From Pyropia yezoensis (Eukaryota > Rhodophyta > Bangiophyceae > Bangiales > Bangiaceae): a DNA stretch of 64,000 bases. The notes below the pieces were generated by a model. The model saw only the letters and a list, made by a program, of their open reading frames with translations, had not been told where the DNA came from and made no database searches. The stretch covers positions 20,868,020 through 20,932,019 of the forward strand of contig CM020620.1 of NCBI GenBank assembly GCA_009829735.1, read 5' to 3'. Each line of letters starts with the position of its first letter. The first letter of the stretch is position 1. The translations under genes and the position numbers were made by a program. Below are positions 1 through 64,000 of this stretch, one piece after another.

Positions 1-2934
1 CGGCGGGCTTCGTTCACTCCACGCAGATCCAATCGTCCCGTCTGTAGGGCCGTTGGGGACTCAAAGGACTCGGCTGCCGCGGCCCTACTACTCACCGAGG
101 TCGCTGAGACCCGCCTGGCCGCCGTCGCGGGGCCGCTCCCTCGCCAGCACCGTCCAATGCAGCGCCGGTCAGGAAGGAGGACAGCGGGGACACCTGGCCA
201 ACACGCGCCCTCCTCTGAGCTCTGCCGATCGGGGGTACAGATCCGCGCGCCCACCCCCCGCGCTCTCCGAGAAAGGCGAAGGATCCAGTGGATCAGGCGA
301 GGCCCCCTCTGGCTGCAGTCAAGGCAGGGTTGGTCGGGGGTCGATTCGGATTCGGATTCGGGTTCGCGAATACTGTGGATTCGCCCGAACTCTGGAAGCG
401 TTCCACACGAACGACACATGCATTGAGAACACGTGGCAAGCAATTGACCACGTGTGAGCGTACTTGACAGAACTGGCATGGTCACTTGACCGGGTCTTGC
501 AATGGGTGATGACGTGTCCACGCACACGGCCGTAGACAAGCATCAGGCTCCGTCGGGGTTGCGCGCTCTTGGACGGTGTGAGGCTGCGGAGGGCGGGGAG
601 CTCATGCACCAGCAGCACGGTGACAGCACCTGATGCACTGCCTGACCGTTTCGAAGACCTGTCAAAGCTGCCAGATGAACGAGCGTGGGACACGTATTTT
701 AAGGTGCCGCGGGTCAGTCATCGTAGGGTGGCGCCGCGTGGCGGCAACCAGTGAGCTCCCTCCACATACAGTATGGGCATATCCCATGATACTCGCTCAC
801 TGCATTAGAAGACGGCTCCGCCTGTCTCTGGAGATCTCCCGAGCAAGGGTCGTACAGTACAGAGCCAGTGGGGAGCCATCTCCAGGCTCTTGGTGTGTTA
901 TTGTGTAAAGTTCTTGCACACGTATTAACTTTTTTTCAAGTCTATCCGAACCGCGTTCGGATTCGGAAACCCGAAATACACCGTATTTGCCGAACGGTGG
1001 AGTGATTCGGGTGTAACGAAGCAAAAACCCTGAGTCAAGCGCCCACAGGGCCAGGTGCTGCTCGCGCCGGCCGACCCGCCAGATCACCGCCACGTGGCGG
1101 TCACCCGCCGGGCGGCAGCAAAGCTGCTGACCGTGGCGAAATGCACGTGGAGCGGACGGGCATGCGATGGACCCGTGGTGGCGGATTTTAGGCCACGTCC
1201 TCCTCCCGGCCTGGCACCCTGTGAAAACAAGGGGTTGCTGGGAGGGCAGAGGGCCTAGCCAGCCGGAAATCAGGGACACGCCGAGCGCTCTAGGAGGATG
1301 ACGGAGAGAAGCCGCCCCCGCACGAGCGGCGGGCGGGCAGGCCGCGCGTCCGCCGTCCGCGTCCGCGGCACAGACGCGGCCAGCCGGCCGGCTGGGGGTG
1401 GGGTCGGGAGGAGAGTCCACCCTCGCTGTCCGTGGGGGGGGGGGAATTGAGTTTTTGCATCAGCCCGCCACGAGTCCTCTCTGTGGGGCTTGCATACAGT
1501 AGCGGCCAGCGCATTGGCGAGGGCGGGGGGTCAGGAGGGGGGCCACACCGGGCCGAGCCAGCGTGGCTGTTTGTAGAGTATCGGTGGGCTCTCGCCACGT
1601 CGTCTACGTCCGCATCCGGTCGGACCCGGCCGGGTGGTGCCGGTGGACAGGCGACGGGGGGTGCGACGGGGAGGAGGGCGTGTACTGTACCTGTTGCACC
1701 CACTGTTGCCTTCCTGCTGTTGAGCTCCACCAGATGGGGCGGGCGGGGACCCCCCCATCGCGCTGGGCGGTGGGGGACTACTCCCATTCAGCGTCCCCCC
1801 CACCGAGCTTTGGGGCACAACCCACAGCCCCAAAGCACCGCGCGCCCAAGGGGCGGGTGTGTGGCTGCCCCCCACGGCGACGGCGGCCGCGACAGCCGCC
1901 CCCCCCGCCGCTGCCCCACCAGATGGGCCGCGTCACCGCCGCCGGTGGCTCTGTCGCGCCGCCGCTGCCGGTGGAACGGGCATGTGCCGCCGCCCGATCC
2001 GCGGATCTTGCTTGGCGGGGAGGATGACCGTGCAGCAATGGGGGGTGGTCGCAAAGAAAGAACCAAAGGGTTGTCAGGGGGACGTGCTGTGGTGGCTGGG
2101 GTGGCGCCGCCCGGCCGAGGACCGTGACTGCAGGCGGGCGCACGGCCCTCGCGGCGCGCACCCCTCCCGGTCCCAGGCTGGCCTGCGTCCAGAGCTGTGT
2201 ACGGAAGAGGGGTGAGAGTGGCGGGGGGGGAGGACGGGGGATAGCCCCCCGCGCGTCCACCCACCCCCCACAGCCGGCGCGGTCGCTCTCACGCGCGCCG
2301 CCCTGCCCGCTCCCTTCTTTACCGCCCAGGCCGCCCGTGCCGCGGCGGGGGGGGCTGGATGTCTGGTGCAACGCACGCTCTCCCTCCTTCGCCCTCCCCC
2401 TCTTGCCCGCAGCTTGGTCAAGCCGCCCGTGTCCGTGCTTGCCGTTGGGCTCGCCCGCGCCCCCCCCAGCCGCACGCGGCGGCCGCCGCCCGGCGGTGGC
2501 GGCGCAATGGCGTCCCGCCCCCCCCCCTTCCTCCTCCGCAGGGACATCACGTCAGAGGAGGCCCCCGCGGCGGGGCGCACCCTGTCGGGGGCCTCCCCCG
2601 CCACGGCCGCTGCGCCCGCCGCCGCATCCTTTCCCGCCGCCGCCGCCGCCGCGGCGCTGCCCGCGCTGCCCGCCTACACCCCCGCCCTCCACCGGCGGCC
2701 GACGCCCGCCGGCGCGTTTGACCCCCCCATGCACACCGTCCGTGGGGCGTCGGGGTGGCTCACTACCCCTGCATCCGCCGGGGGGGGTAGGGGGGGGGGG
2801 GGGGCGCCGCCGCCGCCGCTGGTAATGCCAACCGCGGAGGGCAGTCCTACCGGGGGCGGGCAGACGCGGCGCCCCCCGTCTCGCGGGGGGCATCTGCCGG
2901 GGCTGGGGGAGGGGGCGACGGGGAGGGCGACGGC
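1..2934. other. 5' spacer with no supported gene
   Basis: No reading frame here shows a recognisable domain. The first 1.2 kb is less GC-rich than the rest. It carries two related, imperfectly palindromic stretches rich in TTCGG (about 340-390 and 935-1016), sharing a core like CGAATAC..GTG..ATTCG, possibly the degraded ends of an old element. From about 1.3 kb onward the sequence is Pro/Ala/Gly-coding in nearly every frame, which produces long but meaningless open frames on both strands. The promoter and 5' UTR of the gene starting at 2935 should lie in the last few hundred bases, but I see no TATA box. Confidence 0.5.
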
Positions 2935-4680
2935 ATGGCCGCTGCCATGGTGCGCGGCTTTTCCGCCGTCGCCCGCCTGGCCGGCCTCACCTCGGTGAGC
3001 ACCGCCGGCTCTGGGGGTGGTGGTGGCGTGCTTGGTGGCAGCAGCTGGGCGCTGGATGAGGAGCTTCAGGCGGACCTCGCCGCCGCGGTGGGCGTCATTG
3101 GCGATGAGGAAGTGGGGGGGGGGGGGGTGGGCTGGCAGGATGTGGACTATTCGGCAGTGTCGCCGGGGAAGCCGCCCATTTGGGACGATGGACAGGAGGG
3201 GGGCGAGACGGACCCGCCCCGGCCGGGCCGGGCAGACGGCCCCACCCACTCATCATCGAGCGGCGGCGAGGCGATGAGGCGTCTCGCCATGGCCAAGGCG
3301 GTCGCGGACGACGGCGGGGAGACGGTGGCAACGCCGCCCCGGCTGATCGCCCCCTCCTTTGAGGAGTCCCTCTTCCCCGACTGGGGCCCCGGCCGACTGG
3401 GCGCCGCCGCCATCCTCGCGGCGCACGCATTTTACCAGCAGCTCTTCCTGTGGGTGCTCGCCGCCAACGCGATTGTGCTGGGCCTCTTCCTCCGGGGCTC
3501 CCTCCGCCTCTCCCCGGATGATCTCCCGCTGGTCGCGCTGGTCAACCTGGCCGTCTCGGTGGCGGCCCGCAACGAGGTGGCCCTGCGTGCCTTTTACTGG
3601 CTCCTCACCCGCACGCCGCACGGGCTGCCCAGGGGCTTCCGTGTTGCGGTGTGCCGATTTGCATTCCATGTGGGGGGCATCCACAGTGGCGCGGCGACAG
3701 CGGCCGCCGGGTGGCTCGCCTACTTTGCCGTCCAGGCGGTGCGCGGGCGCGCCGCGACGACAGGACCCGCGGCAGCGGTTACGGCGGTGCGGTTGCTGGG
3801 GTGGGTGCTGCTCGCGGCGGTGGCCACCCTGTGCGCGTCGTCGGTGCCCACCTTTCGGGCGGCGCACCACGACGCGTGGGAGCTCACCCACCGGTACCTG
3901 GGGTGGTCGACGCTTGGGGTGCTGTGGGCGTTTCTGGCCACCGACGCAGTGCGACGGGAGGGGGCAGGCGGCGCAGACGGCGGGGCCGGTGGCGGCCCCG
4001 TCGCGGCCTGGGTTCTGGCCGCCGTCATCACCGCCTCGGTGGCCATGCCGTGGGCCTTTGTGCGGCGGGTGCCGGTCAAGAGTCTGGTGCCCCACCGCAA
4101 CACGGTGGTCCTCCAGTTTCCCGGCGGGGCGCCCGCGGCGGGTACCTTTGGCCGTGTCTCCCACCACCCGCTGGGGTGCTGGCACTCCTTCGCGACCGTG
4201 GCTGCCGCGCGGCACGGTCGCACCCACGCCATGGTCATTTCGGCCGTTGGCGATTGGACACGGGCGCTCGTCGAGGCGCCGCCTTGTGCACTGTGGGTGC
4301 GGCGGCTGCACGCGCCAGGATTTATGTACAACATCCGCATGTTCCGGCGGGTGGTGGTGCTCGCCACGGGCGCGGGCATCGCGCCGGTGCTGCCGCACCT
4401 CCTCCAGTCGCCCGCCGCGGTGCGGGTTGTGTGGGTTTGCCGCGACCCCGAGGCCGCCTTTGGCCCCGAGATCCCTGGCATTGTGGCTGGGGGGGTGGGC
4501 TCGGTCGTCCACGACACACGGAAGGGGCGGGTGGACATGGCCGAACTTGTCCTACGAGTCGCCCACAATGCGGACGCGGAGGCGGTGTTTGTTGTCAGTG
4601 GGGAGGGCGTGACGCGGGCGGTCGTGGGTGGGTGTCTGGTGCAGGGGGTGCCGGCGTTTGGGGCTATTTGGGACAGTTAA
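2935..4680 (+). CDS. Ferric-reductase-like membrane flavo-oxidoreductase (TmpL/NRPS-like C-terminal half)
   Basis: Intronless, 581 residues. Residues 1-140 are low complexity. About six hydrophobic segments follow (roughly 157-186, 197-211, 253-269, 285-303, 321-337 and 357-376). His245, His250, His311/312 and His319 lie at or near the ends of the middle segments, in motifs HVGGIH and HHDAWELTHRYLGW, and are candidate haem ligands. The C-terminal third is a ferredoxin-reductase-like module: WHSFA (His417) matches the flavin-binding position, VGDWT follows at 438-442, TGAGIAP (478-484) is the pyridine-nucleotide loop, and VWVCRDPEAAFG and GEGVTRAV complete it. The pattern is that of fungal TmpL and of the reductase half of NRPS-like adenylating proteins. 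The AMP-binding half of those proteins is absent, and nothing upstream restores it. The likely role is electron transfer from NAD(P)H through FAD and haem across an internal or plasma membrane; the acceptor is unknown. Start chosen at the first ATG of the open frame (a second lies at codon 5). Confidence 0.72.
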   Translation: MAAAMVRGFSAVARLAGLTSVSTAGSGGGGGVLGGSSWALDEELQADLAAAVGVIGDEEVGGGGVGWQDVDYSAVSPGKPPIWDDGQEGGETDPPRPGRADGPTHSSSSGGEAMRRLAMAKAVADDGGETVATPPRLIAPSFEESLFPDWGPGRLGAAAILAAHAFYQQLFLWVLAANAIVLGLFLRGSLRLSPDDLPLVALVNLAVSVAARNEVALRAFYWLLTRTPHGLPRGFRVAVCRFAFHVGGIHSGAATAAAGWLAYFAVQAVRGRAATTGPAAAVTAVRLLGWVLLAAVATLCASSVPTFRAAHHDAWELTHRYLGWSTLGVLWAFLATDAVRREGAGGADGGAGGGPVAAWVLAAVITASVAMPWAFVRRVPVKSLVPHRNTVVLQFPGGAPAAGTFGRVSHHPLGCWHSFATVAAARHGRTHAMVISAVGDWTRALVEAPPCALWVRRLHAPGFMYNIRMFRRVVVLATGAGIAPVLPHLLQSPAAVRVVWVCRDPEAAFGPEIPGIVAGGVGSVVHDTRKGRVDMAELVLRVAHNADAEAVFVVSGEGVTRAVVGGCLVQGVPAFGAIWDS

Positions 4681-5753
4681 AGAACGGGGGAGTGTTAGAT
4701 AGAGGGATCGTCAACTGCTTACTCGACTGTGGGTGTTGCGGCTGCATAGATAGATAGCGAAACAAGCAAGCCCTTTGCCGACTGCCGCACGCAAGTGCGT
4801 ATGACTAGATATCACGCAAAGAACCATGCGCTGTGACATATTCAAGAGCATACAAGGCAGCAGGGTGTATGTCGCGCCCGACCACCCGGCCACAAGGGAT
4901 ACGCGAAGAAAAAGAGAGAATTCTGGGGCTCACGGTACCGTGAGAGGGGGTCCACGATCACTTCCGACACCTGCCAACCCGATCTCGAGCCGATTCCTGA
5001 ACCTCCCTTGACCTTTTAAGAAAGCACCACTGCGCGGCTGCACGTGGCCGGCCAGGTGGCGGCCGCGCAGCCGCAAACGGGGCTGCATGCTTGGCATCGC
5101 CACGGCCGTGCGCGAACCGGGCGTGCCGCGCTCCCCACAGGGGGTCAGACATCGCTATATTAATACCAAACGGGGTCCCCCCACGGGGACACGGCCCCGC
5201 CCAACGCCCCTTCTGAAAAATCTATTCCTGGGTCCGTGGGCGGTTTGATTTCCTGTGCCCGGACGCCACCATAATATTCAAGTCGCATTCTATCTAAAAG
5301 CACAACTGCGGGGAAAAGGGGGAACGCGGGGGCGCACCTGACCGGTCGTGGGCGAGGAAAAATAGATCAGTCCACAACGGCACGGCCTCCGCGGAGGCAT
5401 CGGCCCCTCTTGTCGCCAATTTGGTACACGAAGGGGAGCCTTCGCGAGGACCCCCCGCATCCCGTACCCCCTCCACCTCCGGTCAAGCGGCGCTTCTCGC
5501 ACGTCCCCCTCGCCGCCAACACTGGCCTCACACCGCTCGTACAGCAGCTCTGGCTGAGGGGCGGGAGTGGCATGTGGCCGCGCGCTTCCGCACCCGTTCC
5601 GTGCTAAATATGTAGTTCTTGCTCCGCACGGACCTCTTCGCATTGGCCAGCTGGAAGGAATATTTAGGTACATCTCGCGAGCATGGGAAATGGGATCGTC
5701 TGTCAGCAGCTGCTTGCCACCGCGACGGCTACGGCCGCGCTCTATCATCCCGG

Positions 5754-5800
5754 GTGAGGATGCAGCATTCGTCCATGATGGACGAACGCCGCATCCTCAC
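5754..5800. repeat. 47-bp near-perfect palindrome (hairpin)
   Basis: The arms GTGAGGATGC and GCATCCTCAC, continued by GTTCGTCCAT/ATGGACGAAC-like halves, pair along almost the whole length with only a few mismatched positions and an A/T-rich centre. A second palindrome (GCGACCCTCGGGTCGC type) follows about 8 bases later. It could be a foldback repeat remnant or an RNA hairpin in a 3' UTR; the sequence does not decide between these. Confidence 0.6.
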
Positions 5801-7325
5801 GAGTCCCGCGACCCTCGGGTCGCAGGATAGGGGGGGCCTGAACAGTGGAAGATGAGTCTTACGGGGATAGAGTATGGTTAAACCCAAATTTGAACTTGAT
5901 GCCTGAGACTTTCCGCCAATCGCACGCTGTGAAGAATCGAGGAGCCAATCAGTGCCTTGAACCACCCGGATTTTATCACGCCTCTTCCATGGCGAGGGTC
6001 GAGGAAAACTGCGAAAGGACATGCACAGCGATCGAAGTGAGCCGCGGAACGGGGACAGACAAACAGCGGAGCAGCGTATCCATGTAGTGAGACTGCAGTC
6101 TCTGCTGGGAAACAATGCGCTCTCGCTTCGCTGGCGCGAGGACAAGCGCTCCACGATCCCACAAGGAGACAGCTCCTGCCTCCACCTCGGGTTCATGACT
6201 GCCACGGACCTGCCCGCAATTGCCGCAGTCCCGCCATTCGCGCCCCTATTGGCAGGCCATTCTCAGGCTCCCACCGGGCTATCAGACAGATCTTGTCAGC
6301 CGGGGACAGCTCGCTGACAGCGCCCTTGTCCGCGCCATGTGGCCCCGCCGCCTCTGCGCAACCGCAGGGTGCGGCTTCTCACGGCGGCGTTTTGGGCCTC
6401 ACCGCAGCTTCTCCCGCCTTGGGCCGCCGAGGACGCACAGTCTCGCGCTAGATGCAGGCCTCGAGAGCCTCCCAGGGGAGGGGAGTGAGGAATGCAAGTG
6501 AAGGCTTTGGAGGTGCGGTGGGGTGGGGCCCTCTGCTGTGGTGGGTCCATCCACTCTCCCACATTGGGGAGGTTTTGGGGGTGGCCGACGACTGACTAGC
6601 TGCTGGCACCGACGAAGCGACACATCGGACGGCAGACCCACCGCCCTCCCCTCCCCAATCACCCACGACCAAGGGGCGTACGGCAAGACCGCGCCGAGCA
6701 TCCCCTGCGCTGTCGGTGACGCGTCACCGAACCTTCACGCGCTGTCCTGGGGGGCTGCGGCACTGGGGATGCACCTCCGGGCAACAACCTCTTCCTCCAA
6801 ACGCCACCACCGTCTGGCGGGACGCCACCAGCCCATGGACCGCCGCGGACGTGGTGTCTACCGTACCCGCCGTCCCATTCAACGGCGAGGGCGGGGTATG
6901 TAACGATGGCGCCCGCCCGCCCCCCGCCGCGTGTGGCCCCCCCGCGTCGGCGGGTGACATGGCCGGTCATCACGGTGGGGGAAAAGAGTGGGTAGTTGGG
7001 CACGCCGGGCGGCTGGACAACGGCGGCAACGACGGCGGTGGTAGACGCACTGGGGGGGGCGTGCTGTTGGGGGCGGTCAGCGGCCACCGGCTGCAGCGGG
7101 AGGATGCGCTGACTGCCGCGGCCGTGTGGGCGCCGCAGGGGGGGGAGGGACGGGCGCAAGGTGCTGGCGGGTACGCCGCCATGACAAGCACCTCTAGCAT
7201 GCTGCGGCGGCGGCGGTAGCGGCGGCGGCAGCGGAGGCTGCAGCGGTGGCAGCTGCGGCGGCTGCAGACGCCGCCCCGCCGCCCCCGCCACCACCCCCAC
7301 CCTCACTCTGCCATCCCCGATGGTG

Positions 7326-7539
7326 GTCTCCGCCCCCATGAGGTATGGCGAGTCGTGGGTCCGAGGCGCACTCCGCGGTGAACAGATAGCGGTGGCGGTT
7401 GCCCTCGCTCTGACGTCGCATGTTCATGTACAGTACCTCGTCGTTCCCCGGGACGCGGATGTAGCATGTGCCTTGAAACGTCGCCAAAGACCAACAGGCA
7501 GCCGGCCGGCGGAGATGGCGCACGCACCACGAACACGAG
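7326..7539 (-). CDS. Candidate 3'-terminal exon downstream of the MADS gene
   Basis: On the minus strand a pyrimidine-rich tract ending CTTTTCTACAG (7540-7550) looks like a good splice acceptor. The sequence after it has strongly GC-ending codons and an ordinary amino-acid mix (for example YIRVPGNDEVLYMNMRRQ), unlike the Ala/Gly/Pro shadows around it. A GTACGT donor-like site lies about 65 bases upstream, just past the stop codon of the large MADS exon. It may therefore be a last exon of an alternative MADS transcript or of an unidentified gene. I do not recognise the peptide, and the end of the exon is not defined. Confidence 0.25.
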
Positions 7540-7609
7540 CTGTAGAAAAGAGAGCAGGTTGGCAGCACAGAGGACTTTCTCGTCAGCCTGGACGTACCCC
7601 CCCCCCGCT

Positions 7610-10600
7610 TCATATCCCCCCCCTTCCCCCCCCCCGCTCAATAGCCCCCCCTTCCCCCCCCCGCCCCCTACCAGCCCCCCCCAGCCTCCCCCTCCGCACA
7701 TCCGCTCCGGACCTCCCCCCGGCTCTCTCATCCCCCACCGGACGGTGCGTCAGGAGCTGCGTAGGTCCAAAACCCGAGCCCCCTTCACCGCCGCCCCTGC
7801 CCCCTGTCAGGGGGGGGAGGGCAGGCATTCCGCCACCACCTCCCCGCCGGCTCCCTCGCGTCACCCGGGGGGTGGCCATCGGGTCTGCCTCCATCGTGGG
7901 CGTGTGCACGTGCAGGGGTGTCAGCGCCCCCCCCCCCTCGCCCGTAAAGATGGCTGCCCCCCCAGGTCCCCGAACCGACTGTGGACCACCGCCGCCAAAC
8001 GGGGTGGTCGGTGCGTAGGGAGGGGTACCTGCCGTGAGAGGCCGCGGCGTCGGCAGCCGCTTGTCCGCGTACGGCGGCAAGGGGGGGTACGGCGACGGAA
8101 GGGAGGAGCCAAAGACGCCGCCACTGAGGGGGGTGGTAGCCGCGCTTCCACCTGCCCCGCCGAAAGCAGCATGTCTCCCACCAGTGCTGAGGCCGTCGTC
8201 GTTGCCGTCGCCAAGAGGCGTGCCACCTAGCCCAGTGGCTGTGCCCGGTGCAGAGGACCCAATGACGCTTGTCGGGGTGCGGTTGTCGCGGCCGCTCCAG
8301 CCACGAACATCGGGGGAGCAGCTACCGCCGCCGCCACCAACAAGGCGGCTGTCATTCGCACCGCCGCCACCGCCGTCGCTCCCGTCCCTCACCTGACGGG
8401 CCGGCCCACTCGACGTGGACGCGACGGAAGCGCGAGAGCGACCGCCCGCAACCACCGTTGGGGGAATGAGCACCTTGAGGTGGGCACGCTTATACCTGCT
8501 TGGCGCCGTCGAAGGGCCGCCGCCACCGTCGCTCCCCGCTCCCTGCGACGAAACTTTCCCAATCGAAGGCTGTTGTGGCGACGGTTGACCTGGTGGCAGT
8601 GACTGTGAAGGAGACACCATGCCGGTAGCACTGCGACGGCCCGAGCTCAGCAGTGGTCCTGTTGGGCGTCCCCCAATCGCCCCATCGGCCCTTCCACCCT
8701 CGACCACGGGGTGCGACGACGGTACGCGCGGGGAGGCTGCCAAGTCCAGCAGTCCCGTTGCCGCATACACAGTGGGAGACGGCGGCGGTCGGCGCGCGGC
8801 AGCTGAGGCAGCTGGAGAGAAGGCCGCCGGCGGTGGGCCGACCATATCTGTCGAACCAACCGCAATGTGTGATATCGGCGGGCCACCACGGCGGGCGCCC
8901 AGTGTTGGTGCCGACACGATTGGCGCAGGACGGGGTTGATACTGCGCCAGAGGAACTCGGGGCTCCCGAGGCGTGCGCAAGTGGGAGTGCTCACTTCCGC
9001 TGGCGACAAAGGTGCCTCCCGCCGCATCCTTGGGTTCCGACGGAAGCAGCGATTCACTTGTGTGCCGGCGCTTGGCCGTGGGTGCATCACCAGGGCCAGG
9101 CGATACGGAGCGAGGCCGTCGGGGCCGCGACACTGCGCCGCTCATGTCTACGCCGGCAGCCGTCGCACGGCGGATGGCGGCTTCCGCCTCAGCCGCTGCA
9201 GCATCGGCCGCAGCCACGGCTGCCGCCGCTGCTGCGGCAGCCGCCATCGCGTTAGTTTTGGGTGCGGGCGACCGCGGCGTCAGTGGTGGAAGGGGATGGC
9301 TTCGTCGGCCTAGACGACCTGGTGACAGTGATGGATAGGATCCTTGCGGCTCGCCACTGCCACTACCGATGCCTGCCCCGCCGCCACCACCACTGCTGCG
9401 GTGGCGCGGCCCGAGTGGCGCCAGCGGTGCCAGCCCCGAATGGCGGCCCAACTTGTCGCCATTCCCCCCCCGTGGTAGCGAAGGTGGCCGTGGAGACGGG
9501 GGCGGAAGGCCTGCCGCACACCGCCCGCCGCCTTCTTCACCCACTGTCGATGCTCCCACTGCTGCGGCGTACGCAGTTGCACGGGGTGTGGCCGCGCCGC
9601 CACCAACACGAGGAGAAGCGCCATAGGGAGGGATTGTTGCCCGAGGGGATGTACCAAGCGCAGCAGCGTCGCCGCGGCCAGCAGGGGAGGGACCTCCGCC
9701 ACAGGTACGAGTTGGGAGCGCTGCCCGCACCCCCGGCGCAGTCCCAGCTTCACTCTCTACCCATGGTGAGGGGCAGCCTCCGAGACCTCCAGATCGGGGA
9801 GACGGTGCTGATAGCCGATGCCTCCGCTCAATTGCCTCCGGTGCGCCACTACCTCCCCAGACACCATGTGAGGGTGGACGCGCCGGATCATGTCCGTAAT
9901 GGGGACCCACAGCCCTCGCTGTGGGCGTCGTGGTCGATGCGGTGATGGGGTGGGGTGGATGAGCGGTCGAGGTGATACCTGGTTTCGTAGGGCAAGGCGC
10001 AGACGGCGGCTGCACGAGCTGCTTCGGCGACAGTGCCTTCCTGGCGGGTCGCCGCGGGGAATTCGTGGCAACATGCGGTAACGATGACCCCACGTCGTCA
10101 GGATGCAGCCCCCCAGGGTGCCCACATTCACCACCCATGGGGGCTCGAGAAACGGAGCCGCCCCCACCAGAACGCCCAGGGGCAGAAAAACTCCCTGGTG
10201 CTGAAGAGCCGCGCGGGCTTCGTGTTGAAGCGCGCGAGTCAGGCGACAAACCACCCACCGCGGCCGAGGCGCGAGTTGCGCCTGCAGCTGCACCCAAACG
10301 CGCCGGCGATGATTGTAGTTCGTGTGGCAACTGTTCCGGCCGTTGCGACGATTGCAACGGCGGCCGCACCACGTCGGAGAGCTCCGTTAGGCGCGCAGCA
10401 GTGCGCATTGATGCATCTGGAGGGGGTGACGCCAGTGGTGGTGGTCGTCCAGTGCGTCCGTCCCAGGTCTCTTGCGACTGCTGCTGCAGTGGAGCGCCAG
10501 GCAGGTGGTACTTCGGGCGCGCGACCTCCTCCTGGGGCGCCTGTCCGGTACGGCTCGCCTCGACGGGGCGCCCGTTTGATACCTCTCCGTCGGCGCGCCA

Positions 10601-13289
10601 TCGTTGGGATCCGGCAAGGCTAGTAGCATCAGCATCAGCTTCCGAAGCAGGACCGACTCTAGGTGGCAACTGTGGCGGCTTCACCCCTCGCATCCTTGGT
10701 CGACCCCGCGTCGGTGGGATCACCGGCACTGGTTGCACCCACAGCTGTTGCGCCCCAGAAACGTTGTGCTCAGTCGTCGGGGGGTAGCCGCGCTGCGCAT
10801 GAGAAGGTGCAGAGGGCCCCAATGAATGAGCAGGGGGGGGACAATCGCCTCGTGTACCTGGGGAGTGGGACTGGTACACAGCGGTTCGCGACGGCGTCTG
10901 CGGATGCCGCGGCGACGGCAGAGGGTGCCGCGGAGACGGCAGTGGGTGCCGCGGTGACTGCAAAGAGTAGTCGCTATTGATGCCGGACCCATGACGCGGA
11001 ACTGTCGACGCGGTGGGGGGGACAGAGCTCCCCGACTCGGGTGGTAGACGAGGATGCACGAAGGGGACGGAAGAAGGTCCGGCGGACACCCGATGAATTG
11101 GAGGTGGCCCTGCGGACAGCCCCTCTTCATTGCTGGCTGCCTCCATTAGCCCCGCCGCCACAGCTGCGGCCGCGCGTGCCGCCGCTTCTCTCTCCGCAGT
11201 AGCCGCCAAGGTCGGTTGAGGTGGTGCTGGAGGCGGGCCCCGGTGACCATGGGCCTCCCAGTGGTTGGGGGCACGTCCAGCGCCACGAAGCTGACCGTCG
11301 TCACTCCCTCGAGGTGAGGCCCAGGGAGTCACTTCGGGCAATGGGCCAGACCGAGGACCCAGCGAAATTGGTTGGGTCAACCGCTGCTGGGGAGGTTGCC
11401 CGTCTGACGGTGAGGCCGGGTGCCACCGGGCTGCGCCCGCATCGGTCCCAGCCGGCGTCAGCGGAGTGATGGCCGCAATGCCAGGGCCACGACTCGAAAA
11501 ACCCTGAGCAGCGAAACCGCGTCCGGCACTTCCGTTGCCTCCCGGTGACAAAGCCGGCCGTGGCGGCAGAGGCGGGCCCTGCGCCCCAGGTAAGGTGTAC
11601 GCCACAGGACTGGTCTGCTGTCCCGTAGAATCTCCCCTCGGAGAGCCACCAACACTTGTAGCGACCGGCCGCAGAGCCAGCGGTGGGTGAATCGTACGGG
11701 CACGCGGCGGCACTGAGCCAGGCAGATGCGATCCGTGTCGTTGAGACATTAATGCTGGGGGCGGCACAGGCTCAGCGGCATAGCCTGTGGGAGGTGCCGA
11801 TGCAGCACCGCCGCCAAGGCCCCCAACATCACCGACCAAGCAGGCGTGTTCAAACGCCCTTGTGGCGACACCAAGGCGCTGCGCCTCCCGCGGGGAAGCA
11901 CGGTTGGTGTTGCTTGGTGCAGCAGCGTATGAGTCAGCGCGTGGCAGCGGCTGACGATGGCCTGCGCTCGCCGAAGCCCCTGAAGAGGATGAGGAAGAGT
12001 AAGATATCCTGCCGCTACCAGCGCCACCAGTGGCTCCTCCGTGTGCCCGGCTTGGTGTGATGCTCGTCGGTGGGAACTCGTCGCCGCTGCCGTTGCCCCT
12101 CACACCAGTTCCACCAGCCGGCCCCACCCCAGAGTGTGGCGTGAGCCCCCTTCGCGGATGAGAGGCGTAGACCCCACCGCCCAAGCCCGGTGGTGCCAGT
12201 CCGTGGGGCGAACGTGACGGTGGTGGCGGTGGAGGGGGGTTTTCCTGAACCGGCGGAGGCAGAACAATGGCGGCTGCCGCCGCCGCCGCGGCAACCGCCT
12301 GCATGTGACGCGAGTGAGGGTCAAGACCGCCACGGTGAACCGTTCTCGGCTCTGCATTCTGTCAGGTAGCGGTAGGCCCCGGAGTAAATGGATGAAAGAA
12401 CATCGTACGAGAAAAAAAGTCATGCGTTCGAAGAAAGGATCAGTCACATGCATGCGAGTACGGGACGTGTCGCGCGTTAGTCATTGACTGCTGCGCCATG
12501 CAAGTGCGACCCTCGGAGACGTGCGTTGCATGCCTTACGCGAATCCACAGAAGAGCAACAAAGCGCAGCTCAATGAGTCGCAGCGCCTGAGCGTACCTCC
12601 CCCAGGCCGCGAAGCTCAACGTCGCCTTCATAGGTAGCGAATCGCGTGAGCGTGCGGCTCGTCTCGTCAGAAGAGAACTCAAAGCAACGACCGCTGGCAT
12701 TGTTGAAGATGAGGACTGCAATGTCACAGTCGCACAAGATGGACAGCTCGCGCGCCTTTTTGAGCAGCCCGTTCTTGCGTTTCGTGAACGTCACCTGTGA
12801 GCCGTCCGGGAAGGAGGAGGGTCAAGGCGTTAGAGGAACAACACAAGAAGTGCAACACCACCAGTCCCCCAGTCAATGAGAACGAAAAAGCGCATCCAGG
12901 CAAGCGCGGCGAAGAACGGAGACAACCGGGAAACCCGGGGTCAAGAGTCCAAAGAGCCGCACCCGAGTGACAGAACCATAACCAGGTAGGCATTTGAAAA
13001 CGTTCGAGTTCGCGTCACACACAGTCCAAATCCAGTAAGCACATCGGCAACCCAAGACATGCACATGAATCGTGGGGAATCAGTAGGCTGTCCCACGCGT
13101 TGCATCGCCGCGAAGCCACAGCTACTAACAGCCAAAACGCCTAATGGCTGCCTCCCCGTCGCGCCCCACCCTGACTCCGCGCGTCAGCACGCCAATCGAG
13201 CAGCGACAACCTCGCACGTCCTCCACACCACTTACCGACCGGTTGCGCTCGTCAGGGATACGCTCTATCTTAATCTTCTTCCTGCCCAT
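7610..13289 (-). CDS. MEF2-type MADS-box protein with giant disordered C-terminus (three exons)
   Basis: The exons deduced are 13289-13236 (starts MGRKKIKIERIPDERNR), 12794-12597 (continues VTFTKRKNGLLKKAREL, SILCDCDIAVLIFNNASG) and 12358-7610. Introns of 441 and 238 nt have GTAAGT..ACAG and GTACGC..ACAG borders, and all joins are in phase 0, giving about 1,666 residues. Residues 1 to about 60 are a complete type II (MEF2-like) MADS domain, a dimeric DNA-binding fold recognising A/T-rich CArG-type sites in the nucleus. The roughly 20 residues after it (ending ELRGLGE) are only weakly MEF2-like. The remaining 1,580 residues are Pro/Ser/Gly/Ala-rich with no domain. They contain Ala runs, a short tandem of SPRHPLP units (encoded near 10.90-10.97 kb), and a basic Ser/Pro stretch around PRRPRSVSPGPG that could be phosphorylated or serve nuclear import. 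The splice joins are inferred by eye; the C-terminal exon could be split further, or extended past 7610. Confidence 0.8.
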
Positions 13290-15610
13290 GACGACGCTGC
13301 GTCGGCAGGCCAGCCCCCTCCACTGCTGCGCTGGTCAGCCGCCAGGCACCCCCCTACCGGACGACCGTGCAGTGTCCGGACTGCCGCCTGCGGCCCAGCA
13401 CACCTGGGCAAGGGGGCGGAACCATATGCGGGAGCCGAGTTGGTAGCTGCCAAATCGCCGCCGCGGAGTCGCTGTCGGGGAGGAGATAAGAAGAAAACGG
13501 GAGATGAAGGTGGGCACAAGGATGGGCGATGGACGGCAGGAGGGGGAAGGAAACGGCCAACCGTCCAGTTACCCACGGGAATGGAAGACAGGTGGGGCGC
13601 CGCGCCGACGATGCCGGGGGTTCGGCGGGGTCCGCTTCACCGCTGGCGCCCGACCCGGCGACACAGGCCACTCTTAATCCCACGACGGCAGCGGCGGCTG
13701 CAGAAACTGTTGCGGCAACGTTGACGTCCAAGTAAATATCTCCTGGGTTTGACCCGGACGGCGACAGTCACACGACGCGACAGACACGGAAAGAGGGAGG
13801 AGATGAGGCAATGACCAGCACTGAAAGAGGACAAGGAGCACACCAGTGCGCCAGCGCGCGTCAATTGCTAGCAACAGGCTGGTGCCGTTCTCTCTTAGCA
13901 TTCACAGGTCACCCGGTGAGCAGTGGAAAGGGGGCGCACGCCGCCGCCAAAGCGAGCAGCGCAACTACGGGCGGGAGCCTGCCAGCATAAGCCCCCGGTC
14001 CCCCGGCACCTGACCTAGCAGCCCCCCGGCGGGGCGAGTCGGAGTGCCACGTCTACTGCTAGCGTGTACGAGGGTGTGGTAAAGAGTATCACCGACGGGC
14101 ACGCGTCCGCTTCGTGCCGCGACGCACGGGCGGAGCGCGCGTGGTTGGCGTCCACGCGCACGTGCCCGACACGCAGGGAGGAGGTGGTGGCGGTGGTGGG
14201 AACCGGGGGAGGGGTTGAGTGCGACCGCGCCGCGCCACCACCAACGAGCTGCCGGCCCGGTGCGTTCGCTTGCGACAGTGCCAAGTGCTCCAAAGCCAAA
14301 GACTCGGAGGAGCGCGCGAACCGCGTGACTGCCCCACCGCGCGGCCGACGGCAGGGGGGCGGGCCGCAAGGTGGACGCGCCGGGGGGGGAATCAATGGCG
14401 GGAGAGGGGCGGGTGAAGCAAAAAATGGGACAGGTGCAGCAACGAACGACCGAGTGCGCGAGTGGGGGATGAGGGGGGGGGGAGGAGGGACGGGAAAGGG
14501 GGGGGAGCGGGGGGGAAGAAGCGGCCGACGGGCGAAGCGTTTGTCCCCGCGTGGACCAACCAGCGGGAGAACGGTGTGTCGGAGGGGCGGGAGGGGGGGC
14601 GACGCTCGCCTCGTCCGATGGACCACCAGCGCGGGTGGCGGGCTCGGGTCGCGGCGCACCACCGCCGTGCTGGCGGGTAGCAGCACCAGAGAGGGGGGTC
14701 ACGCGTACCAGATACCCCAGAGAGCGAGCCCCCAACCCCCATGGCTCCTTGCCCCCCTTGCCGCATCCCCCTCCATCATTGGGAGATGATCCTGGAGCGA
14801 GTCCCCCCCCGTACCCGCGTGTCTGAGCGCCGCCGCCGCTGTCGTCGCTGCCGCTGCTGCCGTCGCTGCCGCCGCTGCCGCCTCTCCCGTCGCTACCGTC
14901 GCTCCCGCCGCTGGCTTCTCCGCCGCGCGGCGCCCCCCCGCCGGGCAATGCGGTTGGTGGCACGGCCGGCCCGCCATGGCAGCGGCCTAGTGCAAAGGGG
15001 GCGGGGGAGGGGGGGGGTGTGGCGCCAACCGCGCCCCCCCCCTCTCCCCTGCCGCACCGAGCTCTTGCCGTTGGGCGCAGCGGCCGCCCCACCCCCGCTA
15101 GCAGGGAGCGGCCGCCGCCAACGCTGCCGCCCGTCCCCCCGCCTGGCCGCGCACGGCCGCACACGCCGAAGCCCGCCAGCACCCGCCCGCCAATCCACCC
15201 GCCTGCCCGAGTGCTCACCCGCCCCGCCGTCCGCCCGTCCGGCCGCTCGCCCCCCCAGCCGCCGGCCGGCCCGGAAGCCGGCCAGCCTTCCCGCCCGCCC
15301 GGCCGCCCAGCCGGCCGGCCGGCCGCACCAACCGTGCGAAGCGCGGCGGCGGGGGCGAGCGCACGCGCGATCGACGCGCCAAGTAGGGGGCGCGGGCGGG
15401 GGGGTCGGGGGAAGACTCGCGGCTGCGGCGAGCCGGGGAATGGCCGTGGACGGGCAAGCGAAGGACAAGGCCACGACGGATCTTTTTCGTCGTCCCATTG
15501 TCAATTGGCGCAATCGTCTGCTAACAAGTGAGACCCCTCGTGACCCCTCAGTTGGCCCCATCGGGATGAGCGCTGTGACCTCCCCCGGCCGCCAGCCCCC
15601 ACCCGCTGCG

Positions 15611-16499
15611 CAGTGATCCTTCAACCGGGATCCTCGACAAGCCTGTTTTTCTGCCGTTACGCTTGCCCGGGGCTTGTTCAACAGGCCCCGCCGGCTGAAA
15701 AGTCGGGTGAAATGACCTTGAATATTCGTCGCTAAGCCGACTTAAAGCAGGAGTAAGTGCGACAAAGTGCGGCTTGTTAAGCTAACGCGCCTTTAGTAGA
15801 TGGACAGGCAGTACAGATTAAGTGCCCAGAACATTAACCAGATGCACTCGTCTCCAAGACGACAGCGCGGCGAAGGACTCCACAGAGACGCGCTCCCCCA
15901 CACCATAGAATCCGCCTCGTGCAGCCGCGACCACTCACCTGTGTTGTGAGTGTTTGATTCACTGTAATGTTTCAAACAGTTGTTTCTGTCAATCCTCGCC
16001 GACTCCTTATTCGAAGGTATATGTTGGCGAGCGTGGGGCTTGACAAGTCTCATCAGACGCCAAATTGTGCTCTGCAGTCTCTACAACACCAGATCAGATG
16101 TCAGCCGGGCCGCCTTTTCCAGCGGTACTTCCCCTTAGCTCGGGCCGAACAGGCCTAACCGAGGCCTGCGACCGACATGCTGCCACGCCCCCCCCGAAGT
16201 GCTTGTACAATGCTTGACAAGTGTTGTTGGATGGTCCTAAAGTTTTAGCTTTAGATGACGGCAGAACACACTTTTTCTGACATCGTCTGGTACGCACCGT
16301 CGCTGCGCGTCTTGCCATACCATCATAATGGTGGGAAGGCGACATCTAGGGGCATTCAACAAGTCTCAAAGAAAAGGACAATAAAAAATCGGCCCGTATG
16401 GGGGAGTGGAGGGGGGTTCAGGGGGCCACTTGACAAGTCGCGGGCAAGCGTAACGGCAGAAAAACAGGCTTGTCGAGGATCCCAGTTTAAGGATCACTG
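15611..16499. mobile_element. Non-autonomous DNA transposon with about 69-bp terminal inverted repeats
   Basis: The sequence beginning CAGTGATCCTT at 15611 reappears as its reverse complement ending at 16499. The two ends match over roughly 69 bases (15611-15680 and 16430-16499), with only two or three mismatches in the first 60. The 889-bp interior has no transposase-like frame, so it would need a transposase supplied in trans. The flanks (CCGCTGCG on the left, CGCTGGGC on the right) resemble each other only with a one-base shift, so I cannot claim a target duplication or a superfamily. A CAGTG terminus is compatible with several TIR superfamilies. Confidence 0.72.
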
Positions 16500-17639
16500 C
16501 GCTGGGCGCTCCCCGACCGCAGCAGCCCAAACGCCAAGAGGAGGGAGGCCGTGCGACACCTGGGGACTTTTGGTGGAGCGAGTGCGCAGCGGGGGCCTCG
16601 TGACACTGCCATGAATGGTTTCCTTCACCATGATGGGGCGTTGCCGTCATGATGGGGGCACGACCGACCACCCGCACGACCGCCGCTAGGACCTCGGTGG
16701 GAGCGCCTGGACCCTGCTGTGGGCCCTTCTCGAGGGGGAAGAGAAGAAACTAGGCTGGGTCCAGTCGTCCCAGCCTGGCTCACCCCCACAGTCGGTCACA
16801 AGGATATTTTGGCGAAAAGGGGGGAACATGGGACGGAGAGGCTGCCCACCTATGTATTTGATATCGATACCCACCGCCATCAAGCTCATCTTGCCCCCTT
16901 TTCCCGTCTGCCGTTTGCTCGCGCGGGGCCGGCCTCGGCAGCGCCGTTGGGGATCCCCCTTTGGCACGCGGTCGTGAGCCGCGGCGGCGACTGCAGCACC
17001 GTTCCGCTCACGCCGAAGAAGGAACCGTAGATAGGCCAGACAGCAGGGGGGGGCAGTGCTGAGAGCAGGCGGGGCAGGCAACGAGACGGGGCTTCCCCAG
17101 CGGGGAAGCAAACCCCTCTCAGGTCCCGCCTCGACCCTCCCCCCACCTCCGCACGTCCGACCCCGCTGACGGATGGACACGGGGGGGACACTGCCAGCGG
17201 GGCCTTCGTCAATGATCAACCCTGCGGCGCGTACGGCACACAACCGATGGAAAAAAGAAAAATATCTCAGAGGCCTTGCGCAACGGCCTCTGTTGGCAGA
17301 TGTGTACTGGGCGAGTAGCAAATGAAAGACACATCACACCATAAACGCTTCGTAAATAAGAGACGTGGGCCACCTCGCCAACGCGCATCTGCGGCTCCCG
17401 CTGCGGCGCGGAGACAGTAGGCAGAGCGCGTAGAGGACGCTGTGGATTTGGCGCGGGGTCGACACGCGGCGAGTTGACTCCTCCGTCCCGAGGCGAGTCG
17501 GATGTTTCCCCGGAGGAGACCGATACTCGACTCCTCGGCGAGTGGGACGTGCCTCCGTGAGCCTCGAGAGGACGTCCAAGCCCCCTACTTACCACCCGAG
17601 GGCGTGGCGGTGGGGCCCTTCGAGCATTTCTATCGGTGT

Positions 17640-17770
17640 GACCCAAAACCCATACTACGTATATGGGTTCTTAGCACAGAGCATGCCTATCAGTGCACCA
17701 AAACCCATATAGAATAGCTCTGAGCTATCTGCTGAGCCAAATATAGATATGTAGCTCAGAGGGTAGCTCA
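17640..17770. repeat. Cluster of short palindromes and AGCTCTGAGCT-type repeats
   Basis: ACCCATACTACGTATATGGGT is a near-perfect palindrome. It is followed by another ACCCATAT copy and several interleaved copies of the self-complementary AGCTCTGAGCT/AGCTCAGAG motif. This is locally AT-rich sequence in a GC-rich genome. No function can be assigned. Confidence 0.45.
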
Positions 17771-18720
17771 GAGCTATCCTGCCTCGAGGAATAGCCAAGC
17801 CAATCCCGTGCCTCCATCTGAGAAAAGAGCGATAGTGGCACGACTTCCCTTCGGAACTGAAAGACGATAGTCACAGTTGTGCAGTAGCCCACGGCAACTC
17901 TGGCCACTGCATGCTGCATGCAGCGCCCGACAATCCGGTGTCTTCGTCACGTTCTGGCACCGCTCCGGGGTCTCCATCACGTTCTGACACCGGTACAATC
18001 GTCCTGCTGCGACGCGCGTGCAACCATCTCCTTCTCCACTGCGTTTCCCAAGGCATCCTCCACGATCAGTCCAAATCCCTCTGATCCTGCTCCCACACCT
18101 GGCGAGATGGTTTCATCAGTGTCGCCCGCGTCGGGCGCTGCCACACCGCGGGGCCTCCCTTTTTACGCCAGACGAGCGCGTTGCACCGCGATTCTTATAG
18201 CTGGCCGACCCTACTTGTCTCCTACGCCACAACGAAGGATCCGGGGCAAGCACACTCCCGCCGGCAGAAGTGGCCGCCATACACGCGTGCACAACGGCCT
18301 GCTCCTCGTCATCATCAGTTAGATGGCAATAACCAGCCAAAAAAAAGTGGATCGCAATGCCCGCCAGTCTGGGAAGGTCGGAGAGTGGCTCAGCACCAAT
18401 GATCACGCTCAGACCTACAGCTAAAAAAAGTAGCTGGATGGGTTTGGGTCTTAGGTCCACCGATAGACATACTCTTACGATTGGAACACACAACACGGCG
18501 GAACACAGTCGCCGTGACTCATCGACAGGGCAGTATGTACCGGCTGGTGCATTCTCTTCAAGTGGATCGCGGAAAGTGGGTTGGGTCGCACTTCCCTCAG
18601 ACGAATGTGCGTGATTTTACTGTAAGCACCCTCTTCCGCCGTTCATGTCGGGCTCGGAGCTTGTAGGCTCTCGTTTGCGGTGACCTTCCGCACACCGTGT
18701 GCTTCGATGTGTGACAAGTC

Positions 18721-18785
18721 GCTCTCAGAGACAACTGTCAGAGACAACTCCCAGAGATGACTCTCAGAGACAACTCTGAGAGATA
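18721..18785. repeat. Minisatellite of about 15 bp
   Basis: Four to five imperfect copies of a unit close to CTCAGAGACAACT lie head to tail. Variation between copies (CTGTCAGAGACAA, CTCCCAGAGATGA, CTCTCAGAGACAA) indicates an older array. Confidence 0.6.
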
Positions 18786-19860
18786 GGATAGATAACAGAT
18801 GGCTCTCGACAACTCTCAACTGGCATCTCGTCCTCGGACACTATCTCTTCGCCACCCGAGCGGTCCGTCGATCCTGCCAGAGGCGACGCCGTGCTTGCCG
18901 TCAAGGCCCCAGCCTTCCCCTGCGGTGCCATCTTCGGCTCCGTGGGTGCTATTGCCGTTGGCTGTGCGGGTGAGGTGGCCCGACGCGTCGCCGTTGTCTC
19001 GCCCCGATGGCGTTTCTTCCCACCGTCGCGGCGAGGCTGCCACCCGCCCGCGTGAACGTTGATCAGCATCAAGCGCAAGTCACGTTTTTTTTTTTTTTTG
19101 CGAGTGACTAGATATCTATATCAGAATACTGGGAAGTAAAACAAAAGTGTTAATATTAATTCTCTATGTATGTTCCCACTCGGCGGACCTGAAGCGACAA
19201 GAGATGGCACGCCCAGGGGAGCCACGTCCACCGGCCGCCGCCGGAGAGACCATTGCTATCTATGTGTACTACCTCGCCCAGCAGACCACCACAGGCTCCG
19301 CCGCTTGCTGGGTTAGACTCTCTGTGAGCGACCCGAACGATGGTGGGTGCCCCATTCGCGCTGTCCAGGCCGGAGGTGAGCCCCGGGGGACAGGGGGGGG
19401 GGGCGCCACCCCACTGCTGGGGACCCCTGGAGCGGTCGGCGGGGAGGGCGTCCTGAAGGGGAGGGGTAGCTCACCGTTCGTGGCGTTCCACTCAGCTAAA
19501 TAGTCGTGCGTCTGCTTGTGCGGAAGCCAGGCGCACGCCTACCGCCGACGAGTGCAACGAGCGACCTCCCAGGTTTAACAGTCACGAGCCCTTCTTGCTT
19601 CAATGAACGTGTACACCTCCTTCAGCGTCTTTCCCCTCCCTGAACGTGCCGAGACTGGCGGCCCCTGCGAGTGAGGGTGTCCAAGAGCATGGAGCAGTGT
19701 CCAGAAGGCAGCGGTGCCCATGGGAGGACAACGGCGCCAAAGAGGGAGCACTGGTACCAAAAAGAAGGGTAGGCTGTCGGTAGAGTTCTCCAAAGATGTC
19801 GCACTGCCAAGAACGGGGAGCGTCTCCCATTGCGTCGGCAGTGCCCTCCGGCCGCATCTT

Positions 19861-19910
19861 CCTCTATTTACTAAATTACCTGCCTCTATTTACTAAATTA
19901 CCTGCCTATT
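19861..19910. repeat. Perfect 22-bp tandem duplication
   Basis: Two identical consecutive 22-bp copies (19861-19882 and 19883-19904), each containing CTATTTACTAAATTACCTG, are followed by a partial third copy. The identity implies a recent slippage event. Confidence 0.75.
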
Positions 19911-21213
19911 TTCGTGCTAACTTCGCAGTATTAGCTATTACTAGATACCTATCTACATACATCCCGCCTGAACGGGCCACTGGGGGAGGTCTACCATGTC
20001 ACCCTATCCAATGTTTTGATATTTAATGTTTTTAAGCTGATTTTTAGTTCTTAACTGAGTCGAGCTTAACGTCTTAGTAGGCCCTGCTGGCGAAGTCTGT
20101 GCGATGGCAGCATGCGCACCAACAAGGAAAACGGCCAAGACTATGGCTGCCCAGAACGAGCGTTCAGCACAGTGCAAGGTGCGAGGTGTCAGTGCAGGTG
20201 CTGGCCGCCACCTTCTCCTGCCTCTTTGACCGCCTGCTCCGCGTCTACAGCGGCCCACCTTCGGGGTTCGTGGCTGCTGGGCCGAAATCCCTCTTCCGCT
20301 GTGCCGCATGCCAGCCACGTTGGCCGTCGGGGTGTCCATCCGTGGCTGGCTGCCCAGTGGCGTGCCCTCGTGCGCAGTTCCCCCCCCCCGCCCTGTGGCC
20401 CTTCAAGACTCCACAGACGAGAGACTGGTCATGCGCACAGCAGCAATAACCCTTCCGTGTATACCTACCTTTGTACGGGCAAGCAGGACGACAAAGGGGA
20501 GGGGCGACGTGGGTCACCGCCCCCCTGCTTCCGCCGCTCAGTTGCTTCACTCGTGAGGTTGTACGCACGCCGGTGGCAACTACCGCGACGTCGCTATAGC
20601 CGAGATATCGGCCAACGCCCCATGTGGTCTTGTGGCGTCAGACGTCCCCGCGCTCCCGCTCGGTGCCAGCGCCCCACCGCATGGGCACTGCACTCACAGG
20701 TACTGCCACTGGTGGTGCACCCCAAGCGGAGCTTTCCCGCAGGACCCGTGCACGGACGGCGGCCATGTTCCGCTGGGCCGGCAGCTCTGTCTGCCGGCGG
20801 TCCCTGTGCCTGGACAGGATTGCACGCGACGGGTCCCCGCTGAACGCTGGGGGGCGCGCGGCCCCGCACAGCATTGGCGGGCATCAGGCTGCCGAGCGGA
20901 GGCAGGGTGAAGCCAAGCGCCGCGGCGAGCGCCCAGGTGCCGCGCGTGATGGCCAGACAGGCCGCTGGGGGGGGGGAAATGGCCGGTACTACCGCCAGGG
21001 GGACGCTGTGGAGGTGGCTGCGGGCCCTGTGTAACCGACGCCGCTGGCAGAGCGCGTGCCACTCTGACGATAGGAATCAAGCAGCAGCATGATCGCCCGA
21101 AAGAGCACCTAAGCGCCACAAAAAGCAACAAAAAGAAGAGCAAAAGCCTCACCTCACCCTCCACTTCCACCATATGTCTCCACTGCCGACCTCCACCTCT
21201 ACTGCAGGCCACC

Positions 21214-22954
21214 CTATTCCCAGCTGAACTTGGCGTACTTGTCCTGCAGCGCCGGGAACTGCGCCCGCAGGTTGACCATATCCTTTTGCAGTGCCGGGGG
21301 CACCAGCGTCCCCCCATTCTGACTCCGCTCCGTCCAGGCCCGGTGCTCGGGCTCGCCCGCCGTCATGATCTCCCCGTCGCCCTTGGGGTTCTTCTCCGAC
21401 GCACGGAGCTCGCGGAGGAGCCCACCGACGCGGGACTCAAAGGTGGACACCTCGGTGAAACGCGCCACGTCCACGGCGATGAACCAGTGGCCCAGCGGCA
21501 TGGGGGCCGGCTTGCCCGTCGCCTGGTCCACCCCCGTCAGCTCGGGGGAGGTCGGGTTGCCCTGCAGCGCCGTCGACAGGATCTCACACACCGTCGCGTA
21601 GCCGGTGCCCTTGTGCGCGCCCGTGTCCATGGACACACCGCCCAGCGGGGCCAGCGCACAGTTGCGGGTGGTCAGGTCCTTGAGGATCCCATCCGTGTCC
21701 GTCCGCACCACCCCCTGCTTGTCAATGACCTGGCCGGCGGGGGTGGGCATGCCCTCCCGGGCGTACCGCTCAATCTTGCCCCGCTGGTTGATCGACGTTG
21801 CACAGTCAAGGACGTACGGGAAGGGGTCGTCCGAGCCGCACCCAAACGTGATAGGGTTGGTGCCAAGCATTGGCTGCACGCCGCCCAAAGGCGCGATCGA
21901 CGGCCGCGCGTTGGTGCCGGTGAAGCCAATGCAGCCCTTGGCCACCGCCATCAGCGGATAGTAGCCGGCCATGCCATAGTGGGTGCTGTTGCGGACAACC
22001 ACCATGGCCACGCCCACCTCCTTAGCCTTGGCAATGCACATGTCCATCGCGCGCGGACCAATGACCAGGCCGAGGCCCATGTGACCGTCAATCACGGCGG
22101 TAGAGGGGGTCTCCTTGACCACCTCAAACGGTGCTGTTGGCTTCATGATGCCCGCCTTGAGACGCTGGCAGTAAATGGGGTTGAGGCGGCCAATGCCGTG
22201 GGAGTCAATCCCGCGCTTGTCCGACTCGATGAGCACCTGCCGAAGGGAAAAAAGCAGGAGTACATCAAAATCCACAGACGACGAGTGGGATACAAACCAA
22301 AGAGCAAGCAGCATGGGTCCAGAGGGCAACAGACAGTGCGATGGACCGTCAGCCACTGCTTGCCCGGATCGAGAACCCTGAGCCGTGGAGAGGTGACCCG
22401 TGCAGCACATACGCGCGGGGGTCAATCCACCTACGAGCGAGGCCAAAGACAGACAGCTTGCCCGCTGGTTGACAAGAGCAATACAGCCCCCCATCTCCCT
22501 CACGCCCGTCCCCACCCCCTCCCTTCCCCCATCCAGACGGCCGCCGCCGCAAAGCGGACCTCCGCCGACGCACCTTGGCAGCCGTCACAGCCTCCTCGTC
22601 CGGCACCCCATACTGCACAAACACGTCCTTCATAAAGCCTTCGAGGAAATCAAAGTCCACCCGAGCGTACGCCACCGCCGGGGCGGCGGCCTTGGCCTCC
22701 GCCGCCGGCTTGGCGGCCGCCGCCGCTTCCACCCCGTACACGGCCGACCCCACCGCCACCACCGCATCATCGGCAGGCCCACCTGCGGCCGCCCAGCGGG
22801 CCATCAGGCCCGCGTACTCCTCCTTGGCCGCCGCCGTCGGCGCGCCGCCGCGGGCCAGGATCGCGGCCGCCGCCGCGCGGAGCGACGCGAGCGCGTCTTC
22901 GCCAGCGGCCGCCATCGCGGCCACGGCAGGGGCAGCGGCGGTTGCCGTCGCCAT
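21214..22954 (-). CDS. Ldh2-family NAD(P)-dependent malate/lactate dehydrogenase-like protein (two exons)
   Basis: Exon 1 is 22954-22574 and exon 2 is 22236-21214. The 337-nt intron has borders AAG|GTGCGT and GGCAG|GTGCTC in phase 0, giving about 467 residues. The join rebuilds a continuous stretch, AVTAAK then VLIESDKRGIDSHG, that is diagnostic of the malate/L-lactate/ureidoglycolate dehydrogenase family (PF02615). Other family motifs are Ser139-His140-Gly141, His213 in NSTHYGMAGYY, GTNPI (252-256) and LDCATS (269-274). Members reduce 2-oxoacids to 2-hydroxyacids with NAD(P)H; the substrate cannot be told from sequence. The family fold begins near residue 97 (VDFDFLEGFMKDV). The preceding Ala-rich 97 residues are an unusual extension that does not look like a classical transit peptide. 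Start chosen at the ATG in GCCATGGCG; the frame stays open upstream, but with 5'-UTR-like composition. Confidence 0.85.
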
Positions 22955-24543
22955 GGCTGGCAACAACCGAGTTAGGCCGCGGGGTTGGCTGGGAAAGGTA
23001 GGGACACGAAGGGGCGGCGACAGGGCCGGGAGGGGCAGGACGGGCTGGAGAGGAGTCAGGCAGGCGAAAGAGCAGACGGGTGCGGACTCCAGCGAGGGGA
23101 TGGGTCGACGCGGCGAAGGGGGCGTGGGTCCGACGACACCAGAGACGGGAGGGTTCAAAGCAGGGCGGTCGTCCCAGGTAGCACGCGCGGGGGGGGCTCG
23201 CACGGCTGCAGGCTGCAAGGAGGCGGTGGGGAAGACACGCCGGTGCACCAGTGCGGGGAGTGGCGGCCTCGTGTCTGGCGAGTGGGCCACAACACAGCCC
23301 GAGGGTGAGGGTTGAGGGCGACGATCCGGGGGATCCCCCAGTCCCGTGCCAGGATCCCGTCGACGCTGCCTGTCGAATCCGCCTGGCCAGTCCAGGCAGC
23401 ACTGAGATAGGCAGCACGTCGACTGATTCACTCGTTCCAACACTAAAATATCAGTTCGCCCGTGTCACGGGCGACGTGAGATGGGAATCATGTATGTATT
23501 TACAAAAGGCTCTTCTCCGTCAAGCAATCCGTGTTCAAAATCAGTAAAATGACAAAAACTGGGCACCACGTGGCACAGTCGTTCCTCGTCATTTCAGCAA
23601 TATTCTGGAAAACACCCGGCGCACGTGGCGCACCCGCGGCTCATGCGCGGAGCACGTGGCGCGCCTCTGGTACGCCCGACACCGGCGGTCCAAGCCCCGC
23701 ACCCCCGGCACCACCGACACACGCGTATCCCATCCGCGCAGACCAGACACACCCGGCCCATCCAGCCCACCCACGCCCCACCCACGCAGACCTGGCGGTT
23801 GTGGCCCACCGGCGGCGCGCCTGGCAGGCATGGCCCACCCGCGGGGCGGCAGACCAATCCTAACTGCAGCTCTGTGGCAGTATGTGCCTGCCATTCGGCC
23901 CCGGCTATCCTGGCGCCCCCAATCTAGGAGCTACGCACCGAGGCCACACGCACTGGTGTCCGCCTGCGACGGCACTCGACCAGAGAATCGACAGAGCAGA
24001 CAGTGTCCCACTCCCCTCAGCCCCCGCCTCCCTCCTCACTATTTACCAACCATCTCCCCCAGCGTGGCGAATGCCCCCTGAAGACCGGTCATCCAAGAAG
24101 TGGGTACTCGTAAGCACTCTTTGATAGGTATGGGAACGAGCGTGCGCATGTTGATCCCTGCCATTCACGAGAGCTGAGTGTACCGAGAGAGCGTAGCAGG
24201 TGGTGCAAGCACAAGAAGTGGAAGTGGGTAGACCGAGCACGCAAGGCAAAGGCAGCGGCAGCCGAAAGAGGAGCAGCAGTTGCGGCGGCAGAGGCTGTTG
24301 CCTGGGGGGGCAGAAGCTCGTCGTCGCCCAGCGCCTCCGCGGCTCGTACTCCGGCTCTGGGGGGCGGAGGCGCGCAGGTGACAGTCGCGTGGGCAGCCAG
24401 GGAGGCGGACACTGCCACCAATCCCTTGATATCAGTAGCGAAAGAGCCTGGCTTAGCTCTTATCACGACCTAGCGTTGTGGGAGGACGATGGTGGGGCGA
24501 GCGAGGGCGAAGGGCGCGGATTGCGTTGGGACCTTGCGGTCTG
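22955..24543. other. Spacer upstream of the Ldh2 gene
   Basis: The first 350 bases are GC-rich and should contain the promoter and 5' UTR of the minus-strand dehydrogenase. Around 23.6-23.85 kb there is a Pro/His-coding, CCCACCCACG-like low-complexity stretch with several CACGTG and GCACGTGGCGC motifs. No gene or RNA is recognisable. The part near 24.1-24.5 kb adjoins the transposase fragment and may be its 3' flank. Confidence 0.4.
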
Positions 24544-24906
24544 TCACTCCGCGTCCACCCATGGCAATCCGAGCGCCTTTGCAAGTGCGATGCGCCGCTG
24601 CGAGCGGGCGTTCTCGCCGCCCTCAGCCACTTCGGCCGTGCCGCCGTCGCGGTCCGTCGCCTGTCGCGCATCTTTGTCGTATGATCCATTTCGAGCCTCT
24701 AAAACGCTGGGCAGCGCGACCGCCACCTCCTAGATGGCGGACGCCAGCTGGGGATGAGCACGGATAATGCGGAGAACGCTCCACTTCCCCTTTACGCGGC
24801 CGAAGGTGTTCTCCACGACAACGCGCATGTTTGCGTGCACGTGGTCTAACCGTTGCATGGAACTGACGTTGGGTCCGCGAAAATTCGCCTCGCGGAACGG
24901 ACTGAT
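24544..24906 (-). pseudogene. PIF/Harbinger-like DDE transposase fragment (3' exon, nonsense-mutated)
   Basis: A pyrimidine tract ending TTCTGCAG precedes 24906 and looks like a splice acceptor. The exon after it contains NMRVVVENTFGRVKGKWSVL, the R-x-x-V-E-N-x-F-G-x-x-K-x-(R/K)-W motif of the DDE_Tnp_4 nuclease, which carries the last catalytic acidic residue. A TAG at 24732-24730 stops the frame. The same frame continues afterwards with transposase-like sequence for about 60 codons to the next stop at 24544, so the TAG looks like a point mutation in a once longer protein. No upstream exon is recognisable, because the sequence beyond 25085 belongs to a retroelement. This is an inactive remnant. 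Confidence 0.65.
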
Positions 24907-25084
24907 CTGCAGAACGCGTGATGGACAGGAAGAAAGCAGGCAAAGAGGAACAAAAGACGGCCAATATCGCAGCTGTTAATGCATTACTCCCCCCCCCTCA
25001 ACCTGAGTCGGAGCGCAGCCACGAGGCCGCGTCGTGTGCTCCGCCCTGCTATCGCACTGGGGGATGCATCATGTAGCCCTGGTA

Positions 25085-25681
25085 GATGCAGGACGGGACT
25101 CAACGGTGTAATTGTACTCGGCTAACCGGAGTCGCCAACGGGCAAAACGTCCATGGGCCCCGTCCATTTTGTAACATTTACTTCAAAGCGGTGAGGTCCG
25201 TGCGTACGAAGAAGCGTATCACCTCCAGGTACGGTCGTAACAGGAAGAGAGCCCAGAAAACGGCCAGAAACTCGCATTCCGTGGTTCTACAGTTCCGTTC
25301 CGCTTGTGTTAGGACCCTGCTCCAGTAACCCACGGGCTTGTAGGCCCTGTCCTCTTGTTTCTGCAGTAAAACGCATCCGATCTGGGCAGCGCTCGCGTCG
25401 ATATCCACAATAAACTGGCCCGAGCGTCGCGGAAGCGCCAGGATCGGCGCGTGCGTTTGACGATACTTGCGCTCCTCGAACGCGTCCGTCTGAGCAGGAA
25501 TGAAAGGAGTCAGAGGGTCGGGTACCTCAGTACTAGTCAAAGCCAACAGAGGGCGGGCCACTTGAGCATAGTCCTTAATAAAGCGACGGTACACGTTACA
25601 CATTCCAAGGAAACTGCGGAGATCCTTCTTGGTTCTCGGTGTCTTGCCTTCCCGTAGCCCGACTAGGTTCTTATCGTTCAC
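25085..25681 (-). pseudogene. Retrotransposon RT thumb and RNase H, 3'-truncated
   Basis: The frame 25681-25178 reads from the RT thumb (FLGMCNVYRRFIKDYAQVARPL) into RNase H, with DIDASAAQIGCVLLQ, KPVGYWSRVLTQAERN, a TECEFLAVFWAL stretch and RTDLTAL. A stop follows at 25178. In another frame RLRLAEYNYTVESRP continues to about 25085, so a frameshift lies between. Beyond that no integrase HHCC or D,D-35-E motif can be found. It would have degraded the RNA strand of RNA:DNA hybrids during reverse transcription. Confidence 0.8.
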
Positions 25682-25723
25682 GCGGAGCTGGCCCTTGCCG
25701 ACGATATGGCCAAGGTACTCGAC

Positions 25724-26586
25724 TTATTCATGGAACAAAAAGCACACGCTGGCCTTGAGGGAAACGCCGGCCTTAGCGAGTAGCCCAAAGATTTCTTCTA
25801 GGTGGGCCATGTGTTCCGTAGGGTTCTTAGAGTACACAATCATGTCTTCCACGCACACGAGGCACGTCTTCCACTTTACCCCGGACAGGATCATGTCGAT
25901 GGCCCGTTGAAACGCAGCCGGAGCGTTCGTGAGACCGAATGGGAGCCTCATGTACCGGAAGGTTTCTTCGTGACACGTGAACGTTGTCTTATCTTGGTCC
26001 TCGGCAGCAACAGGGATCTGCCAGTAACCACAGTTCGCGTCCAACACCGAAAACACGGTTGCCTCTCCCAGAAAGTCGATACAGACATCCATCCTTGGTA
26101 ACAGGTCACATCGTTCAGTCTGCGGTATTCAACACAGAACCGTGGGATACCATCGGGCATCGGGACCACGACAACCGGGAAGGACCACTCGGCCTGGGAC
26201 GGTTCAATGACCCCGAGCTTGGTCTGCTTTTCCACTTGCTCCTTGATAAGGTCCCGATGATGGAGCCCGGTACGGTATGGTTGGGAACGAGTAGGCTTGG
26301 TCCCGTCCTTGAGGGTATACCGGTGGGGTGTCACGTCAAAACGTCCCAGTTGTCCGTCCCACAGACCCTTGTAGCGTTCCAAAAGTTCACGTACAGCCTG
26401 GTGAAGTTCAGGCGGGATCAGATCGTACGCTACCTTGGGCATCTTGACCAGGGCTCCGTCTGTGTGGGGGTTTACCGCACCCCTCGGACTAGGGGCATCC
26501 CCCTTCAGAGGGTGGCGGATCGTGGCGGCCCCTGCCCCTGACCAATCGGGGGCGGGCGGGGGTTGTTCCCCCCTCGGGAGGGGCAC
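25724..26586 (-). pseudogene. Retrotransposon reverse transcriptase, frameshifted
   Basis: Two frames (26586-25948 and 26092-25724) together cover the RT palm and fingers. The first holds YRTGLHHRDLIKEQVEKQ, LGVIEPSQAEWSFPVVVV and FCVEYRRLNDVT. A small deletion then shifts the frame just before PRMDVCIDFLGEA. The second holds VFSVLDANCGYWQI (first catalytic Asp), RLPFGLTNAPAAFQRAID and VCVEDMIVYSKN. The last is the YVDD box altered to C-V-E-D: the Tyr and the first of the paired Asp residues are both lost. The enzyme is therefore doubly inactivated, by frameshift and by active-site change. Confidence 0.85.
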
Positions 26587-27078
26587 ACCACGTCATCCTC
26601 GCTGGATCCCCCCATGAATGGGGGGAAGATAAGATTATATCGGGTAGAGCGATTACGCCCGCCCGATTGGAATTGGCCTTCTGGCCAGTGAAGGGAAGTT
26701 ACCTAGGGCGGGCTACTTCCGCCCCAATCTGGCCGAGATTTAGTGAGATTCCTCCAATGAGCGCATTTTGCGTGGTGAGATGTGCTGGAGGGTCCTGAGT
26801 GTTTTGATCGGGTGCTTAGTTTAGGGATTTTGGGCTGCGCCCCGGGGTCCCACAGCGGGCCCTGGACCGGCGGGCCAAAGAGGGATATCTGCGCGTGGGG
26901 CTGTGCCGGTTGCTTTCCCCTCAGAAAAAATCAACCTCGCGTTACCCTCGTGTTCCCCGTCCCGGACGCTTCCACCTCCGCGTGGAGCTTCACGTTCCGG
27001 CGGTTCTGACTCCAGGGTTTATACCCCGGGGTCCCCACCATCTCCTTCAAGAGGATTAGGTACCCCGTTGGTGTGTGT

Positions 27079-28173
27079 TTACGCCCGGATAACCACCACA
27101 GTCTGACGTCTTGCCCTTCGTATCCGGCTCGGGTACCGTGGTTCCATCGGATCCCTCAGGGGTCTCGCCCCCCGGTGACGACGCTTGGCCCGACGAGCTC
27201 CCTTGCTCGGTTCCCAGCGTAACAATAGGGTCTGCCCCCTCACTATGGGCCAGAAAAAAATCAGGGGGGACTCGAGCACGGGTCCGTCGTACGGGATAGC
27301 GAGGCGAACGGAAACGTTCTTGGGCAAGTTGACCGCCCGGTTAGAGATCCTCATGACGTAGATCCGGAAGTCCCGACGGGTCCGTACGTTCGCCAGGGCG
27401 TTACGCAGACGGAGCCCTTTCTTACCCATCTTGTGCGGCCCTTTCATGAAGTAAACATCGTCTGTTCGTTCCGCACTGGACGTAGACCGCTTGCAGGGAC
27501 CGGGGTGCCACAGTTATACCCTTAGAGAGGTACAGGGCCGAAGGATCTTGACGTACGGGGTTACCCTTCACAGAAAAAGTGTTCTTCGTCTTACCGTCCC
27601 ACGTCCTCTTGGCGTACGTCAGGAAACCCAGGTTCCAAAGCACAGACTCTGTTCCAGGGTAGATTGCCGTGACGTGCTCTTTCTGAAAGTCCAACCCGAG
27701 GAGCAACGGTACCCAGCGGGCCCTGAACACGAGGAACTCGAACTCCATCGGCCTCCCTTTCACAATAACCGGAAGTTCCACGATCCCACGGGCCCGTCAC
27801 AACTGACCCGAGGCATCACATACCACATCATACCCGGAAGTTCCGCGATCCCACGGGCCCGTCACAACTGACCCGAGGCATCACATACCACATAAGACGT
27901 CGATTTGGGGGCCCTCGACGCCAGTCGTTGCCATCCGTCAGGGAGGATGTCCTTGCGTACCACGCTTGGCCCACCACCAGTGTCCAGGATAGTAGTGGTG
28001 TCCTTCGGTTCCTCCTTGTCCAATCGAACCAAAGCATTCAAAGCAAAGTTCCTTTTACGCAGTACAAGCAAGGTACCCTTGAACCCATAGGGCTTCTTTA
28101 TCCCCATCCGACGTGGGAGCCCAGAATCGCATCGTCGTGCCAGAGAGGGTAAACAGGAACAACGGGTGGTCAA
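27079..28173 (-). pseudogene. Retrotransposon aspartic protease and PR-RT linker, broken
   Basis: The frame 28173-27862 contains TTTILDTGGGPSVVRKDIL, with the DTG catalytic triad of a retropepsin. It ends at a TGA in the second arm of a tandem duplication. The frame 27781-27422 continues with VPLLLGLDFQKEHVTAIYP, the C-terminal protease signature. The frame 27447-27079 (VMRISNRAVNLPKNVSVRL) is the usual PR-RT connector. In the complete element these would be one polyprotein. The roughly 490 bases between this and the RT frame have no open frame and contain two C/G hairpins near 26550-26640. Confidence 0.72.
27769..27893. repeat. 65-bp tandem duplication inside the protease gene
   Basis: The 60 bases at 27769-27828 recur at 27834-27893 with a single difference (GTTCCACG versus GTTCCGCG), a period of 65. 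Because 65 is not divisible by three, the duplication shifts the reading frame. The TGA that ends the upstream protease frame is present in both copies, so it was there before the duplication. Confidence 0.9.
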
Positions 28174-28596
28174 AGCAATATAAAATAAATAGGAGACTCA
28201 GAACGTACAGGTCTAACGGGGCCCTTAAAAATCTTGGAGAAATCCTACGCAGTTGCAAACGAGCAGGTAACATGCCGACGATGGGGAGGGGACCGCTTCG
28301 ATCCGCCCCCCGTTACTGTTTCCGCGAGGGTCTCGGCTCCTGGGAACCGTCGTTCACATGGTACCCTTGGTCCGCGTCGTCATCCGACAGGTTAATCCCT
28401 TCACAAAGGGCCTGAAGCATGGCAACGCGGATCTGACGATGGAACTGGCGGTCCGCGTTCGCCTTCACCTCGATCCTCTGACTCCGTACACGGGTGGCCG
28501 CAAGGAACGAGTCCCGGGCCTGGAGAACCGATTTCCGTTGGGCCTCAGACTACGTGGAACATTGATGGCCATGTGACCCTGTTCCCAACACAGGTA

Positions 28597-30018
28597 TCAA
28601 CGGAAAGGGCGCCAACTGTCCGTGTTACGTGCTCCTACGAACTGAGGCGTGGATCCCTTAAGCCCGAACACTTGGCCCGACCCGTTCTTTTCAGTTTCCT
28701 TCTCGAGGTGGCCCTTAAGGATCGTAGAGTGGCCCATAGGATTAACGGCCATCAACGGGGACGAGTTCAACGACCGATTGGGCCTCGGTTTAGTGGGTCT
28801 GCGGACGGTTCCAGAGGGGCCAGCCTTGGTCACAGAGAACCCTCGGGCCATGCTGATAACCTCGGTAGCCGCCTTGTTCTTGCCCGCAGTAAATGTTACC
28901 AGCTGCTGGTACGTACGGTCAGGGATATTGTAGGCAAATCCGTCCGCACGTAGGTACTCAGGGAGCCCTTGAATCAGCTGCTGTTTCATGGTACCTTCGG
29001 TGTGGATGCTTCCGCATACTTCCGTCAGACCCTGTGGGCGTACCGCAAAGGCCTCGATCCCCTCATCCGGTTCTTTGGCGACCCGACTGAATTTTTCCTG
29101 CGCCAGTGCCAACGCATGGGCTTCAGCGTACGTTTCAAGGAACCATTTACCAGCCTCGGGGTAGCTCGTGATCAAAGCGCCACCTGACGCTCTTGAAGAT
29201 TCCGGAAGGGCCCGAGTGTACCGTACTTCCGCGTCACCAGACAGGAAATGAGGGATCGCGTACAGGGCCATGCCCTCGGAAACCCCGTTCTCGTTACATG
29301 CCTCAACCAGCTTGCGGAACCTCGTGAACACCTTGAGGGCTTCTTTCCCAGAGAAATTAGGGTACCCAGCCAAAAACTGTCTCATGTTACGAGCAGCCCG
29401 TCCTATCTTGGGTGCTTCTCGCGTTCCATAGGTCGATTTCTTGTTCCGTAGGCGGTACGTACGATAGTCCAGGACCCGAGCAAGGCGATCATCGGAACAC
29501 TTGATTACTTGGGGCTCGGTTCGTGGGTTCTGAATGGGCTCCAGGTCCTCCTCGTAATAGACGGATGAAAGTGTGGTACCAGAGGAAGAAGAGGATGAGG
29601 AGCCACTCGAATGGTGACGACGCCGACGACGGCGGGAACGAGAACAATCGGAGCGACTGATATCACGGGACACACCCTGGCCAGCAGGACTCTGGCTCAG
29701 GGCCTGGGAAACAGTAGCCAAAATCTCATCTAGAAACGTTTCCAGCGTGGTAACAATGATTTGGGACCCAGCAGCAGTAGCCAAAGGTGGAACTCGAGTC
29801 CCTGACTCGGAGCCCGTGTCCCTGCGTAACTCCTGACCCATAGTAGCCCGGATTCCACCCGGGGGCGCTGTCCCCCGACGAGTAAGCCTTGTCTGCCCGC
29901 CTCCGCCACGCTTAGACAGACCCGAGGGACCGCCGCGGCCACGGCCAGCGGGAGTAGCCATCGAAGCGTCCGACGGCCAACCACGGCCCCGACCGCCCAA
30001 TTGGATAGACTCCGTCAT
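28597..30018 (-). pseudogene. Retrotransposon gag (capsid) frame, ends at a stop within a former zinc knuckle
   Basis: The frame has 473 residues from the ATG at 30018. The N-terminus is Gly/Arg-rich, followed by a basic Ser-rich stretch (RSRRRRRRHHSSGSSSSSSS) and then a retrotransposon capsid-like domain (NMRQFLAGYPNFSGKEALKV, AGKWFLETYAEAHALALAQE, GTMKQQLIQGLPEYLRADGF). Gag forms the particle that packages element RNA. The frame stops at 28597. Two codons later the same frame reads CWEQGHMA, the middle of a CCHC zinc knuckle, and the stop sits where the first Cys of the knuckle would be expected. A further frameshift follows. The frame is otherwise intact for 1.4 kb and could still yield a capsid-only protein. 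Confidence 0.75.
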
Positions 30019-30053
30019 GCTGGCCGTACGGCACTCGACCTGAACCAAACGAT

Positions 30054-30063
30054 CTCGTTACCA
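30054..30063 (-). other. Candidate primer-binding site of the Ty3/gypsy element
   Basis: On the minus strand TGGTAACGAG lies 36 bases upstream of the gag ATG. It resembles the TGGTA-type sites complementary to initiator methionine tRNA that follow a 5' LTR in many plant-type retrotransposons. The preceding bases do not end in the usual CA, so the LTR border is uncertain. Confidence 0.3.
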
Positions 30064-31803
30064 GCAACAGCAACAAAGGAACCAAACGCCACAAAGAATG
30101 AAGGGGCTGTCCCGATGCGGAAGAAGAATAAAGCCCTCCCCTGCTGCTCCACCATAAATATAGCGTAATGGCACCCACATTCCCGTAACCAGAAACCACA
30201 ACCACACACACAGAAAGCACAGTCCGGAGCACAGGAAAGAACTGGTAAGAGTCCTTGCCGATCCACTCGCCCGCCTCGGTACGAGGCAAAGGTAAACAGG
30301 ACGAAAGCCCGCGGGAGAAGGAACCCAAAGTACTGTTGATTTTACAAGATGGCCCCGTGGAGAACCCCGGAGCACCCTTCAACAACCCCTCCCCTGGCCG
30401 CTCCAGGGGCCCTGAGTGAGGCCCCCAGAAGGCGCCCCCAGCGGGCCAACTGCCAGAAAGGCACTGGCCGCTCACCGGGCCAACACACGAAAAGCAAGCG
30501 AAATCCCCCCACACACAGATGTCAATCCCAAAGAAACCTAGCGGGAGAAAGGGGAACGACACGAAATCACGCAAAGAAAACAAATGCGAAAAATCAAACA
30601 AATAACCCGAAGGTCAGTATGCCCCAACCCGGCAAGTCCACCGCTCCGGGTGACCAATCATGGCACCGGGCGCGTCGCCAATGCCCCGGGCCACCGATGC
30701 AGGGATCCTCGGCCAGCGCGTGGTTCCACGTAACGCTGCCAGCTGTGTCCCAAGTCAGTCTCCCGCGTTCCGACGGTCCCAAAGGCTCATAACGCCACAC
30801 CCCCATCGCCCTCTTCCACGCCTTCTGTCCTCCTCCCCCCCCGCTGTCCCCCGCACCACGAAAAGATGTACGGTGCGTTGCCCATCGCAGTGGGCAGAAA
30901 GAACCATCTTCCCGAGTGCAGCAAGCGACGCGTACAGGCCAGACAACCCAGTTACTTTGCCCCCCGTCAGCTGCGCAACGTCACCACGAATGCGCTCACG
31001 CTCTGCAGCGTTGGGCCACTCCGGCTGAGCAAGGTCTGCCAGGATGGCGGCAACAACTGGCGCGCGGTGCTTGGAAGTCGTTGTTTCGGCAACAACAACT
31101 GCACGCGCAATCACTCGTTGCATACCTCCCTGGGCCAACCAGAACAGCGTCGAATTATTGCGGTGAGTTGGGTGGATGCGCCTGGGGTCGCGCGAGGGCA
31201 CAAGCAGACCAACTCACCAAAATGCTCTGGCGTCATCCGCACGTCGTATCAGAAACGCCCCGTCTCCAGGCTCTTCCGATAAAAATGGACGGACCAAGTC
31301 TCTCGCCTGCGCCGCCGCGCGGCCAATTGAGACGATTGAATTGGCTCCGGCATCCGAGAGAGAACGAATCGGATGAACTACATGCAGAGCGGGCCAGACC
31401 CCCAAGCATTAGAGAGAGACAGGAATCAATCGGTAAGAGAGAGCAAGAAGGACGAGCGGCGTCGTCGCAGGGCGCGGCGAACGCGAATGGCCAGGAATGT
31501 GGGAGGTTACGCGTGCAGGTCGAGGAAAGCAAACGTGCCGAACGTGGCCGGCAGCTTCCGCCGCGCGCACGCTGGCGGTTTTTCCCGCCCCAGCTCCGTC
31601 CCGTCGCCCGCCAGCTCCAGCGCACGTGCGGGGGGGGGGCAGCAAGGCGCTGGCCCACGCGGGCCCGGTTCAGGGAATGAAAGCCGTCCGCTATCCGTCG
31701 GCTCTACAACGAACATTACGTCAGTGTGCCCCATTACGCTGCTCGACTGGTCGAGAACTGGCCAAAGGATGCAGCATGAGAGGCGGCAACGAGGAGACAG
31801 GGC
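30064..31803. other. Region between retroelement and recombinase fragment, with unrecognised coding-like stretches
   Basis: The part up to about 30.6 kb may be remains of the retroelement's 5' LTR. On the minus strand two stretches look coding. One is about 31405-31218, with ...FLSEEPGDGAFLIRRADDARAF before a GTGAGT donor. The other starts at about 31129 after the acceptor CTGTTCTGGTTGGCCCAG (MQRVIARAVVVAETTTSKHR and onward to about 30850). Their phases do not fit a single direct splice, so they may be parts of a broken gene. I do not recognise either peptide and assign no function. Confidence 0.3.
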
Positions 31804-32420
31804 TCAGTGGCCGACCAAGCAGTAGGCCTCCATGGACGCGGGGGCGAGAGCGCCCACATAGTGGGCGTCGGCCGCAGCAGGGTCGTTCCGCGAGTGGCTT
31901 AAGAAGTGGGCGATGGCTGGACGTGAGACACCACGAACGTGGAAGGCCGTGGCGCCCCCGCTCCGGAACAACTTCTTGGAGGAGTAGATCACGCCAGGTG
32001 GCGGCAGGGCCCCATCGTGGGCGATGGCGACGAGCAGCCACGACGTCAAGTCCCCAGCCGCTGGGGCTTGGTCGAGTTCCGGGATAGAAAACACGAGCCG
32101 CGATGAAGGAGCACTCTCGCGGTGGAGCCGATCCATGAGGCGCAGCCGGAGCTCCGTGGGGATGTTCCGAGGGACGCCAGGTGGAGCAGGGGGAACGGTT
32201 ACAGTCAATCGCTCGACCACGTCGCGTCCATCCCCGTCTTTGGAGCGGCGCACCTGGACGGCGGCGCTGCCAGCTGGCAAAAGACGAACGTCCCCAGCTC
32301 AAGTGATAGAATATTGGCTGTCCACGCGAGAGAGCCGCCATCGGATGAAGATCGATGCGCCAGTAGTTCCGCCGCCTCGACCAACGAGAGGACTGAAGCG
32401 ACCGACTCCAATGATGGCAC
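31804..32420 (-). pseudogene. Tyrosine-recombinase-like fragment with frameshift
   Basis: The frame 32280-31804 contains FRSGGATAFHVRGVSRPAIA, then HFLSHSR and an AHYVGALAP stretch. This matches the R-x-G-G-A-T-A...G-V...(Y) end of tyrosine recombinases of the Crypton/DIRS type, where the Arg is the second catalytic Arg and a Tyr follows downstream. The upstream part, RRSKDGDGRDVVERLTVTVP, resembles the beta-hairpin with the catalytic Lys. The preceding box (NILSLELG, expected near the first catalytic Arg) lies in another frame (32420-32205), one base out of register near 32295. The usual His of the H-x-x-R box is Lys here. The assignment rests on motif pattern alone and the gene is broken in any case. 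Confidence 0.42.
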
Positions 32421-35400
32421 GACGGTTCCCGCGAGGCGTTACGAGTCAAGAACAGTGAGAGGAAGACGAGCCATAACTGCAGAGGGATTCATGTGAATCT
32501 GCGAAGGGGCACAGTAAACCACAATAGGACTGCGAACCACGAACATAGATTAGAAGTTGCTGCGAGAGCCTGCCAGTGAACGAAGGAGATAAGGTGCACG
32601 CGCAGAGAGGTGGGTCACACGAAGAGGGAAGGAGCGGAAAGTGCAAGGAGGAGGTTGGCACAGGCACGGTAGAGCTCTATGCACAGGAGAGGAGACGCAG
32701 AAGACCCAGAAGCCAGCACAAAGTAAATTCTTACGTGCAGCTATGGAGAGGACGAATACGCACGAGGGGGGCATAGAAATGCGGAGGGGGCAGGAAGAGC
32801 ACATGAGGAGAAGGGTGGGCGTGCAGCATGGTAGGACACGCAAGGAAGAGTATGCAGAGGGCACATGCAGGAAGCCAAATGGAAAGGAACAAGAGATGGG
32901 GCGCACAGAGGCAGGCAAAATGCAACCCGTCAGAACGGTGAGCACCATGTGTATCAACATGACAAGCAGGGCGCTGTGGTAGACGGAAGTCATAAGAACG
33001 GTCGACAGCATGCCGGCCGTGAATGGCGATGAAGATGACGCGCTCCAGGGTGCATGGATCTGCTCGTCGGGAGCGTGCAACAGTAATCAACATGCGTAGG
33101 GCAGACACAAACAAAGTCCCAGACAGCTGCAGGTGCTGGTGGATGGTGGCGACGACTACCGCTCATCGTAAGAGACGAGACCGAAGGGGGCTCCGTGGTG
33201 TTTGCGGTTATGGCGGCGACGACGTAGGGCGGCGAGTCGGGCGGACGGCGCTACGCCGCGCGAGCAATTGCGCGCGCAATGAGCGCCGGTGTCTCCGCAC
33301 ACGAATCTGCAATCTACGGGATCTGCCTCCTAGTAGGTGGTGGCGTCGCCAAACTCGGCGCCCGCAGCCGCGCCCGCTGCCCTTCATACCCGTCCTACAT
33401 GCGCGTCGACCGGTGCGGCGGCGCTGTCGGGCATCGACGACGCGACGCTCCTTACCGCACAGTCCCCTCACGAGCAGCGTCGTCTGCCGACACCGGGATG
33501 GCGGTGGAGGGGGGGAAGGGGTGCCGTAAGCGCGCACTGCCACGGCTACAGCCGCCGTTGCCACTCTTTTCCGACGTCGAAGCGCCTCAGGTCAGAGTGC
33601 CTCGCTACTGCAGTGGAAGCTACTATTGCTTGCCTGTATTGGTCGCCCAGACACACCGAACGCCATTCTATTTTCCCTTTCCCCCATGCCGACAGCTGCA
33701 GATGCTCCCAAGAGGGGGGAGGGGGGGTGGGGACCGCAAAGAGAGGCGCTGATCGCGGTGGCTGCTCGCACGCGGTGCGACAGCACCGCCCGCCAGGCGC
33801 CAGGCGGTGCCGCTCATCCTTGCGGGGGGTCAGCGTGGTGCCTGACCCAAATATCTGTGTTCCCGGAAGGGACAACACCCTGGCATCTGCTGGCCTCGGT
33901 GCCCCCGATTGCACCCACGAGCCGAGGCTTGCCGACGAGGGTGGGGACGGTGGCCATCCCTCCCATCCCCAGTGTGGAGAAAAATTGGCATCGATGAAAA
34001 TGGGAGAAGAAACGTGAAAGAACGAAGAACAAGCGGCGTGGGCGGGGAGCACAAGCCAAAGAGCAAAGCCGCCCGCGGGCGGCACGGACGGCTTACCCCA
34101 CCGTTTACGCAGCTGAGTCAGATGAGCTTCCCATCTGAGGGTGCCCCAACACGGGCTAGAGTGGACCGGAGTTCCGCATTGCACGCACCGCCCCGGGGTG
34201 TGCCCTCACGTCAGTCAGCACAATGGGAGGCAGCCGTCCGCCAATGCCGGAACCACAGCCGTTCCCGCAAATTCCCCCGGGATTGCGGCCCGCCCGCCCC
34301 GCCGCCTGCTCCTCTGCCCGCGACAGCGCGAGCGGGTGTGCCGGCGGTTGGACGGCCGACACGGGCATCTGCATTTGCAGCTCGTCAGCGGCCTGGTTTG
34401 TGGCCCACAGGCGGCACAGGGCCGCCTGTGCACCCCGTCCCGGACAACCGCCTGCGTCACCCGGCGGCCACGATCGTAGAGGCGGCTAAGGATCTCTCCG
34501 AGGTACATACTCGTTCGCCTCTACAGATGATGATCGGGCTCACTCCGGGCCGCCCGGAGGGCGATCTTGAAAGGCATCGCGTCCATTGTGGCAAAAACCA
34601 CTCGCACACACGGCCCCCAAGTTGGGGCGGTGCGCAAGGGCTGCCTCCCGTGTCGGGGGAACCGGAAGAAGTGCAAGTTGCACACACTCTATCCGTGTTG
34701 TGGGGCAAACCCCCCACGACAAAACAAGAAAATGGTGTGTGGACCAACGGTTTCTTGGCCGGGACGGGGAAGCGAGGCCAAGCGCCGCTGTCCCTCCCCT
34801 TATCCCCCCAGGGTCCCCTCAGAATCTCGCCACTCGGAATCTCCCACCCTAGCACCTGCCCACCGGGCCACACGAAAATTCAAGACGATAAAATGCAGAA
34901 AACCCTCAAAATCCACGTTGGATTTACTACTAAGCTAACTATCCCTAACTTGGGGAATATGGACCCAAATGCATGGGGAGGAACGGGTCAGGCTAGCTGC
35001 CTGCCGCCCCTTGCATGGCACGTGTTGCCCCCCGACCTGGGGTCAATACTGCCACATCCATGGCGGGGAGGGTGATGGCGTAAAAGTCGTCGAGGCGCGG
35101 GTGCGAATCGGCCCATCTACATGATGATAGTTGTATTCACCGATGCATCCGCCGATACTCTTCGCAAAGGTGAACAGCATCAGAGCGGCGGGCACTCGAA
35201 GTGCGGGCTCGGGGGTCAAGCCCTGTTAAGGTGTGCTTTAGGGTTTCCTTCCATGTACGTTTTCGAAGAAGCTTGGAGCTCTCTCACTGGCTCACAGACA
35301 CTTGGGGACAAGAGTCGTGTCCCCATTCGTGCCCCCATGCCAGTGCCCATTAGAGGCGCTGCGCGCTGCTGCGCTTCGCGTACCTGGGTCTTATGGACAA

Positions 35401-36906
35401 ACGTCCGCAGCCTGTGCGCCCAGCACCACGTAGACAGAGTAGAGCACGCTTCCTGCGAGGCCCTTTCCGCTACCGCGGCTTTCTTTCCCCACCTTCACCA
35501 GCGATCCCGGCTGCTTGTATCCACGCTCATCCCATCCTCACGTGTGAGCGGCCCGCGACCGTACATCATATTCTTAACCTGGATTTAGGGGACGCTGTGG
35601 TGTTGTCAGTTGCGACTACTTTACGGACCATTCCAGTCGAGAGAGACCTCCGCCGCGTTATGGATCTCCCCCGGCTCTCACACCAGAGCACGCCCAGCAG
35701 TGGAGAGGCCGGAACCTCCCAAAGTGCTCTGCATGGCCGTCTGCTCCCCTTTCATCCCATTTTGACCTCGCGGGCGCTGGGGATGTGGTGAATGATCCTT
35801 TTTATTTCTTGCAGCGAGGACCGCCCACACAGGAGGAGGGGTAGATGGCCTCTGAGGACGAGGGCGTGGCGGAATAGGCCTCATGGCGTGGTGGGGAATC
35901 GTCGTATCGTACAAGGATGGACGCCCGTTGCACACAGACCAGCGACTTTGGATCAGTCGAGAAAAGAAATCGACACCACGGCTTGAAGTGTTCTCCAATG
36001 TGTTGCTACATGGCTTGCCTCGGACGGACGGGAAAAGGGGGTATCGTTTGCCCACACGTAAGTACATTCATCGTTATCTAATTCCTTCTTTGAGTGCACA
36101 GGACCTGAAGAGTCTGACACAGTGTCATCGAGTTGTGCGAAGAAAACTTGCTTCGACCATCCTCAAAATTGAGTGAGCTCGACTAACCAGGCGAGCAGGT
36201 GGCCCGTGGAAACCCTCCTGCACGGAAAACGCAGTATTAACGAAGCGTGGGGAAGGGCGACGGCCATGGATGGCACTAATAAAACCGATGCATCAAAGTA
36301 ATACTATTAATCATAGTTTAATTATATATTAATCAGTTGCCGCTTTCCCGTTTTTTTATATGCTTTTAACGAAGTGCTGGGTGAGCCCCACCCCCTCCAC
36401 CTCCCACTTCTCCCCACTGCCCCTTGTCGGGTTCGTTATCTCATTTTTTGCCCCCGCTACGCCAAGGAGCAGCCACAGCAGGACTGGCGCTGCGCGACGG
36501 TCGTCGCTCACGTGAACGCTGTCCTTTTTGCCGCCACTGCTGTCGCTGACACCGCAGACTTTTTCGCCGGCGCCATGGCGGCCGACCCACCCACTCTGAT
36601 TGTTGCACGCGCAAAGTACGGTGGGGGGCCGGTGCAACGCTGAAGAACACTAGTGCCGAGACTGCTACGGCCACTGGCTCTGTCGGATTTGCCGCCACGA
36701 CGAAGGTTGCAGCCCACCCATCCCCGCCTTCCGTACCATCCTGAGCGGCAAGAAGGTCAGCAACGAGAGTGCTAGGAGCGAGCACGTGCAAAGCACAAAT
36801 TCGTGGCGACGACTGTATGGGCGCCCCACGGCGTCGCGGCAGTGGGGGTCAGGCCAAGTCCAGCAAAAACAATACCTTAATTGGAAAATCGATATTTCAT
36901 ATATTA
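32421..36906. other. Gene-poor region with possible transposon scraps
   Basis: From 32.5 to 33.1 kb the plus strand is strongly purine-rich. A 388-codon plus frame at 33909-35075 has no domain and atypical composition. At 35121 a plus frame starts IVVFTDASAD and continues to GLGG, which is reminiscent of the first strand of a retroelement RNase H, but nothing confirms it. At 36576-36512 the minus strand has a well-placed ATG (GCCGCCATGGCG) followed by APAKKSAVSATAVAAKRTAF and a GTGAGC donor. It could be the first exon of a nuclear protein, but no second exon is recognisable. I support no gene here. Confidence 0.35.
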
Positions 36907-37538
36907 ATCTATACCAGGGCTGTTCAAGGGTATCTGGCCAAGGGTACTACGCATGTATCAAATCAAGGGTATACACGATACACATGGCGGAATTCCGTTC
37001 AGAGGGCATATACTCAGTTTGGTGGGAAGTGGGTATCCAAGAGTATCTGTGATACACTTTCCTAGATTCCCAAGGGTATTAAGAAAGTACACAATAAAAT
37101 ACCAATGTGCCCACTGACCACATTAACTTGCGTAGTTACCCCAACATTGTACTGTTATGACCCAGAGGAGTACAAAGAACGCCGTTGTCTCTCATGATGC
37201 AAGGCTTCTGATTGGCTGTAGGCATCAGATTGCGTACTGCTCATCGGAAACGGCTGGCTCGATGCGTTCCACTGTGGTTTTTTCACGATACTCCCATCTT
37301 TTTTGATGAAGTCAGTCGTCCTTAAGGGTACACTCGGATAGTCCGTGCTTAGTCATACGTACGCCTAATCTGCAGCAAAGGTATATACCCTTGTGCAATA
37401 CGCTGGTGTTTCCCTCCCCGCTTCGTACACTTGGCTCAGCCACGGTCCACTGTCAGCTTCATACACTCCGTGACGTGAGACCCTCCGATACGATACACAT
37501 GGCGAAATCTGATACCCTTGAACAGCCCTGATCTATAC
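36907..37538. mobile_element. Non-autonomous hAT-type element (MITE) with 8-bp target duplication
   Basis: The element spans 36915-37530 (616 bp). It starts CAGGGCTGTTCAAGGGTATC and ends with the exact 20-base reverse complement. It is flanked on both sides by the identical 8-mer ATCTATAC (36907-36914 and 37531-37538). CAGGG termini plus an 8-bp target duplication are the signature of the hAT superfamily. The interior carries several GGGTAT/ATACCC subterminal repeats and no protein frame, so it depends on a hAT transposase elsewhere. Perfect TIRs and duplication imply a fairly recent insertion. It is AT-richer than the surrounding host sequence. Confidence 0.9.
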
Positions 37539-37726
37539 ATTAATCTATCTGGGAAGTAAAAAATCCCTCTGTTTTTCCATCCATGGCGACGACGCCGCGC
37601 TGTCGGTTGGGGTTTTGATTGGGGCGAGAAATGTTTGATTGGGGCGGGAATGAATCAGATTGGTGCGAGAATGACAAGGAGAGAAACGGTCAAGGGGGAG
37701 TGCACTTTGGGGAGAAGGCCCTCGCA

Positions 37727-38105
37727 GCGCAGTGGAGTCTAAAGGGGGACCACCGATTTCTTGCATTCCGGGTGTTTTCCGCTTGCGCAAGACTTTGCAA
37801 TTCCCTCTCACGGCGTGAAGGACGGCGATTTTGAGCACTTTTGTTGCTTTACGCTTGCATTTGCCAGTTGCACAAGCCCGCATGGATGGTGCCAGTCTGC
37901 GCCGGAAGCATACGACCCTCAGCTGCCTGGTGGTACCAGCAGAACAACGTGCGGGCTTGTGCAACTGGCAACTGCAAGCGTAAAGCAACGCAAGTGCTCA
38001 AAATCGGCGTCCTTCATGCCGTGAGAGGGGGTTGCGAATTCTTGCGCAAGCGGAACACACCCGGAATGCAAAAAATCGGTGGTCCCCCTTAAGACCCCTC
38101 TGCGC
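37727..38105. mobile_element. 379-bp foldback element (long inverted repeat)
   Basis: Two arms of 156 bases each (37727-37882 and 37950-38105) are reverse complements at roughly 85-90% identity, separated by a 67-base loop. The transcript would form a long hairpin. Both arms, read outward from the loop, encode the same short peptide frame (CKRKAT.VLKI.VLHAVRG), but differences change amino acids freely, so coding is unlikely. The structure fits a foldback/MITE-type transposon or a hairpin source of small RNA. It lies 189 bases from the hAT element. Confidence 0.85.
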
Positions 38106-40198
38106 AGTGTCTTGGTGAAAAAGCAAGGAACGACGCAGCACGTGTCATTGAGTGTATGGCAGGGGCGCCCGTCACGCAGCGGGCATGTAGGATGGCGAGT
38201 AGCGCGGCGGGCAGCACCATTTGACGTGTGGACGAAAGACGGGGCTTGACAATGGTGAGTCCAGTGTGGGTACGGGGATAGGCGCCAGATGCCGTGGCGT
38301 GTGTGAACAAGGCAGCAGCGGATGGGGACGTCACGCGGCAGCGGCAAAGGCCTTCCTTTTTGGCGACCTGTGTGCTGCCTGCCACACTGGGCACGGGGCC
38401 TCGTGTGGGATGAACTGGCGGGGAACGGGTGCCGTGGCGGGCGTGCGGTTGCGTCCGTAGGCGCGACACCCGCGGCGGACGAGCCACCGCCCGCCGTAGC
38501 CCGCCTCCGCCGCCGCGTTGGCCGGGGAGCCGCCCTCTCCCGCCCACTCGGCGGCAGACGATGTGCCATATCGTCCTCACCTGGGAGGGACAAGCGCTCG
38601 CCCGTGACGGGCCCCGCCACGGGCGGTAGGGGTGGCCCTACCCCCGCCCGGGAAGAAGGGGCGGGTGCCGCTGGCCGGGGGAGGGGGAAGGGGGGGTCAC
38701 TGCCGCCCTTGGACTCCGCCGCTCGATGGGGGGAGACGGCGGAGAGGACGAAGCCGGCCTTTGTCGTGGCGCGGCCGTAGTCCCGGCGCCAGCGACACCT
38801 GGGGAGGGGAAAGGGGGGGGGGTTGGAGGGGGAGCTCGGGTGGGAGGGGAAAGGCTCGGACGCCGGCGACAAGTCCGAAGGCATGGCGACACCGCAGCGC
38901 CCGGCGCCACGGGGCGTGTGGCTGTGCGGCTAGCACACTGATGGGCCCATGGGAGAGGCACCTCGGTCACCGGGGCACCACAGTCACCGTGGAGACGCTC
39001 TGGCTCTCCCTTCCAAGCCCTGGCCACAAATCCCCACCTTAGGGTGCCCACGCACCCATTCCCACTCACACGCAGCGGCGGTGGGGGGGGGGAAGGGGGG
39101 GGGGGTGTACCCCACGAACAGGGTTTCCGCACTCGTGCGCCCATCGTGTTAATGGGGGAAATGTTGCGGCTATGGTCGGGGGATACGCCCCCCCCCCCCC
39201 GCCCTCCCCTCGGAAGAGCCCGCGTCCCCCCACCGCCGCTGTCCACGCCGCAGCCGCCGAGGCGGCCACGTGGCAGAGGCGTGGGGGCGGACAGCGAGAG
39301 ATCCACGACACCTCCCGACAGCACACGCCACCAAGAAACAAGACGGCACCCCTGTGGGCGGCGGCGCGCTCGCACATGGGCATATCATTCGCTCGCACAT
39401 GGGCATATCATATGCCCATGTGCGAGCGCGCCACCAGGTGATCCATAGATAGGATCTGCAGGATGCCCAGAACCAGGCTAGGAGTCAGGGCGCACCAGGG
39501 GGAAGCGGCGCGCACGGCTGTGGGGTGGGGCGGGGAGCGGAGGTGGGTGGTGCTGGCGCGGCAGCCAGCACACGGGCAGCGCACGGGCGTCGCGGTCACA
39601 GCGGTGCGGATGCGCTGGCAATGATGCCCTCCCGAGTTGTCCCATCCACACCCGCCCATTGGTGGCGCACCCCCCCCCCACCTCCCCCCCACCGCCACGC
39701 GCCTTTATTGGTGGCAGCCCCGCCGCACCCTATTGGTGGCTGCCCCGCCACGCGCCATCGTTGGCAGCCCTGCTGCCCCGCAGATGGCAAATCTCGTCGC
39801 GCGGGGTTCCAAAGGCCCCCCCTCCCCACCGCCCCGCTTCAGCGCGGCAGCCGCGCCGTGGGCGGCAGCGGCAGCTGGGTTCGTGCGGTGTGGGGGGGGG
39901 TGCACAACCCCGGCACACTGACCGCGGCGGGGTCGCGGCGCCCCTCACCCCGTTGGCTGACCGCCTCCCCCAGTGTGAGTTTTCCGCCTCGGCTGGGGTT
40001 TCACACCCAGCACAACCCCAGGAGGGGGTGGGCGGCCCTATGGTTGGGGGGGTGCTGACGGGCTTGGGCTGACCCGCCTCCCCACCTTGTCTGGGGATCG
40101 GATGATGGCTGCCAGCGGATGGCTGTGGCGAAGGCGCACATCCCCTTCCCCCCCCCCCCCCCGCCGCTTGTGGGGGGGTGGCGGCGACGCGGGCGGGC
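38106..40198. other. GC-rich spacer upstream of the haloperoxidase gene
   Basis: No gene is supported; long frames on both strands are Pro/Gly/Arg-rich shadows. Several runs of eight to twelve G or C occur (38.8, 39.1 and 40.15 kb). A 23-bp tandem duplication merged with a palindrome lies at 39367-39428. Short GGTGGC-type direct repeats occur at 39.66-39.77 kb (TATTGGTGGCAGCCCCGCC and similar, two to three copies). Confidence 0.45.
39367..39428. repeat. 23-bp direct repeat ending in a perfect 19-bp-arm palindrome
   Basis: CGCTCGCACATGGGCATAT occurs at 39367 and again at 39390. The second copy is followed, after one spacer base, by its exact reverse complement (39410-39428). The result is a potential stem with 19 perfect pairs and a one-base centre, which would also be able to extrude as a cruciform. 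Confidence 0.8.
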
Positions 40199-40204
40199 TA
40201 TAAA
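40199..40204 (+). promoter_or_regulatory. Possible TATA box of the haloperoxidase gene
   Basis: TATAAA stands out in an otherwise GC-only stretch, 317 bases before the start codon at 40516. The long distance would require a 5' UTR of nearly 300 bases (which is C-rich and unstructured by eye) or an unseen intron. Confidence 0.35.
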
Positions 40205-40515
40205 TTCCCCCCTCCCTTGCCCCCCGCCCCGCCATCGCTGCTGCCATCAGGAGCGCGCCCGCAGCCCCCACCGCGCAAGAGTGCTCCCAGTTACCACCAC
40301 CACCAGCCTGCGGACGAACCCCCCCCCCACACCGCCTGGCGGCCCGCCCCACGTACGCCCCCCTCCTCGCCGCCGAACGAAGCTTGCGTTGCCCGCCCCC
40401 TCCTGCGCCCCCCTCTCCCCGAAAGGGCCCTCCTCTCCCCCCTCTCCCACGACTCCTCCCCTCCCCCCCCTCTCCGCAGAGACTCCCTTTGCTTCCCCTC
40501 TTTCGGCCACCCACC

Positions 40516-42393
40516 ATGGCGGGGCCCACCGCCAGCGGCACCGCCCGCCGCAACGAGGCTTTTGACAAGCGCGTGGCGGCCGCGACGGTCGCGCGGGAGC
40601 GGGTGCACCCGCCCCACGCGGCCAACGGGGAGGAGTACGAGTACCGCGCCACCTTTGACCGCCACCCCGCCGTCGCTGCGGCCAAGGCGGCGGCCGCCGG
40701 CGCCTCGAGGGAGGCGTCGAATGGGGACCCGGGCGCCACCGACGGCGGCGCCACGGCGGCGGGGGCGCCGCCTTCATCCCAGAGCCAGGTGCAGGGGCCG
40801 TCGCACATTGGGTCCTTCACCAAGGGTCTGCAGCACAACCTGTCGACGGGCCTCCTGGAGGACCCCGCCGCCTTTCGCGCCTTTGTCCGCGCCATTGACA
40901 GCGGGGACCCGCGGGACTTTGTCGACGTGCCCATTGCGGACCGCTTCACCCGCCCCCCCACCCGCGGGGTGCGGTCGTGGGAGTCGGCGTCGGCGGGGCT
41001 GGCGTTTGACCTTCAGGGCCCCGATGCGCAGGCGCTGACCATGCCCCCCGCCCCGCGGCTGGGCAGCGCGGAACTGGTGGCCGAGATGATTGAGGTCTAC
41101 GCCATGGCGCTCGCGCGGGATGTGCCGTTTGCGACGGCAGAGTGGGCGGCGGCGAAGCCCATCGCCGCGGCGGTGCGTGAGCTCAACGCCACCCGCTGGC
41201 ACGGCGCCGCGGCAACCGACCGGGAGCTGGGCCTGTCGCCCGCGGCGGCCGCCCGTCGGCGGGTGACCCACTTCACCCCAGCCACCGTCTTTCGAGGCGT
41301 CGGCCGCGGGGTGGCCGACGGGCCCTACCTGTCCCAGTTCCTGCTGCTGGGCAACGCGGGGGTGGGGGGATCCTCGGGTGCCCCCACCGACGGCTTCATC
41401 ACGTACGGCGCCAACCGGGTAGACCTGCGGGTGCCCGTTGCGACGCCGGGTGTCGACTACCTCACCGACTGGGAGTCGTTTGTCGACGTCCAAAACGGCG
41501 CAGACACCCGCGGCACCGAGACGTACGTGCCCGCCGCGGATGGCACCAAAACCCGCTTCATTGCCACCCCGCGGGACCTTGCCACGTACGTCCACTACGA
41601 TGCTCTGTACCAGGCATACTTGAACGCGGCTCTGTGGCTGCTAGCCGAGGGTGTGCCCTTTGACGCGGGCCTCCCGTGGACCGCCCCCGACGAGGTGGAT
41701 CATCAGCAGGGGTTTGCCACGTTTGGGGGCCCCCACCTGCTGACGCTCGTCACCGAGGTGGCCACACGCGCACTCAAGGCGGTGCGCTTCCAAAAGTTCA
41801 ACGTCCACCGCCGCCTCCGGCCCGAGGCGGTGGGCGGCCTCCTCGACCGCCTGCCCGTCGCGCCAGGACCGCTGGCGCCAGTGGCCCCGCTGGCAGAGGA
41901 GGCGGCCGAGACGCTCCGCCGGGTGGCTGATGCCAACGCTGCCGCCGCTGCGGGGGGCAGTGGCGCCGGTGCGCCCGTTACGCACAGTGTGCTGCTGCCA
42001 ATGGCCTTCCCAGAGGGCTCCCCGATGCACCCCTCCTACGGCGCCGGTCACGCCACCGTTGCGGGCGCGTGCGTGACGGTGCTCAAGGGGTGGTTTGACG
42101 CGGGCCACGCGCTTGGCACCACCGCGTACGAGGCCACCCCCGACGGGAGGTGTCTGCGGGAGGTGTCCACCGGCGGGGTGGCGCTGACGGTGGAGGGGGA
42201 GCTGAACAAGCTCGCCGCTAACATCTCCATTGGCCGCAACTGGGCGGGTGTCCACTACTATAGCGACTACATTGAATCGGTGCAGCTGGGCGAGGCGGTC
42301 GCCATTGGGATCCTGGAAGAGCAGAAGCTGACGTACGGGGAGAACTGGAGTATGACCGTGCCCCTGACAGACGGCACCACCGTGCGCATCTGA
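40516..42393 (+). CDS. Vanadium-dependent haloperoxidase (bromoperoxidase type)
   Basis: Intronless, 625 residues from the ATG in CCACCATGGCG; the frame is open for 44 codons before it but lacks an ATG. Vanadium haloperoxidases use H2O2 to oxidise bromide (and iodide or chloride) to hypohalite and are typical of red and brown algae. The vanadate site can be read directly: Lys427 and Arg435 (KFNVHRRLR, spacing 8), His505 and the Gly511-His512 pair (SPMHPSYGAGHA), Arg574 and His580 (GRNWAGVH, spacing 6). These spacings match Corallina and Ascophyllum enzymes. His505 occupies the position that is His in bromoperoxidases and Phe in the fungal chloroperoxidase, favouring bromide/iodide. The Ser that normally precedes Gly-His is Ala510 here. 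No signal peptide is visible, so the protein is probably not secreted by the classical route. Residues 55-95 are an Ala/Gly/Ser linker. Confidence 0.93.
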   Translation: MAGPTASGTARRNEAFDKRVAAATVARERVHPPHAANGEEYEYRATFDRHPAVAAAKAAAAGASREASNGDPGATDGGATAAGAPPSSQSQVQGPSHIGSFTKGLQHNLSTGLLEDPAAFRAFVRAIDSGDPRDFVDVPIADRFTRPPTRGVRSWESASAGLAFDLQGPDAQALTMPPAPRLGSAELVAEMIEVYAMALARDVPFATAEWAAAKPIAAAVRELNATRWHGAAATDRELGLSPAAAARRRVTHFTPATVFRGVGRGVADGPYLSQFLLLGNAGVGGSSGAPTDGFITYGANRVDLRVPVATPGVDYLTDWESFVDVQNGADTRGTETYVPAADGTKTRFIATPRDLATYVHYDALYQAYLNAALWLLAEGVPFDAGLPWTAPDEVDHQQGFATFGGPHLLTLVTEVATRALKAVRFQKFNVHRRLRPEAVGGLLDRLPVAPGPLAPVAPLAEEAAETLRRVADANAAAAAGGSGAGAPVTHSVLLPMAFPEGSPMHPSYGAGHATVAGACVTVLKGWFDAGHALGTTAYEATPDGRCLREVSTGGVALTVEGELNKLAANISIGRNWAGVHYYSDYIESVQLGEAVAIGILEEQKLTYGENWSMTVPLTDGTTVRI

Positions 42394-43684
42394 GCGCGAA
42401 CGAGCAAACAAGGGGGTAGCGGGACGACGCGGGCAAGTGGGGAGAAGAGGGCTGCGTGTAGGGACTGTTGCTTTGATCGTTTCCGCCACCTGGTCATCTG
42501 CAGATGTCTCAAGACACTCTAGAAACTGGGAAAATATGCACGAAAGGTCTGCGCCAAATGTAAGCCCAGTCAGGCAGCCTGTACCACGGAGGCATCGGCA
42601 GCCTGGAAAGGTCCATCCTCAGTTATGTATGATAAGCCAGACGATTTAAAAATAGGTGAACCTCTCGATGAGCATGACCTAAGTGTACGCGGATTGGAGC
42701 AAAACAACCTGGACCTGAGATCGCGTCCTTGTCAGGACAGCGCGAGAGGTACCTTTACAACAGTGCACCACACGGCGACTGTCGAGGCCACGGCGTGCGG
42801 CTTCACCGTGGGCAGGCAGCGGTGGCAGGGCTTTCTAATCGAAAACTGCATGACGGCCGCGCGCTCGCCAGTCAGCTCCAGTACACATGTCCTTCCCACC
42901 TGGGTCGGTGACGCCCCCACCTGTCAACCTGGTCAGGACTCACGGAAACCTTGTCAGTGCCCGTTCCTCGACTGCCTCCTCCAGCAACCCCCCTTCCTTC
43001 AATCAACTCCCCATGTTGGTCCAACGTCCTATACTGTTCTTGGGGCTCCGTCGCCTCGCCCCACTTGCCCCCCGTTCCGACGCTGATGGGCGCGATGGCA
43101 ATGAAAAGCTCTCCCCCGCGTCTCAGCCGGAACTCAGCGACTCTCTCCTCAATCATTTTACCTATCCATCCCGGCCGGATCCCCCCACATGCTTCCTGTC
43201 AAGCTCCCCTCGCATCCTTAAAACTTCCGCGTCGCCCACCAGCCTTCCCTAGCTGTCTTCCTGCGTAACAACCTGGTCAGAAATTGCACAAAAACCTTGT
43301 CAGTACCCGTGTTGGTCATCCTCCTCGACTGCCTCCTCCAGCAACCCCGCTGCCTTCAATCAACCCCCCGTGTTGGTCCAACGTCCTATACTGCACTTGA
43401 GGCTCCGTCGCCTCGCCCCACTTGCCCCGCGTTCTGACGCTGATGGGCGCGATGACAATGAAAAGCTCTCCCCCGCGTCTCAGCTGAGACGTCAGCGACT
43501 CTCTCCTCGAACCGTCTGCCCATCCGTCCCGGCCGGCCTCTCCCACCTGCTAAAAGCTCATCTCACGACCTTGAACGTTGCGCGTTGCCCAGCATCCTTG
43601 TCTTCCCGCGTTGGTCCATCTTCCATCACCCTCTCCCACCCGCCCTTTCATCCCCGCCCCCTTCTCCACTAATCTTCTCTCCGG
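42394..43684. other. Spacer between haloperoxidase and LITAF genes
   Basis: The first 500 bases are of mixed composition, with nothing recognised. The rest is a tandem duplication (listed separately) that runs up to the LITAF-domain gene and is probably part of its promoter region. No RNA gene is recognised. Confidence 0.45.
42930..43560. repeat. Diverged tandem duplication, period about 357 bp
   Basis: The stretch from GGTCAGGACTCACGG (about 42930) to about 43190 recurs from about 43276 to 43545. Blocks such as TGTTGGTCCAACGTCCTATA (43014 and 43371) and CGATG.CAATGAAAAGCTCT are nearly identical. Identity is highest in the middle and indels accumulate at the edges. Both copies are pyrimidine-rich on the plus strand and lie directly upstream of the gene at 43685. 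Confidence 0.8.
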
Positions 43685-44086
43685 ATGGCTGGGGGCGTGC
43701 CCCCCCCCCCCGGGTATGGACCAGCGAGCGCCCCTTTTGTTGGCACCACCACGATGCCCGTGTATGGCGCGGCGGGCGTCCCACCCGTTTTCACCCCCCC
43801 CCCCCCCGTGTACGTAGCGTACCCAGCCGCTCCGGCCCCCGCCGCCCCCGCGCGGCCGCTGCCGGCGGTGTGGACAGCGCACCCCGAGAGGGTCACCTGC
43901 CCCGGCTGCGGCACCACCGTCTCGTCGGGGGTGGACGTCAACACTTGCACGGTGGGCAACTGGGCGATTTTCTTCTTCACTGGCTTCTGGTGCGTCTTCA
44001 TCCCCGGCTCTTTGGACTGTGCGAGTGACATCACTCACCGGTGCCCCAACTGTGCTTACTCACTGGGCGGCAAGAGCTCGTGTTGA
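43685..44086 (+). CDS. LITAF/SIMPLE-domain zinc-ribbon membrane protein
   Basis: Intronless, 133 residues. Residues 1-62 are Pro/Ala/Gly-rich and include PPPPVY (38-43), a PPxY motif of the sort that recruits WW-domain ubiquitin ligases. Residues 70-123 form a LITAF domain: a CPGC knuckle (Cys72, Cys75), an amphipathic to hydrophobic helix (about 89-109, NWAIFFFTGFWCVFIPG) and a closing HRCPNC knuckle (Cys120, Cys123). The four Cys bind one zinc, and the helix inserts as a hairpin into the cytosolic face of late endosomal or lysosomal membranes. Animal relatives act in endosomal sorting and protein turnover; roles in algae are unknown. Length and layout match the family well. Confidence 0.88.
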   Translation: MAGGVPPPPGYGPASAPFVGTTTMPVYGAAGVPPVFTPPPPVYVAYPAAPAPAAPARPLPAVWTAHPERVTCPGCGTTVSSGVDVNTCTVGNWAIFFFTGFWCVFIPGSLDCASDITHRCPNCAYSLGGKSSC

Positions 44087-45239
44087 GGTGCGGTCGGCTC
44101 GACGGGGGGGGGGCGGCCGTCGGATGTCTCCCTGCATGGATTGGCTCGGTCAAGCGGCAAGGCTCCAGGGGGGGGTGACCGCCGGGGAAGTTGAGTTTGA
44201 CTGTATGTAGAGCAGATGGACAGGGGCAATGGGTAGCGGGAGGGTGGCGCCCGCGACCGCCCTCGCAGGGATGGCTCGCCGGCGTACCTGACTGGAGAGG
44301 CACTCCGATTGAATTTGATACAGCCTGTTTGGGTTGCCGTTGAGCCGCCCGCTGCCTTTTTCATTCATCTCTGTGCCATCCCCTTGCCTCGTGGTCTGCT
44401 TCTTGCATCGTGGTCTTCCCTTTGCCACTTGGTTCTCCCCTTGCCTCGTAGTCTCCCCCCCACTGTAGGCCCATGCATCTCTCCACCGGGGCACCCTCCC
44501 CGATCGGCATGAGGTTTATCTTCATTGGGCGGCCGCCTATTACAGCGGGCAGGCCGCGCTGTAAAGCTAGGGAACGTGCCTCCGCGCCACCCCCCGCGCG
44601 GCCTGCCCGTTTTCCCTCCCCGCTCTCACCACCGCCCGCCGCCGTCACCCCCCGCGTCTGTAGCCGGGGGCTGGCTGGCATCCCAGTGACAGCGGGGCGA
44701 CGAGACAATGCGCGGGGCGGGCGAGGCGGCGTCTGCGCCACGGTCCATCCACCCACCCGGCGCGTTGGCGTTTTTTCAGTGGGGGACGAGGAGGGAGGTA
44801 GGGGGGCCACTTCAATTGGTTGCGCGGGTCCTGCATCTGGCTGCGTTCTGGAGGGGGGGGCATCAGCCGACAGCCCTTGCGTGTCGCGGGGCCCGCAGCT
44901 GATCCCATCTGGGGGGGGGGGGGGCTGCCGAGGCCGTCGGGGACGTTGGGGACCGCAACCGGGCGCCCGTGCCCGTGGTGGGGGCCACGTGCGGTTCAAC
45001 CGGAAGTTGCAGCTGGCGCCCGTCGCGCGACGCGACGAGACGGGCCACACCGCGCCGTGGTTGTCACGCCCAGCTGACGCTGCTCCCGACGCTGTGCTCG
45101 GTGCCGTGCGTGTCACTGCCTCGCTCGGCTCGCCGTTCCACCCCCTTCCGCTGCCGTTCTTGCCCATCGCTGCGCACCTTTGTCAGCCAACGCTGCCTCC
45201 TCCACCCCCCCTACCCCCCCACCTCCTGTCGTCGTCGCC
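44087..45239. other. Spacer upstream of the FBPase-like gene
   Basis: No gene supported. The first 350 bases should hold the LITAF 3' UTR. Around 44370-44460 there are four imperfect CTTGCCTCGTGGTCT-like repeats. The rest is GC-rich with runs of G. No transit-peptide exon for the downstream gene is recognisable. Confidence 0.4.
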
Positions 45240-46496
45240 ATGGACGCCACCGCCCAGGCCGCGGAGGGCGCCAGCGGCACCACCCTCATCTCCCACCTGC
45301 TTGAGTCCCTGACCAAGCGGTCCAACTACCTGGAGGAGGGGGTCATCCACACCAACGTGGATTCGGCCGTGTCGGATGGGGACTCCCTGTCGGACCTGGT
45401 GACGCTCCTGTCGTCCATCACGCTGGCGGTCAAGACGGTCGGCTCTATGGTCCGCCGGCTGGGCCTTCCTGGAAGCGAGGCGCGCAGCGTCAATGACATC
45501 AACAGGATTGCCAACGAGACGTGGATTCGGGAGCTCACCTCCTCGGACGCGTGCTGCGTGCTCGTGTCGGAGGACCTCGCCGACCCGGTGGTTCTCGACT
45601 CCCCGCACCGGGGCACCTACGCGGTGGTGTTTGACCCGCTGACGGGCCTGGCGGACCCTCCGGCGCAGGATATGGGCGCTATCTTTGGCGTCTTTCGGCA
45701 GCTGACCAACGAGACCAAGCCGGGGGTGGAGGACGTGTTGCAGCCGGCGCGCAACCTGGTGGCCGCCGGCTACGCTGTCTATGGCGCCGCTACGATGATG
45801 GTGCTGTCGTACGGTGCGGGCGTCGACGGCTTTACGCTCGACCCGACGCTGTCTGAGTTTATTCTCACCCACGAGAACATGCGGGTGCCCTACTCGGGCC
45901 GCATCTACGCCATCAACGAGGGCTTTGCGTCGACGATGGACCCCAAGGCGCAGACCATGTTGCGGGCACTCAAGGACGAGCCCGCCCTCGACGGCTCGAC
46001 CCGCACGTGCCGGTACATTGGATCCATGGTACCCGAGCTCCACCGCACCATCATCCGGGGCGGCGTCTACATCTACCCCGCCCACGCGGAGCGTCCGCAG
46101 GGGCGCCTCAAGCTGCTCTACGAGGCGGGCCCGCTGGCCTTTATCATTGAAAAGGCGGGTGGCCAGGCGAGCACCGGCACCCGCGCCATCCTCGACATCC
46201 AGCCCGAGAGCGTGCACCACAGGGTAGAGTGCTACATGGGCTCAGAGGACGACATCAACCTGTGCACATCGCACTTCCGCACCGCCCCCTGGGGCCGTGG
46301 CCCATCTGCCGACCCCATGTACTCCCTCCGCCGCAGCCGCAGCATTGACGCGAGCATGCGTGTGTCGCTCGAGGCGGGGCTTGACGTGGCCGCCAGGTCG
46401 GGGACGGGCACGCTGGCGGGCTCCCCAAAGAAGATGGCCGCCGGGCTCGGCGGGGAAGAGGACGGCTTTGTCTGCGCCTACCTTCCTGTGCTTTGA
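45240..46496 (+). CDS. Fructose-1,6-bisphosphatase-like protein lacking the metal-binding motif
   Basis: Intronless, 418 residues from the ATG in GTCGCCATGGAC. Family landmarks over the whole length identify class I FBPase: LVSEDL (108-113), HENMRVPYSGRIYAINEGF (211-229), RYIGSMVPELHRTI (258-271), GGVYIYPA (274-281), LKLLYEAGPLAFIIEKAGG (290-308) and the final GSEDD turn. The catalytic metal loop, however, reads FDPLTGLADP (131-140) where active enzymes have FDPLDGSSN. The first Asp (132) and Glu295 are kept, but the second metal Asp is Thr135, the following Ser-Ser is Leu-Ala, and the loop is one residue shorter. The Lys that binds the sugar phosphate is Arg289. The Asp-rich N-terminal metal loop is also rearranged (VNDINRIANET). 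Catalysis of fructose-1,6-bisphosphate hydrolysis is therefore doubtful; a regulatory or sugar-phosphate-binding role is inference. There is no plastid redox-loop Cys pattern and no clear transit peptide. The last 70 residues are a low-complexity tail. Confidence 0.85.
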   Translation: MDATAQAAEGASGTTLISHLLESLTKRSNYLEEGVIHTNVDSAVSDGDSLSDLVTLLSSITLAVKTVGSMVRRLGLPGSEARSVNDINRIANETWIRELTSSDACCVLVSEDLADPVVLDSPHRGTYAVVFDPLTGLADPPAQDMGAIFGVFRQLTNETKPGVEDVLQPARNLVAAGYAVYGAATMMVLSYGAGVDGFTLDPTLSEFILTHENMRVPYSGRIYAINEGFASTMDPKAQTMLRALKDEPALDGSTRTCRYIGSMVPELHRTIIRGGVYIYPAHAERPQGRLKLLYEAGPLAFIIEKAGGQASTGTRAILDIQPESVHHRVECYMGSEDDINLCTSHFRTAPWGRGPSADPMYSLRRSRSIDASMRVSLEAGLDVAARSGTGTLAGSPKKMAAGLGGEEDGFVCAYLPVL

Positions 46497-47444
46497 GCTC
46501 CTTGCCGTGGCGGGGGGCGTCGGGCGGAGCGCGGGCAGACGTTGGCCAGGGGATGCGGCGTGCGGGCAGACGTTGGCCAGGGGGTGCGGCGCGCGGTGGC
46601 GCGGCGGTGGCGCCCCCACGAGTCCGCGATGGGGTGTTGGGGCAGCTAGCGTGGACCTCTTTTGGCGGGTGGGCGCCGTGGGATGGCGGTCTGGCAGAGT
46701 GGAGGCTTGCAGTGGTGCGGCACCTGCGCGTGGGTTGTGGTTAGGACGCGATTTTTTTTGTTGTTGTTTCAAGTGGTGGCCGGCTGGGCAACGCGTGCAG
46801 ATGGCGGTGGAAGCGCTCACGTAACAGCAGTCGCTGCGCGGCCAGGCGCGGTCCCCGCTTCATCGGTCCAGGAGCGATCACGCAGGTGATGCCAGCGGCG
46901 GGAGTTCCCGGTCGACGCGGTTGCTAAAAACAAGGTTACTCAGTCACGGGTCATGATCACTGTCGCAGGTCACGCGTTGCCCCCTCACCGTACGCTCCCA
47001 CCCGCCAACCCCCCCCAAAAACAAAAACAATACAACAGGATGCGCCGTACGAAGGGAGGCGCACAGACAGTCACATCAAAACAGCAAGCACATCCAAAAG
47101 AAAAAAAATGCCTTGGCGGCCGCGGCTCCCCACCCTTTCCCCTCCTGCGGGATGAGACGCCCCGTCCAATGGAGCAGTGCCGGCGGCCACGCCACCACCG
47201 TGTGGCCACTGATGCAACGGGCGGCGCCCCCAGCCGCTCCCCGCTCGTCGCCCGCCGATTGGGCGTGCTGTATGTACATGGCCCTGCCGTGGGCAACGGC
47301 CAGAGGCCGCGTCCGTCCCGCCGCAGCACGGGTGCCGGGGGGGGCGGTTCGTCGCGGTGTCTGGACCACAGATGCAATGGCGGCAGCGGCGGCGACGGCG
47401 GCAGCGGCAGCCGCGGCGGTCACTACCCACCCAGCCGACCCCTG
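46497..47444. other. Convergent intergenic region (FBPase-like + / ABCG -)
   Basis: This region holds the 3' ends of two convergent genes. It includes a 31-bp tandem duplication at 46531-46592 (GCGGGCAGACGTTGGCCAGG twice) and an A-rich stretch near 47020-47110. No gene is supported; frames here are GC-driven shadows. Confidence 0.45.
46531..46592. repeat. 31-bp tandem duplication
   Basis: GCGGGCAGACGTTGGCCAGG occurs at 46531 and again at 46562, with nearly identical 3' extensions (GGATGCGGCG and GGGTGCGGCG). Confidence 0.8.
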
Positions 47445-50400
47445 TCACACCGCCACCCTGCGGCTGGGCTTGTGGGTCACGTGGAGCCACTTGAGGCTGC
47501 AGTAGGCAGCAACGCGAAAGAGGGCAATCCACAGCAGCAGCACGCCGACGTTGCCCGCCACGCCCAGCCCGTCGTCCACCTCCCGCGCGCGGTAGATGGC
47601 GGCGGCAGTGACGGGGCAGACGCGGTCACCGGGGGTGCCGGGGAGGCCCCCCGAGTAGATGGTCGGCACCGCGGCACAGGGAAAGGTGCGTCCTTGCACC
47701 TCTGTGATTACCATAGCTTCAAATCCATACTGGGGGGGGCAGCAATGGGCGGAGGAGTGGATAGGGGGGGGTGGGGGGGGGGGAGGGACAGGATTCCAAA
47801 CCACCACGTAAACATAGGCAAAACGTCCAGAGTGTCGGGACACACCCGCATGTATGTACATACAGCCACGTTAGTGACATTCGCCCGCGCCCACAGGCGC
47901 TTCAAGCCTCCATGCGCCACCGCTCCCACCCCCCGATGGTCGCTATCGACTTCTCGCCCGTCCGCCACCCACGCACCCTCCCTGCCCCCCCACAGCCGGC
48001 ACCCTCTCTCTGAACATACCTTGATAAAGCTAAAGGTCTTCACCCACGCAATCCACCCCGGCAGCGTATTGTTGTTGACATAGTAACCGCCGGCGAGGAG
48101 CGCGAGCAGCACGGTGAGGCTGCCGAGCACCTGTGCCAGCTTGACGTTTCGCACCGACGCCGACACAAACAGCCCAATTGACTGGGCGGTGAGGACGATG
48201 AGCGCCAGGATAAACAGGTGGAGGGCAAACGCGCCCGCCGACGAGCGGAGGCCCGCCATCCAGTAGGCCACGATCGAAAAGAGGGCGGGGTAGAGGAGCT
48301 CCACCGGCGTCTCGACGGTGGTCTTGGCCACAAAAAACGCCGACAGCCGGTACGCCCCCGACGAGCGCTCCTTGTGGAGGACCGGCCCCTCGGCGGGCAT
48401 AAACGAAAAGATGGCGGAAAACATGGGGATGAAGGAAAAGAAGACGCAGATGAAGAAGAGGATGGACACCCGCTCATCGAGCGTGCGTTCCGTCTGCTCC
48501 AGCTGGAACCACATGATGCCGACGAGGAAGGCAACCGCCACAATCTGAAACATCTGCACCCACTCGAGTACCTCCCCACGCCGCTGGATGGCAGACCGAC
48601 CGCCCAGCACCACCGCCTGGGTCCACCAGCCGACGGGGTACTTGCGTGGCTCCTCCCGCACGCCGGGCGTCCGCACCCGCTTCCGCACCGACCGCGCCGC
48701 GCCGGCGGCGGTGGTGGCCAGCAGGCCACCCCCACCGGCCCCCCCCGGCCCGACCGCGGCGGCGGTGGCGGCGGGCGACGACTCGGCCGCAGCAGCAGCG
48801 GCAGCGGCCGCAGCGGCAGTCGCCACCGCCGCCGCCACCGCTGACGCGCCGTCCCCCGCGGCCTCGCGGGCGGCCCAGGCGGCTTCGAGCTGCCGCGTCA
48901 CCGGCTGGGAGCCGTCGGGGGCAGCGTCGGTGAGGAGCTGGAGGAAAAAGTCGCACGGGTTGTAGTGGGGCGGGCACGGCAGGCCCAGCGACGCAAAGTG
49001 GGGGAGTGCCCCCTCCGCGGGCCCGCTGTACACGACGCGCCCCGACGACAGGAGCATGATGTTGTCAAAGAGGGCGAGCATCTGGGAGGATGGCTGGTGG
49101 AGGGTGGTGATGATGGTGCGCCCTTCGTCAGCGAGCGCCCGCAGCAGCCGCACGACGGTGAGGGCAGTCGCCGAGTCGAGGCCGCTGGTTGGCTCTGCAA
49201 GCAGAAAAGGAGGAGGGGGGGGGGGGGGGGGGGCACGGGCAGACAGAGTCATCCACCAAGATGCGCGGTCATATCGGCGCAAGTAGAGGAGTAGGCAGCC
49301 ATCGGATGTGTGTGAGTTGGGGTCTTCTTCCACGGGCACGCCCGCCGCTGTCACCGCCGCCACCGTCTCCCACCCACGCTGCACGGCATGCAACACCGCC
49401 AGTCGGGCAGGGGTGCTCCTCCTCCCTCTTCGCAGTCTCCCACTCCCACCCCCCCCCCTCCCCCCCCCTCCCCCTCCCCCCCGCCCCTCCCCAACCCCCA
49501 TACCGTCCAGCAGCAGCGTCGACGGGTCGGTCAGCAGCTCATTCGCAATGTTCACGCGCTTCCGCTCCCCCCCCGAAACGCCCTTGACCACCACCCCGTC
49601 GCCCATGAGGGTATCCGCACACCCCTCGAGGCGCAGCTGGGCCAGCACCCCCGCCACCCGCGCCTCCCGCTCTGCCCGGCTGGCGCCGCGTATCCGCAGG
49701 CGGGCGGTAAAGCGGAGCGTCTCGGCCACGGTCAGGCGGGGCGAAAAGATGTCGGCCTGCATGCAGTAGGCGAGCTGCCGCCGCAGCCGGCGCCCGCGGG
49801 GGGCGCCCGCAAAGGTCATGGTGCCGCCCGACGGGCCATACTGTGAGCGCCCGGCGAGGAGGTTGAGGAGGGACGTCTTGCCGGCGCCCGACGGGCCGAG
49901 CAGGACGGTGAGCTGGCCGGCGGGCGCCACCCCCGACACCCCGTGGAGGATGCGGTTGGTGTTGGGGGCGCGGGGGGGGGTGCCGGTGGGCGCCCTGGCG
50001 GCGGCTGTGGCGGCGGTGGCCGTGCCGGTGGCCGCGTCCCCGCCGCCCACGCCGTTTGGCGCGGCAGCACCGTCGGCGGCGGGCGTCTTCATCGCCAGTG
50101 GCCGTGAGGAGCCAGACGATGACCCAGACGACACGCCCGATGACAGGCCGCTATCATCCCCCTTGGCCGTGAGGTCTGCCGGCACAGCAACCGGCGTCGC
50201 CCCGTTAGCCATGTGGGTTGGCAGCAGCGGCCCCCTCCCGGCGGGGGGGCTCCCACCGCCCCCGTCCCCATTGCCGCCGCCGCCGCCGCCACCGCTGCCG
50301 CGGCCCGTAAGGGCCGCCAGCCACGCGCGCGCGCGGGCGGCGGGGGAGGTGGTACTGGCAGGGCTGACGGGCACGTCGTACGACAGTCCCGACCATGAAA

Positions 50401-50482
50401 CGCCGGCCATGGTCGCGGCGTCTGGGGTGGGGGGGGCAGGGACAAGAGGGGGGGGCGCGGGGGGGAGCGCCGGGGAGTCCAT
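47445..50482 (-). CDS. ABCG-subfamily half-transporter (three exons)
   Basis: The exons deduced are 50482-49504, 49194-48020 and 47729-47445. Introns have borders GACG|GTATGG..GCAG|AGCC (309 nt, phase 1) and AAG|GTATGT..CCCAG|TATGG (290 nt, phase 0), giving about 812 residues. Residues 1-175 are low complexity. The ATP-binding domain follows: Walker A GPSGAGKT (196-203), signature VSGGERKR (302-309), Walker B LLLD-E (Asp326, Glu327 rebuilt across intron 1), then PTSGLDSATA and the switch His359 in TLHQPSS. The C-terminal half has the ABC2 membrane domain with about six helices (for example SILFFICVFFSFIPMFSAIF) and the ABCG-specific YGFEAM..E..G..F.C motif at the start of exon 3, ending in a last helix, VGVLLLWIALFRVAAYCSL. 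As a half-transporter it must dimerise. Substrates in this family are lipids, sterols or xenobiotics. Start chosen at GCCACCATGGAC; another ATG lies at codon 25. Confidence 0.9.
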
Positions 50483-53400
50483 GGTGGCCGCCTCCACGAG
50501 GAAAGGTGCAAGGTGTAGGCCAGACGAAAGGGAGTAAGGGGGGGGGGGGGGGATGCAGACGGGAGGGGGAGGGATAAGTGAGCGGATGAGAGGACGGGGC
50601 AAGAGGGCGGACGCTGGTGGCGGTGACTGGGACGACCACAGCGACGGGAATGAAGGGGTGCCGCCCTCCCCGCGACCAGCGACAGCGACGGCGAGCGTGG
50701 TGGAGGGGGCGAGCTGGGCGAGTTGGGGCAGAGGGGGAGACTGAACTGCTCGCTACGGATGTGGACACCCGCCCGCCCGCCTCCCCACCAGCTTGGCGGC
50801 GGCGGCGGCGGTGGCGGCGGAGCGTGCCAGCGCTGCTGACGGGCCGGCCAGCAGCGCTGGCAGAGGCGACGGCCGGCCGGCCGGCCGGCCTGCCACGTGC
50901 GGTCGCGGCGGGACGGACGCACCCGTCTGCTACGGCCATCTGTGGCCACAAACGGCGGGCGGGGCGGGGTGTGGAATGTCGACGATTCATCGTATCAGGG
51001 GGGCGGGGGGGTGGCATCTGTAGAGGGTTGCACGCGTCTGACGGGCGTGGCTGCCCGCCTCCACCCGCTCCTTCCATCCATTCCAAACCCTGCGGGGCAC
51101 GCCCCTCCCCTCCCACCCCCCGCCCCCCCCCGCCCCTCCCTCTTCAAGCCAATCCCCCGGCCGGTCCCGGGCCCCGTTGCCGGGATCGGGACGCCAGTGG
51201 GCGGCGGGTGTGGAAGCAGAGGCGGTGGATAGGAATGAGGGGGGGGGGGGGGGGTGGTGGCGGGCGGCTGGGGGGGCGGGCGGCGGGCGGGCGAGTACGA
51301 GACCCCTGTTGTACGCACGTCCTTGGCAGTGGCGGGCGCCTGCGTGGCGCGGCACGTGGGCTCAGACCGCCGGCGAGGCGGCGGTGGCGTCCATACAGCC
51401 CAATCGCGGCAAGGTCGGATGGCAACGAATATTGTGGGTGAGGTGCGGAGAGGGGGGGGGGGGGGGCGGGGGGGGGGAGGGGGGGGGGAGGGGGGGAGGG
51501 GGTGGCGCTGTCTGGCGGCGCGGCGCCCACCCGCGGCTGTCTGGCGCCACGCATCTCCCATTGTCGTGCGGCACTGGCTGGGGTCCCGACCGGGGGGGGG
51601 GGACTGTGATCAAGTCCTCACCCATTGGGTGGGGGGCCGCCGGCGTCAGCACGGCTGCGGCCACAGCCTTGCGAGCTCGTCCCTCCATCCGACGCCCATT
51701 GGCCCCAGCCCCGAGTGGACGCGCCAGCCGGGATCCCGCGGCGCCGTCGACATCGTCTGGGCCCCGGGGCGCGATGACGCTCCCACTGCAACGCACCGGG
51801 GTCTGCTGTAGCCGAGGCTCGACGGTGCCATACACCCTCGTCCCCGCCTCACCCCCCAAGACGAGGTGCCATTCGGGGGTCCCACCCCACCGCCCCGCTT
51901 TGCAGCAGGTGGCTGGGGCACTTGGGGGGCGGGAGGGGGGAGGACGCGCCGCGCCACTATTGCGGGTGTTGCGCGGCGCGCGTGGCCGCGCGTGTCCATG
52001 CCCGCCTCCTTGATAGGCGGCGGGCACACCCCGCCGGCACCCGGCTACAAGGGCAGAACGGGGATTGGGGGAGAAGGTACGCTGCTTCACCTGACCTCCT
52101 GACCTGACCTCCCACTGCACGTGGCCGCGTCGGCGTCTGTGGTGGGGGGGCGTGTCGCCTGCCGGGGAGGGCGCGGCGGCTGGCGGACCAACCGGCGGGG
52201 CCGTGAATCACTCCCGTGTGTACATACATACTGTAACTCCACGGGAGTCGAGCGGCGCGAGTCCGGTGGGGAAAGCCCGCGCCCAGCGATGGCCATCCAA
52301 ACCGGGACGTCCGCCATACCGACCACCGCGCAATGGTCGCATGCCTCTCCCCAGCCGCCGGCGGGTGGAGGTTGAGGTTCCTCGCGGAGTGAAGCAGAGA
52401 GAGGTGGGGGGGATGGGGCGGGGCGTCATGGGAGAGGACGCCCTCGCTTGCCTGGTCCCCCTTTGCCACGCCTCCCTTACAGAGGGGGCGTGGATGCGCG
52501 CTACGCCTGGCGCCCACGCCAACCCCCTGCAATAGCCCCTCATGGTCGGCCGGTTTGCCCTTGCAACCGTAACCTTGTTGGCCACCCCGCCGACCGCCCA
52601 CCTCCCGATCCCGGCGTTCCACACACCTTCCCTGCCGCGCTCGAACAAGAGAGCAAAGTCCTCGTTGCCCCGTAGGCACGCTATGGCCCTGCCGCGGTCG
52701 ATCCTGCCGCGGTCGACCGGCCTCCCCTCCGACCCCGTCTCGCTCACCGCACATTCACCCCTCCCCCCGCAATATCGCGCCCCCTTATCGAAAAAATACC
52801 CTCCGGGGGCAGACGGTCGACGCTGTCCCCTCTGGCCAGGGCCGCGTCCCCGCTCCCCCCTCCACAATCCGGGCACGAGCTGGGTGGATTGAGGTGAGAG
52901 GGGGGATGGACGACAGGCTCACTGCAGCGTGGCCACGTCCTGGCGCAGCGCCACCGCCCGGCTTGGCGCGTCCACCCTGCGCCCCCTCCTTGTACGGTGT
53001 GCGGCTTGCCCCGTACCCTCACAGAGCGGACGCTGGACTGCACGGGTGCTGACCTGGCGGGCAAGCTGCCGCAGGCACTGCCAGCAAAAGCGCGGAAAAG
53101 ATAGGAGAAAAAAAAAGAGGGAGGGACGGTGACGGCCGCCTGGTGTGGCGGACAGACCGCCTCACAAGGAACGACCTCCCAATATACCACCCGCCCCGCC
53201 CCTCCGTCCTACCAGCCGCCCCCTCCGCTCGCAAACACAGTTCCCTCATGTCTGCCTCCGTGCGCGACGCTGAGACGATACGCCGCTCTAACGGGAAGGC
53301 AGAGGACGAGGCTGTGGGGAGAAAGAGGCAGGCGAGCACCTATAGCTATAACAGCCGCCGTCCAACACCGTGGTCACCATGGTGGACAACATCGGTCGCC

Positions 53401-53543
53401 ACCGACACTGGCCCCCTTGGAGCAGGTGAGAACGGCAAGCCGGCTCTGTCCCTTGCTCTGCCGCGAACCCTCCCCTCACCTGCCTGCCATCAAGGGGGAG
53501 GGGGGCGGTGTGGTAGGTCACCGCCAGCGTGCAGCCAAGGGAC
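50483..53543. other. Spacer between kinesin 3' end and ABCG 5' end
   Basis: The part near 50.5 kb is the ABCG promoter and 5' UTR; no TATA box is seen. Between 51.23 and 51.6 kb the plus strand is almost pure G runs with strong G-quadruplex potential. A motif GTGTACATACATACTG (about 52217) resembles TGTATGTACATACAG within ABCG intron 2 (about 47851). Minus-strand frames at 51.96-52.88 kb have somewhat less extreme composition but no recognisable domain. Candidate downstream kinesin exons at 52919-53311 are listed separately. Confidence 0.4.
52919..53311 (-). other. Candidate downstream exons of the kinesin gene
   Basis: The kinesin frame ends at a perfect GTGAGT donor-like site (53549-53544). 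Downstream on the same strand two stretches have strong pyrimidine-rich acceptors and ordinary codon use. One is 53311-53213, after TTTCTCCCCACAG (encoding ...RRIVSASRTEADMREL... before GTAGGA). The other is 53077-52919, after CTTTTGCTGGCAG (encoding CLRQLARQ ... ALRQDVATLQ and a stop). Both peptides look helical. Their phases do not join simply, so at least one boundary or an additional exon is missing from this reading. Confidence 0.3.
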
Positions 53544-55281
53544 TCACCCGCGCCACGCGCCCGAGGCGGCGGTGGCCGCGGCGGCCGCGACGGCCCCGCC
53601 GACGCCGACCACCGCCGCGGCCGCGACGGCGGCATAGTAGGTGCCAACGTCGGCCGCGGCCTCGGCGGCGCGCACCCGCGCGAGCAGCGCTGTCACCCGC
53701 ATGGCGGGGGCGGCCGCCGGGCCACCCCGCGCGAGGACGTCTGCCAGGAAGACCGCGTCGTCCGTGTCGCGGGCATCGCCGGGGGCTGCGGGGCGCGTGT
53801 CGGCCACGGGGGGGGCGGTGGGGGGGGCAGCGGCTGGCAGCACGTCAATGCCCGCGACGGCTGCCATGGACCGGCGTGCGGGTGGCGGGGAGGCGGGGGG
53901 CGGGGGCACAGCCGCGACGGCTGTCTTCAGCCCCGCTGCCGCCGCCGCTGCCGCCGCCGCTGCCGCGCGTGGCGCCGTGGAGTCTCGGTCGGCGGTGGCA
54001 CGCAGGGGTGGTGCTGGGGTGGTCACGAAGGCGGCGTCGACAAGCGACACCGCCTTACCGCCATCGGGGACGCCGCCAGGCGATGGCGGGCAAGTTGCAG
54101 TGGCCACCTCGGCAGACGGCGGCGGCTGCCGCGGCGCCACCAACTCGGGCTGCCCGCCCGCGGCGGGTGCGGCAGCGGCGGCGGTGACGGAAAGGGGTGA
54201 GGCGGGGGTGATGCCGCTGCCAGCCAACCCCTCCTCTTCCAAACGGCTGGGAGGAGATGGTGCAGTGCGCCCGCTTGCGCGAGGAGCGGGGGTGACAGGA
54301 AAGCCCACCTCCCCCACAGGCGACCCCCAGCCCGCAAGAGCGGGGGATACAGGGGAGCCCACCTCCGCCACGAAAGTCCGCCTGCCACGTCGTACCGGGG
54401 TGACGGGGTAGCCAGCCTCCGCCATTGAAACTTCCCTCCCGCCCCCCTCGCGCAGGACAGACAGGAAGGGCGCGGGCGGGGGACCCCCCGCGGCTGCAGC
54501 CCCTTCCTCCCCCCGGAGCGCCGCCACCTCTGCCCTCAGCCGGGCCACCTCCGCGCCAAGGGCCGACAGGGACTCCCGCAGCGCCGCCGCCGCCCCACCG
54601 CCACCCCCCCGGCGCGCCCCCCCCGTCGTCACTGCGCGCATGCCCCGCAACCGGTCAACAAACGCCAGCGTTGCGGCCGACGCGGGACCCCCGCCGCGCA
54701 CCGCCGCGACCACCACCAGCGTGGAGCCGCCGGCGAGTGCGCCGCGCGCCGCCCATGTCAGGCCGCTGTCACGGTAGGGCACGTGGCCGCCACCGCCGCC
54801 GCCGCCGCGGGGTGGAGGCGCCCGCCGTGCGTCGACGACGCGAGCGAGGGCGGATAGGCCCGCGTGGATGGCGCCCGTCTCCGACACGGGCCGCATGGGA
54901 GGCGGCGGCGGCGGCGGGGCCGGCGGCGGCGGCCGCGCGGGGATGGGGCAGCCCTCGCCCGCTGCCGCCGCCAATGCGGCTGCGGCTGCCGTCGAGGCGG
55001 TGGCGGCGGCGGCGGCGGCGGCGACGGCGGGTGACGGCCGCCGCCGCTCCGCGCCCGCTGTGTCAATGAGAGTGAGGGTGGCCCCCCCGGGGGGCAGCGA
55101 CAGCCGCAGTAGCGCGTGGGAGCGGGACGACACCCCATTCGCAGCCGTCGCGGCGGTGGCGCGACGGCGGGCGGCGGCGGCGACGAGCGCGAGCGCCTGC
55201 GCGGGTGTTGCAGCGGCCACTACCGTCGGTGGTGGCGGGCGGCGGCCCCCGCCACCGCCGCCGCCTCCGCCGCCGCCGACG

Positions 55282-55327
<46 letters not shown>

Positions 55328-56006
55328 GGCCTGCGGACCGTGGCGGCGCGGCGGAAGGCGCGGCGGGGGATAGCAGGTCTACCACCCGGTGGCCCACCAC
55401 CTCCACCACCGACACGCCCAGCGTGATGACCACGCTCTCGGCGGCGGCGGTGGCCCCAAGCGGCTCGACCGCGGCCACCGATGCGCCCGCGGCTGCCACC
55501 GTCGCGGCGGCCGCAAACAGGCCCTTGATCACACCCCCCACCAGGCCCGCGCTGGTACGTTCGCCGCTGCCGCCGCCGCCGCTGCCGGCTCCGCCGCTTC
55601 CCCCCGTCACCCCCCCCGTCAGGGCGGTGGTCTTTCCCGAGCCGCTCGCCCCCACCGCCAGCACCGTTGCGTCGGCGCCCGCCGCGACGGCCGCCACCGC
55701 CGGCGCGCCGGCGGCGGCGTAGAGCGCCGCCGCCTCTGTCACCACCGCGTCGACCGAGTGGGCCCGCAGCGGCAGCGGCGGCGGCGGCGTCGGCGGCGAC
55801 GACGCCGCCGCCGCAGCCGCCGCCGCCGCCGCCGCCGCGAGGCCCCTGATGGCCGACGGCGGGGGGGGGGGGGGTAGCCGCACCACCGCCGGCGCGCCAC
55901 CGGCGGGGCGCTCAATGACCAGCGGCGGGTCTCCCGGGTGGGGGTGCGGGTGCACCTGCACCACGGCCGTGACGGCCATGGGTGGGGGGGGGGGTGGGGG
56001 GGGCAT
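53544..56006 (-). CDS. Divergent kinesin motor protein with giant Gly/Ala insertions
   Basis: The open frame has 820 residues from the ATG at 56006 (another ATG nine codons later). The motor core is recognisable despite extreme GC composition: P-loop VGASGSGKTTALTGG (118-132), VSVVEVVGHRVVDLL (198-212, the strand before loop 8), switch I NGVSSRSHALL (about 290-300), switch II LIDTAGAER (about 313-321, replacing the usual DLAGSER), and HVPYRDSGLTW..ALAGGSTLVVVAAV near 460-490. Kinesins move along microtubules using ATP. Loops between these motifs are swollen by a run of about 26 Gly before switch I and by long Ala stretches after switch II, so the motor is unusually long. After the motor comes a short Leu/Arg/Glu heptad-like segment (ALRESLSALGAEVARLRAEV) and a Pro/Ala-rich tail. 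The frame stops within a GTGAGT splice-like site, so the true C-terminus may lie in further exons. The family class cannot be assigned. Confidence 0.82.
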
Positions 56007-57823
56007 CGCTGCACCTACCTCCCTTGCCGCGCCGCGAGGGTGGGGTTGGCGCGGCGCGTTTTGGGGGGAGAGGGGGAGACGGGCGGCAGTAACGACCACG
56101 GTCGTCAGTGGGGGGGTGGGGGGGGAAGCCGGAGATAGAAGACAAAGCGGCAAGGGGTGTCACGAGAGAGCGCGAGTCGGAGAAGGGGGAAACGGACAGG
56201 GGAGCCGCTCGTGGGGGGGAAGATGGGATGGCCTTTCTGGGGAAACGGGGGAAGAGGTCGGCGCTACCCGCAGGCCCCGTCGTCCTGCGCCGAGGCGCGA
56301 CGAAATCGCCGCCGCAACCGCAGCCGCCGCCGCCGCCGCCGCCGTTAACGCAGCCACCGCTACCGCCTCAATCGCCGCGGCTGGTGTCGTGACTGGCGGC
56401 CGCACCTCCCCACCCACCCCCCCCTTGAGCGGCGGCGACAGCAGGATAGGTGCGCGTCGGCCGCGGGAGGACCCCCCCCCCCCGCCTACCCCACGACGCG
56501 CCCCGGCAGAGGAGATGTCTGCCTGTCCCCCGTCCGCCCCGGCCACGCCCGCCAGCCTCTGCACCTTCACCACCCCCCCCCCCCCTCCCCACACCCCACG
56601 CAGTCCACCCAGGCGCTCACCCGGCGCCGTCCACCATGCGAGGCGGTACGGCGGGAGGGGTGGGGGGTTGTCGTGGCAAGCGCGACCGTGCTCCCCACCG
56701 CCAGCGCTGCCCCCGCCACCTGCCCCCGCCCACCCTCCCCCCCCCCCCCGTGCCGTCCCACTCTCGCACCTCCCCGCAGACACATCCCCCCTCTCCCCAG
56801 CATATCCCATGTCGGCGAGGTTGGGCAGTCGGCGCGGATTTCCCCCCCCTGGTGGGCGCAGTCTCCCACCGGCGACCGCTACCTGCCACGCCCGTCTGCA
56901 AGGCGGCGGCCGTGGCCGGGACGGGTTTGCCCCGCACGGGGCCCCACCGCTACGTACGTCAGGCACGAACACCAGGGAGGGGGAGGGGGAGGGGGGGTTG
57001 GTCCGGCCGAGTCACAGTCAGTGGTCATCCACCACTGGCTCGCATCTGGAGGCTGCCTCGCCGCGTGACTGGGCTGGACGGTGACGGGCGAAGGGGGGAC
57101 GTGGGGTCCCTCCCGGGAGTGAGTGGGAAAAAGGAGTGCGGCGGGGGAAGGGGGGGAGGGGGGGGGGCGCGGCACCAATGACGCCGCGAGGAGGGGGGGA
57201 GGGCGGTGGGTCGGCGACCGCAGCGTAGCCGACCGGTGGCGCAACGTACGCGGCAGCGGTGCGGTGGGCTATCTGTCGTGGGGCGGCACCTCGTTGGCGA
57301 TGACGGGGCGGGGATCCCGGGACGACAGCCCGCAACGGCGGCGCCCCGGTCCAGGCGGCACGGGTGCGGGGTGGCCCCGGGCAGGACGCCATCAAATCCG
57401 CCACGTGAGCACTCTGTAAACGACTGACGGGGAATGATCCAAATTATCGAGCGCTCGGACTACTTTATTATTAAAAATTACAATTGGTCAAAGACCTGAC
57501 TTCAATTCGTTACAAAGTCAGTTTGCTTGCTATACTGGCAATCAAACTGACTTGACTACCCAGCCGACATTCCCATGTATTTCATAATTTGTGCATGCAA
57601 TCATTGCGTTGACTGGTCGATTGCTCATTCGACAGGCCACTGTCACCTCTGGTCTGCGTGGCCCGCCACCCCCCGTGATCCGCTTCTGCTGCCACCCCTC
57701 CCCCCCCCAACCTCGGCCGCCCCCTGCGGTCGTCACTGCTGCATGGTTGCTCGTCCGGCCGGCACGCCGCCGCAGCTGACGCCGGCCCCCCATTTCCCCT
57801 TTTGCTGTGTCTGAGCCACCGCA
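56007..57823. other. Divergent intergenic region between kinesin (-) and isoamylase (+)
   Basis: About 1.8 kb serving as the 5' side of both flanking genes. Most is GC-rich low-complexity sequence with open frames on both strands that encode no recognisable domain. An AT-rich island at about 57425-57600 stands out, with CTTTATTATTAAAAATTACAATT and paired motifs CAAAGTCAGTTTG and CAATCAAACTGACTTG (an imperfect inverted repeat). It is the best candidate for promoter elements of the isoamylase gene. Confidence 0.4.
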
Positions 57824-60193
57824 ATGGTCAAAAACTCTTCGGCAGGTGCCTCCGCGTGGGGCGCCTCCATCTCCGTCCTCCACCGCGGGCGGCCGCTGCC
57901 GTATGGATGCACCGCCACCGCCGGCGGCGGCGGTGGCGCCGCCGCCGCCACTGACACTGGCGCCGGCGGGGCGCTCAACTTTTCCGTCTTTGCCAAGGAG
58001 GCCGCCCACGCGGTGCTGCTGCTCTTCCCCCCCACCACCGCGGCGCCAACGGCCGACGGCGGCAATGGCGGCGACGGCGGCGGCGGCGGCGACGGCGATG
58101 GGCCGGCCGCGGCGGCTGCGCCCGTGGAGCTGCGCCTGGACCCTGCGCAGCACCGGACGGGCATGGTGTGGCACGTTGCGGTGGCGGGTGTCCCCCCCCG
58201 CACCGAGTACCTGTGGCGGATAGGCGCGGCGCCGGACCCCCGGTGGTACACCAACGAGTGCCTCGACCCGTACGCGCGGGAGGTGTCGTCGCCAACGGGC
58301 GCCGGCATGTACAACGCCGTCGACGTGCGGGGGGATTACCGCCCACGTGGGGTGGTGCCAACGGTGGGCGCCCCAGAGTTTGACTGGCAGGGGGTGGTGC
58401 CGCCGCGCATCCCCCAGCACGAGCTGGTCATTTACGAAATGCACGTCCGTGGCTTTACCCTCCACGCGGACGCTGAGGGCGCTGCCGCTGCTGCGGATGG
58501 CGGCGGCGCTGTCGCGGACGGGCCGGCCAAGGGGGGGACCAAGGCTACGACGGCGGGCGGGGGGGCTGGCTCCAACGGTACCTTCTTGGGGGTGATTGAC
58601 AAGATCCCCTACCTCCGTGCGCTCGGTGTCAACTGTGTGGAGCTGCTACCAGTGATGGAGTTTAACGAGACGGAGTGGTCCTTTATCAACCCCGTCACCA
58701 ATCAGCGGCTGTCTCAGTACTGGGGATATTCCACCGTCGCCTTCTTCGCGCCCATGAACCGGTTTGCGCAGGCAGACGCGACGGTGGAGTTCCAGACGAT
58801 GGTCCGGGAGCTCCACCGCGCTGGCATTGAGGTGATCCTGGACGTCGTGTACAACCACACGGCCGAGATGGGTCTGGACTTTCTGCCTCCCGGGCACTAT
58901 GGGCAAAAGACGCTCGCGCCGGGCACATACTACATGCTCGAGGACAATGGCGCCAAGTTTGTCAACTACTCGGGCTGCGGCAACACTCTGTCGTGCAACA
59001 ACCCGGTGACGGCAGAGTGGATCCACGAGTCCCTTCGCCACTGGGCGCTGACCATGGGCGTCGATGGCTTCCGCTTTGACCTGGCGTCTATCCTCACGCG
59101 CGGCACCGACGGGGCGGCGCTGGCCAACCCGCCTGTCGTGGAGCGGTTTACCAAGGACCCCTGCATGCGGGACGTCAAGCTGATTGCCGAGCCGTGGGAC
59201 TGTGGGGGCCTCTACCAGGTGGGCACCTTTCCGCATTACGGGGTCTGGTCCGAGTGGAACGGCAAGTTCCGTGACGTGGTGCGGCAGTTTGTCAAGGGCG
59301 ACCGGGGCCTCAAGGGCGCGTTTGCGTCGCGCCTGTGTGGGTCCCAGGATATGTATGGCCCGTCGGGGCGGGCACCGTACCACTCGGTCAACTTTGTGAC
59401 TGCCCACGATGGCTTCTCCCTGTACGACCTGGTGTCGTACAATGACAAGCACAACGAGCACAATGGGGAGAACAACAATGACGGGGAGCAGCACAACAAC
59501 AGCTGGAACTGTGGCGCCGAGGGCGAGACATCCGACCCAGAGGTGCGGTCACGGCGTGACCGACAGATGCGCAACATGATGGTGGCGCTGCTCGTGTCGG
59601 CGGGGACCCCCATGCTGTGCATGGGCGACGAGTACGGGCACACCAAGGGCGGCAACAACAATGGCTGGTGCCAAGACGGCCTGCTGACCGCGTTTAACTG
59701 GACGGTGTTGCGGGACGGCCTTGACGGCCTCCCCCGCTTTCTTGCCAAGCTCATCCGCCTGCGCACGCGGACGGCGCCCTACCTGGCGCGCACCACCTTT
59801 TACTCTGGCTCGGAGATTGTGTGGCACGGGGAGCGCCCCGGCGAGCCCGCCTGGGACGACGGCTACAACTTTCTTGCCTTTACCATTCCCGACCCGCGGC
59901 CGGCTGCCGGCGCCGACCTGTACGTGGCGTTCAACGCGGGCGCCGAGGCGCGCACCGCCGTGCTGCCGCCCGCCCCCGACTGTGGCTCCTGGGGCCGCCT
60001 GGTGGACACGGCGCTCCCGCCGCCGCGGGACTTTAGCGACGACCCCGCGGCGCACCCCATTGCGCACACCTACGGGCTGGCGCCCTACTCGGCGGTGGTG
60101 CTCGTGCACGTCCGCCGGCTGTGCCCGGAAGCGACCGCCCCAGAGGATGTCACCGCCGCGCTGCGGGCGGGGCTTGACCGGGTGGCGCTCTGA
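57824..60193 (+). CDS. Isoamylase-type starch/glycogen debranching enzyme (GH13)
   Basis: Intronless, 789 residues. The N-terminal CBM48 beta-sandwich (about 48-150, NFSVFAKEAAHAVLLLF and HVAVAGVPPRTEYLWRI) is followed by the GH13 barrel. All four conserved regions are intact: DVVYNH (340-345), GFRFDLASIL (415-424, nucleophile Asp419), AEPWDCGG (455-462, acid/base Glu456) and VTAHDG (525-530, Asp529). It hydrolyses alpha-1,6 branches in glucans. In red algae this acts in trimming floridean starch, which is stored in the cytosol, and the absence of a transit peptide fits that. Two Gly/Ala-rich insertions interrupt the conserved fold (about 75-100 and 218-250), mirroring the loop expansion seen in neighbouring genes. 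HYGVWSEWNGKFRD and GDEYGHTKGGNNNGWCQD are further isoamylase-type signatures. The start ATG has a purine at -3, and GC-ending codons run throughout. Confidence 0.95.
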   Translation: MVKNSSAGASAWGASISVLHRGRPLPYGCTATAGGGGGAAAATDTGAGGALNFSVFAKEAAHAVLLLFPPTTAAPTADGGNGGDGGGGGDGDGPAAAAAPVELRLDPAQHRTGMVWHVAVAGVPPRTEYLWRIGAAPDPRWYTNECLDPYAREVSSPTGAGMYNAVDVRGDYRPRGVVPTVGAPEFDWQGVVPPRIPQHELVIYEMHVRGFTLHADAEGAAAAADGGGAVADGPAKGGTKATTAGGGAGSNGTFLGVIDKIPYLRALGVNCVELLPVMEFNETEWSFINPVTNQRLSQYWGYSTVAFFAPMNRFAQADATVEFQTMVRELHRAGIEVILDVVYNHTAEMGLDFLPPGHYGQKTLAPGTYYMLEDNGAKFVNYSGCGNTLSCNNPVTAEWIHESLRHWALTMGVDGFRFDLASILTRGTDGAALANPPVVERFTKDPCMRDVKLIAEPWDCGGLYQVGTFPHYGVWSEWNGKFRDVVRQFVKGDRGLKGAFASRLCGSQDMYGPSGRAPYHSVNFVTAHDGFSLYDLVSYNDKHNEHNGENNNDGEQHNNSWNCGAEGETSDPEVRSRRDRQMRNMMVALLVSAGTPMLCMGDEYGHTKGGNNNGWCQDGLLTAFNWTVLRDGLDGLPRFLAKLIRLRTRTAPYLARTTFYSGSEIVWHGERPGEPAWDDGYNFLAFTIPDPRPAAGADLYVAFNAGAEARTAVLPPAPDCGSWGRLVDTALPPPRDFSDDPAAHPIAHTYGLAPYSAVVLVHVRRLCPEATAPEDVTAALRAGLDRVAL

Positions 60194-60683
60194 CCCACAC
60201 GGGCGGGCTGTGGCCGACCACATGGCCCGTCTCCACCAGGGACTGGGGCGGCGGAGGTGCGGTGGCGGCGTAGGGATGGGGGGGGGGGGGGGGGGGCGGG
60301 CTGCCGACTGTTGGGAGAGGTCCCTCTTTTGTTTTTATGGTAGGGTGACGATGGAGGGGAGGGCGGCTCGGGGGGATGGGCCGGCCCCCCCCCGGCCATC
60401 ATCGATGTCCCCCCGCGCCCACGGTGGGTGGTTGTATGGATCTATGGCAGGGTGCCAGTGCCACGCGGGACCCCCGCGCCATTCCCCGCCGACGGTAGGA
60501 GGCGGGGCGTGGGCGCTCAACAGACCGGGTCCGTCCCCCCCCCGCCCCCCCCACGCGTCCCGCCGGTCGTCCCCCCCCCGCGGTGCAAGCGTGTGACAGT
60601 CACACAGGCCGTACGGTCGTGCGCCGCCGGCGGTACCGCCGCCCCGCCCTTGGCTTTGACAAACACACACGGCCGGCTTCCCC

Positions 60684-60684
<1 letters not shown>

Positions 60685-60714
<30 letters not shown>
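60685..60714. repeat. C30 homopolymer run
   Basis: Thirty consecutive C residues (G on the minus strand), the longest single-base run in the window. Other long runs are G23 at 62511-62533 and C18-20 near 63620-63640. Confidence 0.9.
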
Positions 60715-60716
<2 letters not shown>

Positions 60717-61715
60717 GCCCCCCGTCCCCCGCCCCTCCCACCTCTTCCCAGCCTGTCCCCCGCCCCCTCCCACGTTCCTCAGCGGGCCCGTGTCCCCTCC
60801 CCCCCCCCCCCCCCTCCAGCGTTGGCGCCCATGCAAAACGTCGGCGGCCGGCCACTGTTCGCACCTCCCCCTCCCCCCCTCTTTTGCGTGGCGTACGCGC
60901 CGCGCGGGGTGGGGGGGAAGCTACACCCTGCCCGCCGCCGGCGGTCGCGGGCGGGCGCCCCGACCACACCCCCTCCTCCCCTCGCGACGCGGAGGTATGG
61001 ACTGTGCACCTACGCACCGTGCGCGAGGGCGGAGGGGGGAGGGCGGAGGGGGGGAGGGGGGGGGGGAAAGGGTGGGGAAGGCGGGAACGCCGCCCCTCCC
61101 GCGTCGCGGGATTCACGCCCCCTCTGCAAAGAGCTTGTCCCCGCCCTCGTCCCCCCCCCTCCCCCGCCCGCCCCCCCGCCCGCCCGCCCCGCCCGGCGTC
61201 GTGGACTCTGGCGGGATGATCCCCCCTCCGCCCCCTCCCCCTCCACCCACCCCCCCGCGCCTCCCCCCGCACGTGCTCGCCCCCCCCCCCCGCACCACCC
61301 CCCCACCCCCACCCCCCCCCCACCCCCGCGCCCGCGCCCGCGTGGCAGTCTGCTGCCAGCGGGCGGCGGGGGGCGGCGGCAGGCAGCGGCGGCGGCGGCG
61401 GCGGCGGCGGCGCGTGGCGGCGCGTGGGCGGCGCGGGGGGGGGGGCGGGGGGCGCCCGTGGGGGGGGGGGGGGTCCCACTCGGCGGGCGGCGACGCCGCG
61501 GCTGGGGCCGCCCCCCCCCCCCGCGCACCCGCAGACACCGTGGCAGGCGGCGGCGGCGGCGGCGGCCGGCCGGCCGGCCGCTGCCGCCGCGCCACACCCC
61601 CAACCGCTACTTCCGCCGTTGCTTTTTGCCGCTGCCGCTGCCGGCGCCGCTGCCGCTGCCGCTGCCGCTGCCGCGACCTACCACTGCCGCCGCGGCGGCG
61701 GTCGCCGCTGCCCCG

Positions 61716-61876
61716 CTGCTGCTACTGCTGCCTACTCACGGCGTGGCGCGCGCGCGGCGAGGCGGGTCGACGCGGCAGCCTGCCCTGGGCGCTGCCGCCC
61801 CTGCTGCTGCTGCCGACTTACGACGTGGCGCGCGCGCGCGGCGGGGCGGGTCGACGCGGCGGCCTGTCTGGGGCGG
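61716..61876. repeat. Tandem duplication of about 82 bp
   Basis: CTGCTGCT..CTGC..ACT.ACG.CGTGGCGCGCGCG followed by GGTCGACGCGGC.GCCTG occurs twice head to tail (starting about 61716 and 61798), with a few indels. Confidence 0.65.
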
Positions 61877-62806
61877 CAGCGGCGGCGGCGGCGGCTCTTG
61901 TCCGAGGGGTCAACCCCCTCCCCCCCCCCCAAAAAAAACGACCGGGAACGCGGTCAGGCCCCCCTCCACACCTCTTCCGCTCCCAACGGGCCACAGCCTC
62001 TGCTCTCTCGTGACCTCCGGACGGCGGACACGCCGCACCGCCAAGAGGCGCGCGTCGGTTGTGGCCTCGACACGGGCCACCGCCGTCCTTGCCTACAGGG
62101 ACCGCGGACGGGTCGTGACGTGGGCACGCGGCGGAGACCCGCGCCGGCCGGCCACCGGCACTGCCGCGACACGCTCGGCAGCGGGGGGGGGGGGAGGGGG
62201 GGGCGGGACAGACGGCCGCCCTGCCACGGCCGGCGCGTGGCCGGCAGCCGCGGCGGGCAACGGCGGGGCGGGCGGGGGGGGGAGGTGTGGGGGGAAGGTA
62301 GATAGGTAGGTCCATAGGTGCCCCGTCGCATCATTGCCGCGCACCCCCGTTGGCCCGCCCGCCCCTTCCCCCCCCCCCCCCTCCTCCCTCTCCCTCCCCG
62401 TTTCTGGTGCCCGGCCGGCCGGCGGCCGCCGCCATGCCATCCCGCAGAGGGCACCCGGGACGGCGCGCGCGCGGTCGTGGCGGCGGGCGTGTTTCACCTC
62501 CTAGCTAGGAGGGGGGGGGGGGGGGGGGGGGGGTGGGGGCGGGCCATTGCCGCACCCCTCTCTCCCCCTCCGTTGCACCCCCCCTCTCCCCTCCCCTCTC
62601 GCTACCCCCTGGCGGCACGCCGCGCGCGGCAGCGCGGGTGCGTGCACGCGTCAGCTGCCAAGAGCGGCCCCCGCCCGCCCGCCCCCACGCACGGCGGCCG
62701 GCAACGGCGGCACGTCACCCCCCCCGCCCTCCTCCTCTGCCGCAGCGGCCGCCCAGGTGAGCCGCGCGCTCCGTGGCTGTGGCCGACGCAGCGGCGGCGG
62801 GGGGAC

Positions 62807-62870
62807 GGCGGCGGCGGCGGCGGCGGCAGCGGCAGCGGCGGCGGCAGCGGCAGCGGCGGCGGCGGTGGCG
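62807..62870. repeat. GGC/AGC triplet repeat
   Basis: An uninterrupted series of about 20 triplets, mostly GGC with scattered AGC, read as (CGG CGG CAG CGG CAG)-like units. A related GCC/GCT series (CCGCTGCCGCTG) lies at about 61625-61677. Confidence 0.8.
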
Positions 62871-62916
62871 GGGTCGGGTGGGGGGGGGCGGGCGGGGCGG
62901 GGACGGTAGTGGCCAC

Positions 62917-62917
<1 letters not shown>

Positions 62918-62966
<49 letters not shown>

Positions 62967-62996
62967 ACACACACACACGCACACACACACAACACA
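62918..62996. repeat. (CA)n microsatellite
   Basis: About 79 bases of CA dinucleotides with a few single-base interruptions (ACGCACACAAC). The 5' part holds more than 20 perfect CA units, so it is likely length-polymorphic. Confidence 0.95.
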
Positions 62997-64000
62997 GTCG
63001 CCCACGCGCACGCTCAGTCCACACCCCCTCCCCCCCTCCCCGGTGCGCCGTGGAGCGGATGCGTTTCCCCTCTGCTTTTTTTTTTCCTTTTGCCGCCCAC
63101 GCTACGGAGGGTGGTGGACGGCGGGAGCGGCGGCCGACCGTCAGCAGCCAGCGACCGGCGGCGCCCGGCACCGGCACTGGCACTGGCGGGGACGGGCGGC
63201 GGCACCCGGCGGCCGAGGCGGTAGAGGGGGGTGGAGGTGGGCGGGGGGGGTAGTGGGGGGGGGTGGGTGGGGGTGGGGCGGGGGGGGGGGACGGGGGCGC
63301 CCCCCCCCCCCCCCTTCCCCCTCCCTCGCCCCTCCTCCGCCGTCCCCTGCCAATGGGGCCCGCCGCTGCCGCGGGGCGGCGGCGCGGTGGCCCGCCCCGC
63401 GGGCGATGCGTTGGCGGCTGCTCAGGGAGGCGCGGGGGGGGGGGGGGGTCACTGGGGGGAGGGTAGGGGCGGTGGGGAAGGGGGGGAAGGCGGAGCGGGA
63501 GTAGGGGGGGAGCGGAGCAGAGCAGAGCAGAAAAGGGCGCGCGCGCGGCAACCAGACACACACACACACCCGTTTCGGCGGCGGCGCTTCCCTTCCCCGC
63601 CCCCCTCCGCCCCCCGCCCCCCCCCCCCCCCCCCCCCCCGTTTCTCCCCTCTCCGCTCCCCTCCCCCGGCACCGCGCCGCGCCGCGCGGCTGCCACCATC
63701 ACCACCCCCCCTCCCCCTCCCATGGGACGGGCGGCGGGCGGACAGCCACGGGTGGGAGTGGGGGGGGGGTGTGGGGTGGCAGCGCGCTGTTGTCCGTGGA
63801 GGGAGAAGGCACCGCCTCCCTGGCGCGGGGTCGTGCGGGGGGGGAGAGGTGCGTGCGGGGGGGGGGGGGGGGGCGGTGGGGTGGGGAGGCGGCGCTCCCC
63901 GTCGCATGCGCTGGGCGGCCGTCGGCCGGCGGTGGGGGGTGGGCTCTGGTAGCGCCGCTGGCGACCGCCGCCCGGCGGGTGGGTGGGCGGGCGGGCGGGC

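Follow-up and report, generated by a model that had tools for sequence, protein, structure and literature searches.

FBPL1 of Pyropia yezoensis, a class I FBPase homologue whose active site has degenerated, is probably a pseudoenzyme kept for a regulatory role

Introduction

Pseudoenzymes as such are well known, and among them yeast Gal3 and the class II plant trehalose-phosphate synthases are sugar-sensing proteins that derive from enzymes of sugar metabolism. FBPL1, an FBPase homologue of the red alga Pyropia yezoensis (nori), would resemble them in being related to a metabolic enzyme and standing beside an active paralogue, with its active site partly lost and its substrate pocket perhaps kept. 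Gal3 and these synthases belong, however, to other folds and families, and FBPL1 is known from its sequence; the likeness is one of functional analogy only. The closest described system by descent is class I FBPase itself (PF00316 and PF18913), with which FBPL1 has in common both domains, the predicted fold and, in rabbit numbering, E97, D118 and E280 as well as N212, R243, Y244 and Y264, whereas it differs by D74N, D121T, S123L, N125D, I126P, K274R and R276K, a short loop and an extra tail. SBPase is of the same superfamily, but its match to FBPL1 in the PDB is weak and the SBPase-like gene of this genome (L009) keeps the DPLDGSS motif that FBPL1 lacks.

The authors of PMC5349122 regard the MMS role of yeast FBP1 as partly separable from catalysis and cite similar reports for human FBP1; catalytically inactive FBP1 mutants are described there without added MMS sensitivity (PMC5349122), a result that lends weak support to a role for a dead FBPase. 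Yeast FBP1 is one active, moonlighting protein, whereas nori has a separate and seemingly specialised gene. Full-text searches of open-licence PMC papers, outside which lie most subscription journals and the bioRxiv preprints, listed neither an FBPase pseudoenzyme nor a pyrophosphatase-FBPase fusion.

Results

The window, that is, the whole stretch of 64,000 nucleotides that was analysed, belongs to contig C3 of a 107.5-Mb assembly of 11 contigs. FBPL1, delimited by its open frame and its Pfam matches, is a single-exon gene at 45240-46496 (+); its product of 418 aa is homologous to class I FBPases, but its active site is degenerate. Its frame comprises 418 codons plus the stop and has no internal stop, in agreement with the clean frame described in an earlier note on this DNA. 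The FBPase landmarks that the note had seen are matched by two Pfam domains, FBPase N and C, well above their cut-offs (126.3 bits against 34.8 and 135.1 bits against 27), and its claim of normal host codon use was examined through GC3, the value of 0.880 lying at the upper end of the range of 0.740-0.880 among eight FBPase-family frames measured in the genome. Against the NCBIfam equivalogs for class 1 FBPase, the best score of 278.4 bits (NF006778) lay below the curated cut-off of 368, a weak test because these models serve bacteria and archaea.

The solved structures closest to FBPL1 in a PDB search were vertebrate FBPases (E 6.6e-76). An SBPase identity was rejected because FBPase is far closer, the SBPases of the PDB matching with E values from 2.7e-14 to 3.1e-13. 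An AlphaFold model (mean pLDDT 80, pTM 0.77) has the FBPase fold, and the 50 rows listed from a Foldseek search with this model were all FBPases (target-normalised TM-score 0.87-0.94), a support that is partly circular because an alignment of FBPases went into the model. By homology FBPL1 is a class I FBPase, and judged by its residues it fails the catalytic-feature tests for an active FBPase (EC 3.1.3.11). Its N-terminus, without obvious transit-like sequence, suggests a cytosolic location.

Among the other frames of the window, an isoamylase-type starch debranching enzyme with Alpha-amylase, CBM48 and ISOA1-3 C-terminal domains lies about 11 kb downstream of FBPL1 (57824-60193, +), and a vanadium-dependent bromoperoxidase homologue (40384-42393, +; E 5e-164 to 5lpc) has no Pfam family passing E 0.001. 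The minus strand carries an ABC transporter frame (47708-50602; ABC_tran and ABC2_membrane) and a kinesin motor frame (53544-56153), each of which by eye contains stretches rich in Ala, Gly and Pro, a member of the malate/L-lactate dehydrogenase family (21214-22515; Ldh_2, E 7e-102) and retrotransposon-like fragments (25178-30048), with reverse-transcriptase RNase H domains at 25181-25681 and the rest judged by eye; the part from 28600 to 30048 matched no Pfam family.

A paralogue of FBPL1 is present on contig C2 (FBPL2, or L002; C2:13037963-13039174, minus strand; 458 aa from an upstream start), and the two proteins are identical at 245 of 410 aligned residues (60%). With rabbit FBPase as reference and source of the numbering, the alignment places FDPLTGLADPP of FBPL1 (residues 131-141; 45630-45662, +) where canonical FBPases have FDPLDGSSNID, which corresponds to D121T, S123L, S124A, N125D and I126P in a loop of one residue less. 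Further on, GRLKLLYE (residues 288-295; 46101-46124, +) stands for GKLRLLYE; K274R and R276K are conservative changes, identical in FBPL1 and FBPL2, and the metal ligand E280 is kept. The counterpart of the catalytic loop and Asp74 (FBPase 51-74) was located by alignment at residues 74-88 (LGLPGSEARSVNDIN; 45459-45503, +), and this stretch is 9 residues shorter than in rabbit FBPase in FBPL1 and 7 shorter in FBPL2, as counted by eye on a gapped alignment. Asp74 is replaced by Asn in both proteins; Asp68 is Arg in FBPL1, and Arg or Lys across the pair, and Glu98 is Asp in FBPL1 and Glu in FBPL2.

The earlier note had reported a replaced DPLDGSS motif within 45621-45690, where the altered motif indeed falls, with the Ser-Ser changed, the loop one residue shorter and the substrate-phosphate Lys (rabbit Lys274) turned into Arg, and all of this is seen in the alignment. 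Its statement that the lost Asp holds the second metal does not stand, since PMC3785478 places Asp121 among the ligands of metal site 1. As to the extent of the damage, the motif and the Lys were correctly named, but the changes reach further than the note had it, to D74N, S123L, N125D, I126P, R276K and the shortened catalytic loop. Alanine at Asp79, Glu109, Asp131 or Ser133 of yeast FBP1, in which Asp128-Ser133 correspond to mammalian Asp118-Ser123, leaves no measurable activity (PMC5349122), and Asp74 of pig FBPase positions a catalytic water (PMC5639204).

Conservation was read from 86 canonical rows (80 bacterial proteins, rabbit, two land plants and three from P. yezoensis), in which, over the span of the rabbit fragment, 65 positions were near-invariant (at least 98%); the comparison was made without L009, L010 and L011. 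FBPL1 keeps 47 of these 65 positions and FBPL2 keeps 51, while 14 are lost in both, ten of them by the same replacement (A51L, D74N, D121T, S123L, N125D, I126P, G156A, D251E, K274R and R276K). Losses affect 5 of 10 catalytic positions against 9 of the 55 others (Fisher p = 0.03), a p value to be taken as indicative, the catalytic set having been chosen after viewing the alignment. The bacterial proteins, the best 80 of 566 relatives in genome contigs, are all canonical FBPases, and in 80 of 80 they keep D74, E97, E98, D118, D121, G122 and S123, and likewise N212, R243, Y244, Y264, K274, R276 and E280, the conservation of Y244 and D118 being partly built in because the search patterns covered both. 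Position 68 is Glu in 77 of them and Asp in 3. The residues lost in FBPL1 were part of no search pattern.

The sugar 6-phosphate pocket is represented in the site table of FBPL1 by N226, F229, R258, Y259 and Y279 (45915-46076, +), equivalent to N212, Y215, R243, Y244 and Y264. We take N212, R243, Y244 and Y264 to be the sugar 6-phosphate site of FBPase, and the alignment has all four intact in FBPL1 and FBPL2; position 215 is Phe or Tyr across the pair, Y215F being conservative. This retention is not statistically distinct from that of the remaining positions (none of the 4 lost, compared with 14 of the 61 others; p = 0.57). In the other degenerate homologues of the genome the pocket is mostly lost, and these proteins are also more eroded overall (37 of the 65 positions kept in L006 and 29 in L008). 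A retained pocket together with Lys274Arg would suit the binding of a sugar phosphate without its hydrolysis, although the statistics do not compel it. The counterparts of Thr31 and Lys112, presumably AMP-site residues of FBPase, are replaced in FBPL1. FBPL1 and FBPL2 alike retain E97, D118, L120, G122 and E280, and some metal binding by FBPL1 is plausible because E97, D118, L120 and E280 remain; in human muscle FBPase these four include the protein ligands of the alternate M1' and the M2 metal sites (PMC3785478).

Several observations bear on how the pair arose and was maintained. The motif FDPLTGLADPP is identical in FBPL1 and FBPL2 with 7 of its 11 codons differing synonymously, and 84 of the 245 identical residues are written with different codons. 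The sharing of this motif, of K274R and of R276K implies that the loss predates the duplication. When the 64-kb window was compared with the 60 kb surrounding FBPL2, no further homologous frame was found at E 1e-6, an antisense frame of the gene aside; a segmental duplication was rejected on this ground, and FBPL1 and FBPL2 look like dispersed duplicates.

The NG86 method gave dN 0.36 and dS 0.71 for the pair, a dN/dS of about 0.5 in which dS is distrusted at a GC3 of 0.88, and dN 0.22 and dS 1.00 for the two plastid-type FBPases. This check, proposed in the earlier note, indicates that constraint on FBPL1 and FBPL2 is present, as far as the sequences tell, and looser than on the plastid-type pair. 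In a neutral simulation set to the third-position divergence (500 runs), the maximum was 145 identical residues out of 410, against 245 observed, and 0 of 500 runs remained free of stops (mean 8.3 stops). Of the 25 residues around the altered motif, 22 are identical between the copies, and among 393 overlapping segments 13 attain this level.

FBPL1 and FBPL2 form a clade with 100/100 support, with a stem of 1.4 or about 1.7 in two trees and tips of 0.29-0.54, and this long stem with shorter tips places the catalytic losses mostly before the duplication. The pair stands beside the cytosolic-type FBPases with weak supports of 84/77 and 81/64 in the two trees, and its grouping with the plastid FBPases had a p-AU of 0.205, leaving a plastid origin unrejected. 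The first tree included 15 of the 80 bacterial proteins and was built without the partial frame L010, and the second also without the long branches L009, L006, L008 and L011. Two scans of viral contigs found no relative.

Past the end of canonical FBPases, FBPL1 continues in a C-terminal tail (residues 345-418; 46272-46493, +) that contains LRRSRSIDA and ends in DGFVCAYLPVL. The tails of FBPL1 and FBPL2 are identical at 38 of 74 residues and have the blocks APWGxGPxxDPMxxLRRxxSIDA and DGFVCAxLPVL in common. The LRRxxS (RRxxS) within the first block resembles, by eye, a site for a basophilic kinase. A known or repeated domain was considered and rejected, there being no Pfam domain in the tail and one good genome match, FBPL2; beyond FBPL1 and FBPL2, the search of the genome with the tail gave no match better than E 0.2. 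In the AlphaFold model the tail is mostly of low confidence.

Ten PF00316 loci were found in the genome of P. yezoensis, of which five keep DPLDGSS and five do not. Those that keep it are an intron-containing cytosolic-type FBPase (L005/L007), two plastid-type FBPases (L003 and L004), the SBPase-like gene L009 and an SBPase-like frame, L010 (C2:10997870-10998529; 263 aa open, N-terminal half not located), which would be either an intron-split or a partial gene; the cytosolic and plastid labels are those suggested by sequence similarity and N-termini. As intact cytosolic-type and two plastid-type FBPase genes are present, FBPL1 need not supply this activity. Besides FBPL1 and FBPL2, degenerate homologues with intact frames are L008 (C2:5351216-5352085) and L011 (C1:9911776-9912693), with CFSPLDFD and FLSALDFDD, respectively, in place of DPLDGSS, 49% identity to each other and most of the substrate pocket gone in both.

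The fifth degenerate homologue is part of a pyrophosphatase-FBPase fusion (L006, with L121; C2:12424284-12428033) in which FNPLMGVPG replaces DPLDGSS. Its open exon encodes most of a soluble inorganic pyrophosphatase followed by a degenerate FBPase with D74, E97, E98, D118, D121, N212, Y244 and Y264 replaced, and the N-terminus of the pyrophosphatase comes from a short upstream exon, separated from it by a GT-AG intron whose splice was placed by eye; the predicted protein has 660 aa. The pyrophosphatase motifs of the fusion appear intact. Two PF00719 loci were found in the genome, this one and another with a transit-like N-terminus, for which reason the fusion may be the cytosolic pyrophosphatase. 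The first tree joins L006 with L008 and L011 (98/99), with a warning from the program that joins of long branches may be false.

Discussion

FBPL1 combines homology to an enzyme with the loss of essential catalytic residues, both evident in its sequence, and with signs of selection after that loss, given by the paralogue and the neutral simulation and to be read with a dN/dS of about 0.5 from a single pair. Judging from its residues, FBPL1 very probably lacks FBP-hydrolysing activity, and a maintained function is likewise very likely. We propose that it is probably a pseudoenzyme kept for a non-catalytic and perhaps sugar-phosphate-dependent regulatory role. A pseudoenzyme with a non-catalytic role was also what the earlier note had favoured, and several catalytic losses, their sharing with the paralogue and a divergence smaller than that of neutral drift speak for it.

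A sequencing or assembly error, or a frame misjudged at the motif, can be dismissed almost entirely: an independent locus on C2 encodes these residues too, by different codons, and FBPL1 is open on both sides of the motif. The identical motif in FBPL2, with 7 of 11 codons different, excludes chance or assembly error and argues against any error by which DPLDGSS would be restored in the reads, an objection that the note had raised against itself. Very improbable, too, is a dying duplicate or a recent pseudogene still free of stops. A dN/dS of about 0.5, more relaxed than in the plastid-type pair, would fit such decay, but the copies are dispersed and 40% diverged without a stop, where neutral runs gave a mean of 8.3 and none of the 500 stayed stop-free, and the region of the altered motif (22 of 25 residues) is among the most conserved between them. 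The view of the note that this is not a decaying pseudogene is thus upheld within this genome by an intact, 60%-identical paralogue and by the simulation, both of which contradict a dying duplicate.

Two further explanations grant FBPL1 a function and differ in its nature. It could be a neofunctionalised enzyme whose three remaining side-chain metal ligands, E97, D118 and E280, sustain a phosphatase reaction, slow or of another kind, with some other phosphorylated compound that is recognised by Arg274, Lys276 and the rebuilt LADPP loop. The retention of E97, D118, L120, G122 and E280 in both copies agrees with this, as do the conservative K274R and R276K, the same in the two, and the M1' and M2 sites of human muscle FBPase, which use no Asp121 side chain in a structure of that enzyme (PMC3785478). 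However, Asp74, Ser123 and Asp121 are all replaced and the catalytic loop is shortened, and in yeast FBP1 a single Ala in place of the residue matching Asp121 or Ser123 suffices to abolish measurable activity (PMC5349122); we regard this explanation as improbable, and the altered substrate chemistry that the note had offered as its alternative is less likely than a pseudoenzyme. FBPL1 might instead be a non-catalytic scaffold or oligomerisation partner without any sugar phosphate, of which the fold and the subunit surfaces alone would matter. In its retention the pocket does not statistically exceed the remaining conserved core, and most of it is gone from the other three degenerate homologues, whose frames are intact. 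Nevertheless N212, R243, Y244 and Y264 are all intact in FBPL1 and FBPL2, unlike in those homologues, and K274R and Y215F are conservative, so that a pure scaffold seems unlikely to us, albeit less so than a new enzyme.

In the pseudoenzyme reading that we prefer, a class I FBPase homologue would have lost its FBP-hydrolysing chemistry and then been duplicated to give FBPL1 and FBPL2. The retained fold and sugar-6-phosphate pocket would bind fructose 6-phosphate, fructose 1,6-bisphosphate or fructose 2,6-bisphosphate, and the ligand state would be relayed by oligomer contacts with FBPL1 itself, with FBPL2 or with a catalytic cytosolic-type FBPase, and also by way of the conserved C-terminal tail with its RRxxS site. 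The parts of this scheme are not equally firm: whether FBPL1 binds a sugar phosphate is close to an even question, with the balance slightly against it, and a hetero-oligomer with a catalytic FBPase is a speculative and rather unlikely element.

In red algae storage starch is a cytosolic product, and the control of cytosolic hexose phosphate therefore matters there. To our knowledge, regulators of the sugar-phosphate type considered here are little known in the red algal lineage. The step that links triose-phosphate to hexose-phosphate metabolism is under the control of FBPase. In Pyropia haitanensis FBPase is reported to fall under heat, the gene being left unspecified (PMC5356179). As both Pfam domains pass their cut-offs, an annotation based on domains only would call FBPL1 an FBPase, and some of the Calvin-cycle genes counted in red algae may thus not encode enzymes.

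In summary, if our proposal is true, a conserved pair of dead FBPases would be a candidate sugar-phosphate sensor of nori, a crop. The five degenerate homologues (FBPL1 and FBPL2, the more eroded pair L008 and L011, and the pyrophosphatase fusion), beside five loci with DPLDGSS, lead us to suggest, tentatively and with more doubt than confidence, that bangiophycean red algae have recruited the FBPase fold repeatedly for regulation without catalysis. Together these proteins could link the state of the hexose phosphates to the flow of carbon in the cytosol, for example into floridean starch or floridoside.
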